37,882 nucleotides of DNA, taken from Spirochaetia bacterium (GTDB taxonomy: Bacteria; Spirochaetota; Spirochaetia; DAHUYW01). Shown here in pieces: positions 1-37,882 of the stretch. The DNA is taken from positions 1-37,882 of the forward strand of contig JASHNV010000029.1 of the NCBI GenBank assembly GCA_030041455.1, read 5' to 3'. Position numbers and translations under genes: made by a program. Numbering within the stretch: position 1 is the first letter of the stretch; the number at the start of each line of letters is the position of its first letter. A model generated the notes under the pieces. The model saw only the letters and a list, made by a program, of their open reading frames with translations, did no database searches and had not been told where the DNA came from.

Positions 1-1
1 G

Positions 2-142
2 GTCAGCTTCTCTGTCGGGTTGTACGCGTACGACGGGTATATGCTGGTTCTCGCTCGAGGTCGGCATCTATCTATTCTGACCCTGGACCATAAGCTTGCC
101 GAGGCGGCTCGCGGTGCACTCGCGGAAATTGTGGAGATTTAG
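2..142 (+). CDS. PIN-domain (VapC-like) toxin, C-terminal part only
   Basis: The window opens inside this gene; 46 codons remain before TAG. The readable tail contains AYDGYMLVLAR, then LSILTLDHKLAEAAR, then VEI. This is the usual end of a PIN-domain ribonuclease: an acidic residue in 'AYDGYML' and the 'TLDHKLAEAA' strand-helix close the active-site fold. Family knowledge says such proteins are Mg2+-dependent RNases acting as type II toxins. The start, the first catalytic Asp and any upstream antitoxin lie outside the window. A Phd-like antitoxin gene follows after 4 bases, the reverse of the common antitoxin-first order, so the two may or may not be cognate. Assignment rests on this short tail. 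Confidence 0.6.
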   Translation, partial: VSFSVGLYAYDGYMLVLARGRHLSILTLDHKLAEAARGALAEIVEI

Positions 143-146
143 GCCC

Positions 147-422
147 ATGAAGACATATACCTACTCCCAGGCACGCTAGAAGCTCGCGCGGCTTCTCGAT
201 GACGCCGGACGGGAGGGCTGCGTCGTCATTCGTCGGCGGGACGGCTCCGCGTTCCTGCTTCGGCCGATGATCGAGGGCGAGTCGCCGCTCGACGTGCCGG
301 GCGTTCGCGGTACGTTCAAAGTCGGTGAGCTGGTACGGATCGTTCGCAAGGAGCGCTCGCGCTCCGCCGAAAAGGCTCTCCGTGCTGCTGCGACGAGACG
401 AAGTGCACGTCGTCAACGCTGA
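147..422 (+). pseudogene. Phd/YefM-like antitoxin gene with an in-frame amber stop
   Basis: Starting at ATG 147 the frame reads MKTYTYSQAR, then TAG, then KLARLLDDAGREGCVVIRRR and DGSAFLLRP...SPLDVPGVRG. This matches the typical Phd/YefM layout (an N-terminal 'YTYSEARQKLA' helix, 'VLIRRRDGS', then 'SPLDVPG'), in which the position of the TAG is normally Gln (CAG). A single C-to-T change therefore truncates the antitoxin after 10 residues. The tail after VRG (GTFKVGELVRIVRKERSR and basic residues) is less typical and may hide a further frameshift. No toxin gene follows within 600 bases. Unless the amber codon is suppressed, or is a sequencing error, no antitoxin is made. Confidence 0.6.
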
Positions 423-1060
423 TTGGTATAAGCTCCCGCGTTCTAGTCGGAGATTTTGAGATGGCTTCACCCGAATTGGATTCTCATGGTTTTCGCATTT
501 GATCTTCGCGCATTCGGGCACGTGAAGCGGAGCCGGCCCGAGGTCACCGAGGGGTGTACACCGGGAGAGCGCGCTCGAGGCTGACGACCCAGGCGACCCC
601 TGGACCCCCCGATCGGGCGCAGAAGAGCCTGGAATGTCGTTGCCGCGACGTCAATGGGCATGGGCGGCGGCGCGGCTGAAAACGTCGTAGCGGCGTCCGA
701 CGCAGGGGAGAACGTGTGCTCCGGTCTCACGAGATTCTGCCGCAGTCTTGAGGTGCCCGACGTTTCGGGAGTTTTTACCGCAGCGCGGGACGTACGAAAT
801 TGCCTCGCGCACGATGAGGTATTCCAATGCCGGCCTTCGAAGATCTCGCCTTTCGCACTCACGATAGCGATGGAGGTTGCGCAATGAGTATTCCATTCGG
901 GCGATAGTACGTCTCTTCGCAACCGCCGCTCGCCACCTGCGGGAAGACGTACACGATCGCGGGAAATTCGCCGAATAGCTGCGGCAGCGCCGGGTATTGG
1001 AGCCTGGGCGCGTCCGATGGGTTTCACATGCGTCGGCCCTGGTCCCTCGGGGAGCTCACC
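423..1060. other. Gene-poor stretch between antitoxin remnant and nadC
   Basis: No recognisable gene. Both strands have open frames around 650-890. The plus-strand frame 654-887 encodes 77 residues rich in Ala, Val and Ser (AENVVAASDAGENVCSGL near the start) and stays open upstream to about 585, but has no ribosome binding site. Minus-strand frames over the same bases are Ser/Thr/Pro/Arg rich, as expected of antisense reading. I do not recognise a product; it could be a decayed gene. Confidence 0.3.
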
Positions 1061-1089
1061 TTGCAACTTGGCGGCGCCTTTCGTATGAT
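1061..1089 (+). promoter_or_regulatory. Probable sigma70 promoter of nadC
   Basis: TTGCAA at 1061-1066 and TATGAT at 1084-1089 are separated by 17 bases. The nadC ATG is only five bases after the -10 box, so transcription would begin at or within a base or two of the ATG. There is no purine-rich ribosome binding site before the ATG. Sequence match only. Confidence 0.5.
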
Positions 1090-1094
1090 GAGAC

Positions 1095-1943
1095 ATGGGT
1101 CTCGATCCGGCCGCGTATCGCGAGCTCATCAGGCGCGCCCTCAAGGAGGATCTCGGAGACGACGGCGACGTCACGACCGCCGCGATCTTCGCTGACGAAA
1201 TCGGCAGCGCGCGCCTCACGAGCAAGGGCACGGGCGTTCTCGCGGGGATCGACCTTTTCGCCGAGGTCTTCCGGGAGATCGACCCGGGGACGGTCGTCGA
1301 GCCCAAGCTCGGCGACGGCGACGAGCTCGAGCCCGGCGACATCGTCGCCCTTGCGCGCGGGAGCGCCGCGTCGCTTCTCGCCGCGGAGCGGGTGGCGCTC
1401 AACTTCGTCTCGTTCCTGTCGGGAATCGCGACCGCCGCGCGCCGCTACGCGCGGGCGGCCGGGCAGGCGGGTGCCACGAAGATCATCGATACCCGCAAGA
1501 CCCTTCCGGGCTATCGCGAGCTCTCCAAGTACGCGGTCAAGACGGGGGGAGGGGAGAACCATCGGATGGGTCTCTACGACATGGTGCTCATCAAGGACAA
1601 CCATATCGATCTCGCGGGCTCGGTGACCACGGCCGTTCGCCGCGTTCGCTCCAAGTGGGCCGGGCGCTTCCGGATCGAGGTCGAGTGCCGGACCTTGAAG
1701 GAGGTCGCGGAGGCGCTGGACGCCCGCGTGGACATCGTCATGCTCGACAACATGCCGAGGCGGGAGATCGCCCGCGCGCTCAAGCTGATCGGCGGAAGGG
1801 CGAAGGTCGAGGTTTCGGGAAACGCCGACCTGTCCACCGTGAAGCGCCTCGCCGGAAAGGCGATCGACTTCATCTCGGTCGGGCGTCTCACGCATTCGGT
1901 GGAGTCCTTTGATTTCTCGCTCAAAGTCGAGGCGCTGACGTAG
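1095..1943 (+). CDS. nadC: Nicotinate-nucleotide pyrophosphorylase (quinolinate phosphoribosyltransferase)
   Basis: 282 residues, normal length for NadC. Converts quinolinate and PRPP to nicotinate mononucleotide, CO2 and PPi in de novo NAD synthesis; cytosolic. The N-terminal part carries LKEDLGDDGDVTTAAI (about 17-32). The family signature follows: KIIDTRKTLPGYRELSKYAV (129-148) and then GGGENHRMGLYDMVLIKDNH (151-170), with the Arg/Lys residues that bind both phosphates. Late motifs VDIVMLDNM and VEVSGN fit the alpha/beta barrel. No Shine-Dalgarno is visible and a -10 box sits just before the ATG, suggesting a leaderless mRNA. nadB follows in the same direction after about 97 bases, so the two probably share a transcript; nadA is not in the window. 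Confidence 0.97.
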   Translation: MGLDPAAYRELIRRALKEDLGDDGDVTTAAIFADEIGSARLTSKGTGVLAGIDLFAEVFREIDPGTVVEPKLGDGDELEPGDIVALARGSAASLLAAERVALNFVSFLSGIATAARRYARAAGQAGATKIIDTRKTLPGYRELSKYAVKTGGGENHRMGLYDMVLIKDNHIDLAGSVTTAVRRVRSKWAGRFRIEVECRTLKEVAEALDARVDIVMLDNMPRREIARALKLIGGRAKVEVSGNADLSTVKRLAGKAIDFISVGRLTHSVESFDFSLKVEALT

Positions 1944-2040
1944 CTCGATCGGCGCTCGGAGAGTCAGGGTCCCGGTGGGGCAACCCAGCTCGGGCGGGCA
2001 CAAAAGCCCGCCAATCCTTCGCGAATCCGGACATATTCCC

Positions 2041-3627
2041 ATGATCGTCACAAGCACCAACGCTTCCCGATGGGAGTTCGATCTCATCGTGATCGGAAGC
2101 GGCATCTCCGGAATCAGCGCCGCGATCCAGGCGGCGGAGGCCGGGCTGGAAGTCGCGCTGCTCTCGAAGGAGAGCGCGATCCGCGAGTCGAACACCTGGT
2201 ACGCCCAGGGGGGAATCGTCGGCGAGAGCGAGAGCGACAGCCCCGAGCTCCTCGAGGCCGACATCTACCACGCCGGCGCGGACATCAACAACCGTGAGGC
2301 GGTGCGCCTGCTCGTGCAGGAGGGCCCGCGGCTCGTCAACGAGTTCCTCACCGAGAAGATCGGGGTGCCCTTCAGCCGGGACGAAAACGGCGACATCGAC
2401 CTCACCCGCGAGGCCGCCCATTCGGTGCGGCGCATCTACCACGTGACCGACAGGACCGGCCAGGCGATCGAGACCAGCCTCGTCGAGTACCTCGGCCGCA
2501 CGGAGAACATCAAGGTGTTCGAGGGCCACGTCGCGATCGACCTCATCACGAACGTCCACAATTCCGTCGATCCGCAGGAGGTGTACCGCCCCGCGCGCGT
2601 TCTCGGAGCCTACGTCTTGGACGCCGCGACGGGCAAGGTGGCGATCTTTTTCGCCCCCTCGGTGGTTCTCGCGACCGGAGGCGTCGGCAACCTCTTCCTT
2701 CGCACCTCGAACCCGGTAGGCGCGACCGGCGACGGCATCGCGATGGCTCACCGCATCGGCGCCGAGATCATCAACGCCGAATACGTCCAGTTCCATCCCA
2801 CCGTGTTCTTTCATCGCGACGTTCCGCGCTTTCTCATCACGGAGTCGCTTCGGGGGGAGGGCGCCCGGCTCATGAATCGCCGCGGCGAGTATTTCATGAA
2901 GCGCTACAGCCCGACAGAGCTCGATCTCGCGCCGCGCGACGAGACCGCCCGCGCGGTCTACCGGGAGATGGAGGAGGAGGACGCGGATTTCGTCTGGCTC
3001 GACGCCCGATCGATCACCGGGATCGACGTGAGGGAGCGCTTCCCCGGCATCTTCGAGATGTGCATGAAGGTGGGCATCGACATCCGCCGCGAGCCCATTC
3101 CGGTGATTCCGGCCGCCCATTTCTTTTGCGGCGGGATCAAGGTCGACACCAACGGACGGACCGGAATCCCCGGCCTCTACGCCGCAGGCGAGACCGCCTG
3201 CACGGGCGTCCACGGCGCCAACCGGCTCGCCTCCATCTCGCTCCTCGAGGGCCTCTTCTGGGGGGTGCGCACGGGGATGCAGGCCTCATACCGGCCCGAG
3301 CGCCTCGCGACCGCTCTCAAGGAGAGCGTCCCCGACTGGGTCGAGCCCGCCTCCGTCGAGGACTTCGATCCCGTCCTCGTGAGCCAGGACCACCGAGCGA
3401 TCCAGACGACCATGTGGAACTACGCGGGCATCATCCGAAGCCGCAGCAGGCTCTTGCGGGCGCAGGCCGATCTCAACTACCTGAGCCATCGCATCGAGCA
3501 GTTCTACCAGAGCGCGAAGCTCGACCGCCGGATCATCGAGCTCAGGAACAGCGTCCTGAGCGCTTCGATCATCGTTCATGCCGCCCTCGGGAACCCCCGG
3601 TCGCGGGGGTGCCACTACATCGAGTAG
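2041..3627 (+). CDS. nadB: L-aspartate oxidase
   Basis: Flavoprotein that oxidises L-aspartate to iminoaspartate, the first step of de novo NAD synthesis; cytosolic. From ATG 2041 it is 528 residues, normal for NadB. The FAD-binding Rossmann motif is at residues 14-31 (DLIVIGSGISGISAAIQA). NTWYAQGGI (51-59), ATGGVGNLF and INAEYVQFHPTVFFH are typical, as are LITESLRGEGARL and the C-terminal FAD loop GLYAAGETACTGVHGANRL. An in-frame GTG at 1975 would add 22 residues before the Rossmann strand; I prefer 2041 because the extension has no family similarity. The protein ends RGCHYIE. Paired with nadC upstream, which supports the assignment over succinate dehydrogenase flavoprotein or fumarate reductase. 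Confidence 0.97.
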   Translation: MIVTSTNASRWEFDLIVIGSGISGISAAIQAAEAGLEVALLSKESAIRESNTWYAQGGIVGESESDSPELLEADIYHAGADINNREAVRLLVQEGPRLVNEFLTEKIGVPFSRDENGDIDLTREAAHSVRRIYHVTDRTGQAIETSLVEYLGRTENIKVFEGHVAIDLITNVHNSVDPQEVYRPARVLGAYVLDAATGKVAIFFAPSVVLATGGVGNLFLRTSNPVGATGDGIAMAHRIGAEIINAEYVQFHPTVFFHRDVPRFLITESLRGEGARLMNRRGEYFMKRYSPTELDLAPRDETARAVYREMEEEDADFVWLDARSITGIDVRERFPGIFEMCMKVGIDIRREPIPVIPAAHFFCGGIKVDTNGRTGIPGLYAAGETACTGVHGANRLASISLLEGLFWGVRTGMQASYRPERLATALKESVPDWVEPASVEDFDPVLVSQDHRAIQTTMWNYAGIIRSRSRLLRAQADLNYLSHRIEQFYQSAKLDRRIIELRNSVLSASIIVHAALGNPRSRGCHYIE

Positions 3628-3753
3628 GAGGCCGCCGCGCTTGCGCGGGATGTGTTCGACTCGATCCTCGACCGGATGCGGGCTCGAGGAGTCCGTTCCC
3701 ACGTCGGGCTGAAACGAGCCTTTGGCGAAAAAAGGACGCAGGATCCCGGTCGG

Positions 3754-3818
3754 TTTCAGGCGTCCTGGGGGGAAGAGCGGATGAGGAGACCAAGGTCCGG
3801 CGGAAACGCCGCCTGAAA
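3754..3818. repeat. Nested inverted repeats before a strong promoter
   Basis: TTTCAGGCG (3754-3762) is repeated as its exact complement CGCCTGAAA (3810-3818). Just inside the right arm is a compact hairpin CGGCG-GAAA-CGCCG (3798-3811). There is no T tract, so a classical terminator for nadB is not shown. The block ends a few bases before the -35 box at 3825, so an operator or a terminator-like structure insulating the next promoter are both possible. Confidence 0.4.
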
Positions 3819-3824
3819 GGGATG

Positions 3825-3852
3825 TTGACACCGGCGAGCGCTGGGCTATGAT
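3825..3852 (+). promoter_or_regulatory. Near-consensus sigma70 promoter
   Basis: TTGACA (3825-3830), 16-base spacer, TATGAT (3847-3852). This is the best -35/-10 pair in the window. Predicted start near 3859, reading toward the lipoprotein gene at 4291. Between them lie about 430 bases with no convincing gene. Confidence 0.6.
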
Positions 3853-4290
3853 TTCAAACGGTCACGTCGGGGCTGGCGTCCTTTGGGACCCCGTCCGCGT
3901 GGGGAATCTCGGATTGTTCCACAGCCCTTCGTGGCACCGAATCGGGTTCGTGTCCAGCTGGAGGTACCGTGAGGCCGCGCGGTCTGAGCGCGATATCGAG
4001 GGATTGACCGGCACGCTTGAGTCCCGTGAGCGGTCGCGGAGGGTGGTCTTCGCGTCGACCCTGCGCGGGCGCGCTTTCACCTAGGCCGCCTGACTGCATC
4101 GTCGACCGTGGCTGCGGGACCGGTCGTCTTTCGCGCGCCTCGGTCGATCGATTGCCCGGCGCCCAATGTGGCTGCGGCTCTCGTGCTTCCGCGGTGACCT
4201 GTTCTTCCCTTCCTTAGGTTGGGACGCGGTTTTGGTCCCGCTCTCAGACGACCCTTGGGTAGGGTTGTAGGGCTTTACTGGAGCTTGAAG
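3853..4290 (+). ncRNA. Long untranslated leader or candidate noncoding RNA
   Basis: About 430 bases downstream of a near-consensus promoter. A 78-codon frame opening at 3848 would begin inside the -10 box and encodes an Arg-rich peptide resembling nothing I know, so I treat the stretch as noncoding. Local pairing is visible early on: CCCC...GGGG around 3890-3905, and CCAC...GTGG (about 3918-3935) enclosed by GATT...AATC. It does not show signatures of tmRNA, RNase P RNA or the SRP RNA. It could be the 5' leader of the lipoprotein mRNA or a separate RNA. Confidence 0.25.
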
Positions 4291-5241
4291 ATGAGCAAAA
4301 TCGGTCCTATGGAGTTTTCTCCGGGACGTCGGAAGAAGGCGCGGGCGCGCGGCGCGTTGCTCCTTGCCGGTTCCCTCATAGTGCTGTCGCTCGTCGGCTG
4401 CCTGACCGCCGGCGCGCCGGGCTATCCGCCCGAGCGGACGGAAGCGCTCTACACTCCGTCGTTCGCCTGGAAACCACCCCCGCATGCTGCGACGGCGGCG
4501 ACGAATATCGCCGTAGCGGTCGGCGTCGCTCGGTGGGCTCGACAACCGTCTGAACCTGCAGGCCAATTGCCGGCGGATTGGTTTCGAGGATATGCCAAGC
4601 AGTTCGGAGGCGATTTCGCGCGGTTGCTGGAGAGCCTCGGTTACTCCGTACAGGGTCCTTTCGCGAGCCTGGACGCAATGACGGCCGAGGACAAGAAAAA
4701 GAGCGACATGGTGTTTTTCCCGACCGTCAGCCTCGCCTTGCACCGCGAGGGGACGACCTTGAGCCAAGTCGGGTCCCTCTATTCGTCGACTGTCGCCTAC
4801 ATGACGTACGCGATGGTGTATCCGCAGATCCCCGTTTACCACGCCACCATCGCGGCGACGCTCACAGGGACCGTTACCCTCGTGCTTAGGGAGCCGCTTA
4901 CCGGGCGAACGCTGTGGACTCGGGATGTACCGCTACCGGACATGAGCCTTGACCTCGAGGGTCTCAAGAACTACGTGAGAAGCGGCCATGACCTGAACTA
5001 TTTCCAATCCGTGGACGGACACATCCGACGCCTGCCCATTCAGAGTGGTCTCGACGGACCGGACGTACCTTCGGCGCTCTTCCTGGACGCGGGGATTGAA
5101 GCCGGCGGCGCGAAGGCGGTGGAAAGCTCCTACGATCGAGCGCTTGATCTCCTGGCTCAGTACGTCGACGTCAACGAGATGCGTCGGCTCGACGCGACCG
5201 CTCGGCAGTGGAGAACGAGCGTCGAGGCGGGAGGCGGCTGA
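4291..5241 (+). CDS. HpaA-like (neuraminyllactose-binding hemagglutinin family) lipoprotein
   Basis: 316 residues from ATG 4291 (GGAG lies 7-8 bases upstream; an ATG at 4309 is also possible). A basic start (PGRRKKARAR) leads into a hydrophobic stretch and a lipobox ending LSLVGC, with lipid-attached Cys at residue 37, so it should be a lipoprotein of the outer or inner membrane. The middle segment FGGDFARLLESLGYSVQGPF, then LDAMTAEDKKKSDMVFFP, matches the pattern I know from Helicobacter HpaA and its relatives (a 'GF.V.GPF' strand, then 'DK+.SD+...P'). HpaA is a flagellar-sheath lipoprotein and putative adhesin; the role in other phyla is unknown. The C-terminal part predicts a helix ending LAQYVDVNEMRRL. 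It stands alone after a long leader. Family call is by remembered motif. Confidence 0.6.
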   Translation: MSKIGPMEFSPGRRKKARARGALLLAGSLIVLSLVGCLTAGAPGYPPERTEALYTPSFAWKPPPHAATAATNIAVAVGVARWARQPSEPAGQLPADWFRGYAKQFGGDFARLLESLGYSVQGPFASLDAMTAEDKKKSDMVFFPTVSLALHREGTTLSQVGSLYSSTVAYMTYAMVYPQIPVYHATIAATLTGTVTLVLREPLTGRTLWTRDVPLPDMSLDLEGLKNYVRSGHDLNYFQSVDGHIRRLPIQSGLDGPDVPSALFLDAGIEAGGAKAVESSYDRALDLLAQYVDVNEMRRLDATARQWRTSVEAGGG

Positions 5242-5663
5242 AAAGAGGGGGGATGTTTCGACCGCGCCGTTTTCGTCTTGATCCCGGCGGCGTTCGGCTA
5301 TCGTGAGCCCGGTATGACCTTCGGGATGTAAGGGGATTCGAAAACGCCTGTGATGCTTGGCGAGGAGCTTCACGAAGCAGACCCCCGGCACCTCGGGAAG
5401 TCGAACGCTGCTTTGTCGAGCGGAAAGAGACGTCGATCTGTCCGGCGCACGAGGCGATTTCGCGGTTCCTCCGGCAGAGACCAGGGAGGTTACGCGATCC
5501 TCCTTGCGGTCATAGCGAAGGAGGCGCCGAGCGCTTTTCGGCGCGGCTTCCGGTGCTCGCGAGCGCGTCGATTCGGCGTCTCCGCCCTCTGCACGCCCTG
5601 CCGGGCGAGCCCGCGCTTCACCTCGGCGGTCGGAGCTTCGCGCGCCCGGCCGCGCGGCGGGGC
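5242..5663. other. Intergenic region, no gene seen
   Basis: About 420 bases between the lipoprotein and transporter genes. Open frames here are short, Arg/Ser-rich and lack ribosome binding sites. I looked for a c-di-AMP (ydaO-type) riboswitch because such RNAs precede KimA-like genes in Firmicutes, and saw no convincing match. Confidence 0.3.
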
Positions 5664-5692
5664 TTGAACGTCCGTCTCCGCGGAGGTAGAGT
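5664..5692 (+). promoter_or_regulatory. Possible sigma70 promoter of the transporter gene
   Basis: TTGAAC (5664-5669), 17-base spacer, TAGAGT (5687-5692). The ATG at 5708 is 15 bases after the -10 box, so the leader would be only about 9 bases long. The only GGAGG lies inside the promoter spacer, too far upstream to serve as a ribosome binding site. Confidence 0.4.
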
Positions 5693-5707
5693 GACGCTCT
5701 GACTCTT

Positions 5708-7717
5708 ATGACCGACCACGCGCCCCACACCATCGGATCGCGAATCAAGGGCCTCGTCATCGGCAAGGCCCGAGACATTCACGATCCGCAGCTCTTCCGG
5801 AAGGTCTCCCTCATCGCCTTCTTTGCGTGGATCGGGCTTGGCGTGGACGGCCTCTCGTCGTCGAACTACGGACCCGAGGAGGCGTTCGTCGCGCTCGGCG
5901 ACCATTTTTACCTCGGTATCTTCGTGGCGTTGGCGTCGGCGCTCACGATCTTCGTCATCGCCGCGAGCTACTCGCAGATCGTCGAGCTCTTCCCCTCAGG
6001 CGGCGGAGGGTACCTCGTCGCGAGCAAGCTTCTCTCGCCGACCCTTGGGATGATTTCCGGCTGCGCGCTTCTCATCGACTACCTCCTGACCATCACGCTT
6101 TCGATCGCGAGCGGCGCCGACGCGCTGTTCAGCTTTCTCCCTTCTCCTTGGCTGCCGTATAAGGTCGGCTTCGAGGTCGCGGCGGTCCTCTTGCTCATCC
6201 TGCTCAACATGCGCGGCGCCAGGGAATCGGTGGTGCCGCTCATTCCCATCTTTCTCGTCTTTCTCGCGACTCACGCGTTCGTGATCGTCTACTCGCTCGC
6301 GGCGAATCTCTCCTCCTTCGGCGCGGTGGCGCATACGACCTCCGCCGACCTCCACCGCACGGCGGGCCAGCTCGGCACCGTGGGGCTCGTCATCCTCATC
6401 CTGCGCTCCTACAGCATGGGCGCGGGAACCTATACCGGGATCGAGGCGGTGAGCAACGGCATGCCCATGCTGCGGGAGCCCAGGGTCCAAACCGCCAAGC
6501 GAACCATGAGGTACATGTCGACCTCGCTCGCCTTCACCGCGTGCGGCCTCATGGTCGGCTACCTCCTGTTCCGCGTCACCCGGCTTCCCGGCAAGACCCT
6601 CAACGCGGCGCTGCTCGAGCAGATGACCTCAGGCTGGGGCCCGGCCGGCTACGTCTTCCTCCTCATCACCCTCCTCTCCGAGGCGGTCCTCCTCTTCGCC
6701 GCGGCGCAGACCGGTTTTCTCGGCGGTCCTCGGGTCCTCGCGAATATGTCGCTCGACCGCTGGCTCCCCGGTCAATTCAGCCTCCTGAGCGACCGTCTCG
6801 TCATCAAGAACGGTCTTCTGCTCATGGGGGGCTCCGCGCTCGTCCTCATGCTCCTCAGCCGCGGCTCGGTGAACTTCCTCGTGACGCTCTACGCGATCAA
6901 CGTATTCATCACGTTCTGCCTTTCGCAGTCCGGCATGGTCCGCCACTGGTGGGCCGAGCGCAAGCGCGTGAAGGTATGGTTCCGAAAGATCCTCATCAAC
7001 GGAATCGGGCTCGCGCTTTCGGGTTTCATTCTGATCTCCCAGATCGTGCTCAAGTTCGGGCAGGGCGGCTGGATCACGATGGTCATCACCGGCTCCTTCG
7101 TCGCCTTCGCGATCGTCATCAAGCGCTACTACTACCGCACCGGAAGGCGCCTCACGCGGCTCGATCACCTCATGGCGACGGCGACGGAAAGCGAACTAGC
7201 CCTCGACGCCTCGGCGCCGAAGAGCGACCGAAAGCGCCGGGCGCCGCGGTTCGCGCCGAAGGCGAAATCGGCGGCGCTCCTCGTGTCGGGATTCAACGGG
7301 ACCGGCCTCCACACGCTGCTCACCGTGAAGCGAATCTTCGGCGACACCTTTCGCAACTGGCTTTTCCTCGAGGCGGGGATCATAGACGCCGATCGGTTCA
7401 AGGGCGCCGAGGCGCTGCAGAATCTCTCCGCGCACATCGAGGGCGATCTCACGAAGTACGTGCGCTTCATGCGCTCCCAAGGGCTCTACGCGCAAGGCTA
7501 CTCGGCCATCGGAACGGAAGCCGCCGAGGAGATCTGCAATCTCGCCCGCACCATCTTCGAGAAGAACCCGAACACGATCTTCTTCGGAGGTCAAATCGTT
7601 TTCGCCCAGGAAACGTTCCTGACCCGCCTTCTCTACAATCATACGACGTTCGCCGTTCAGCGCCGCCTTCATCAGGAAGGAATACCCTTCTTCATCATGC
7701 CGATTCAGGTTCGCTGA
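5708..7717 (+). CDS. APC-superfamily transporter, KimA/Kup-like, with soluble C-terminal domain
   Basis: 669 residues. Residues 1-35 are cytosolic (SRIKGLVIGKARDIHDPQLF), followed by about 12 hydrophobic segments to roughly residue 480. GLGVDGLSSSNYGPEEAF (38-55) replaces the unwound TM1 helix of APC folds; GGGGYLVASKLLSP and YSMGAGTYTGIEAVSNG (TM6 region) are the substrate-site motifs. These resemble KimA-type potassium importers and related 'APC family permeases' rather than canonical amino-acid carriers. Residues 515-669 form a soluble alpha/beta domain (SAALLVSGFNGTGLHTLLTV ... FFIMPIQVR) rather than the usual universal-stress-like tail. The substrate, K+ versus amino acid, cannot be settled from sequence. 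Not in an operon. Confidence 0.75.
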   Translation: MTDHAPHTIGSRIKGLVIGKARDIHDPQLFRKVSLIAFFAWIGLGVDGLSSSNYGPEEAFVALGDHFYLGIFVALASALTIFVIAASYSQIVELFPSGGGGYLVASKLLSPTLGMISGCALLIDYLLTITLSIASGADALFSFLPSPWLPYKVGFEVAAVLLLILLNMRGARESVVPLIPIFLVFLATHAFVIVYSLAANLSSFGAVAHTTSADLHRTAGQLGTVGLVILILRSYSMGAGTYTGIEAVSNGMPMLREPRVQTAKRTMRYMSTSLAFTACGLMVGYLLFRVTRLPGKTLNAALLEQMTSGWGPAGYVFLLITLLSEAVLLFAAAQTGFLGGPRVLANMSLDRWLPGQFSLLSDRLVIKNGLLLMGGSALVLMLLSRGSVNFLVTLYAINVFITFCLSQSGMVRHWWAERKRVKVWFRKILINGIGLALSGFILISQIVLKFGQGGWITMVITGSFVAFAIVIKRYYYRTGRRLTRLDHLMATATESELALDASAPKSDRKRRAPRFAPKAKSAALLVSGFNGTGLHTLLTVKRIFGDTFRNWLFLEAGIIDADRFKGAEALQNLSAHIEGDLTKYVRFMRSQGLYAQGYSAIGTEAAEEICNLARTIFEKNPNTIFFGGQIVFAQETFLTRLLYNHTTFAVQRRLHQEGIPFFIMPIQVR

Positions 7718-7850
7718 CGCCGCGGCGCCTGACGTATAGCGCTCCCCATGACATCGTCCACCTTCACGACCCCGCCGGAGGCGGGATGTTCACGACGATC
7801 AGCACCAAGGGCACTACGGATGAATGTCCAAATGCTGCCGCGCCGAAATG

Positions 7851-8241
7851 TCAGGTTCTCCAATTTTCCAGCTCCAATCCTTTTATTCTTTGGAAGTGTC
7901 GCACGTCGTTCGTCACAAGAACCAGGTTGTAACTCAGCGCGGTCGAAGCAATGAGCACGTCCATATCATCTCAAGTCGGGTTCCTGCTCGTTCTCGTGAT
8001 GTTTTTATCTCTCCGAACGTTTCCATGATTGCCGGCGACACCCGTATGATCGGGAACGATTCCGGCAGACGTCGAATAATCCCAAGGTTCTTCTCCACAT
8101 TCTTGGACTTTCCTGCTCCGTAGGTCGATTCTCCCTGCGTTCGTACCACAACGCTTTCGGAATATTCCAATGGACCGTGAAGCTTTCGGTAACCTGCTCG
8201 TGATGTTTCAGACTGTACGTCACAATGTCAGTGTCAATCAA
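7851..8241 (-). pseudogene. PIN-domain (VapC/FitB-like) toxin gene, two frameshifts
   Basis: Reading the minus strand from TTG 8241 gives IDTDIVTYSLKHHEQVTESF up to about 8160. The frame then shifts to YGAGKSKNVEKNLGIIRRL, FPIIRVSPAIMETFGEIK and AGTRLE. It shifts again near 7960 to MDVLIASTALSYNLVLVTND, VRHFQRIKGLELENW and TGA at 7851. Joined, this is a complete PIN ribonuclease of about 130 residues with the first Asp (IDTD), the central acidic patch, DVLIA and VTND. The two 1-base lesions destroy it. The TTG start overlaps the end of the antitoxin frame (TGA 8234-8236), the usual coupling of such modules. Two further lesions elsewhere in the module argue against a single sequencing error. 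Confidence 0.85.
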
Positions 8242-8513
8242 ATAACTCGCGAGACCCGCCGAACCGACGAGAGTTCCGTCTATTCTTTCGGATGTCGGCC
8301 GCTATTTCCGCCGCCGTTCGATCATCCGTCCAGCCTCCGACCAGTTTGAGAAATTCATCCGTTGGGTTTATGTCATATGCATTTGGAAGTGAGAGGTACT
8401 TTTCTAAATATATGCATTACTTCTTGACTCATCGATCGCTTCTCTCGGTTTGCCCGGGATCGCAGGGTCTCGTAGAGTTTGTCGTCTATATCTCGAACGT
8501 GTAGGTTGGCCAT
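8234..8513 (-). pseudogene. FitA/VapB-like ribbon-helix-helix antitoxin gene, frameshifted
   Basis: The ATG at 8513 is preceded by GGGAG at a good distance. The first frame reads MANLHVRDIDDKLYETLRSR and then ANREKRSMSQEVMHIF, the DNA-binding ribbon-helix-helix of FitA-type antitoxins. After ATATTT the frame runs wrong and stops at 8373 (46 residues). A one-base shift restores EKYLSLPNAYDINPTDEFLK, GGWTDDRTAAEIAADIRKN and RRNSRRFGGSRELFD, ending TGA at 8234. That would be a normal antitoxin of about 92 residues whose C-terminal part wraps the toxin. It lies directly upstream of, and overlaps, the broken PIN toxin. The surviving N-terminal fragment could still bind its operator, but this is inference. 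Confidence 0.85.
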
Positions 8514-8853
8514 GAGACACTCCCAAGGCAAAAGGTACCGCGCCTCATGAATATCGTATAGCGTTTCATGCACGAACCGGACGGGCGCTCCTGATCTCGC
8601 GAAGGCAGGGCTCAATCCGCGCCCTGACGTGTAGGACCCTCCCATCGAGCGGCCATGCTTTGGGCCTGATGCGGCTCTCTCATGACCCAAAGCCGGCCCG
8701 AGTTCCGGGCCGAAAAAGTCCATTGCGGTCGCGAGAAACGCCGCGAAGAGGCGGACCATGTCGTGCCGCTCGGCGCGGTCGGGAGGGGAGCGGCTCGGCC
8801 CACCGCGGGTTCAGGCCGTCCGCAGGCGCGCGGCGGCTCGATCATGGCGCCGA
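8514..8853. other. Intergenic region with a 7-bp stem-loop
   Basis: No gene recognised. A perfect hairpin CGGCCCG-AGTTC-CGGGCCG lies at 8694-8712, followed on the plus strand by AAAAAG. It lacks a T tract on either strand's downstream side, so a rho-independent terminator is not shown. It stands between the decayed toxin-antitoxin module and the citrate synthase gene. Confidence 0.35.
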
Positions 8854-8882
8854 TTGAACCTCGACCGTGCTTCTGGTACAAG
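8854..8882 (+). promoter_or_regulatory. Possible sigma70 promoter of the citrate synthase-like gene
   Basis: TTGAAC (8854-8859), 17-base spacer, TACAAG (8877-8882). Predicted start near 8889, 24 bases before the ATG at 8913; the ribosome binding site GGAGG lies within this short leader. Same -35 and spacing as the candidate before the transporter gene. Confidence 0.35.
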
Positions 8883-8912
8883 TACCTCATGGAAAAGTAA
8901 GCGGAGGCGATC

Positions 8913-10301
8913 ATGAAGTCCGGTTTCACGCCGCTCGCCGCGAAGGCGGTCTTCGCGCTCGAAGAGGTCGGCGTACCTGAGCTCTTCCGGGAGCAGTTTC
9001 CCTATTCCGAGGTTCCGAGGATCCTGTTCGACGGCATTGACGTCGCGCCGGCGCCGGCAGGCGAGATCTGGATCACCGACACCACCTTCCGCGACGGCCA
9101 GCAGGCGCGCCCTCCCTATACGCCCGAGCAGATCGTGAGGATCTTCTCGCTCCTCCACAAGCTCGGCGGGCCGAAGGGCGTGATTCGGCAGAGCGAGTTT
9201 TTCCTCTACTCTCCGCGCGACGTCCAGGCGGTCGAGGGATGCCTTGCGCTCGGCTACCGATTCCCCGAGATCACCGGCTGGATCCGCGCGAGCGCGGCCG
9301 ACCTTTCGATCGTGAAGCGCTTTGGCCTCGCGGAGACCGGTATTCTCACCTCGGTTTCCGATTACCACATCTTCCTCAAGCTCAAATCCACGCGCTCGAA
9401 GATTCTCGACGAGTACCTCGGGGTCGTGAAGTCGACTCTCGACGCGGGCATCGTCCCGCGCTGTCACTTCGAGGACATCACCCGCGCGGACGTGTACGGC
9501 TTCTGCATTCCCTTCGCGCAGGAGCTCCTGCGCCTCATGGAGGAGGCGAAGCGGCCCGTGAAGATCCGCCTCTGCGACACGATGGGGTTCGGCGTCACCT
9601 ATCCCGGTGCGGCGCTGCCGCGGAGCGTTCCGCGCCTCGTCCACGCCTTCGCGGCGGAGCTCGGCTACCCTTCGGAGCTCCTGGAATGGCACGGTCACAA
9701 CGATTTCCACAAGGTTCACGTCAACGGGGCGACCGCCTGGCTCTACGGCTGCTCGGCGCTCAACGCGACGCTGCTCGGGTTCGGCGAGCGGACGGGAAAT
9801 CCGCCGCTCGAGGCCGCGGTCATGGAGTACATCGGCTTGAAGGGCACCCCGGACGGAATGGACACGCGGGTCATCACGGAGATAGCGGATTACTTCCGCG
9901 AGGAGATCCACGCCCCGATTCCGCCGAATTATCCCTTTGTCGGGAGCGAGTTCAACGTCACGAGGGCGGGAATCCACGCCGACGGGATCCTGAAGGACCC
10001 TGAGATCTACAACATCTTCGACACGGAGAAGCTTCTCAACAGGCCGATTCGCGTCATGGTCACCGACAAGTCCGGCGTCGCCGGAATCGCCCAGTGGATC
10101 AACGAGAATCTCCCCGGCCTCCTCGGCCGCGCGATCGAGCCGGTGAGCAAGCGCCACCCGGGGATCGGCGAGATCAACGCCTGGATCGCCGAGCAGTACG
10201 CGCAGGGCAGGACCACGAGCATCTCGCCGGAGGAGCTGCTCGCCCAGACGCGGCGCTTTCTCCCCTCCCTCTTCAATTCGGGCAGTCCGTCGCCGAGGTG
10301 A
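8913..10301 (+). CDS. Re-type citrate synthase-like enzyme (isopropylmalate/homocitrate synthase superfamily)
   Basis: 462 residues with GGAGG 7 bases before the ATG. A DRE-TIM barrel Claisen condensing enzyme: ITDTTFRDGQQARPPYT (54-70) is the HxH-superfamily first strand with catalytic Arg and metal Asp. RCHFEDITRADVYGF, IRLCDTMGFGVTYPGA and LEWHGHNDFHKVH give the remaining barrel strands, with the HGHND metal histidines. GFGERTGNPPLEA and FNVTRAGIHADGILKDPEIY follow. The extended REFEREE-like N-terminus and RQSEFFLYS, ETGILTSVSDYHIF are what I recall from Re-citrate synthases of Clostridium kluyveri, Syntrophus and sulfate reducers, rather than LeuA, and the LeuA regulatory C-terminal domain is absent. 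It would condense acetyl-CoA with oxaloacetate. Homocitrate or isopropylmalate synthase activity remains possible. Monocistronic, with no leu or nif neighbours. Confidence 0.65.
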   Translation: MKSGFTPLAAKAVFALEEVGVPELFREQFPYSEVPRILFDGIDVAPAPAGEIWITDTTFRDGQQARPPYTPEQIVRIFSLLHKLGGPKGVIRQSEFFLYSPRDVQAVEGCLALGYRFPEITGWIRASAADLSIVKRFGLAETGILTSVSDYHIFLKLKSTRSKILDEYLGVVKSTLDAGIVPRCHFEDITRADVYGFCIPFAQELLRLMEEAKRPVKIRLCDTMGFGVTYPGAALPRSVPRLVHAFAAELGYPSELLEWHGHNDFHKVHVNGATAWLYGCSALNATLLGFGERTGNPPLEAAVMEYIGLKGTPDGMDTRVITEIADYFREEIHAPIPPNYPFVGSEFNVTRAGIHADGILKDPEIYNIFDTEKLLNRPIRVMVTDKSGVAGIAQWINENLPGLLGRAIEPVSKRHPGIGEINAWIAEQYAQGRTTSISPEELLAQTRRFLPSLFNSGSPSPR

Positions 10302-10409
10302 CTCCCGGCGGGGACGTCAACCAGGCCTCCCCCTCCGACTGAGCGTCCGTGCTCCTGATCGTCTCTCCCGCGCGCGAGGTGGATGGCGCGATCTTACCCG
10401 GCGCGGAGC

Positions 10410-10439
10410 TTGACCGGCTCATCTAAAATACGCTAATTT
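10410..10439 (+). promoter_or_regulatory. Possible promoter of narK
   Basis: TTGACC (10410-10415), 18-base spacer, TAATTT (10434-10439), in an AT-rich patch unusual for this window. About 96 bases before the narK ATG. A nearby TTGAT at 10444 lacks a matching ATCAA half, so no FNR-type site is claimed. Confidence 0.35.
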
Positions 10440-10535
10440 CATGTTGATATCCGATTACAAAACGTGAACCTCGATCGAAGGCGGCGCTCCCGTCTGGGGA
10501 GACCGTCCGGATTCTGTGCACGGGAGGTCACGGTT

Positions 10536-11867
10536 ATGGTTACGCGCGAATCGCTATCGGGAATGCGACGGCACCTGAAGGGGTCGCCGGCCGCCGGATT
10601 GGTCGCCGCTACGCTCGGTTTCTTCGTCGGCTTCGCCGGGGTGGCGCTCTACGGGCCCGCGGCCCGCGAGTTCAAGGGTATCATGAGCCTTTCGGGACTG
10701 GCGCTCGGCCTTCTCGTCGCGGCGCCCCAGCTCACCGGCTCGCTCTTGCGAATTCCGTTCGGCTCGTGGGTGGACCGAGCGGGAGGGAAGAGGCCCTTTC
10801 TCATCCTGCTCGGTCTCTCGATCGCCGGGATGGCGGGCCTCACGGTTTTCTTCGCCTTTTTTTACCGCGGAGGCACCGCGCGAGGTCTCTATCCCGTCGT
10901 CCTCGCGCTCGGATTCCTGAGCGGATGCGGCGTGGCGACCTTCTCGGTCGGGATCCCGCAGACCGCCTACTGGTTTCCGAAATCGAGCCAGGGAAGGGCG
11001 CTCGGCGCCTACGCCGGGCTCGGAAACACCGCCCCCGGCATTTTCACCCTGCTGCTGCCCCTCGCCCTCGCGGGCCTCGGGCTCGCGGGCGCCTACGCGG
11101 CGTGGCTCGCCTTTCTCGTCGTCGGAACGGCAGTCTACTGGCTCATCGCCCACGACGCCTACTACTTCCAGCTCGCCCGGGGCGGAGCGAGCCGCGCCGA
11201 GGCGGCGAAGGAGGCGGTCGGCCTCGGCGAGGAGATCATCCCCTCCGGAGCGGGCGGCGGCGGGCTATCCCGCGCCGCCGGGATCGGACGGACGTGGAGC
11301 CTCGTGCTCATGTATTTCACGTCGTTCGGCGGCTTCCTCGCCCTCACGAGCTGGTTTCCCACGTATTGGTCGCTCGACCGAGGCGAGAGTCCGTTGATCT
11401 CGGGAGTCTTGACCGCGGTCCTCTTTTCCCTCGCCGGCTCCCTCGTGCGGGTGGGAGGCGGGGCGCTGAGCGATCGCTTCGGCGGCGAGCGGACCGCGGC
11501 GGCGAGCTACGGCGTCGTGATCTTGGGCGCGGGGATTCTCGCGCTCTCGCCGGGCTTTGGCGGCGCGATCGCAGCCGAGCTCCTTCTGGCCGTCGGCATG
11601 GGCTGCGCGAACGGAGCCGTCTTCAAGCTCGTGCCCCGCTACGTCCCGGAGGCGGTCGGCGGAGCCTCGGGGCTCGTCGGAGGCCTCGGAGCGTTCGGCG
11701 GATTCGTCGTGCCGCCGGTCCTCGGGCTGTTCGTCGACAGGTTCGGAACGGGGGGATACTCCTCGGGCTTCCTCGTCTACGTGGCGCTCGCGCTCGCCTC
11801 TCTCGCCGCCGCCTGTCTCCTCATGATCCGCGTGGGCCGCTCCGAGAACCGTCCGTCGAGCGCGTGA
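10536..11867 (+). CDS. narK: NarK-family nitrate/nitrite transporter (MFS)
   Basis: 443 residues from ATG 10536, chosen because GGGAGG sits 8 bases before it; a GTG at 10464 would add 24 Arg-rich residues. Twelve hydrophobic segments. The MFS loop GSWVDRAGGKRPFL follows TM2. Two glycine-rich nitrate-signature stretches are visible: AYAGLGNTAPGIFTLLLP in the first half and GLVGGLGAFGGFVVPPVLG in the second, with Arg residues in TM2 (LLRIPFG) and TM8 (LVRVGGG) that bind nitrate in NarK. It imports nitrate and may exchange nitrite across the inner membrane. The 3' end overlaps the convergent mobB-mobA gene by 47 bases. The neighbourhood (moeA, mobAB, narGHJI) supports nitrate over other substrates. 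Confidence 0.9.
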   Translation: MVTRESLSGMRRHLKGSPAAGLVAATLGFFVGFAGVALYGPAAREFKGIMSLSGLALGLLVAAPQLTGSLLRIPFGSWVDRAGGKRPFLILLGLSIAGMAGLTVFFAFFYRGGTARGLYPVVLALGFLSGCGVATFSVGIPQTAYWFPKSSQGRALGAYAGLGNTAPGIFTLLLPLALAGLGLAGAYAAWLAFLVVGTAVYWLIAHDAYYFQLARGGASRAEAAKEAVGLGEEIIPSGAGGGGLSRAAGIGRTWSLVLMYFTSFGGFLALTSWFPTYWSLDRGESPLISGVLTAVLFSLAGSLVRVGGGALSDRFGGERTAAASYGVVILGAGILALSPGFGGAIAAELLLAVGMGCANGAVFKLVPRYVPEAVGGASGLVGGLGAFGGFVVPPVLGLFVDRFGTGGYSSGFLVYVALALASLAAACLLMIRVGRSENRPSSA

Positions 11868-13068
11868 TCCCCGCCGCGTCGGCTCGCCCGCCGAGACGCT
11901 CGAGCGCCAGATCCCGCGCGCTCGGATCGTTCACGTTCGCGAGGGAGCCCGCTTCGGGAGGCGCGAGGCGGGCACAGCGGGACTCGATCAGGGCCTTGCG
12001 CGGACAGCTCCTGCCCCCGGCGAGGAACTCGAGCAGCCGGCCGCGGATCGCGGGCTCGTAGATCGCGCACAGCGGCTCGGGAAGGCCGTCCTCGTCGGAG
12101 TCGAAGCACGTCGCGAGCTTCAGGGGATCGCGCCTCCTCACGAGCTCTTCGACGATCTCGGCGGTCACGAAGGGGAGGTCGCACGCGAAGACGAGCCACG
12201 CGGCGGCGGGGTCCTCGTGAAGGGCGGTGAGGATGCCGCCGATCGGGCCGAAATCGACGAATCGATCGTGGATCTGTCGCAGGCCGGCGAAGGCGGGCTC
12301 GCCCGCCTGCTCCGAGCGCGTCGAGACGTAGACCCGGTCGCAGACCAATTCGAGGAGCCCGGCCACCCACCGGGACTGCGGAGCGCCGTGATAGGCGATC
12401 GACGCCTTGTCGCCTCCCATGCGGGAGCTCTTTCCGCCGCCGAGCACGAGGCCGTGCAGGGAAAGGGAGGCGGCCCGCCGCTTGAAGTGGCCGAGCACGA
12501 GCTCCTTCGCCCCTTGAACGTCGTCGGCGTCGAGGACCTCGGCCGCCGGGAGGCCGTCGGCCGGCTGCCTCCCGGCGAGGAGCTCGACTCGCCGCGCGAC
12601 GCCCGGCGGGACGCCCTTGCGAAGCGCCCAGCCGACGATATTCGAGACCGTACCGTTCTCCGCCTCGTCGAGAAGCTCGCCGCGGGAATCGACGACCATG
12701 ATCTTCGCGAGATCCGAGCGGCTGTAGCCCTCGACGAGCGCGAAGTCGACGTCGTAGCCGAACGGCGAGCGGCCCTCCGGGGTGAAGCCGTGGAAGAGCG
12801 CCGCGCTCCCCTCGGCATTCCCGATCGAGACCGCGACCGCGCCGCTCCGGGAGGCCCTCCAGGTGTCCTTTCCCTCCCGATCCATCGTGAAGGAGTGCGC
12901 GTCGTGCTTCGCGAAGCCGATCCGATAGGTATCGGCAAGCTCCTCGATGAGCTTGGTGGCGAGCGTGGTCTTCCCGGAACCGGAGCTCCCGCAGAAGGCC
13001 ACCTCATAGGGCGCGAAACGGTAGCCCCGATCGGTCGCGCCGTGATCTCCCGCTCTCGTCTCGCTCAT
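11821..13068 (-). CDS. MobB-MobA fusion: molybdenum cofactor guanylylation
   Basis: 415 residues from the ATG at 13068, with GGGAGGA 5-7 bases upstream; an ATG at 13092 is in frame but less well placed. Residues 1-200 are MobB: P-loop GSSGSGKTT (27-35), then KHDAHSFTMDREGKDTWR, then FALVEGYSRSDLAKI. Residues 205-415 are MobA: LVLGGGKSSRMGGDK (about 207-221), FGPIGGILTAL, LVFACDLPFV with the Mg2+-binding Asp, EPLCAIYEP and NVNDPSARD. MobA attaches GMP from GTP to Mo-molybdopterin to make the bis-MGD cofactor required by NarG; MobB is a GTP-binding helper. It lies 48 bases downstream of moeA on the same strand. The order MobB-then-MobA in one chain is less common than separate genes. Confidence 0.9.
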   Translation of the reverse strand: MSETRAGDHGATDRGYRFAPYEVAFCGSSGSGKTTLATKLIEELADTYRIGFAKHDAHSFTMDREGKDTWRASRSGAVAVSIGNAEGSAALFHGFTPEGRSPFGYDVDFALVEGYSRSDLAKIMVVDSRGELLDEAENGTVSNIVGWALRKGVPPGVARRVELLAGRQPADGLPAAEVLDADDVQGAKELVLGHFKRRAASLSLHGLVLGGGKSSRMGGDKASIAYHGAPQSRWVAGLLELVCDRVYVSTRSEQAGEPAFAGLRQIHDRFVDFGPIGGILTALHEDPAAAWLVFACDLPFVTAEIVEELVRRRDPLKLATCFDSDEDGLPEPLCAIYEPAIRGRLLEFLAGGRSCPRKALIESRCARLAPPEAGSLANVNDPSARDLALERLGGRADAAGITRSTDGSRSGPRGS

Positions 13069-13116
13069 GATGTCCTCCCGATACTCAGGCATGATCGTGC
13101 TCCCCGTCCCTACGAG

Positions 13117-14364
13117 CTACCAGCGGTAGAGCGGCCACGCCGTTCCCGCCCGGAATTCGTCCACTTCCTCGGGAAGCTCGAGGAAGCCGTCGCTCTCGGT
13201 CAGCCGGGCGAAGTCTCCCGATCCGCGAACCGGCCGGGGATCGGCCTCGAGGCGCCCGCCGGATCCCTGACCGAGCCGCACGGGGAGGAAGAGCGTCAGG
13301 GGCCGCTCGAAGCGGAAATCCCTCGCGAGGAGCGCCTCCTCCCGCTCGCGCGGAGCGCCGCCTGAGGTCGCCTCGAGGTAGGGAAGCAGGTAGCGGTAGG
13401 CGCACACCGTCGAGGCGACCGGGTTGCCCGGAAGGGCGAAGACCCGCTTCCCTCGAGCGTCGCAGCCGAAGAGGAAGGGCATTCCCGGACGCTGCCTCAC
13501 CCTGCGAACGAGCGGCTCGATGCCGAGCGCTTCAAGCGCCGAGGCGACGTGGTCCCGCATTCCGCTCGACGCTCCCCCCGAGACGACCGCGACGTCGCAG
13601 GTCGCAAGCCCCTCGGCGAGCGCGGCCACGACCTTCGGGAGCTCGTCTGAGGCGTGGAGGCGGACGACGTCCGGGAAGCCGCGCGAGGCGAGGGCCGCCT
13701 CGATCAGGTAGACGTTCGACGCGCGGATCTGGTGGTCGCGGACCGGCGCGTCGACTTCCACGAGCTCGTCGCCCGAGGAGACGAGCGCGATCCTCGGCCG
13801 CCGCGAGGCGGACAGCCAGTCCTTCCCGACCGCCGCGCAGACGGCGAGGTGGGGAGGAGCGAGCCTCGCGCCCTCGGCGAGGAGGAGATCGCCCGCCCGG
13901 TAGTCGGAGCCCCGGGGGTGGACGTTTTCCCCCGGGGCGACCGCGGCTCCGGGCCGGACCTCGGCGAAGGAGTCGGAGCGCGTGAGCGCCTCGACGGGCA
14001 CGACGCAATCGCAGCCTCGAGGAAGCGCGGCGCCGGTGGCGACCTCGATGCAGTCGCCCGGCGCGCAGGCGCCGTCGAACTCGGCGCCCGCGGGTCTCCG
14101 TCCGGCCACCCGAAAACGCCTCGTTCCCGCCTCCCAGGAGGCGGAGGAAAGCGCGATGCCGTCCATCGCGACGCGATCGAAGGGCGGGAAGTCCCGGTCG
14201 GCCCGGATCTCCTCGCGGAGCACCCTCCCGACCGCCTGCCTCAGGCGCACCCGCTCCCTGGGCGCGGGCGCTACCGTCCGTCGGATAATGGCGTCCGCCT
14301 CGGAAACCGAGAGCGGCGAAGACGCGTCGCCGACCCCCATGGCTGCCCTCTCTCCCGCGATCAT
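13117..14364 (-). CDS. moeA: Molybdopterin molybdenumtransferase
   Basis: Inserts molybdate into adenylylated molybdopterin. 415 residues from ATG 14364, which has GGGAGG 6 bases upstream; ATG 14376 and ATG 14340 are alternatives. Early motif REEIRADRDFPPFDRVAMDG, then APGDCIEVATGAALPRGCD and VVPVE in domain III. IALVSSGDELVEV and the molybdate/MPT-binding VSGGASSGMRDHVASALEAL follow, then ALPGNPVAS and the C-terminal beta-barrel domain (RFERPLTLFLPVRL). Length and domain order are normal. First gene of a minus-strand pair with mobB-mobA, divergent from the Rrf2-nar operon, so cofactor synthesis and enzyme are presumably co-regulated from the 14365-14568 region. Confidence 0.94.
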   Translation of the reverse strand: MIAGERAAMGVGDASSPLSVSEADAIIRRTVAPAPRERVRLRQAVGRVLREEIRADRDFPPFDRVAMDGIALSSASWEAGTRRFRVAGRRPAGAEFDGACAPGDCIEVATGAALPRGCDCVVPVEALTRSDSFAEVRPGAAVAPGENVHPRGSDYRAGDLLLAEGARLAPPHLAVCAAVGKDWLSASRRPRIALVSSGDELVEVDAPVRDHQIRASNVYLIEAALASRGFPDVVRLHASDELPKVVAALAEGLATCDVAVVSGGASSGMRDHVASALEALGIEPLVRRVRQRPGMPFLFGCDARGKRVFALPGNPVASTVCAYRYLLPYLEATSGGAPREREEALLARDFRFERPLTLFLPVRLGQGSGGRLEADPRPVRGSGDFARLTESDGFLELPEEVDEFRAGTAWPLYRW

Positions 14365-14426
14365 GGAACCTCCCATAATCTCATGCGGATATGGTGTTTG
14401 TCCAGCCTGAGGAGATCCAGGCTCGC

Positions 14427-14455
14427 TTGACAGCGGCCTGTGGGAACATCATAAT
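14427..14455 (+). promoter_or_regulatory. Probable sigma70 promoter of the Rrf2-nar operon
   Basis: TTGACA (14427-14432), 17-base spacer, CATAAT (14450-14455). Predicted start near 14462, about 107 bases before the Rrf2 regulator gene. The region is shared with the divergent moeA gene. No NsrR- or IscR-type palindrome was identified with confidence. Confidence 0.55.
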
Positions 14456-14568
14456 CGCATGTAGTTATCGGAATTCACGATGGAAAAGAAACAGGGGGCG
14501 AAGGTGTCTCACGTGCATGCTACCGCGCTCGACGTTCCTCGCTTTCGATCCGGGCGGGCCGGGGTCCG

Positions 14569-15069
14569 ATGATGCTGTCCCGAACTGCGCAATACGCCTT
14601 TCGAGCGGTGCTGCTCCTCGCGCTCGAGCCGAACGTCAACCACGGAGCGGCGGAGATCGCCCGGCGCATCGACGCGCCGCCGAACTACACCGGAAAGCTG
14701 TTGAAGTCCCTCTCCGACTCCGGGATTCTTCGATCGACGCGCGGGTTGGGGGGAGGTTTTCAGCTTGCGCGGCCGGCGCGAAAGATCCGTCTCCTCGACG
14801 TCGTGGAGCCGATCGACAAGGTGAGCCGGTGGACGACCTGTTTCCTCGGATTGGGCGCGTGCCAGTCGGACCGACCCTGCCCGATCCACGCGATCTGGCT
14901 GCCGATCCGCGAGCAGTACCTGACGTTCCTCAAGACGAAGACCGTCGCCGACCTGCCGGCCGATCCGAAGATCTTCGGCGAGTATCTCACGGCGTTCTCC
15001 CGCGCGCTCGTGAGCGGCGCGGCCGGAAAGCGGCGCGACGAGACCGGACGGCGGAAAGGAAAGCGGTAG
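14569..15069 (+). CDS. Rrf2-family Fe-S transcriptional regulator (NsrR/IscR-like)
   Basis: 166 residues. The N-terminal winged helix is typical: LSRTAQYAFRAVLLLAL, AAEIARRIDAPPNYTGKLLK and GILRSTRGLGGGFQLARPA (recognition helix and wing). Three cysteines at 91, 98 and 104 (CFLGLGACQSDRPC) sit where NsrR and IscR ligate their cluster, so it probably senses NO, O2 or Fe-S status. A basic tail (GKRRDETGRRKGKR) ends the protein. Its TAG abuts the narG ATG with no gap, so it is the first gene of the nar operon and likely controls it and itself. Tandem ATG codons at 14569 and 14572 leave the exact start open. Whether it is NsrR, with nitric oxide as signal, cannot be told from sequence. Confidence 0.9.
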   Translation: MMLSRTAQYAFRAVLLLALEPNVNHGAAEIARRIDAPPNYTGKLLKSLSDSGILRSTRGLGGGFQLARPARKIRLLDVVEPIDKVSRWTTCFLGLGACQSDRPCPIHAIWLPIREQYLTFLKTKTVADLPADPKIFGEYLTAFSRALVSGAAGKRRDETGRRKGKR

Positions 15070-18000
15070 ATGAGCCATTTCGGGAGCTTCTTGCAGTTCT
15101 TCAGGAAGAATTTGGAGACCTTCTCCGACGGCCACGGCGTGGTCACCGGCGAGTCGCGCGCGTGGGAGGAGGGCTACCGGACGCGGTGGCAGCACGACAA
15201 GATCGTGCGCTCCACGCACGGCGTCAACTGCACGGGTTCCTGCAGCTGGAAGATCTACGTGAAGGGCGGAATCGTCACGTGGGAAACCCAGCAGACCGAC
15301 TATCCGCGCACGCGGCCGGACATGCCGAACCACGAGCCGAGGGGGTGTCCGCGCGGGGCGAGCTATTCGTGGTACCTGTACAGCGGCAACCGCCTCAAGT
15401 ATCCCATGGTCCGCGGGCGCCTGCTCAGGCTGTGGCGCGACGCCCGCGCGCGGCTCGCTCCGGTGGAGGCATGGCGATCGATCGTCGAGGATCCCGAGCG
15501 GCGGAAGTCCTACCTTTCGGCGCGCGGCCTCGGCGGCTTCGTGCGCTCGTCCTGGGACGAGGTGAACGAGATCATCGCGAGCGCGAACGTCTACACGATC
15601 CGCCGCTACGGCCCCGACCGCGTGTGCGGCTTCTCGCCGATTCCCGCGATGTCCATGGTCTCCTACGCCTCAGGCTCCCGCTACCTTTCCCTCATCGGCG
15701 CCACTTGCTTGAGCTTCTACGATTGGTACTGCGATCTGCCGCCGAGCTCTCCCCAGACCTGGGGCGAGCAGACCGACGTGCCTGAGAGCGCCGACTGGTA
15801 CAACGCGATGTTCCTCATCCTCTGGGGCTCGAACGTGCCGCAGACCCGTACCCCCGACGCCCACTTCTACTCCGAGTCGCGCTACAAGGGCACCCAGAGC
15901 GTGGTCATCTCCCCGGACTACAGCGAGGCGACGAAGTTCGCCGATCTCTGGATTCACCCGAAGGCCGGCACCGATTCCGCGCTCGCGATGGCGATGGGGC
16001 ACGTCATCCTCAAGGAGTTCCACGTCGAGCGGAGGAGCGAGTACTTTTCCGACTACTGCAGGCGATTCTCGGACTTTCCCTTCCTCGTCCGCCTCGTGAA
16101 GCGCGGCGAGTCCTACGTTCCGGAGCGTCTCCTGCGGGCGAGCGATTTTCCCGACGGCCTCGGAGAGACGAACAACCCCGAATGGAAGACGTGCGCGTTC
16201 GACGAGCTCTCGGGCCGGCTCGTCGCGCCCCGCGGCTCGATCGGCTACCGATGGGGCGAGGAGGGCGCGTGGAACCTCGAGGAGCGCGCGGGGACGGACG
16301 GAGCCGCTGTGCGGCTCAGACTTTCGGCGGCGGACGCCCCCGAGGGGCCGGCCGACTGCCTGCCGGTCGCCTTCCCCTACTTCGGCACCTACAAGCACGA
16401 CCACTACAGCGGCACCCAACATCCCGACGTTCTCGTCCGGCGCGTGCCGGTCATGCGGGTGGAGACCCGCGAGGGGATCGTGCCCGCGGCCACGGTCTTC
16501 GACCTCATCGTCGCGAACTACGGCGTCGACCGCGGTCTCGGCGGCGGCAACGTCGCCTCCTCCTACGACGAGGACCTGCCCTACACTCCGGCGTGGCAGG
16601 AGCGCGTGACCGGCGTCAGCCGGAACCTCGTCATAACGACCGCGCGCCAGTTCGCAGACACCGCCGAGAAGACGCGCGGCAAGTCGATGGTAATCCTCGG
16701 CGCGGGGGTTAATCACTGGTACAACATGGATCTCACCTACCGCGGGATCATCAACATGCTCGTGTTCTGCGGCTGCGTCGGACAGTCAGGCGGCGGCTGG
16801 GCGCACTACGTGGGCCAGGAGAAGGTAAGGCCCCAGGTCGGCTGGGCGACGCTCGCCTTCGCGACCGACTGGTACCGGCCGCCGCGCCAGATGAACGGGA
16901 CCTCCTTCTTCTACGCCCACACCGACCAGTGGCGCTACGAGAAGGTCTCCGCGAAGGAGCTCCTGTCGCCCACGGCGCCCGAGGGCGATTGGGACGTGAG
17001 CCTCATCGACTACAACGTCCGCGCGGAGCGGATGGGCTGGCTCCCCTCGGCGCCCCAGCTCGAGGGGAATCCGCTCGACGTCGCGCGGGCGGCCGAGGCC
17101 GCAGGCGAGCGGGTGTCGGACTACGTGACGAAACGGCTGAAGAGCGGCGAGATCCGCCTCGCGACCGAGGACCCCGACAACCCCGAGAACTTCCCGCGCA
17201 ACCTCTTCGTGTGGCGCTCCAACCTCCTCGGATCGAGCGGAAAGGGGCACGAGTACTTCCTGCGCCACCTCCTCGGAGCGCAGAACAGCGTCCTCGGCAA
17301 GGACCTCGGCGAGCTCGGCGAGCGAAAGCCGACCGAGGTGGTCTGGCGCGACGCGCCGATCGGCAAGCTCGATCTCCTCGTCACCCTGGACTTCCGCATG
17401 TCGACCACCTGCCTGTACTCCGACATCGTGCTGCCGACCGCGACCTGGTACGAGAAGAACGATCTCAACACCTCCGACATGCACACCTTCATTCACCCCC
17501 TCTCAAGCGCGGTCGATCCGATCTGGCAGGCGCGCTCCGACTGGGACATCTACCGCGGGATCGCCTACAAGTTCTCGGAGGTCGCCCGGGGAGTCCTCGG
17601 CGTCGAGAAGGACCTCGTGCTCACCCCCCTCATGCACGACAGCCCCTCGGAGCTCGGTCAGGCGCTCGACGTGAAGGACTGGAAGCGCGGCGAGTGCGAG
17701 CCGATCCCGGGCAAGACCGCGCAGGCCATGACGGTGGTCGAGCGCGACTATACGAGCGTGGGCGCGATGTACACGTCGCTCGGTCCGCTCCTCTCCTCCC
17801 TCGGAAACGGCGGCAAGGGGATGTCCTGGAAGACGGAGACCGAGGTCGAGTACCTCCGCCGGCTGAACGGCGAGGTGAGCGAGGCCGGGCCCGCTCTCGG
17901 CCGGCCTCGGATCTGGACCGACATCGAGGCGGCGGAGGCGGTCATGACCCTCGCGCCGGAGACGAACGGCTCCGTGGCGGTCAAGGCGTGGGAGGCGCTC

Positions 18001-18840
18001 GGCAAGCGCACCGGCAGGGATCACCGCCATCTCGCGCTTCCGCGCGAGGAGGAAAAGATCCGCTTCCGCGACATCGTCGCCCAGCCGCGGCGCACCATCA
18101 CGTCGCCGATCTGGAGCGGGCTCGACGACGAGGAGATCACCTACAACGCGGGCTACACGAACGTTCACGAGCTCATCCCCTGGCGCACGCTCTCCGGGCG
18201 CCAGGAGCTCTACCTCGACCACCTCTGGATGCGCGCCTTCGGCGAGGCGCTCTGCGTGTACAAGCCTCCGGTGGACACGAGGTCGGTCCCGCCCGCGGAG
18301 GCCCGTTTCGCCGACGGCGGCCCCTACGTCGTGGTGAACTTCCTCACGCCGCACCAAAAGTGGGGCATCCACTCGACGTACTCGGACACGCTCATCATGC
18401 TCACCCTTTCGCGCGGCGGACCGATCGTCTGGATAAGCGAGACCGACGCGAGAAAGGCGGATCTCGTGGACAACGACTGGATCGAGCTCTTCAACGTGAA
18501 CGGGTCCCTCGTCGCGAGGGCGGTCGTGAGCCAGCGAATCCAGCCGGGCACGGTCATGATGTACCACGCCCAGGAGAAGATCGTGAACATCCCGGGAAGC
18601 GTGGCGACCGGCAACCGCGGCGGAATCCACAACTCGGTCACTCGGACGACCGTCAAGCCGACCCACATGATCGGCGGCTACGCGCAGCTGAGCTACGGCA
18701 TGAACTACTACGGAACCGTCGGCTCCAACCGCGACGAGTTCGTCGTCCTTCGCAAGCTCAAGCGGGTCGACTGGCTCGAGGGGCCGCTCGATCCGGCGAG
18801 GCCGCTCGACAGCGCGGCGCGGACGGGGACCCCGACGTGA
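15070..18840 (+). CDS. narG: Respiratory nitrate reductase, alpha subunit
   Basis: 1256 residues, normal for NarG. Catalytic subunit reducing nitrate to nitrite with bis-MGD molybdenum. The FS0 [4Fe-4S] ligands are His50, Cys54, Cys58 and Cys93 (STHGVNCTGSC ... EPRGCPRGAS), the His ligand being diagnostic of NarG over NapA. The Mo-ligating Asp lies in VVISPDYSEATKFADLW. RVCGFSPIPAMSMVSYASG, CGCVGQSGGGWAHYVGQEK and RNLFVWRSNLLGSSGKGHEY are conserved. C-terminal MGD-binding motifs such as NRGGIHNSVTRTTVKPTHMI are intact. It starts immediately after the Rrf2 stop and its TGA overlaps the GTG of narH, so translation is coupled throughout. The N-terminal MSHFGSFLQFFRKN is the vestigial leader usual in NarG; the enzyme faces the cytoplasm. 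Confidence 0.98.
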   Translation: MSHFGSFLQFFRKNLETFSDGHGVVTGESRAWEEGYRTRWQHDKIVRSTHGVNCTGSCSWKIYVKGGIVTWETQQTDYPRTRPDMPNHEPRGCPRGASYSWYLYSGNRLKYPMVRGRLLRLWRDARARLAPVEAWRSIVEDPERRKSYLSARGLGGFVRSSWDEVNEIIASANVYTIRRYGPDRVCGFSPIPAMSMVSYASGSRYLSLIGATCLSFYDWYCDLPPSSPQTWGEQTDVPESADWYNAMFLILWGSNVPQTRTPDAHFYSESRYKGTQSVVISPDYSEATKFADLWIHPKAGTDSALAMAMGHVILKEFHVERRSEYFSDYCRRFSDFPFLVRLVKRGESYVPERLLRASDFPDGLGETNNPEWKTCAFDELSGRLVAPRGSIGYRWGEEGAWNLEERAGTDGAAVRLRLSAADAPEGPADCLPVAFPYFGTYKHDHYSGTQHPDVLVRRVPVMRVETREGIVPAATVFDLIVANYGVDRGLGGGNVASSYDEDLPYTPAWQERVTGVSRNLVITTARQFADTAEKTRGKSMVILGAGVNHWYNMDLTYRGIINMLVFCGCVGQSGGGWAHYVGQEKVRPQVGWATLAFATDWYRPPRQMNGTSFFYAHTDQWRYEKVSAKELLSPTAPEGDWDVSLIDYNVRAERMGWLPSAPQLEGNPLDVARAAEAAGERVSDYVTKRLKSGEIRLATEDPDNPENFPRNLFVWRSNLLGSSGKGHEYFLRHLLGAQNSVLGKDLGELGERKPTEVVWRDAPIGKLDLLVTLDFRMSTTCLYSDIVLPTATWYEKNDLNTSDMHTFIHPLSSAVDPIWQARSDWDIYRGIAYKFSEVARGVLGVEKDLVLTPLMHDSPSELGQALDVKDWKRGECEPIPGKTAQAMTVVERDYTSVGAMYTSLGPLLSSLGNGGKGMSWKTETEVEYLRRLNGEVSEAGPALGRPRIWTDIEAAEAVMTLAPETNGSVAVKAWEALGKRTGRDHRHLALPREEEKIRFRDIVAQPRRTITSPIWSGLDDEEITYNAGYTNVHELIPWRTLSGRQELYLDHLWMRAFGEALCVYKPPVDTRSVPPAEARFADGGPYVVVNFLTPHQKWGIHSTYSDTLIMLTLSRGGPIVWISETDARKADLVDNDWIELFNVNGSLVARAVVSQRIQPGTVMMYHAQEKIVNIPGSVATGNRGGIHNSVTRTTVKPTHMIGGYAQLSYGMNYYGTVGSNRDEFVVLRKLKRVDWLEGPLDPARPLDSAARTGTPT

Positions 18841-20549
18841 AGATCCGCGCGCAAATCGGCATGGTCCTCAATCTCGACAAGTGCATCGGCTGCCACACCT
18901 GCTCGGTCACCTGCAAGAACGTGTGGACCTCCCGCGAGGGCATGGAATACGCGTGGTTCAACAACGTCGAGACCAAGCCGGGCATCGGCTACCCGAAGGA
19001 GTGGGAGGACCAGAAGCGCTGGTTCGGAGGCTGGCAGCGCCTGCCGAACGGCGAGATCAGGCCGAGGCAGGGAGGGAAGTGGCGCATCCTCGCGAAGATC
19101 TTCGGCAATCCCCACCTCCCGGAGATCGACGACTACTACGAGCCGTGGACCTACGACTACGAGCACCTCCACACCGCCGGAGAGTCGCGGACCTCGCCCG
19201 TCGCCCGGCCGGTGAGCGCGATCACCGGCGAGCGGATGGAGAAGATCGTCTGGGGGCCGAACTGGGAAGAGATCCTCGGCGGCGAGTTCGAGAAGCGGAG
19301 CAAGGACTACAACTTCGAGGACGTGCAGAAGGAGATCTACGGAGAGTTCGAGAACACCTTCATGATGTACCTGCCGCGGCTGTGCGAGCACTGTCTCAAT
19401 CCGGCCTGCGTCGCCTCCTGCCCGACCGGCGCGATCTACAAGCGCGAGGAGGACGGGATCGTCCTGATCGACCAGGAGAAGTGCCGGGGGTGGCGCATGT
19501 GCGTGAGCGGCTGTCCCTACAAGAAGATCTACTACAACTGGAAGACGGGAAAATCGGAGAAGTGTATCTTCTGCTATCCGCGCATCGAGTCCGGGCTTCC
19601 GACCGTGTGCTCGGAGACCTGCGTCGGACGGATCCGCTACCTCGGCGTGCTCCTGTACGACGCGGACCGCATCAAGGAGGCGGCGAGCACGGAGGCGGTC
19701 GGTGACCTCTACGAGGCGCAGCTCGGCGTCTTCCTCGATCCGAGCGACCCCGAGGTCGAGCGCCAGGCGCTCGAGGACGGCATTCCGCAGGCGTGGATCG
19801 ACGCCGCGCGGCGGTCGCCGGTCTATAAGATGGCCGTGCAGTGGAAGATCGCGTTTCCCCTCCACCCGGAGTACCGCACGCTTCCGATGGTCTGGTACGT
19901 TCCGCCGCTCTCTCCGGTCCAGGCGGCGCTCGAGAACGGCTACATCGAGCGCAAGGAGATCATACCGGACGTCGAGTCGCTCCGCATCCCGATGCGCTAC
20001 CTCGCGAATCTTCTCACCGGCGGAAGGATCGAGCCGGTCGCCCTCGCGCTGAAGCGCATGCTCGCGATGCGAAGCTTCATGAGGAAAAAGAACATCGAGG
20101 GGGTCCCGGACGAGCGAATCGTCGAGGCGGTCGGCATGACGCGAACCGAGGTCGAGGAGATGTACCGCCTCATGGCCATCGCCAACTACGAGGACCGCTA
20201 CGTGATCCCGACGACCCACCGCGAAGAGGTGGAGGACGCCTACGAGCTTCGGGGCGGCTGCGGCTTCACCTTCGGGGACGGCTGCGCCTCGGGCGGACTC
20301 ACCGGCGGAGCGCCGGCGCAGGAGAGCTCTCGGTCGCGCCCTTTGGCTTTCGACCCGGCGCAGACTCTCGGAATGCCTTCGACCGGGACGTTCGTCAATC
20401 GCGGCTCGCTCTTCAGCAAGCCCGAGCTCCGCGAGCGGATCCGCGCCGCCGTCGAGCGGCGAAAGGCCCTCGGGCTCGCGCCGAGGGTCCTGGCCGACGG
20501 CACGGTTCAGCCGCCCGGCGGCGCGCCTCCCGCGCCGAGCCCGGCGTAG
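18837..20549 (+). CDS. narH: Respiratory nitrate reductase, beta subunit
   Basis: 570 residues from GTG 18837, whose last bases overlap the narG TGA (GTGA). Carries electrons from NarI to NarG. Cluster ligands begin at Cys16, 19, 22, 26 (KCIGCHTCSVTCKNVWTSRE). RLCEHCLNPACVASCPTGAI and KCRGWRMCVSGCPYKK follow; the Trp in CRGW replaces a Cys and makes the [3Fe-4S] centre, as in E. coli. SEKCIFCYPRIESGLPTVC completes the set. The first 515 residues align with E. coli NarH nearly throughout. About 60 extra residues follow GDGCASGG, containing MPSTGTFVNRGSLFSKPELR and ending Pro/Ala-rich; I know no function for this tail. The frame is also open far upstream within narG, but that is a shadow. Confidence 0.98.
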   Translation: MKIRAQIGMVLNLDKCIGCHTCSVTCKNVWTSREGMEYAWFNNVETKPGIGYPKEWEDQKRWFGGWQRLPNGEIRPRQGGKWRILAKIFGNPHLPEIDDYYEPWTYDYEHLHTAGESRTSPVARPVSAITGERMEKIVWGPNWEEILGGEFEKRSKDYNFEDVQKEIYGEFENTFMMYLPRLCEHCLNPACVASCPTGAIYKREEDGIVLIDQEKCRGWRMCVSGCPYKKIYYNWKTGKSEKCIFCYPRIESGLPTVCSETCVGRIRYLGVLLYDADRIKEAASTEAVGDLYEAQLGVFLDPSDPEVERQALEDGIPQAWIDAARRSPVYKMAVQWKIAFPLHPEYRTLPMVWYVPPLSPVQAALENGYIERKEIIPDVESLRIPMRYLANLLTGGRIEPVALALKRMLAMRSFMRKKNIEGVPDERIVEAVGMTRTEVEEMYRLMAIANYEDRYVIPTTHREEVEDAYELRGGCGFTFGDGCASGGLTGGAPAQESSRSRPLAFDPAQTLGMPSTGTFVNRGSLFSKPELRERIRAAVERRKALGLAPRVLADGTVQPPGGAPPAPSPA

Positions 20550-20553
20550 CGCC

Positions 20554-21237
20554 GTGGTCACCTTTCAGGTTCTAGCCGGGCTTCTCGACTATCCGAGCGA
20601 GCGGCTTGCGGGAGAGCTCCGGGAGATGCGCGAGATCCTCGAGCGCGAGGCCCTCGTCGGCGCCGAGGAGCTCTCCGCGCTCGACCCCCTGTTCCGCGAG
20701 CTTGCCGAGCGCGACCTTTACGAGCTGCAGGAGCGCTACGTCGAGCTCTTCGACCAATCGCGATCGCTGTCGCTCTACCTCTTCGAGCACGTCTACGGCG
20801 AGTCGCGCGACCGCGGGCAGTCCATGGTCGACCTCCTCGCGCGCTACGCCGCGATCGGGCTCGAGCTCGACGCGCGGGAGCTGCCCGACTTCCTTCCGGC
20901 CTTTCTGGAGTACCTCTCGCAGCTTCCGCTCGATCGGGCGCGCCGGGAGCTCGGCGAAGCGGTGGCGGTCCTGAGGGTCCTCGCCGACCGCCTCGCCCGG
21001 CGGGCGAGCCCGTACGCCGAGGTCATCCGAGCGATCGAGCACATCGCGGAGGCGGAGCCGACTCCCGCGGATCTCGAGGAGCTCGCGCTCGAGGAGCTTC
21101 CCGGGGGCGGGGCTTCCGGGTCGGCCGACGACGAGTGGGAGGAGGCCCCCGTGGACTTCAGCCGGGACGAGGCCGCCTTCGCGGGACGCCAGCGCGCCCG
21201 GTCGCTCGGCGCCGCGCGCCGAAAGAAGGAGACATGA
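20554..21237 (+). CDS. narJ: Nitrate reductase assembly chaperone
   Basis: 227 residues from GTG 20554, four bases after narH. NarJ binds apo-NarG, guiding Fe-S and Mo-cofactor insertion and membrane attachment; it is not part of the final enzyme. The all-helical sequence shows FQVLAGLLDYPSERL, LYELQERYVELFDQSRSLSL and YLFEHVYGESRDRGQSMVDL, the core NarJ/TorD-family motif, then ELPDFLPAFLEYLSQLP. The C-terminal 50 residues are acidic then basic (DEWEEAPVDFSRDEAAFAGR). Its TGA overlaps the narI ATG (ATGA). Confidence 0.95.
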   Translation: MVTFQVLAGLLDYPSERLAGELREMREILEREALVGAEELSALDPLFRELAERDLYELQERYVELFDQSRSLSLYLFEHVYGESRDRGQSMVDLLARYAAIGLELDARELPDFLPAFLEYLSQLPLDRARRELGEAVAVLRVLADRLARRASPYAEVIRAIEHIAEAEPTPADLEELALEELPGGGASGSADDEWEEAPVDFSRDEAAFAGRQRARSLGAARRKKET

Positions 21238-21947
21238 TTGCCTTTGCCAACACGCTGATCTTCGGGTACTACCCCTACGTCGCGCTGAGCGTTTTCCTCA
21301 CGGGGAGCGTCGTCCGCTACAACCGCACCCAATACCTCTGGAGGAGCGGGTCGAGCGAGCTCCTGCGCAAGCGCGAGCTCGTGATCGGGAGCACGCTCTT
21401 TCACTACGGAGTGCTCGTCGTCCTCGGCGGCCACCTCGTCGGCTTCGTCACGCCGGACGCCGTCCTCGATTTTCTCGGCGTGTCGCTCCGAGCCCACCAG
21501 CTCCTCGCGGTCGTCGCCGGCGGAATCTCCGGGACGGCGGCGTGGGTCGGCCTCACCCTCCTCGTGCACCGCAGGCTCTTCGATCCGCGGATCCGCAAGA
21601 CCTCAAGCGCGATGGGCATTTTCGTTTTGCTCCTCGTCTGGGTGCAGCTCACGTTCGGCCTCGCCACGGTTCCGCTCACGCTCCACCACCTCGACGGCCG
21701 AATGTTCCAGGTCCTCGTCCACTACGTGCAGTCGATTCTCTACTTCCAGCCCGGCGGCGCCGCGACGCTCCTCCCGGTGAGCTGGGTCTACAAGGTCCAC
21801 ATTTTCCTCGGCTTCACCTTCTTCCTCGTCTGGCCCTTCAGCCGGCTCGCGCACATTTGGAGCGCGCCGGTCTGGTACCTCCTCCGCCTCTACCAGGTGG
21901 TGAGGCGGAGGAAGGCGCCGGCTCGGAGGAGGGGGATGCCGTCGTGA
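21234..21947 (+). CDS. narI: Respiratory nitrate reductase, gamma subunit (cytochrome b)
   Basis: 237 residues, five hydrophobic spans. Oxidises quinol at the outer face of the inner membrane and passes electrons to NarH. The haem-ligand histidines are at 57 and 67 (LFHYGVLVVLGGHLVGF) and at 189 and 207 (VHIFLGFTFFLVWPFSRLAH), the same spacing as the four ligands of E. coli NarI. FANTLIFGYYPYVAL and VVRYNRTQYLWRSGSSELL begin the protein as usual. It overlaps narJ by ATGA and ends inside the GTG start of ppiC. Confidence 0.97.
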   Translation: MIAFANTLIFGYYPYVALSVFLTGSVVRYNRTQYLWRSGSSELLRKRELVIGSTLFHYGVLVVLGGHLVGFVTPDAVLDFLGVSLRAHQLLAVVAGGISGTAAWVGLTLLVHRRLFDPRIRKTSSAMGIFVLLLVWVQLTFGLATVPLTLHHLDGRMFQVLVHYVQSILYFQPGGAATLLPVSWVYKVHIFLGFTFFLVWPFSRLAHIWSAPVWYLLRLYQVVRRRKAPARRRGMPS

Positions 21948-22768
21948 TCACGGTGAACGGAAAGACGATCGACGACGACGCGATCGCGCGCGAGGCGCAG
22001 TATCACCCGGCCGGAAGCCTCGAGGAGGCGCTGCGGGAGGCGTCGGTGGCGCTCGTCGTACGCGAGCTTCTGCTCTCCGAGGCGGCCGCTCTCGGCGTCG
22101 CGGGCGATTTCGCGGGCGAACGCGCCGAGGACACCGACGAGCGCGTCATCGAGGCGCTGCTCGATCGCGAGATCCGCTCGCCCGTCGCGAGCGAGGAAGC
22201 GTGCCGGAGCTATTTCGAGAGCCATCGCGACCAGTTTCGCTCCCCCGATCTCTTCGAAGCATCGCACATCCTCTTTGCGGCGAGGCCCGAGGACCCCGAC
22301 GCACGCCGCGACGCGCTCGCGGCGGCGACAAGCACCGTCGAGGAGCTCGTCCGAAACCCCGAGGCCTTCGAGCGTCTCGCCGGGGAGCGCTCGGCCGACG
22401 GCTCCTCGGCGAAGCAGGGCGGGCACATCGGCCAGATCGTGCCGGGCCAGACCGCGCCCGAGTTCGAGGCCTGCCTTCGATCGCTCGAGCCGGGCGAGCT
22501 TTGCCGCGAGGCCGTCGCGACCCGCTACGGCTACCACGTTGTCCGCCTCGACCGCTTCAGCCCTGGGCGCGAGATGCCCTACGCCATGGCGCGAGAGCGG
22601 GTGGCGGACCGTCTCGGCGCGATCGCGTGGACCGACTCGGTCCGCCGCTACCTCCGGGAGCTCGGCGAACGGGCGAGCATCGAGGGCATCGAGTGGCCGG
22701 TCTCCGACTCCGCGGGGAGTCTCCTCAGGCGGGAGGAGTCCGTTCGCTCCGACGCCCTTCACGGCTGA
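21944..22768 (+). CDS. Parvulin-type peptidyl-prolyl isomerase of the nar operon
   Basis: 274 residues from GTG 21944, overlapping the narI TGA (GTGA). Residues 1-95 form a SurA/NifM-like helical region. Residues 103-205 are a parvulin domain: FEASHILFAA, SAKQGGHIGQIVPGQTAPEF and ATRYGYHVVRLDRF. No signal peptide, so it acts in the cytosol, unlike SurA or PrsA. PpiC-like genes directly after narI are known in several denitrifiers, where they are presumed to help fold NarGHI; NifM does the comparable job for nitrogenase. Last gene of the Rrf2-narGHJI-ppiC transcription unit. Confidence 0.88.
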   Translation: MITVNGKTIDDDAIAREAQYHPAGSLEEALREASVALVVRELLLSEAAALGVAGDFAGERAEDTDERVIEALLDREIRSPVASEEACRSYFESHRDQFRSPDLFEASHILFAARPEDPDARRDALAAATSTVEELVRNPEAFERLAGERSADGSSAKQGGHIGQIVPGQTAPEFEACLRSLEPGELCREAVATRYGYHVVRLDRFSPGREMPYAMARERVADRLGAIAWTDSVRRYLRELGERASIEGIEWPVSDSAGSLLRREESVRSDALHG

Positions 22769-23182
22769 GCCCGCGCGGATCTTTGCCCGGAGAACCGCTA
22801 ACGGCTCTCGACCGACGCGCGGAAGGCGTTGCGCCGGTTCCGCAGGAGAAGACCCACGCTCGTGCAGGCATTCCGGAAGCAGGCGGAACTTCCTGAACGT
22901 CAGCATAGTACATGGACCTCAAGGGAACGTAGGCCCCGGCCGGGACGACGGCACTGAGCGTTGGCGGAGACAGTCCGGACGGAAGCTCTACTCTCCCCTT
23001 GGCGAGCTGCGCCGCGGAGCCCAACGATTTCGAATCAGGCGGGAAGCGCTCCGGCCGGACGAAACCGTCAAAGTGGTTGCGTCCCTGACCGGAGCGTAAT
23101 CGGCGCCAAGGTCGTCGGAAGGCGACCGTAGGCCGCGCAGAAAGCTGATCAGCTCCGACCTCGGTGAGCTTCCCGGAATGGC
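22769..23182. other. Intergenic region after the nar operon
   Basis: Convergent gap between ppiC and the coiled-coil gene. An imperfect hairpin lies at 22790-22809 (GAGA.CCG-CTAA-CGG.TCTC, one internal mismatch), 22 bases after the ppiC stop, without a T tract; it might aid termination. A minus-strand frame around 22890-23025 (PTLSAVVPAGAYVPLRSMYY in its middle) looks faintly protein-like but has no start signal and no family I recognise. Confidence 0.3.
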
Positions 23183-24761
23183 TTAGTGGCCGTTCTGCTG
23201 GGGTAGGATCGGGGCCTCAGGAGAGGACGGCCTTGTCCGATCGTCCACCAGCTGGCTCTGCAAGTCGATCGTGCGGATCTCCGCGGCTCCCAGTTGGTCC
23301 TTGAGCAGCGATATGAGACTGATCTGCTGATCGATTCTACTCCGGAGGCTCGCAATGCTTGAGCCCGAAGCGATCGAGACGCCGCGCGCGTCGAAGAGCT
23401 GCTCCTGAAGATCATCCGAGCGAGCCTGCGATGCGCCGAGCTGGCCTTGCAGTTGCGAGATTAGGCGGTTCTGCTGATCGATTTGGTTCTGAAGGTCGCT
23501 CAGACTGGCTTCCGAGTTGCCCGTTTTCCGACGCTCGTCGGCGAGCTGGTTCTGGAGGTCAGCCGACCGACCCTGTGCGGCCGTGAGCTGATCCTTTAGC
23601 TGCGCGACGAGCTGCGCCTGCTGGTTGGAAAGGTTCGCCACCGATGCATCCGCCTTTCGATTCTCGTCTGCAAGCTGTTTATCGAGGTCCGCGAGCCTCG
23701 ACTGAGCGCTGCTGAGCCGATCCTGCAGCTGCGAGATGACTTGATTCTCCTGGTCGGCCTCCCCGGCTTTTTTCGCCGAGTCCTCCTGAAGCCCCCGAAT
23801 GAGGGAGTCGCGCTGGGCCAGCAGTTTCTTGGTGGACTCGGCGTCGTCGCCTTGCAGGACGGCAAACGCCTTGTTGATTTCGGGCAACTGCGTGAGCGCC
23901 TGCGTATAGAGACTCTTCGCCGTGTCAGCGTCCCCTTTCGATCGTGCGTCGTCGGCCTTGGCGACGAGCGCCTGGCTCGCGACCAGCTCGTTCGCCGCCA
24001 AGGCAACCGCCGGGTCGACCGTCTGTCCTTCCGAGGACGGCACGGTCCGCGACTTGATGAGGTCCGACAGCGTGCCCAAAAGCGCGAGATCGATGGTTCG
24101 CCGTTTTTCGAACTCCGGTATCGCCTCAACCTTTGGGCTTACGAGCAGGGCGCGGAGAGAGTCCATGTCTGTCTCCGCCTGCGTGAACTTTGTTTGGCGG
24201 ATGTCCTGCAGAATCGTATTATACGAGCCGACAACCTGATCGGAAACGAGTTGCTCGGTCTGAGCCCGGGCCGAGAGAGCCTGAAGCTGGGACTGCGCCA
24301 GGTTGACCGCGGCCTGCTCCTGGGTGGCCTGCTGCTGAGCCTGAGAGGCTTGGGCCTGAAGCTGTTGTCGCTCAGACTCGAATTGAGACCGCAGCTGAAC
24401 CTCGCGCGTCTGAGCTTCGCTGATCAACTGCTGGCGCTGCTCGTCAGCCTGCGCGAGGAGCTGTCGCGACTGCTGCTTTTGCTTGTCGATTTCGGTCTCC
24501 TTTGCCGCGAGCTCGACTTCGCTCGCCTGTCGAAAATTGGAAAGCTGGCGAGTATACTGGATACCTATCTGCTCCTGGTAGGCCTTGAGCCTCCCGTCGA
24601 CTTCAGCCTGCGAAATGCCCAGCTTCTCAAGGTTCGTCCTTTCTACGGCGAGCTGCGCCTGCATCTGGGTCTGAAGCTGAGTCTCCTTCGCGGCGATTGT
24701 CGAGTCCATGTTCTGGCGAAGGTTGGCTTCGTCCTGATCGAGCTTCGTAAGGGCGTCCTGG
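23183..24761 (-). pseudogene. Membrane-anchored coiled-coil protein, C-terminal fragment (split by transposon)
   Basis: 526 codons on the minus strand, cut off at its 5' end by the transposon at 24762. It joins in frame to the fragment at 28255-28649; together they make 657 residues. This part is almost wholly Gln/Ala/Leu/Asp-rich heptads: an early coiled coil (ETQLQTQMQAQLAVERTNLE, with ELAAKETEIDKQKQQSRQLL), a less repetitive middle (FEKRRTIDLALLGTLSDLIK, then SKGDADTAKSLYTQALTQLP, TPR-like), and three or four repeats of the type DLQNQLADERR-K/N-LSDLQNQIDQQN-LISQLQGQLGASQ. It ends APILPQQNGH. The nearest internal ATG is 24709, with no evident ribosome binding site, so it is probably not translated. 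I do not know its function; long periplasmic coiled coils often have structural roles. Confidence 0.85.
24757..24761. repeat. Target-site duplication, left copy (CCTGG)
   Basis: CCTGG directly outside the left inverted end, matched by CCTGG at 28250-28254 outside the right end. Removing one copy together with the element restores the coiled-coil reading frame exactly. Confidence 0.92.
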
Positions 24762-24777
24762 TGTAGAGACCCGCGAT
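24762..24777 (+). repeat. Left terminal inverted repeat of the transposon
   Basis: TGTAGAGACCCGCGAT matches the inward-read right end at 14 of 16 positions (positions 7 and 8 differ). TCGAGGA occurs 30 bases in from this end and again about 44 bases in from the other end in the same inward orientation; it might be part of a second transposase site, but a 7-mer is weak evidence. Confidence 0.9.
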
Positions 24778-24936
24778 GGGGTCTAAGGATTCGAGGAGAA
24801 ATGCCGAATTGATTTAGTTAGACATTGAGGGAAAGGAGAAGGGAAACCGGGACTTTCTTGGTGTGACGACCATCCCGATCTCCCCTCAGCAACCATTATT
24901 CTACTCGACATTTCCGCGCATGACTATAGCGTTTCT

Positions 24937-25524
24937 GTGCTCGTGGCCGAGTGGCCGAACCTTCTGAAGCAGATGAAGTGTCCTCGGTGCCGGACGGAGG
25001 GGCGGTTTGGGTTTCACGGGACCTACGAGAAGTATCACTTCTCCCGACGAATCAGCATCATCAGGGTTCGGTGTCTGCGCTGTAGAGTCACCCACGCACT
25101 GATTCCGTCGTTCTCGCTGCCGGGCACCTCGATCGGTACCCCGGAGGCTGAGGCCTATCTGATTGCTCGGGCCGAGGGAGCGTCGCGAACCAAGGCGGGA
25201 AGAATCCTGCTGGAGCAGGGAATGAGCGAGTCCTCGGCGAAGCGGCTTGATCGGATGCTGGACGTTGCCGTCCGCCGCGGCAAGGCGTTGCTTGCCGGGA
25301 ACGGCGATCCGCAGGTATCGGGTTTGGCCTGGATCGGGTCGGTGTGCGGCCCCACGAAGCGGCCGCTGTACGCCATCAATCGCTTCGGTCTGGATCGGCG
25401 GGTCAACGGATTGTGCTTCTGCCGCGCTGCCATCCTGCAGTTTCGTCGATTTCCCGTCAGCGGCAAGACTCCACCTACCTTGTATTCTGTCGTAGCCGAA
25501 CGCGGACTTGTAGACTCCCGGTAG
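24937..25524 (+). CDS. Zinc-ribbon transposon protein (DUF6431-like)
   Basis: 195 residues from GTG 24937. No ribosome binding site is clear and the frame stays open upstream, reading TIILLDISAHDYSVS just before it, so the real start may be a rare codon near 24892-24898. Two CxxC pairs, MKCPRCRTEGRFGFHG and RVRCLRCRVTHALI, form a treble-clef or zinc-ribbon module near the N-terminus. A helical stretch follows, AEAYLIARAEGASRTKAGRI and MSESSAKRLDRMLDVAVRRG, that looks like a helix-turn-helix. I recall such proteins as DUF6431 next to transposase genes; function unknown. It sits 29 bases before the transposase gene, so co-expression is likely. By position and zinc motif it could serve target choice or end binding, analogous to TniQ, but this is inference. 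Confidence 0.65.
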   Translation: MLVAEWPNLLKQMKCPRCRTEGRFGFHGTYEKYHFSRRISIIRVRCLRCRVTHALIPSFSLPGTSIGTPEAEAYLIARAEGASRTKAGRILLEQGMSESSAKRLDRMLDVAVRRGKALLAGNGDPQVSGLAWIGSVCGPTKRPLYAINRFGLDRRVNGLCFCRAAILQFRRFPVSGKTPPTLYSVVAERGLVDSR

Positions 25525-25553
25525 TCACGATTGATCACCGGGAGGATCGGGCT

Positions 25554-26969
25554 TTGAACGACAAGGAACGCGAACGACAGATCGAGGAGGTGACGGAGTT
25601 TCGCTTCCAGATCGTCGCCGAGCTCGCCAACCCCTACCTGAGCTCCGCAGAGCGAAAGAGGCTGATAGGTCAGAAGGCGAGTATCGAATACGATGTGCCC
25701 GGCAGCGGCCGTAGACGCTTCAGCGAAGGGTGTATCCTGAAGTGGCTTGCGCGCTTCCGTATCCATGGCAAAGACGGCCTGCGGCCTCGCAGCCGCAGAG
25801 ACTCAGGCAGCTGCCGGTCGCTCAGCCGCGAAGAGGCGGCATTGCTGATCAATCACCTGGAGGCCGAGCCGTCGCTCACCGCCATCGCCATGCTTCGCAG
25901 GCTTCAGGCCGCCGATCTCATCCGCAGCACCCCCTCAAGCTCATCGCTGTCGCGATTGATTCGATCGGCGGGGATGGACCGAACGCGTCGGCTGCGCATG
26001 CAGAGCCAGAACAAAAACCTGAAGTTCGACTTTTTCACTCCCCTTGAATGCGTCCAGGCCGATGCCATGTACAGCGTGAAGATCCCCGATGAGAAGGGCA
26101 AGCTCCGCTTTGCGATTCTCATCGCCTTCATCGATGACGCAACGCGTCGGGTGCTCTTCGCGGGGTTCTCGTTCTCCGAAAGCTCTCTGACCTTCGAGGC
26201 GGGCATCCGACACATTCTCGCTGCGCACGGGAGAATCGGCAGACTCTACGTCGACAACGGCTCGACGTTCGTCGGCACCCAGACTCAGCGCATCCTTGCC
26301 ACCCTCGGTATTATCCTCGTCCACTCACGACCCGGCCGTCCACAGGGTCGCGGAAAAGTGGAGCGATTTTTTCGTACGACGCGCGAGCAATTCTTCTCAC
26401 CCCTTGAGGTGAAAACGCTCCGCGGAATCGAAGACCTCGATCGGCGCTTTCATTCGTGGCTTGAAAGCGAGTACCACCGCACCCCCCACCGAGGCCTGGA
26501 GAAGCAGACACCCCTTGAAGCCTGGGTGGAGAAAGCGCATCTGATCATCCCCCTGGACCCGGCCGTCAACCTCGAGGAGGCATTCCTCCACGAGGCAAGC
26601 CGCAGAGTGCACAAGGACTCGACGATCACCCTGGAGGGGTCGCTCTTCGAGGTACCCTCGATCGTGGCAGGCGAGCGGATTACCGTCCGCTACAACCCTC
26701 ATGTCAGTCCCGGCCGCCGAAGACTCCAGATCCTGAAGGACGGCCAGTTCATCGGCGAAGCACGCCTGGTGGACTCTTATGCCAACACCAGGGTCCGGCG
26801 CAACGACATGAATAAGCAGATCGAGATCGCCGACAGCGAGCCGGCCGAAGAACCTTCCCCGCCGCGGCGGCCGATCGACAATTCCCTTTCCGCTTCGCGC
26901 TTTGACGTGGTCCCACCGGCCGACGATAGCGAAGATCAGGATCACGCGCACCAGGAGACCGATCGATGA
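25554..26969 (+). CDS. DDE transposase of the Mu/TniA/IstA type
   Basis: 471 residues from TTG 25554, chosen for GGGAGGA 8-9 bases upstream; the frame is open further upstream but overlaps the zinc-ribbon gene. Cuts and joins transposon ends to target DNA. Residues 1-150 hold helix-turn-helix end-binding domains (FSEGCILKWLARFRIHGKDG, then SREEAALLINHLEAEPSLTA). The RNase H-fold catalytic core has Asp170 (CVQADAMYSV), Asp234 (LYVDNGSTFVG) and Glu270 (GRPQGRGKVERFFRT), giving DD35E spacing. It continues FHSWLESEYHRTPHRGLEKQ and a beta-barrel with RITVRYNPHVSPGRRRLQIL, as in TniA, MuA and IstA. The C-terminus is Pro/acidic (EPSPPRRPIDNS ... DDSEDQDHAHQ), plausibly the ATPase-binding tail. Stop overlaps the ATPase start (ATGA). 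Confidence 0.95.
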   Translation: MNDKERERQIEEVTEFRFQIVAELANPYLSSAERKRLIGQKASIEYDVPGSGRRRFSEGCILKWLARFRIHGKDGLRPRSRRDSGSCRSLSREEAALLINHLEAEPSLTAIAMLRRLQAADLIRSTPSSSSLSRLIRSAGMDRTRRLRMQSQNKNLKFDFFTPLECVQADAMYSVKIPDEKGKLRFAILIAFIDDATRRVLFAGFSFSESSLTFEAGIRHILAAHGRIGRLYVDNGSTFVGTQTQRILATLGIILVHSRPGRPQGRGKVERFFRTTREQFFSPLEVKTLRGIEDLDRRFHSWLESEYHRTPHRGLEKQTPLEAWVEKAHLIIPLDPAVNLEEAFLHEASRRVHKDSTITLEGSLFEVPSIVAGERITVRYNPHVSPGRRRLQILKDGQFIGEARLVDSYANTRVRRNDMNKQIEIADSEPAEEPSPPRRPIDNSLSASRFDVVPPADDSEDQDHAHQETDR

Positions 26970-27769
26970 ACAGCCGCGAATACTTAAGCTTCTACGGGTT
27001 GTCCTCGCTGCCGTTCACCAAGGAGATCCCCACCGCAGAGCTCCTGACGCTGCCGTCGGTAGAACGGCACCTCGCCGCGGCGCGCCTGCTCGTGGAGACC
27101 CGAGGCATCGGGGTCATTACCGGGAAGGCCGGGACGGGCAAGAGCTGTCTCCTCCGGCTGCTGGCCGAAAGCCTCCCGCCCGGGCTCTACAAGCCGTTGT
27201 ACCTCTGCCACAGTTCCGTCGGGCTCGTGGAGTTCTACACCCACCTCGTCAGCCTCTTCGGCATCGAGCCGTCCTACCGTCGGGCAACCATGTTCCGCGA
27301 TCTGCAGCACCACATTCTCTCGATGAACGCAAGTTCCCACGTTCACCCGGTCTTGCTCGTCGACGAGAGCCAGCTGCTGAACAACGAAATCCTCGCCGAG
27401 ATACGGCTCCTGACCAACTACCAGTTCGACTCGATGAACGCGCTCACCGTCGTGCTGTGCGGCGACGAGACGCTCACCCGAAAGTTCGGTCTCTCGATGC
27501 TCGAGTCCCTCGCCAACTCCATTACCGTGATGATCTCACTGGAAGCGCTGGCGAAGGAGGAATCTTTCGCCTATATCGAAACCCGCCTGGCAGCCTGTGG
27601 GTTGAAACACCCGGTGTTCACCAAGAACGCTCTGGAGCTCGTTCACCAGGCCTCAGGCGGCATCCTGAGAACCATCGGCACCATCGCCAACGCGGCGTTG
27701 GTGAAGGCCTACCTGATCAAAAGTCCCCAGGTGGAAGCCGAGCACGTTCAGGCCGTCATCGGCCGCTGA
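26966..27769 (+). CDS. AAA+ transposition ATPase (TniB/ExeA/IstB-like)
   Basis: 267 residues. Expected to assemble on target DNA, select the target and activate the transposase, as TnsC, TniB, MuB and IstB do. Begins YLSFYGLSSLPFTKEIPTAE, the ExeA-like entry. Walker A GKAGTGKS at 53-60, Walker B PVLLVDESQ at 128-136 and a sensor-1 region ALTVVLCGDETLTRK; then LEALAKEESFAYIETRLAAC, and the lid domain GGILRTIGTIANAALVKAYL. The ExeA-like N-terminus makes it closer to TniB/ExeA than to IstB. Translationally coupled to the transposase by ATGA; a small accessory gene follows 8 bases later. Confidence 0.93.
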   Translation: MNSREYLSFYGLSSLPFTKEIPTAELLTLPSVERHLAAARLLVETRGIGVITGKAGTGKSCLLRLLAESLPPGLYKPLYLCHSSVGLVEFYTHLVSLFGIEPSYRRATMFRDLQHHILSMNASSHVHPVLLVDESQLLNNEILAEIRLLTNYQFDSMNALTVVLCGDETLTRKFGLSMLESLANSITVMISLEALAKEESFAYIETRLAACGLKHPVFTKNALELVHQASGGILRTIGTIANAALVKAYLIKSPQVEAEHVQAVIGR

Positions 27770-27777
27770 GCACCGTC

Positions 27778-28098
27778 ATGCATCAGTTCCACGATGAGAC
27801 AGAATCGTTGCTCCACGAGGTGTATGCGATCGGTCCGTTCACCGCATGGCTCGCCGAACGACTGACCAGACACGCCGTTCGCCAGACCTGCTGGCAATGC
27901 CGGCACCTCCTCTGCTACGCGCGAACCTTCTCACCCCCACGATTGGAAGCGGCCGTCGCTTGCATGATGTCCTACGGCGTCTACGACATCGCTTCTCTTC
28001 GCTTCCTCCTCGAACAGGACCCGCTTCCCGTTCCACGCCGCACTGACTCAGACCTCGACGGTCAGCTGAGACTCCCCCTGGAAGACGACATCTTCTGA
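27778..28098 (+). CDS. Small transposon protein resembling the C-terminal part of IstA
   Basis: 106 residues, starting 8 bases after the ATPase stop. The middle, HAVRQTCWQCRHLLCYARTF and SPPRLEAAVACMMSYGVYDI, then ASLRFLLEQ, resembles the end of IS21 IstA proteins, where a 'R..QGYRSCLGILRLA..YG.ERLEAACRRAL..GA.SYRSV.SIL' pattern is seen. Here the segment stands as a separate protein rather than the tail of the transposase. A CxxC pair plus a third Cys (TCWQCRHLLC) could bind zinc; I do not recall such a motif in IstA. The C-terminus is DSDLDGQLRLPLEDDIF. Probably a transposase or ATPase accessory factor; that is inference from position and the weak similarity. Confidence 0.6.
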   Translation: MHQFHDETESLLHEVYAIGPFTAWLAERLTRHAVRQTCWQCRHLLCYARTFSPPRLEAAVACMMSYGVYDIASLRFLLEQDPLPVPRRTDSDLDGQLRLPLEDDIF

Positions 28099-28249
28099 CC
28101 TTCAGCCACAAGGTTCCCGCGTTGAGATCGTGTTTCCGGAAATCGGCAATCGATTGAACATCCCCACAATGCGGGAGAAAGGAAAAAAACGCGTCAAAAT
28201 CCTCGACTACAGTGCGGTATTCCCGGTCACAGGATCGCGGGAATCTACA
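28099..28249 (-). repeat. Right end region and terminal inverted repeat of the transposon
   Basis: The terminal repeat itself is 28234-28249 (ATCGCGGGAATCTACA on the plus strand). The preceding 135 bases carry no gene and should hold additional transposase-binding sites; TCCTCGA at 28200-28206 mirrors TCGAGGA near the left end. A short A-rich run (GAAAGGAAAAAAACG) lies at about 28176-28192. Confidence 0.8.
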
Positions 28250-28649
28250 CCTGGGTCTGCTTGATCTGTTGATCCTTGGCCGCAAGCTCGGCCTGAGTCT
28301 GTTTTCGAACCTCGTCGAGAAGCTTGCCTTCGGCCGAGAAGAAGGTGCCGGCCTGACTTGAAATTTCGTTTTGCTGTTTGTTGAATACGATTTTTGCGAC
28401 GAAAAAACCCGCAACAACGGCCACGACTGCTGCCCCGTTGATGAGGAGGGGAAAGACTATTCCGTTTCTCTTCGGTTTAAGGTCGAACTGGTCGGGAGTG
28501 ACGGCTATCTTGTTTTCGGCCACTACACGGTCGATGGTGTCGAGAATCTCCTTCCGGTCTTCCTTCGAGACCTTTTGACTGTCCAGGAGAAGCAAATCTT
28601 CGCTTTCGTCGCGCTTTGGCGCAGGAGCGTTGGACTCTGGTCTGATCAT
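28245..28649 (-). pseudogene. Membrane-anchored coiled-coil protein, N-terminal fragment (split by transposon)
   Basis: ATG 28649 has GGGAG 7-10 bases upstream. 134 codons are read before a TAG lying in the transposon end; the native gene stops at the CCTGG at 28250-28254. Residues 1-62 are charged and cytosolic (KEDRKEILDTIDRVVAENKI, then VTPDQFDLKPKRN). A single transmembrane helix spans about 63-89 (FPLLINGAAVVAVVAGFFVA). The outside part begins the coiled coil (EVRKQTQAELAAKDQQIKQT). Joined at Gln133 to DALTKLDQDEANLRQ in the other fragment it gives one 657-residue chain. I recall spirochaete proteins with this 'TP+.F.L.PKRNG..FPL.+N' entry to the membrane; memory only. The truncated, membrane-anchored product could still be made. 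Confidence 0.88.
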
Positions 28650-28903
28650 GCGTTACTCCCTGTTCGCGTCGCCTTCAGGTCGACCGCTTCGGCGATCCCA
28701 CGGACGAAGTCAAGCGACCGCTCGTATCTCTCCGTCCGACTGCGAAATCTCGTTTGGGTCCACGACCCTCCACCCGTTTCGGGAACGTGCGCCGACGCCG
28801 CGTCCGGCGGCGGTCGACCATCGGAAAGGCCTCTCATCCTCTTCGCGACGAAGGTCCCTACAATGGCTCTACTCGGCTATCATTGCGTCAAGCGAGAGAA
28901 GAT

Positions 28904-28927
28904 GTCTTCCCCCATTTGGGGGAAGAC
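28904..28927. promoter_or_regulatory. Long perfect palindrome, copy 1 (possible operator or hairpin)
   Basis: GTCTTCCCCC-ATTT-GGGGGAAGAC: two perfect 10-base arms around ATTT. The core TTCCCCCATTTGGGGGAA and the next bases GACGG recur at 34474-34496. It stands between the divergent coiled-coil gene (start 28649) and the cyclase (start 29194), 226 bases before the leader peptide. Confidence 0.6.
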
Positions 28928-28994
28928 GGGCGCGCCGGTCCGTTCAATACTTCAGCCGACAATTCGGGACTTGGGCGAGGGTGTGTCGATCGCG

Positions 28995-29022
28995 CCGTGG
29001 ACCTCTCTTGGAGAGACCACGG
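28995..29022. other. Stem-loop upstream of the cyclase gene
   Basis: CCGTGG (28995-29000) pairs with CCACGG (29017-29022) and, inside it, CTCTC (29003-29007) pairs with GAGAG (29011-29015) around TTG. An AC/A internal loop separates the two stems. If transcribed it would be a stable leader hairpin about 130 bases before the leader peptide. No T tract. Confidence 0.4.
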
Positions 29023-29152
29023 TGATCAGGTGCGAGCCCCTGTGAAGCCCTCCCTACGAGATCTTCAGTCAGACATCCGGGGCGCGGAGAGCGAGTAGAC
29101 GAAGCGAGATGCGGTGAACGGTCGGAATGCGGGAAGCGAAGGAGAGATTCAG

Positions 29153-29197
29153 ATGAATGGAAAAATTGTAGACGTAAACGAACGGTCAATCCGATGA
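29153..29197 (+). CDS. 14-residue leader peptide coupled to the cyclase
   Basis: AAGGAGAG lies 7 bases before ATG 29153, a far better ribosome binding site than any before the cyclase start. The frame reads MNGKIVDVNERSIR and its TGA overlaps the cyclase ATG (ATGA at 29194-29197). This arrangement suggests that cyclase translation depends on ribosomes finishing the leader. No amino acid is over-represented, so classical attenuation is unlikely. Confidence 0.5.
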   Translation: MNGKIVDVNERSIR

Positions 29198-30852
29198 AAA
29201 TACGCACGAAGATCACATGGGTCGTTTTGCCCCTGTTGGTCGCGACCCTGCTCATCACCGGGATAATCTCCTCCCAGTCGGCGAGAAGCGGCATTACGAG
29301 GGTCGCGGTCGCCGCACTGGGCTTTAAAGCGCAGGAGCTCAATAAATATATGGAAAGCCAATGGAATCTGCTTGTGACGAACAAGTTGGCCGACTCTCCC
29401 GACTACGTGAATGTCGCGGAGAATGCCGTAGGTTCCTATGCCGCGTCAATCCTACGGAGCAATACCGAGCTCATTTTCGCAGTCGATTCGCAAGGACGCG
29501 TTCCGATGGCGACGTCGCCGGTGGCGTTGTCCGATGCCGAGAGGCAGAAGCTCCTCGGATATTTCAAGGACAACTACCAAGGATGGGTAGATACCGTCGT
29601 CCAAGGCAAAGAGGTCGTCGGCCAGACCTTCGTCTTTCAGCCGTTCGGCTGGTACGTTTTCGTGACAGAGCGCAAGGACGTTTTCTTTCGGGACGTTACC
29701 GCGATTACGATTCAGAGCGTCATCGTGCTGCTCGTCTCGGCGGCGCTATCGTTGGTGCTCCTGATCGTCTTCTCGCTGTACCTCACCCGGCCTCTTACGA
29801 CCGTCGCCGGTGCGATGCGGGTCATCATCCGCGACAACGACCTGACCTCGCGAGTCGCCGTCGAGTATAAAGACGAGATCGGCGAGCTCGCCAACACCTT
29901 CAATATCATGATCGGAGAGCTCGACCGGGCGTATCGTCAGATCAAGGAGTTCGCGCTTCGGGCCGTCATCGCGCAGAAGAACGAGCACAAAATTCGCAAC
30001 ATCTTTCAAAAATACGTTCCCAAGGACGTCATCGATAACTTCTTCGAGAACCCCGAGTCGATGCTGGTGGGCGAAAATCGCGTCCTCGCTATTCTCTTCT
30101 CCGACATCCGCAGCTTCACGACGATCTCCGAGGGATTCATGCCCGACGAGCTCGTCCAAGCCCTGAACAAGTACTTCTCCATCATGGTCGATATCATCAT
30201 GGGCAGGAACGGCATCATCGACAAGTACATCGGCGACGCGATTATGGCATTCTACGGGGCTCCGGTGCGGCACGACGACGACGCGCTGCAATCTGTCCTT
30301 TCGGCGATCGAGATGCAGGAGGGTCTCCACGAGTTCAACCGAGAGCAAAAGGCGGCCGGAAGACCCGAGTTCAGAATCGGCGTCGGCATCAATTTCGGAG
30401 AGGTGACGGTAGGGAACATCGGGTCGGAGAAAAAGATGGACTATACGGTCATCGGCGACAACGTGAACCTCGGCTCAAGGCTCGAAGGTCTCACGAAGCA
30501 GTACCACCAGGAGATCGTCTTCTCCACGAGCGTCTACAACTACGTGAAGGACTCGGTTCGTTGCCGGCTCGTCGACAAAGTAGTGGTGAAAGGAAAGACC
30601 ACCGGCGAGGAGATTTTCACCGCCAAGCGCGAGCTCGTGAACGGCGAAGCGGAGGCATGGGAGCACTACAACGCCGGGCTCAAAAACTACTACCAACGCG
30701 ATTTCCCAAAGGCGATTCAACGTTTCGATAAAGCGAAGAAGATTCTGCGCGAGGACTACCTCTGCGACATGTTCACCGAACGGTCGCGCGAGTTCATAAA
30801 GAATCCGCCTGCGCGCGATTGGGACGGAATGGAGGTCAAGCACGAGAAATAG
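29194..30852 (+). CDS. Membrane class III adenylate/guanylate cyclase with Cache and HAMP domains
   Basis: 552 residues. TM1 at about 8-28, an extracytoplasmic sensor about 45-165 (Cache-like: TELIFAVDSQGRVPMATSPV and FQPFGWYVFVTERKD), TM2 at about 172-198, HAMP about 198-250 (TRPLTTVAGAMRVIIRDNDL, then EIGELANTFNIMIGEL). A linker FQKYVPKDVIDNFFENPESM leads to the catalytic domain: metal Asp304 (LFSDIRSFTTIS) and Asp348 (DKYIGDAIMAFYGAP). DYTVIGDNVNLGSRLEGLTK holds the transition-state Asn and Arg. Substrate-contact Lys343 and the DYTVIGD segment favour ATP, so cAMP is the likely product. The C-terminal 60 residues resemble a TPR helix pair (YNAGLKNYYQRDFPKAIQRF). Its weak own ribosome site and overlap with the leader peptide imply coupled translation. 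The domain linker resembles spirochaete cyclases I remember. Confidence 0.9.
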   Translation: MKIRTKITWVVLPLLVATLLITGIISSQSARSGITRVAVAALGFKAQELNKYMESQWNLLVTNKLADSPDYVNVAENAVGSYAASILRSNTELIFAVDSQGRVPMATSPVALSDAERQKLLGYFKDNYQGWVDTVVQGKEVVGQTFVFQPFGWYVFVTERKDVFFRDVTAITIQSVIVLLVSAALSLVLLIVFSLYLTRPLTTVAGAMRVIIRDNDLTSRVAVEYKDEIGELANTFNIMIGELDRAYRQIKEFALRAVIAQKNEHKIRNIFQKYVPKDVIDNFFENPESMLVGENRVLAILFSDIRSFTTISEGFMPDELVQALNKYFSIMVDIIMGRNGIIDKYIGDAIMAFYGAPVRHDDDALQSVLSAIEMQEGLHEFNREQKAAGRPEFRIGVGINFGEVTVGNIGSEKKMDYTVIGDNVNLGSRLEGLTKQYHQEIVFSTSVYNYVKDSVRCRLVDKVVVKGKTTGEEIFTAKRELVNGEAEAWEHYNAGLKNYYQRDFPKAIQRFDKAKKILREDYLCDMFTERSREFIKNPPARDWDGMEVKHEK

Positions 30853-31365
30853 GGGAACTCGGGCTCAATGAGCCGATCAAGGCCGCGCGTGGCCGCTTCG
30901 CGCCCGCGCTGAGCTCCTTTTCGTTCCCCCGGCGTATCGCAAGACGCTCAGCCGAGAAGGCTGAGACAGTCACCGGGTCATGGGTTCGGACCTTCGGGAA
31001 ACTCGCGGCGCAGGAGTCCCTAACGATGCGCCCGACGTGGCGGGACATCCTCGGCGGGGGGGGGAGGCCGTGACCGGCATGGCTGAGGCCTACCCGACGA
31101 CCTTCACGGCGGATAGCGCGAGGGTCTAGGCCAACTTTGCCCGCCCTTTCCCGTATATCCCGATGCCGTCTCCCGCGATGTTCTTTTCAGGCCCCTGTCA
31201 CTTTGTAGGGGGTCGCTTCAAACCGCCTGGAAACGACGGCTCGAACGCGACCGGTTCATGAACGGCATTGCCGGACGCTTCGCCCGGCGCTTCCTCGTTA
31301 TGAGGTCTTGGCAGGAAAGGACCGGCGCGACTGTTGCTTTCCTGAAGGACCGGGGGGGCGATTGA
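30853..31365. other. Intergenic region, no gene seen
   Basis: 513 bases between the cyclase and the response regulator. A small hairpin GGCTC-AAT-GAGCC (30862-30874) follows the cyclase stop by nine bases, without a T tract. GGAAAG (31314-31319) can pair with CTTTCC at about 31337-31342, just before the regulator. Open frames here are short and unlike proteins I know. Confidence 0.3.
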
Positions 31366-32760
31366 ATGTCAATTCCGAAAAGCGAGGCAGTGCTTCTCGT
31401 TGGAACCGATCCATCGGTTATGCTGTCGCTGCAGCGACTCCTTCAGAGCAACGGTTGGCGCGACGTGGAGACCGCGAGCTCCGGGCAGGAGGTTCTGGAA
31501 CAGGCTCAGAAGCGATCGTTCGCGGTGGTTCTCTTCGACCTAGGTCTCCCCGACTTGTCCGCTGACGCGGTATTTCAAGGCTTAAAAGAAAGGAGGCCCG
31601 AAACCCCGATTGTTGTCATGACGTCGAAGAGCGACCTGACCGTCGCGCTCAAATTCGTGGCGACCGGAGCGTTCGACTACGTGCTGAAAGGGAGGGAGAT
31701 CGCACGACTGATCGCGACGGTGGACCGCGCGATCCGCTACTACCAAAAGTCGACGGAACTCACCTCCTTACAGCAGAGCTTCTCATCGACGGACCTCAAG
31801 AATCCGACGGTATTCGCGAATATCGTGACCTCGAACGAGCAGGTCATGAACGTCCTGCGAATGGCCGAGGCGGTAAGCCAGACCGACGAGTCGATTCTCA
31901 TCACGGGAGAAACCGGCGTCGGCAAAGAGCTGCTGGCCCGCGACATCCACATCTGTTCCGGGCGGCCGGGAAGCTTCGTCGGGATTAATGCGGGCGCCTT
32001 GGAGGATCCGGTTTTCGACGACACGCTCTTCGGGCATGTCCGAGGGGCGTTTACCGGAGCCGATCAAATGCGGAAAGGGTTGGCCGCCTCAGCGGACGAC
32101 GGGACTCTTTTCCTCGACGAGGTCGGCGATCTCAAGCCGCAGGGCCAGGTGAAGCTCCTACGCTTTTTGGAGTCAAAGGAATACTTCCCGCTTGGCAGCG
32201 ATTCCCCGCGCCGCAGCTACGCGCGAGTGATCGCCGCGACCAACACCGACCTGGATGCCGCCATCGCGAGAGGAGCGTTTCGAAAGGACCTGCTCTACCG
32301 CCTATCCACTTTTCACCTGTTCCTGCCGCCGCTCCGCGCCAGGCCCGAAGACATCGTACCTATCGGTAACTACCTGCTCGGGCTCTTGACGACCGAGCGG
32401 GGCGGACGCCCCGTCAAGATCACAGCCGGAGCCGCGCGCCTCCTCGAGTCCCTTCCGCTTCCTGGCAACGTTCGGGAGTTGCGGCAGATCCTCCTCAGAG
32501 CCATGATTGCCTCCGGCAGCGGAGATATTGATGGTTCAGTCCTGGAAGCGCTCGGTTACCGTCAGTCCGATTCCGTCCGATTTGACGGCGCGGACGTATC
32601 GTTTCCGTCGAAGCTGCCGACGGTACGCGAGGCGGTCGAAGCGCTCATCCGGGAGGCCCTTCGGCGTACGGGAGGAAAGCAGAGCGCCGCCGGCGCCTTG
32701 ATAGGCCTGTCGCCTCAAGCAATGAGCAAGCGCCTCAAAAAAAGATCATCTACGCCGTAA
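31366..32760 (+). CDS. NtrC-family sigma54-dependent response regulator
   Basis: 464 residues. Receiver domain 1-125 with phospho-acceptor Asp58 (VVLFDLGLPD), switch Thr85 and Lys108; the usual acidic pair is reduced to TD at 14-15. AAA+ domain about 150-385: Walker A GETGVGKE (181-188), sigma54-contact loop GAFTGADQMRKG (from 227), Walker B TLFLDEVGD (247-255), YARVIAATNTDL, FRKDLLYRLSTFHLFLPPLR. A Fis-type HTH closes the protein (TGGKQSAAGALIGLSPQAMS). It should activate sigma54 promoters when phosphorylated; a good -24/-12 site lies 370 bases downstream. No histidine kinase is in the window. The protein ends right after a run of seven A's (KKRSSTP), so a frameshift at the very end is possible but would not touch the HTH. 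Confidence 0.92.
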   Translation: MSIPKSEAVLLVGTDPSVMLSLQRLLQSNGWRDVETASSGQEVLEQAQKRSFAVVLFDLGLPDLSADAVFQGLKERRPETPIVVMTSKSDLTVALKFVATGAFDYVLKGREIARLIATVDRAIRYYQKSTELTSLQQSFSSTDLKNPTVFANIVTSNEQVMNVLRMAEAVSQTDESILITGETGVGKELLARDIHICSGRPGSFVGINAGALEDPVFDDTLFGHVRGAFTGADQMRKGLAASADDGTLFLDEVGDLKPQGQVKLLRFLESKEYFPLGSDSPRRSYARVIAATNTDLDAAIARGAFRKDLLYRLSTFHLFLPPLRARPEDIVPIGNYLLGLLTTERGGRPVKITAGAARLLESLPLPGNVRELRQILLRAMIASGSGDIDGSVLEALGYRQSDSVRFDGADVSFPSKLPTVREAVEALIREALRRTGGKQSAAGALIGLSPQAMSKRLKKRSSTP

Positions 32761-33129
32761 GCCTCGGCTCGCGGGTGTCGCGTCCTGCTAGGACAGGCCT
32801 CCTGCGCCCATTGCGGGGCTTGCGAGCGAACGCTGGACGATTTGTCTCGCGAGTATGATCCCCCCGACTTGGCCAGTGCCTCCCGAAAGCCTCGTCGATC
32901 GATCGGCGCGGGTTGTGTCGCGTTCGCTCGATCTCCTTTGCCGAAGAGAGCCTGCCCGAGAGGGGGATATCAAATACCAGGCTATCAACTTCTGTGGATA
33001 GGGAGTCTCCGGAAGTTGATTGATGAGACACCCTCGACCGCCAAGAGTGGTCCTTGTCAAGTTCGCGGCGCCTCTCTTCTTCATTCAACATAAGGACTTA
33101 CGAATCCCTTCTTCGCGGATGACTGTTTT
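32761..33129. other. Intergenic region upstream of the sigma54 promoter
   Basis: About 370 bases without a recognisable gene. This is where enhancer sites for the adjacent NtrC-type activator would be expected. I did not find a clear repeated or palindromic pair. Confidence 0.25.
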
Positions 33130-33145
33130 TGGCACGATTCGTGCA
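33130..33145 (+). promoter_or_regulatory. Sigma54 (-24/-12) promoter
   Basis: TGGCAC-GATTC-GTGCA. The invariant GG (33131-33132) and GC (33143-33144) have exactly the spacing required by sigma54, and only one position (G for T in TTGCA) departs from consensus. Predicted start near 33156. It reads toward a stem-loop (33173-33211) and then the LuxR-type gene at 33659. The NtrC-type gene just upstream is the obvious candidate activator. Confidence 0.6.
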
Positions 33146-33172
33146 TGTCTTAAGCGGCTCCGGAACGAAGCC

Positions 33173-33211
33173 AAAGCGGCCACTCCTTGGGTGAGTGGAC
33201 ATTGCCGCTTT
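33173..33211 (+). ncRNA. Two-tier stem-loop downstream of the sigma54 promoter
   Basis: Outer arms AAAGCGG (33173-33179) and CCGCTTT (33205-33211); inner arms CCACTC (33180-33185) and GAGTGG (33193-33198), stacked directly on the left with a 6-base bulge (ACATTG) on the right. It begins about 17 bases after the predicted transcription start. It may be part of a small RNA or a structured leader of the LuxR-type mRNA, whose start codon is 450 bases further on. No T tract. Confidence 0.35.
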
Positions 33212-33658
33212 CCGCTGTCAGGATCGAGAAGCAATCGGAGCTTCAACTGTGGGGAACAGCCTATGGTACGAGTTTCGAGAGTTCAGGCGCTACGGCGATG
33301 TCACCACAGAGACCCATGCCATGCAGTCAGGCTCCGGTCTCGACGTTCAGTTGCAGCCGGTTTGCCTCTCGTTAGGCGAGTGCTTATGAGGGCGGACGTC
33401 TCGAGCAACTTTTTCATCGACGTCGAGGAACGGGGATGGAGAACGGGACCCGGGACCGAATACGCCGTGACTCGTAGTCTGTCGGACTGTGCCAGTTTCT
33501 TGCATATTCATGCATCGCGGCAAGGTTTGGCGCATGAAAATGCGCGGTAGGACGGTAGCGCACATATCCATATGTTTAGCTGCATTCGAGACAGGACGCG
33601 ATCGGGAGAAGCGCATCGCCGCCCCGACAGCGGTCGCCTTGCCACACGAGGGTATAAC

Positions 33659-34444
33659 ATGAAAAATGCGGACCTCCTCGGCAAAATTTACGAAAACATC
33701 GGCAAGCCGGGGGCCTTGTTGAGAACCGCGAAACAACTTGCGCCCCTTGTCGAGGAGAGGCTCCGCCTCATTGACCGAACCGCTCTTCGACGGCACGTTC
33801 AGCGGGCGACGGACTTGGAGCAGCGAATCGCCCGTTTGGAGCAGGCGGCGGCATCGCTGGTTGCGCTTGTTGATCATCTTTCGTCTCCCATCCTTGTCAC
33901 CGACAGGAATGCGGTTCTTCGCCACGCAAATGCAGCGGGCGCCGACGCGCTCAGAAAAGCCGACCGCCTTGTTGTCCGCAACGGACATTTGGAGCCGCGG
34001 AATGTGCGCCAGGTGCAGCAATTCACGAAATTGCTGACCTCGGCGATCGCCGAGGACTTCGGGAGGGGCGATCACCGCCTGAACAATTCGATGCGTTTCA
34101 TCGACTCCTCGGGGCACTCCTCCGTTCTCTTCGTCTTTCCGTTGCGCGGGGCAACCAACACGGTGGACGTGGTCGACGCGGTGCTCTTCTTGACTAACCC
34201 CAACTCGAAGTCGGTATGCATCGACAAACGGCTGCAGTCCGCCTTCAACCTGACTCCGGCGGAAACCCGCCTCGCTGGCTACCTAATTCACGGCAACAGC
34301 CTCGCGGAAATCGGCAAGGAGCTCTGTCTCAGCCGAGAGACGCTGAAGAGCCAGCTGACCTCCCTTTTCGGGAAAACAGGCACCCGCCGTCAAAGCGAGG
34401 TAGTGGCGCTCCTGCTTTCCTGTATCACCGTCAGCATTGCCTAA
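33659..34444 (+). CDS. LuxR-type DNA-binding regulator with PAS-like sensor region
   Basis: 261 residues from ATG 33659, with GAGGG 7-9 bases upstream. Residues 40-70 are a coiled-coil-like helix (RRHVQRATDLEQRIARLEQA). Residues 72-180 look PAS-like (DHLSSPILVTDRNAVLRHAN ... SSVLFVFPLRG). The C-terminal HTH (198-255) is LuxR/FixJ type: NLTPAETRLAGYLIHGNSLA, then EIGKELCLSRETLKSQLTSL and FGKTGTRRQSEVVALLL. It binds DNA and probably senses a small ligand or redox state; no autoinducer-binding or receiver domain is seen. A sigma54 promoter lies 500 bases upstream and the second CCCCC-ATTT-GGGGG palindrome starts 30 bases after its stop, so it may be sigma54-controlled and may recognise that palindrome; both are inferences. 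Confidence 0.82.
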   Translation: MKNADLLGKIYENIGKPGALLRTAKQLAPLVEERLRLIDRTALRRHVQRATDLEQRIARLEQAAASLVALVDHLSSPILVTDRNAVLRHANAAGADALRKADRLVVRNGHLEPRNVRQVQQFTKLLTSAIAEDFGRGDHRLNNSMRFIDSSGHSSVLFVFPLRGATNTVDVVDAVLFLTNPNSKSVCIDKRLQSAFNLTPAETRLAGYLIHGNSLAEIGKELCLSRETLKSQLTSLFGKTGTRRQSEVVALLLSCITVSIA

Positions 34445-34473
34445 TCCTGGCTGGCTACGAGCACTTCTCCGAT

Positions 34474-34496
34474 TTCCCCCATTTGGGGGAAGACGG
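34474..34496. promoter_or_regulatory. CCCCC-ATTT-GGGGG palindrome, copy 2
   Basis: TTCCCCC-ATTT-GGGGGAA (arms of 7) followed by GACGG, identical over 23 bases to the copy at 28907-28929. Here it lies 30 bases downstream of the LuxR-type stop codon, so terminator or operator for a downstream unit are both possible. Confidence 0.6.
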
Positions 34497-35282
34497 CACA
34501 CGGCTGGACGGCAGATACTCCATGATCGGAGTTGGCGGAGGGAATAGCCGAGGCAAGGCGCTCGTCGAGCGTCATGCCGCCAAGGAGTCCGCCGTGCACA
34601 CCCGTCGCGGGCGCCGAGCGTATGCTTGAGCCAGTCTCCGATGCCGGTGCGATAAATGGACGAGGTGTATGGAATCTATTGTTCTTGTACCGCTACGGCC
34701 GCGGGAATGTCGTGCCGATCGACCGGCGGGACTTCGGCGCACCTTCGAGCGGCGGCTGAAGCTCAGATCCGCTTCCAGTGGGTATGATCGCACGTCGGCG
34801 CGCGGCCGCGGGAGTCTTGTCGATCGTGGCATCCTCTGTCATCGGCGGAATCCATCGCATGCGTCGTCGTTGCGCCGGGAACCGGGCGACGCTACCGAGA
34901 TCCACCACTCGTTTTTAGCCTCGAATGGATCACCGGGAGGGCCTCTTCGCCGTGCGCCTTCGCGCACTGGTGCCCGATGTCGTCCGAACGAAGCCTCGAG
35001 GGCGGAATTGGACGCCGTATATGAAAGGAGCGCAACACCCGGAATCGACGGATTGCCACACCTTCCGGCGAAGAGCTCGCGGCGTCGCGGACGGCTCCGG
35101 CCGTCGCCGGATGTCTTTCTCGCTCGGTTGAAGGGTACGGCCGCGGAACTCGACTCGATCACTTTCCAGCGTGACAATCCTATTTTTCTTTTCGATTCGG
35201 ACGCCAAATCCGACCGACGGATCCGACCATCAACGGTAGGCCTCCGGTGCTACTGCGGTGTACCCCTGACGGAGCGCGCGCC
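34497..35282. other. Gene-poor stretch before the small protein gene
   Basis: Almost 800 bases. Long open frames on both strands are Arg/Ser-rich and lack start signals. A 44-codon frame at 34784-34918 begins MIARRRAAAGVLSIVASSVI, vaguely like a signal peptide, but has no ribosome binding site. I see nothing that can be called a gene. Confidence 0.3.
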
Positions 35283-35462
35283 ATGCGACCCAAGGCCACG
35301 GACTTGAAGCCAAACCGTTGGTATACGGCATACCACAAGGATTCGGCGCGGGTTCTGCTCGTGATGTACTTGGGCGAAGACGCCCGCGGCATGACATTTC
35401 GCGATAGAGACCACAATCTCTACCAAATGTCAGACTTCTATTTTTGGAAGGCTACCGAGTGA
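35283..35462 (+). CDS. Small protein of unknown function
   Basis: 59 residues, GGAG 8 bases before the ATG. Starts MRPKATDLKPNRWYTAYHKD, continues SARVLLVMYLGEDARGMTFR and ends DRDHNLYQMSDFYFWKATE. The pattern of alternating hydrophobic and polar residues suggests a small beta-sheet protein, rich in Tyr, Trp and Phe. The composition (normal Lys, Asp, Tyr content instead of Arg/Ser/Pro) and the ribosome site argue that it is real. I do not recognise the family. It is isolated: the next gene starts 231 bases later on the same strand. Confidence 0.5.
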   Translation: MRPKATDLKPNRWYTAYHKDSARVLLVMYLGEDARGMTFRDRDHNLYQMSDFYFWKATE

Positions 35463-35693
35463 AGAGAGCCTCCATGTGCGCCGACAGAAACCAGCTTGCG
35501 GCAGTCCCTCTTGCCGGTCTGACGACCCTCGGCACACCTCGACCGGTGGGCCTCAGCCGGCCGAGTGCCGGCGCTCGGGCGAAACTTCATGCGAGCCGTT
35601 CGGCCGCGAGTGTAGGTGATGCGACCGTGGATGCTCGAGGGCTTTCGTGTTGTGGCTTGTGAGCTCGAGAAAATACGAACGGGAGGTCTGCGG

Positions 35694-37268
35694 ATGAAAC
35701 TCACGGTAATAACCTCGTTCCTGCTGTGCGTTGCTACAATCGGGATATCGGCTCAAGAACAAACAGGTGCGGGCGGCTTCGGCGCGCTCATTGATTACGG
35801 AACTGCGCAGGAGGTCAGCCAGGCGCTCACGCAGGGCGCCGACGCCAACGCCGTGCTCCCAGGGGGAAAGACGCCGTTGATGGAGGCGGCGGCCTTCAGT
35901 CGCGATCCGGCCGTCATTCAGACCCTTCTGCAGTCCGGCGCGCAGGTCGACGCGCGGGATCGCCAGGGGATGACGGCGCTTATGTGGGCGGCGAGCAGCA
36001 GCCAAAGCCCGCAGATAATCTCGGCGCTGCTAAAGGGCGGCGCCCAGGTCAACGCGCAGGATCGGCTCGGAGCCACCCCGCTGATTTTGGCCGCTCAGGC
36101 TAACTCGAACCCCGACGTTCTCTCGGCTCTCATCGGCGCGGGCGCCGACGTCGCGAGCAGGGACAAACTCGGCGACACAGCGCTCATGTGGGCCGCCGCC
36201 GACAATCCGAGCCCATCCGTCGTGGACACCCTCCTCAGCGCGGGGGCGGACGTGAACGCAAAGAATCCGGCAGGCGCAACACCGCTCATATTCGCAAGCC
36301 GCGCGAATCCGAATCCTGCGGTGATTGCATCGCTCATCCACGCGGGCGCGGCGGTAGACGCGGTGGATAACGACGGCAGAACGGCGCTCATGTACGCGGC
36401 AGCGCATACGAGCAATCCCGACATCGTCAACGCACTCCTCGCGGCGAAGGCGAACGCGGCCGCCACCGACGCCGGTGGAGCTACCGCTTACGACTACGCG
36501 AAACAGAACGACGAGCTAGCGGGCTCAAGCGCCCTTGCCGCGCTCGCGAGCGCGGTCGGAACGCGCGAAGCGTCCGCGCAGGCGACTGCTCAACCGGCCA
36601 CGGCTGCGACGATCAGCCCGCCCGGGAACCTGCTCGTCACGATAGCACCTACCGTCGGATCGAAGGCGGTGATCAAGTTGATCGTCTTCGGACCCTCCGG
36701 CCAGAATGACTATTCCGTCAGCCCGAACGTCGGAACGAAGATCACTCTTCCAAGCGGACAATACAAGATCCAAGCCGCTTTTGTTGACGACACGGCCCCC
36801 GGTTACTCGGGTACCGCCACGGTGACCCCGGCGGGAAGTACGCCGGTCAGGATTTCCCTTGCCTATTCGCAGCAATTTATGCGTCCGGTGAATCAGAAGT
36901 ACCACGCCCTCATCGCCTCGCGGGAGTTCGACCAGGACGGGATTCGCCAGGTCCGTGAAACGTATGCGAGCAAGATTCAGAACGGCATCATCGGCGAGGT
37001 TTTCGGGGCGGCCGCAGCCGGCGCTGCAGGCTTCTTATACTACGAGTCGACGAACGGAGGAATTAATACGAGTCAGGGATCGAATCCGTCTCAGGATCAA
37101 ACCTTGGCGTACGTCGCGGGAGCTACTGCGGTGGCTCTCCTTGCCGTCGGAACCTACGAGCTGCTTACTATTCCTTCGAGACAGAAGGTGAGCGCGTTGG
37201 ACCACGAGATCAGCCAGCTAGACCAACAGCTTGCGGCACTTACCCCCTACATGCCCTTAAAGAACTGA
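35694..37268 (+). CDS. Exported ankyrin-repeat protein
   Basis: 524 residues from ATG 35694, with GGGAGG 7 bases upstream; in-frame ATGs further upstream lack such a site. A signal peptide (MKLTVITSFLLCVATIGISA) precedes EQTGAGG. About seven ankyrin units of roughly 35 residues span 25-280, with TPLMEAAAFSRDPAVIQTLL, TALMWAASSSQSPQIISALL, TPLILAAQANSNPDVLSALI and TALMYAAAHTSNPDIVNALL, each followed by G-A-x-V-N/D-A. An Ala/Thr linker leads to a beta domain (about 312-390; IKLIVFGPSGQNDYSVSP, ITLPSGQYKIQAAF) reminiscent of PEGA-type surface modules. Two hydrophobic segments (GAAAAGAAGFLYY and LAYVAGATAVALLAVGTYEL) suggest membrane association near the C-terminus. Ankyrin arrays mediate protein contacts; the partner is unknown. 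Confidence 0.88.
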   Translation: MKLTVITSFLLCVATIGISAQEQTGAGGFGALIDYGTAQEVSQALTQGADANAVLPGGKTPLMEAAAFSRDPAVIQTLLQSGAQVDARDRQGMTALMWAASSSQSPQIISALLKGGAQVNAQDRLGATPLILAAQANSNPDVLSALIGAGADVASRDKLGDTALMWAAADNPSPSVVDTLLSAGADVNAKNPAGATPLIFASRANPNPAVIASLIHAGAAVDAVDNDGRTALMYAAAHTSNPDIVNALLAAKANAAATDAGGATAYDYAKQNDELAGSSALAALASAVGTREASAQATAQPATAATISPPGNLLVTIAPTVGSKAVIKLIVFGPSGQNDYSVSPNVGTKITLPSGQYKIQAAFVDDTAPGYSGTATVTPAGSTPVRISLAYSQQFMRPVNQKYHALIASREFDQDGIRQVRETYASKIQNGIIGEVFGAAAAGAAGFLYYESTNGGINTSQGSNPSQDQTLAYVAGATAVALLAVGTYELLTIPSRQKVSALDHEISQLDQQLAALTPYMPLKN

Positions 37269-37635
37269 GTAAGCGGCGATTTCGGGGCGTCTGGGCGGCT
37301 TTATGACGACCCTTGTTTCCGCAGAGGAGGCAAGGAGATGATTGAAGGAACGATCGCGTCGCTTTCGAGGCAGGAGCAGTGTCAGGGGACCCTGGAGGCG
37401 TGGATGACGAGTGCACTGCGAGGATTTCACGGCAAGCGTCGAGTCGCCGATGGTCCGCTCGCCGATGATGCCGGCGACGAGCGCGATTCCGGGCAGCAGT
37501 AGCCTGCTATCACGAAAATAGGCGGGGGCATGGGCCTCCTGCCCGGCCAACAACCCGTCACCGCTCCACCGGGCGGCATTTTCATGGTCTCCAGGCGCCC
37601 GGTCAGCCGGGCATGAGAAACCGTCACGAAAATAC
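37269..37635. other. Region between ankyrin gene and IS110 remnant
   Basis: No gene seen. TCACGAAAATA occurs twice in direct orientation, at 37510-37520 and 37624-37634, the second ending two bases before the IS110 transposase stop. The stretch may include the 3' noncoding end of the IS110 element, but no element boundary could be fixed. Confidence 0.35.
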
Positions 37636-37882
37636 CTACGCAGCGGTTTCTTTCTTCTCGACCTGGACATCGAAACCGAGTGACTCGGGCGTTTCCTAAG
37701 ATAGCGCCTCAGGCGGTCGACGTTCGTTCGGTAGAAATAGTCCGCGCCCAGATCAAGGTAGCTCGCCTTGTTGCGGATCACGGAGTAGATGATGGTCAGG
37801 AAGGAATGTCCGACTGCGATCAGAGCGCGCTTCTTTCCACGCCACGCCGCCAACCGTCGGTACTGTGCCGAGAAGTACGACC
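37636..37882 (-). pseudogene. IS110-family transposase, C-terminal tail, frameshifted and cut by the window edge
   Basis: Minus strand, entering from the right edge: YFSAQYRRLAAWRGKKRALI, AVGHSFLTIIYSVIRNKASY and LDLGADYFYRTNVDRLRRYL, then RKR. This is the characteristic end of IS110/IS116/IS902 transposases ('RGKKRA..AV.HS.L...Y..L', 'Y.DLG.DYF', 'RL.RRL'). After RKR (about 37692) a one-base loss shifts the frame; the corrected frame gives ESLGFDVQVEKKETAA and TAG at 37636-37638. The uncorrected frame runs on for over 140 codons of unrelated sequence. The catalytic RuvC-like half, and any bridge RNA upstream of the transposase, lie outside the window. Whether the shift inactivates the enzyme is unclear, as only the last residues change. 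Confidence 0.85.

Follow-up and report, generated by a model that had tools for sequence, protein, structure and literature searches.

A zinc-ribbon protein, an IS481-like transposase and a MuB/TnsC-like ATPase as the proposed core of a widespread, unclassified transposon family with a layout like that of Tn6049

Introduction

Transposons of the Mu/Tn7/Tn5053/IS21 superfamily combine a DDE transposase with an AAA+ ATPase, TG..CA ends and a 5-bp target duplication. Known systems that can be compared with the element described here are I) IS21 (istAB); II) Tn5053/Tn402 (tniABQR); III) Mu and Tn7 (MuAB and TnsBC, respectively); and IV) Tn6049 (tnp and gspA) of Cupriavidus metallidurans CH34. Tn6049 is present in 12 copies in strain CH34, where its ATPase was called gspA (PMC2864759), and published work was unable to place its transposition module in any category (PMC6210171). 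For the copy on pMOL28, ends of TGTGC..GCACA and a 5-bp duplication, TATGG, were measured in this study; for another copy, a 4-bp repeat was reported (PMC4739549). Elements with a DUF6431 protein, an IS481-like transposase and an AAA ATPase in the same order are carried by Geobacillus plasmid pGS18 and were also seen as Sporosarcina and Metabacillus plasmid elements, and no description of these plasmid elements as a named transposon was found. TnRErm46 and TnMARS1, which emerged from the literature search, are other element types.

This study analysed a stretch of 37,882 nucleotides from a Spirochaetia bacterium (hereafter, the window), in which a four-gene transposon had been predicted from the sequence alone. 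The element is an intact copy of a widespread, unclassified family with a layout like that of Tn6049.

Results

The transposon is complete, spans positions 24,762-28,249 (3488 bp) and contains four genes on the same strand. Its ends, TGTAGANNCCCGCGAT, occur together with a 5-bp duplication, CCTGG, of which the left copy (24,757-24,761) is identical to the right copy (28,250-28,254). The terminal inverted repeats are imperfect, with TGTAGAGACCCGCGAT on the left (24,762-24,777, + strand; inverted repeat I5) and TGTAGATTCCCGCGAT on the right (28,234-28,249, - strand), giving TGTAGA..TCTACA. There are three occurrences of TGTAGANNCCCG in the 37.9-kb window against 0.02 expected, and the ends score 16/22 when ends and 5-bp duplications are scored as pairs. 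The insertion interrupts a minus-strand host gene for a coiled-coil, Gln-rich protein, leaving a downstream part at 23,183-24,756 and an upstream part, including the ATG at 28,649, at 28,255-28,649. Removal of the element and one CCTGG yields a single open frame (658 aa within the joined stretch). Contig C43 of the same genome carries a paralogue without interruption, with which the rejoined gene is colinear (72% over 1321 nt), and the rejoined gene also aligns to a relative in a genus mate. The C43 paralogue shows the empty site of the insertion, and the predicted boundaries, TG..CA ends and 5-bp duplication are confirmed. Besides this single full copy, the genome has one relic-like right end, on contig C9. 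The latter (8803-8848; L002/L014) is a right-end-like sequence of a related element, 80% identical over 46 nt, near a contig edge and with no genes in view.

Gene 2 (25,554-26,969, + strand, TTG start) encodes a transposase of 471 aa with an HTH, an rve core and a Mu-transpos_C-like barrel, and its catalytic residues D170, D234 and E270 define it as DD35E. It matches rve with an E-value of 1.2e-10 and Mu-transpos_C with 0.0024, the latter being below that model's cut-off. Its best PDB match by sequence is IstA of IS5376 (E 2.6e-6), and TnsB was matched as well. Among curated transposase models, IS481 comes nearest (E 7.8e-48), with 163 bits against a family cut-off of 224; the IS21 IstA model gave 40 bits against a cut-off of 160. 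Gene 3 (26,966-27,769, + strand), which overlaps gene 2 by ATGA, encodes an AAA+ ATPase of 267 aa that is AAA_22/ExeA-like and has MuB (3.5e-11) and TnsC (9e-8) as its best PDB relatives by profile; phage records contained no relative of it. The original prediction of a DD35E transposase and an ExeA-like ATPase is confirmed.

With a DDE transposase, an AAA+ ATPase, TG..CA ends and a 5-bp duplication, the element belongs in the Mu/Tn7/Tn5053/IS21 superfamily, as had been proposed, and its gene set is indeed that of neither IS21 nor Tn5053, since it has an extra gene 1 and contains no TniQ or resolvase. IS21 resembles it in having an ATPase helper and a transposase, IstA, that leads the PDB matches of gene 2, but consists of two genes only and has another ATPase subtype, whereas the family of the window element adds gene 1 and often gene 4. 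Tn5053/Tn402 has the same combination of transposase, ATPase, TG..CA ends and 5-bp duplication, and its transposase is homologous to gene 2 (profile 1.1e-7); the difference lies in TniQ and the resolvase, and gene 1 is not TniQ-like. Mu and Tn7, to whose MuB and TnsC the ATPase is closest by profile, also make a 5-bp duplication, but the window element has no TnsA, TnsD, TnsE or phage genes.

Tn6049 has the same order and spacing of four genes as the window element, and also a length of 3.5 kb, TG..CA ends and a 5-bp duplication. Its transposase, which is annotated as IS481, is homologous to gene 2 (hhalign 1.3e-39), and its ATPase is homologous to gene 3 (hhalign 1.5e-80 with a profile that already included the Tn6049 ATPase as a row; 30% identity and 2e-24 when compared directly by tblastn). 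Its first gene encodes a different zinc-ribbon protein without detectable similarity by profile to gene 1 (hhalign probability 0.4%, HMM E 6). Its gene 4 shows homology (43%, 7e-7) to that of L029, a DUF6431-type element, within a fourth-gene group that joins L009 with L029 and L090, and L029 with L052, L059 and L045; because this homology group spans both, Tn6049 is tied to the DUF6431-type family. The elements of pGS18, Sporosarcina and Metabacillus share about 30% (transposase) and 31-36% (ATPase) identity with the window element, and their fourth gene is unrelated or absent. The earlier notion of a poorly described family thus stands in that the type is uncategorised in the literature, but must be qualified in that a named element, Tn6049, has an equal layout.

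Related loci were found in Spirochaetota, Pseudomonadota, Desulfobacterota, Acidobacteriota, Bacillota, Bacteroidota, Chloroflexi, Myxococcota and other phyla, the analysis working with draft genomes. Ends matching at least 14/22 together with a 5-bp duplication were present at 11 loci, compared with 0 of 460 shuffles. Desulfofustis contains at least 24 full-length copies with analysable flanks, 12 of which have exact 5-bp duplications; NaphS2 contains about nine, three of them with exact duplications; and in a further genome (G300) two copies of a 2912-bp element are 99.97% identical, one having a CCCCT duplication. From these copies it is clear that relatives have moved recently as whole units between one pair of ends. 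About half of the copies in Desulfofustis sp. PB-SRB1 (L216-L240) are without matching duplications, and some have one common flank, which suggests recombination between copies or assembly duplication. Neither the 12 sites with exact duplications in one genome nor 13 sites across the family revealed a strong common motif; a target motif is weak at most, with about 0.6 bit per position or less.

Gene 1 (24,895-25,524, + strand) was assigned by profile, family comparison and AlphaFold2 as a DUF6431-like zinc ribbon followed by a helical domain. The two CxxC pairs noted originally are seen, together with the DUF6431 pattern CPxC..HGxY..R..C..C..LP; the similarity of gene 1 itself to Pfam DUF6431 is weak (E 0.003, below cut-off), and 36 of 64 gene-1 relatives match DUF6431 outright. 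The AlphaFold2 model (mean pLDDT 83) has a zinc ribbon and then a helical bundle, with a confident N-terminal strand; it gave no global structural match, and NrdR and other zinc-ribbon proteins were among its weak matches. The conserved N-terminus, IILLDIS, starts at a non-canonical ATT, the first canonical start being GTG at 24,937. In the spirochaete clade (window 24,895-24,937; L018, 4344; L019, 271; L020, 776; L165, 389), the gene 1 N-terminus ..ILLDI..DYS is conserved, and some members have no ATG, GTG or TTG there or immediately ahead of it. Starts in this clade may be ATT, ATA, GTA or GTT, which would hold expression low.

Of 82 related loci that contained a transposase, an ATPase and at least 600 bp of upstream sequence, 74 have a gene-1 homologue immediately ahead of the transposase. 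Loci without one include Tn6049, whose zinc-ribbon protein is a different one; L021, in which tblastn detects a broken gene 1; and the related L107, L108 and L111. In L068, a complete 3492-bp element with the duplication CCTGC, gene 1 and the transposase form one fused protein. The 74 loci and the fusion support gene 1 as a core component. Genes and ends co-occur across homologous loci (11 with matched ends). Of active homologues without genes 1 and 4, which would have counted against the original prediction, only those without gene 4 were seen: this gene is missing from the recently moved 2912-bp relative (L166/L167), which has genes 1-3, and no demonstrably mobile element of the core family could be identified as clearly without an equivalent of gene 1. 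In two actinobacterial members, on Kitasatospora and Mycobacterium plasmids (L279, L280), gene 1 is annotated as an HTH protein and still matches the gene-1 profile; the Kitasatospora element has a small gene between transposase and ATPase.

Between the left end and gene 1 there is an inverted repeat with a CCCG core (24,835-24,886, + strand), the arms of which differ between elements while pairing is kept (L005, L018, L020, L022, L165); several spirochaete relatives show related pairing. Its folding z-score is 0.07 in the window (not significant), -3.8 in L165 and -5.6 in L005. It is possible that this repeat acts as a leader hairpin against read-through transcription, or as paired transposase sites. 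Subterminal repeats of transposase sites were not significant in the window element, and significant only in L079. An internal end-like sequence, TGTAGACTCCCG (25,509-25,520, + strand), covers the final codons of gene 1 shortly before the transposase, and is supported by the three occurrences against 0.02 expected; it is present at the equivalent place in L165 (about 1006), and its core, TAGACTC, is there in L018, L020 and L022. The core coincides with the conserved last gene 1 residues [VIL]DSx in five elements. As a candidate transposase-binding operator, TGTAGACTCCCG may limit the expression of genes 2-4. In the delta proteobacterium NaphS2, the distance from left end to gene 1 in one element (L026, 3841-4325) is about 480 bp and exceeds that of the other members examined, and a stretch resembling a SEC-C/TPR gene on the opposite strand is possible cargo.

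Gene 4 (27,778-28,098, + strand) encodes a helical accessory protein of 106 aa, whose sequence is not conserved in the family and whose codon-position GC resembles that of the other element genes; a single-sequence structure model (pLDDT 60) was too poor for a structure search. The protein ends in QLRLPLEDDIF (28,063-28,095, + strand), i.e., a beta-clamp-binding-like QLxLPL motif (QLRLPL, residues 96-101) and then an acidic tail ending in Phe. Hda QLSLPL is a tight binder of the beta clamp (PMC12309361), transposases with a C-terminal QLxLF bind the clamp (PMC4549789), and the C-terminal tail of SSB, DDDIPF, binds PriA, DnaG and chi (PMC5872125); compared with the latter, gene 4 of the window ends in EDDIF and has no Pro. 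Acidic-x-PF C-termini were found in 13 of 53 fourth genes, against 5 of 3626 other small ORFs and 9 of 796 long ORFs, and QL[SD]LF in 3 of 53 against 0.01 by shuffle. In some fourth genes, QLDLF, QLHLF or QLxLPL stands just ahead of the acidic-x-PF end, the former agreeing with the consensus of clamp-binding peptides and the latter with that of the SSB tail. A strict clamp motif is present in only 5 of the 53 proteins. The idea of tail motifs arose from inspecting these 53 sequences themselves, and the one independent, small set consists of six fourth genes from loci fetched after the idea had been written down. Four or five of these six have tail motifs (L287, FDEMPF; L291, DDQIPF; L292, DPPF; L286, QRDLF..DELPTF; L288, QLTLPL), although they are not fully independent of one another because a helical region is common to them. 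Among plasmid elements that had been collected to test the clamp motif, earlier than the SSB idea, that of P. phytofirmans ends in IDEPF, and the fourth genes of Metabacillus and Kitasatospora have neither a clamp nor an SSB-tail motif.

Discussion

The reading preferred here, to which we assign a probability of roughly 0.6, is that of a heteromeric DDE transposon family with a core of zinc-ribbon protein, IS481-like DD35E transposase and MuB/TnsC-like ATPase, and with an optional fourth gene for docking. The transposase would bind the TGT..CA ends and join their 3' ends to the target, while the ATPase, by analogy with MuB, TnsC and IstB, would assemble on target DNA and activate the transposase. 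The zinc-ribbon protein would be a partner of the transposase that most likely helps to bind the ends or to regulate the complex and does not choose a fixed site. The docking peptide of gene 4 (QLxLPL/QLxLF and/or acidic-x-PF) would link the complex to replication or replication-restart proteins, and coupling of transposition to host replication is the preferred reading of gene 4. The 2912-bp relative carries no fourth gene in either of its two near-identical copies, so gene 4 is dispensable; since fourth genes are optional, docking would aid transposition and not be required for it. More tentatively, the small adaptor might imitate both an SSB tail and a clamp peptide and pass the strand-transfer product to the clamp, PriA or primase, with the obligate zinc-ribbon partner of the transposase replacing TniQ-type factors.

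A reading of the fourth genes as miscellaneous cargo or remnants is somewhat unlikely; under it, the tail motifs would merely have come along with one or two inherited families, or would serve for docking to the ATPase of the element itself. In its favour, fourth genes are diverse and sometimes absent, and many have neither motif, but acidic-x-PF tails recur in several fourth-gene groups without detectable mutual similarity in all-against-all BLAST and again in the held-out loci, and PF-ended tails were never found on the transposases, ATPases or gene-1 proteins of the family.

It is unlikely that gene 1 selects targets as TniQ or TnsD do and gives the family its own site choice. Its zinc ribbon and helical domain, and its nearly constant place beside a TnsB/TnsC-like pair, fit such a role, and TniQ too has a zinc finger between helical domains (PMC10293859). 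Against it, gene 1 gave an hhalign probability of 0.1% with Tn402 TniQ and no TniQ Pfam match, TniQ is absent from its top 50 structural matches, and gene 1 lies upstream of the transposase and is once fused to it, whereas tniQ comes after tniB. With neither a profile nor a fold match, the TniQ reading was dropped. A TnsD-like fixed-site selector is likewise improbable because the insertion sites have no strong common motif, and with insertions scattered in this way the original suggestion of dedicated target-choice machinery finds no support.

Still less probable is the original label of gene 4 as a detached IstA tail, by which it would be the separated C-terminus of an IS21-type IstA and, in a fuller form of the idea, make contact with the ATPase. 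Two of its best weak database matches are IstA C-termini (H62, L118), and with an IstA-tail profile it scores above all of 2000 and 5000 shuffles; several unrelated real ORFs score higher with that profile, however, and for this reason the label was not adopted. Moreover, no other family member has a resembling fourth gene, and the IS21 structure places the IstB contact on the beta-barrel, the far C-terminus not being resolved (PMC11208146).

An ordinary IS481-family insertion sequence with chance neighbours can be dismissed almost entirely, since IS481 elements are typically single-gene and, although IS481 is the closest curated model, the transposase falls below its family cut-off, while here a set of three or four genes, conserved across phyla, travels together between one pair of ends, as the multi-copy whole units with duplications show.

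The preferred reading, a three-gene core with an optional docking gene, places an uncategorised, widespread type among the transposase/ATPase transposons and defines its core, ends and duplication; the type comprises Tn6049 as well as relatives that carry DUF6431. DUF6431 thereby gains a function that can be tested. With three genes and no fixed site, the family offers a simple system in which to study a TnsC/MuB-type ATPase at work in the absence of TniQ. Should the docking peptides be real, they would provide a removable part for studying how replicative or semi-replicative transposons recruit host replication.

Follow-up and report, generated by a model that had tools for sequence, protein, structure and literature searches.

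The window, by which we mean the whole stretch of 37,882 nucleotides that was analysed, is contig C37 of a Spirochaetales draft genome (3.39 Mb, 199 contigs, estimated contamination 4.28%). It contains a signalling cluster in which the genes for a cyclase, an NtrC-type response regulator and a LuxR-type regulator lie between two copies of a palindromic element (Table 1). Both copies are intergenic. According to ORF coding scores, copy 1 lies inside a 544-bp gap between the cyclase gene, whose start is 264 bp downstream of it, and the divergent remnant of a coiled-coil gene, while copy 2 opens a stretch of 1.17 kb in which no gene is convincing. The transposon that cut the coiled-coil gene occupies positions 24762-28249 and is delimited by inverted-repeat ends and the TSD CCTGG; it ends about 650 bp short of copy 1, and the palindrome was therefore rejected as a part of it.

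Table 1. Features of the signalling cluster and coordinates of the two palindrome copies in the window.
Feature	Positions	Strand	Remarks
Coiled-coil gene, remaining 5' part, cut by transposon	28245..28649	-	Matches the start of a 741-aa protein of locus L021; divergent from the cyclase gene
24-bp perfect palindrome, GTCTTCCCCCA-TT-TGGGGGAAGAC	28904..28927		Encloses most of copy 1; 11-base arms
Copy 1, TTCCCCCATTTGGGGGAAGACGG	28907..28929	+	Exact repeat; the genome has only this place and that of copy 2
HAMP and adenylate/guanylate cyclase gene, 552 aa	29194..30852	+	Pfam PF00672 and PF00211; 76% identical in L021
NtrC-type response regulator gene, 464 aa	31366..32760	+	Pfam receiver, sigma-54 AAA+ and Fis-type HTH; NtrC-family relatives with solved structures
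Sigma-54 promoter-like match, TGGCACGATTCGTGCA	33130..33145	+	Upstream of the LuxR-type gene; best -24/-12 match in the window
LuxR-type regulator gene, 290 aa, candidate palindrome binder	33572..34444	+	Weak PAS (PAS_4) and GerE-type HTH
Copy 2, TTCCCCCATTTGGGGGAAGACGG	34474..34496	+	Exact repeat; begins 29 bp past the LuxR-type stop codon

From the perspective of the encoded proteins, the closest relatives of the cyclase are found in MAGs of the Spirochaetales/Spirochaetaceae. The LuxR-type protein matches PF00196 (GerE) with 18.4 bits, under the Pfam cut-off of 23.5, and its HTH aligns over its length with those of GerE, DosR and ComA in the PDB (E 0.02-0.2); it differs from NarL/DosR/GerE-type systems in having no receiver domain. 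The genome also contains rpoN, and the sigma-54 promoter-like match upstream of the LuxR-type gene scored 19.2 of 20.2 in an ad hoc -24/-12 scoring (ad hoc scripts served both for this scoring and for the gene calls). No promoter-like match was detected in the intergenic region of either copy.

The two copies of TTCCCCCATTTGGGGGAAGACGG stand in direct orientation 5.6 kb apart and share 23 of 23 bases, an exact match that confirms the two identical 23-base palindromic elements described in an earlier note on this DNA. As a correction to that note, copy 1 is mostly enclosed in a longer, 24-bp perfect palindrome. In copy 2, perfect symmetry is limited to the 18 bp of TTCCCCCA-TT-TGGGGGAA (34474-34491), with 8-base arms. 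Common to both copies are a symmetric, AT-centred palindrome of 8-2-8 layout, which contains the 7-2-7 core TCCCCCA-TT-TGGGGGA, and an asymmetric flank, GACGG, situated on one side of the palindrome only; when the two copies were compared, no flank similarity was observed beyond the 23 shared bases.

No exact direct repeat in the window is longer than these 23 bases, whereas the longest repeats in 60 Markov-1 random sequences, generated with the length, composition and dinucleotide transitions of the window, reached 14-19 bases. Allowing for up to two mismatches, the 14-base core has five matches against 0.21 expected by chance, and four of the five correspond to the two copies, each counted on both strands. 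An arm of at least 11 bases appeared in 8 of the 60 random sequences and is thus not rare by itself; what surpasses chance is the exact repetition, not the arm length. Both the length of the repeat, compared with a random maximum of 19 bases, and the excess of core matches rule out a chance origin of the pair.

Pattern searches for CCCCCATTTGGGGGAA with at most one mismatch found 2 places in the whole 3.39-Mb genome, and within one mismatch over 16 bases these are the two known copies and no other. When three mismatches at most were allowed in the full motif and its 4-base centre was left free, only one weak place on contig C133 was added, together with the two copies reversed. Since only two copies exist in the genome, the palindrome is not a dispersed repeat there, and the high-copy family envisaged in the earlier note is rejected, while the CGTC-like tag described below keeps a low-copy, REP-like origin alive. 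According to the test set out in the same note, an absence of additional copies would point to chance or to local duplication: the genome-wide count did find none, and of the two explanations chance has fallen away and a copying event has been retained. Elsewhere, looser matches are not clearly more frequent than in controls. With one mismatch, the relaxed motif has 12 places in genome G000 (8 in its control) and 10 in genome G001 (24 in its control), and the extra G000 matches, where genes were called, lie mostly within predicted genes, none being an evident additional site. Outside this genome, the exact core was absent from all relatives in a 60-genome search, and the 18-base form with two mismatches is sporadic, with one or few places per genome among 395 genomes of the class. 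The 23-mer had no match in viral collections, neither intergenic region had one in the plasmid collection, and no printed occurrence of the core was found in the literature searched. One CTTCCCCCATTTGGGGGAAG was seen in the viral collections, on contig L145, in a different palindrome-rich setting.

The most direct comparison is provided by locus L021 of G001, the sole same-genus genome available. There, the cyclase gene adjoins the same coiled-coil gene in its intact form, and the gap of about 0.15-0.17 kb between them contains no palindrome; nor did the same motif search find a good copy anywhere in G001. The NtrC-type gene has no match in G001 at E <= 1e-90, and for the LuxR-type gene a search at E <= 1e-12 yielded no relative from G001 or the 394 other class genomes, its one match being a paralogue on contig C75 of its own genome. 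The LuxR-type gene and the palindrome are therefore both missing from G001, a co-absence that counts as a single event in one same-genus genome. The idea that the copies frame the signalling cluster holds for their position, but in L021 the cyclase already neighbours the same upstream gene and the element is absent, and the simplest account of the sequences is that the palindrome arrived with, or after, the remodelling of the locus.

A local regulator typically leaves only a few sites in a genome, located next to the regulator gene. Tentatively, and with somewhat less than even confidence, we regard the two copies as putative operators bound by a dimeric regulator that is encoded locally, the LuxR-type protein of the cluster itself being the likeliest candidate. 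This reading is preferred because there are only two copies, both at the cluster, because of their 7-2-7 geometry and because of the joint absence from G001; on these grounds, an operator of the LuxR-type regulator appears as the best supported of the functions proposed in the earlier note, whose interpretation as a whole is partly supported. The NarL output domain, which carries a GerE-type HTH, prefers inverted heptamers 2 bp apart (PMC4549865), and both copies display this arrangement. As in NarL/DosR/GerE-type operators, two inverted heptamers with C/G runs surround a 2-bp A/T centre, and a protein with a GerE-type HTH is encoded beside the sites (in this case with a Pfam match under the cut-off). 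The palindrome also shares the C4/G4 half-site layout of the engineered NarL test site TACCCCTAAAGGGGTA (PMC4549865), although the agreement between its half-site TCCCCCA and the NarL heptamer is partial and the one-sided GACGG is an extra feature.

According to this operator reading, a dimer of the LuxR-type protein would bind TCCCCCA-TT-TGGGGGA, each seven-base half-site being occupied by one subunit. Bound to copy 1, whose position between divergent genes is favourable to such a role, the dimer would control the cyclase gene and may formerly have controlled the divergent coiled-coil gene as well, before this was broken by the transposon. From copy 2, immediately past the gene that encodes it, the dimer could affect downstream transcription or loop with copy 1. 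That the palindromes are protein sites, that the LuxR-type protein is their binder and that these genes respond is, in each case, what we infer as the best reading. Several features argue against it: a symmetric operator would not be expected to keep GACGG conserved on one side; the cyclase start lies 264 bp from copy 1, roughly the first 0.8 kb downstream of copy 2 contain no convincing start of a gene, and neither intergenic region has a promoter-like match; in addition, the GerE match is under the Pfam cut-off, and the joint absence from G001 amounts to one event. Also against it, no further site was found at the C75 LuxR paralogue, where the best motif has five mismatches and the full-motif similarity is no better than that of shuffled DNA, although the paralogue may read a different site. 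CCCC-N6-GGGG occurs twice upstream of the C75 gene.

The main rival explanation starts from that one-sided flank. On the minus strand, each copy reads CCGTC-TTCCCCCAAATGGGGGAA, and a CGTC tag, matching that of one REP superfamily, is thus found at one end of a short stem-loop in both copies (CGTCTTCCCCCAAATGGGGGAA), with two A/T pairs first in the stem and a 4-base loop. This suggests a low-copy, mobile or copied REP-like palindrome, whose second copy would have been generated via transposition-like copying of a single-stranded-DNA hairpin, an origin that we consider unlikely, albeit a serious competitor. In CGTC repeats, the stem measures 8-9 bp and starts with two A/T positions, and the loop comprises 4-5 bases; CGTC-tagged REPs, which are without a known transposase, have been reported from Spirochaetes (PMC3733652). 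Each copy follows the plan of these elements. The shared sequence exceeds the palindrome only on the side of the tag, and the place of copy 2, 29 bp behind a stop codon, is a usual REP position. In the comparison with the families CGTC-1 to CGTC-4, including dRS3 of Neisseria, the likeness comprises the terminal CGTC, the short A/T-first stem, the 4-base loop and the intergenic location. However, REP families are high-copy, and there are two copies here in 3.39 Mb; no dRS3- or CGTC-REP-like sequences were found across 89 kb of this genome; the 3' CCA tail is absent, the minus-strand tails being GAC and ATC; the tag is partly base-paired in copy 1; and REPs are located mainly between convergent or same-direction genes, whereas copy 1 lies between divergent ones. 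The palindrome is accordingly not filed as a REP, a REP-like origin of its second copy being kept as the main rival of the operator reading.

Less probable still is a function at the RNA level, in which the copies would act as hairpins (factor-dependent or T-less terminators, or stabilisers of mRNA ends), copy 2 serving the LuxR-type transcript and copy 1 an unrecognised one. Both copies fold very stably, the 51-nt fold of copy 1 reaching -26.4 kcal/mol (z -3.45) and copy 2 -22.9 kcal/mol (z -2.80). The outer 5' arms differ between the copies, and yet on the plus strand most of their pairs with the constant 3' arm GGGGGAAGACGG are preserved, G-U pairs included, which gives a hairpin role some support; moreover, copy 2 is 29 bp past a stop codon. 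Neither stem, however, is followed by the usual T-run on either strand, and a canonical intrinsic terminator, with a GC-rich stem and a T-run, is rejected for this reason. In the terminator scan, the single call is copy 1 on the minus strand, with ATCTTCTCTC as a weak tail, at a place where termination would serve no gene. The other gene ends of the window lack such a sequence, terminators not being required to share sequence, and no Rfam family was found in the window. The transcription-ending hairpins proposed earlier are thus poorly supported, given the lack of a usual T-run and the location of copy 1 between divergent genes.

The earlier note had also proposed the NtrC-type activator of the cluster, for which the copies would represent upstream activating sites. 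As in NtrC-family upstream activating sequences, these are symmetric dyads, with an A/T centre, near the gene for a sigma-54 activator (a response regulator), and rpoN and the good -24/-12 match at 33130 would provide the remaining elements. Nevertheless, this match is separated from copy 1 by 4.2 kb and from copy 2 by 1.3 kb, no comparable -24/-12 match is found within 800 bp downstream of either copy, which thus differ from those sequences in having no fitting sigma-54 promoter, and the relatives of the activator in other spirochaetes (36-42% identical) have no palindrome of this type close by. The proposal is consequently weak, and we regard it as improbable.

A combination of the two leading ideas, in which a CGTC-tagged palindrome at the birth of a REP-like family would have been copied once, 5.6 kb away, and perhaps co-opted as an operator of the LuxR-type protein, is considered very unlikely. 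Finally, att-like recombination repeats bounding an acquired island, as could be suggested by identical direct repeats 5.6 kb apart and by NtrC-type and LuxR-type genes without a close same-genus counterpart between them, are disfavoured to the point of being scarcely credible, because the cyclase gene in the interval is resident, having the same upstream neighbour in L021, and a recombinase gene was not found between the copies.

Under either the operator reading or that of a REP-like origin, for which the evidence base consists of two copies, one draft genome and one same-genus genome, the palindrome pair is a small local feature, unusual but of a known kind. If the copies are an operator pair, they would offer a concrete DNA target for a PAS/GerE-type LuxR regulator and link it to cyclic-nucleotide signalling, in a class where such regulators seem to be very rare. 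If they are instead a low-copy, CGTC-tagged palindrome, they would represent an element at the two-copy stage, with a bearing on how CGTC repeats, for which no transposase is known, arise.

The respiratory nitrate reductase region of the window, whose host is a spirochaete genome, also carries genes for an Rrf2 regulator and an MFS transporter, together with moeA and mobAB-like genes, and the gene encoding the beta subunit is expected to lie between those of the Pfam-identified subunits. The 23-base palindrome found in two identical copies further along the window resembles NarL sites. The sequence CTTCCCCCATTTGGGGGAAG is also present in a contig from a viral collection (L145:5850-6300), where it lies inside a 244-aa ORF, in a stretch filled with short palindromes of many kinds.

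Features of the window
Feature	Position	Description
Respiratory nitrate reductase genes	10464-21947	Pfam identifies the alpha, delta and gamma subunits
Transposon	24762-28249	~3.5 kb; DUF6431-like, DDE integrase and AAA ATPase genes
-24/-12 promoter-like match	33130-33145	very good; the LuxR-type gene starts ~430 bp downstream

The transposon, whose ends are inverted copies of each other (TGTAGA..../....TCTACA) and which is flanked by 5 bp of duplicated target (CCTGG), splits a coiled-coil gene whose counterpart at locus L021 of a same-genus relative is intact (741 aa); its ATPase gene is single-copy within the genome. Across 28650-35615, intergenic gaps are unusually long (0.5-1.2 kb each), and a search of the plasmid collection with the first and last of them returned zero matches.

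The LuxR-type protein (33572-34444) has a 366-aa paralogue on another contig of the same genome (C75; L113:8300-9400), with 45% over the C-terminal part; the N-terminal part is longer in the paralogue, and ~80-100 residues of that part are missing from the window's protein. No counterparts were found at E <= 1e-12 in other genomes of the class. The -24/-12 match lies between the two regulatory genes, directly behind the NtrC-type gene, and suggests that the LuxR-type gene is driven by the NtrC-type regulator.
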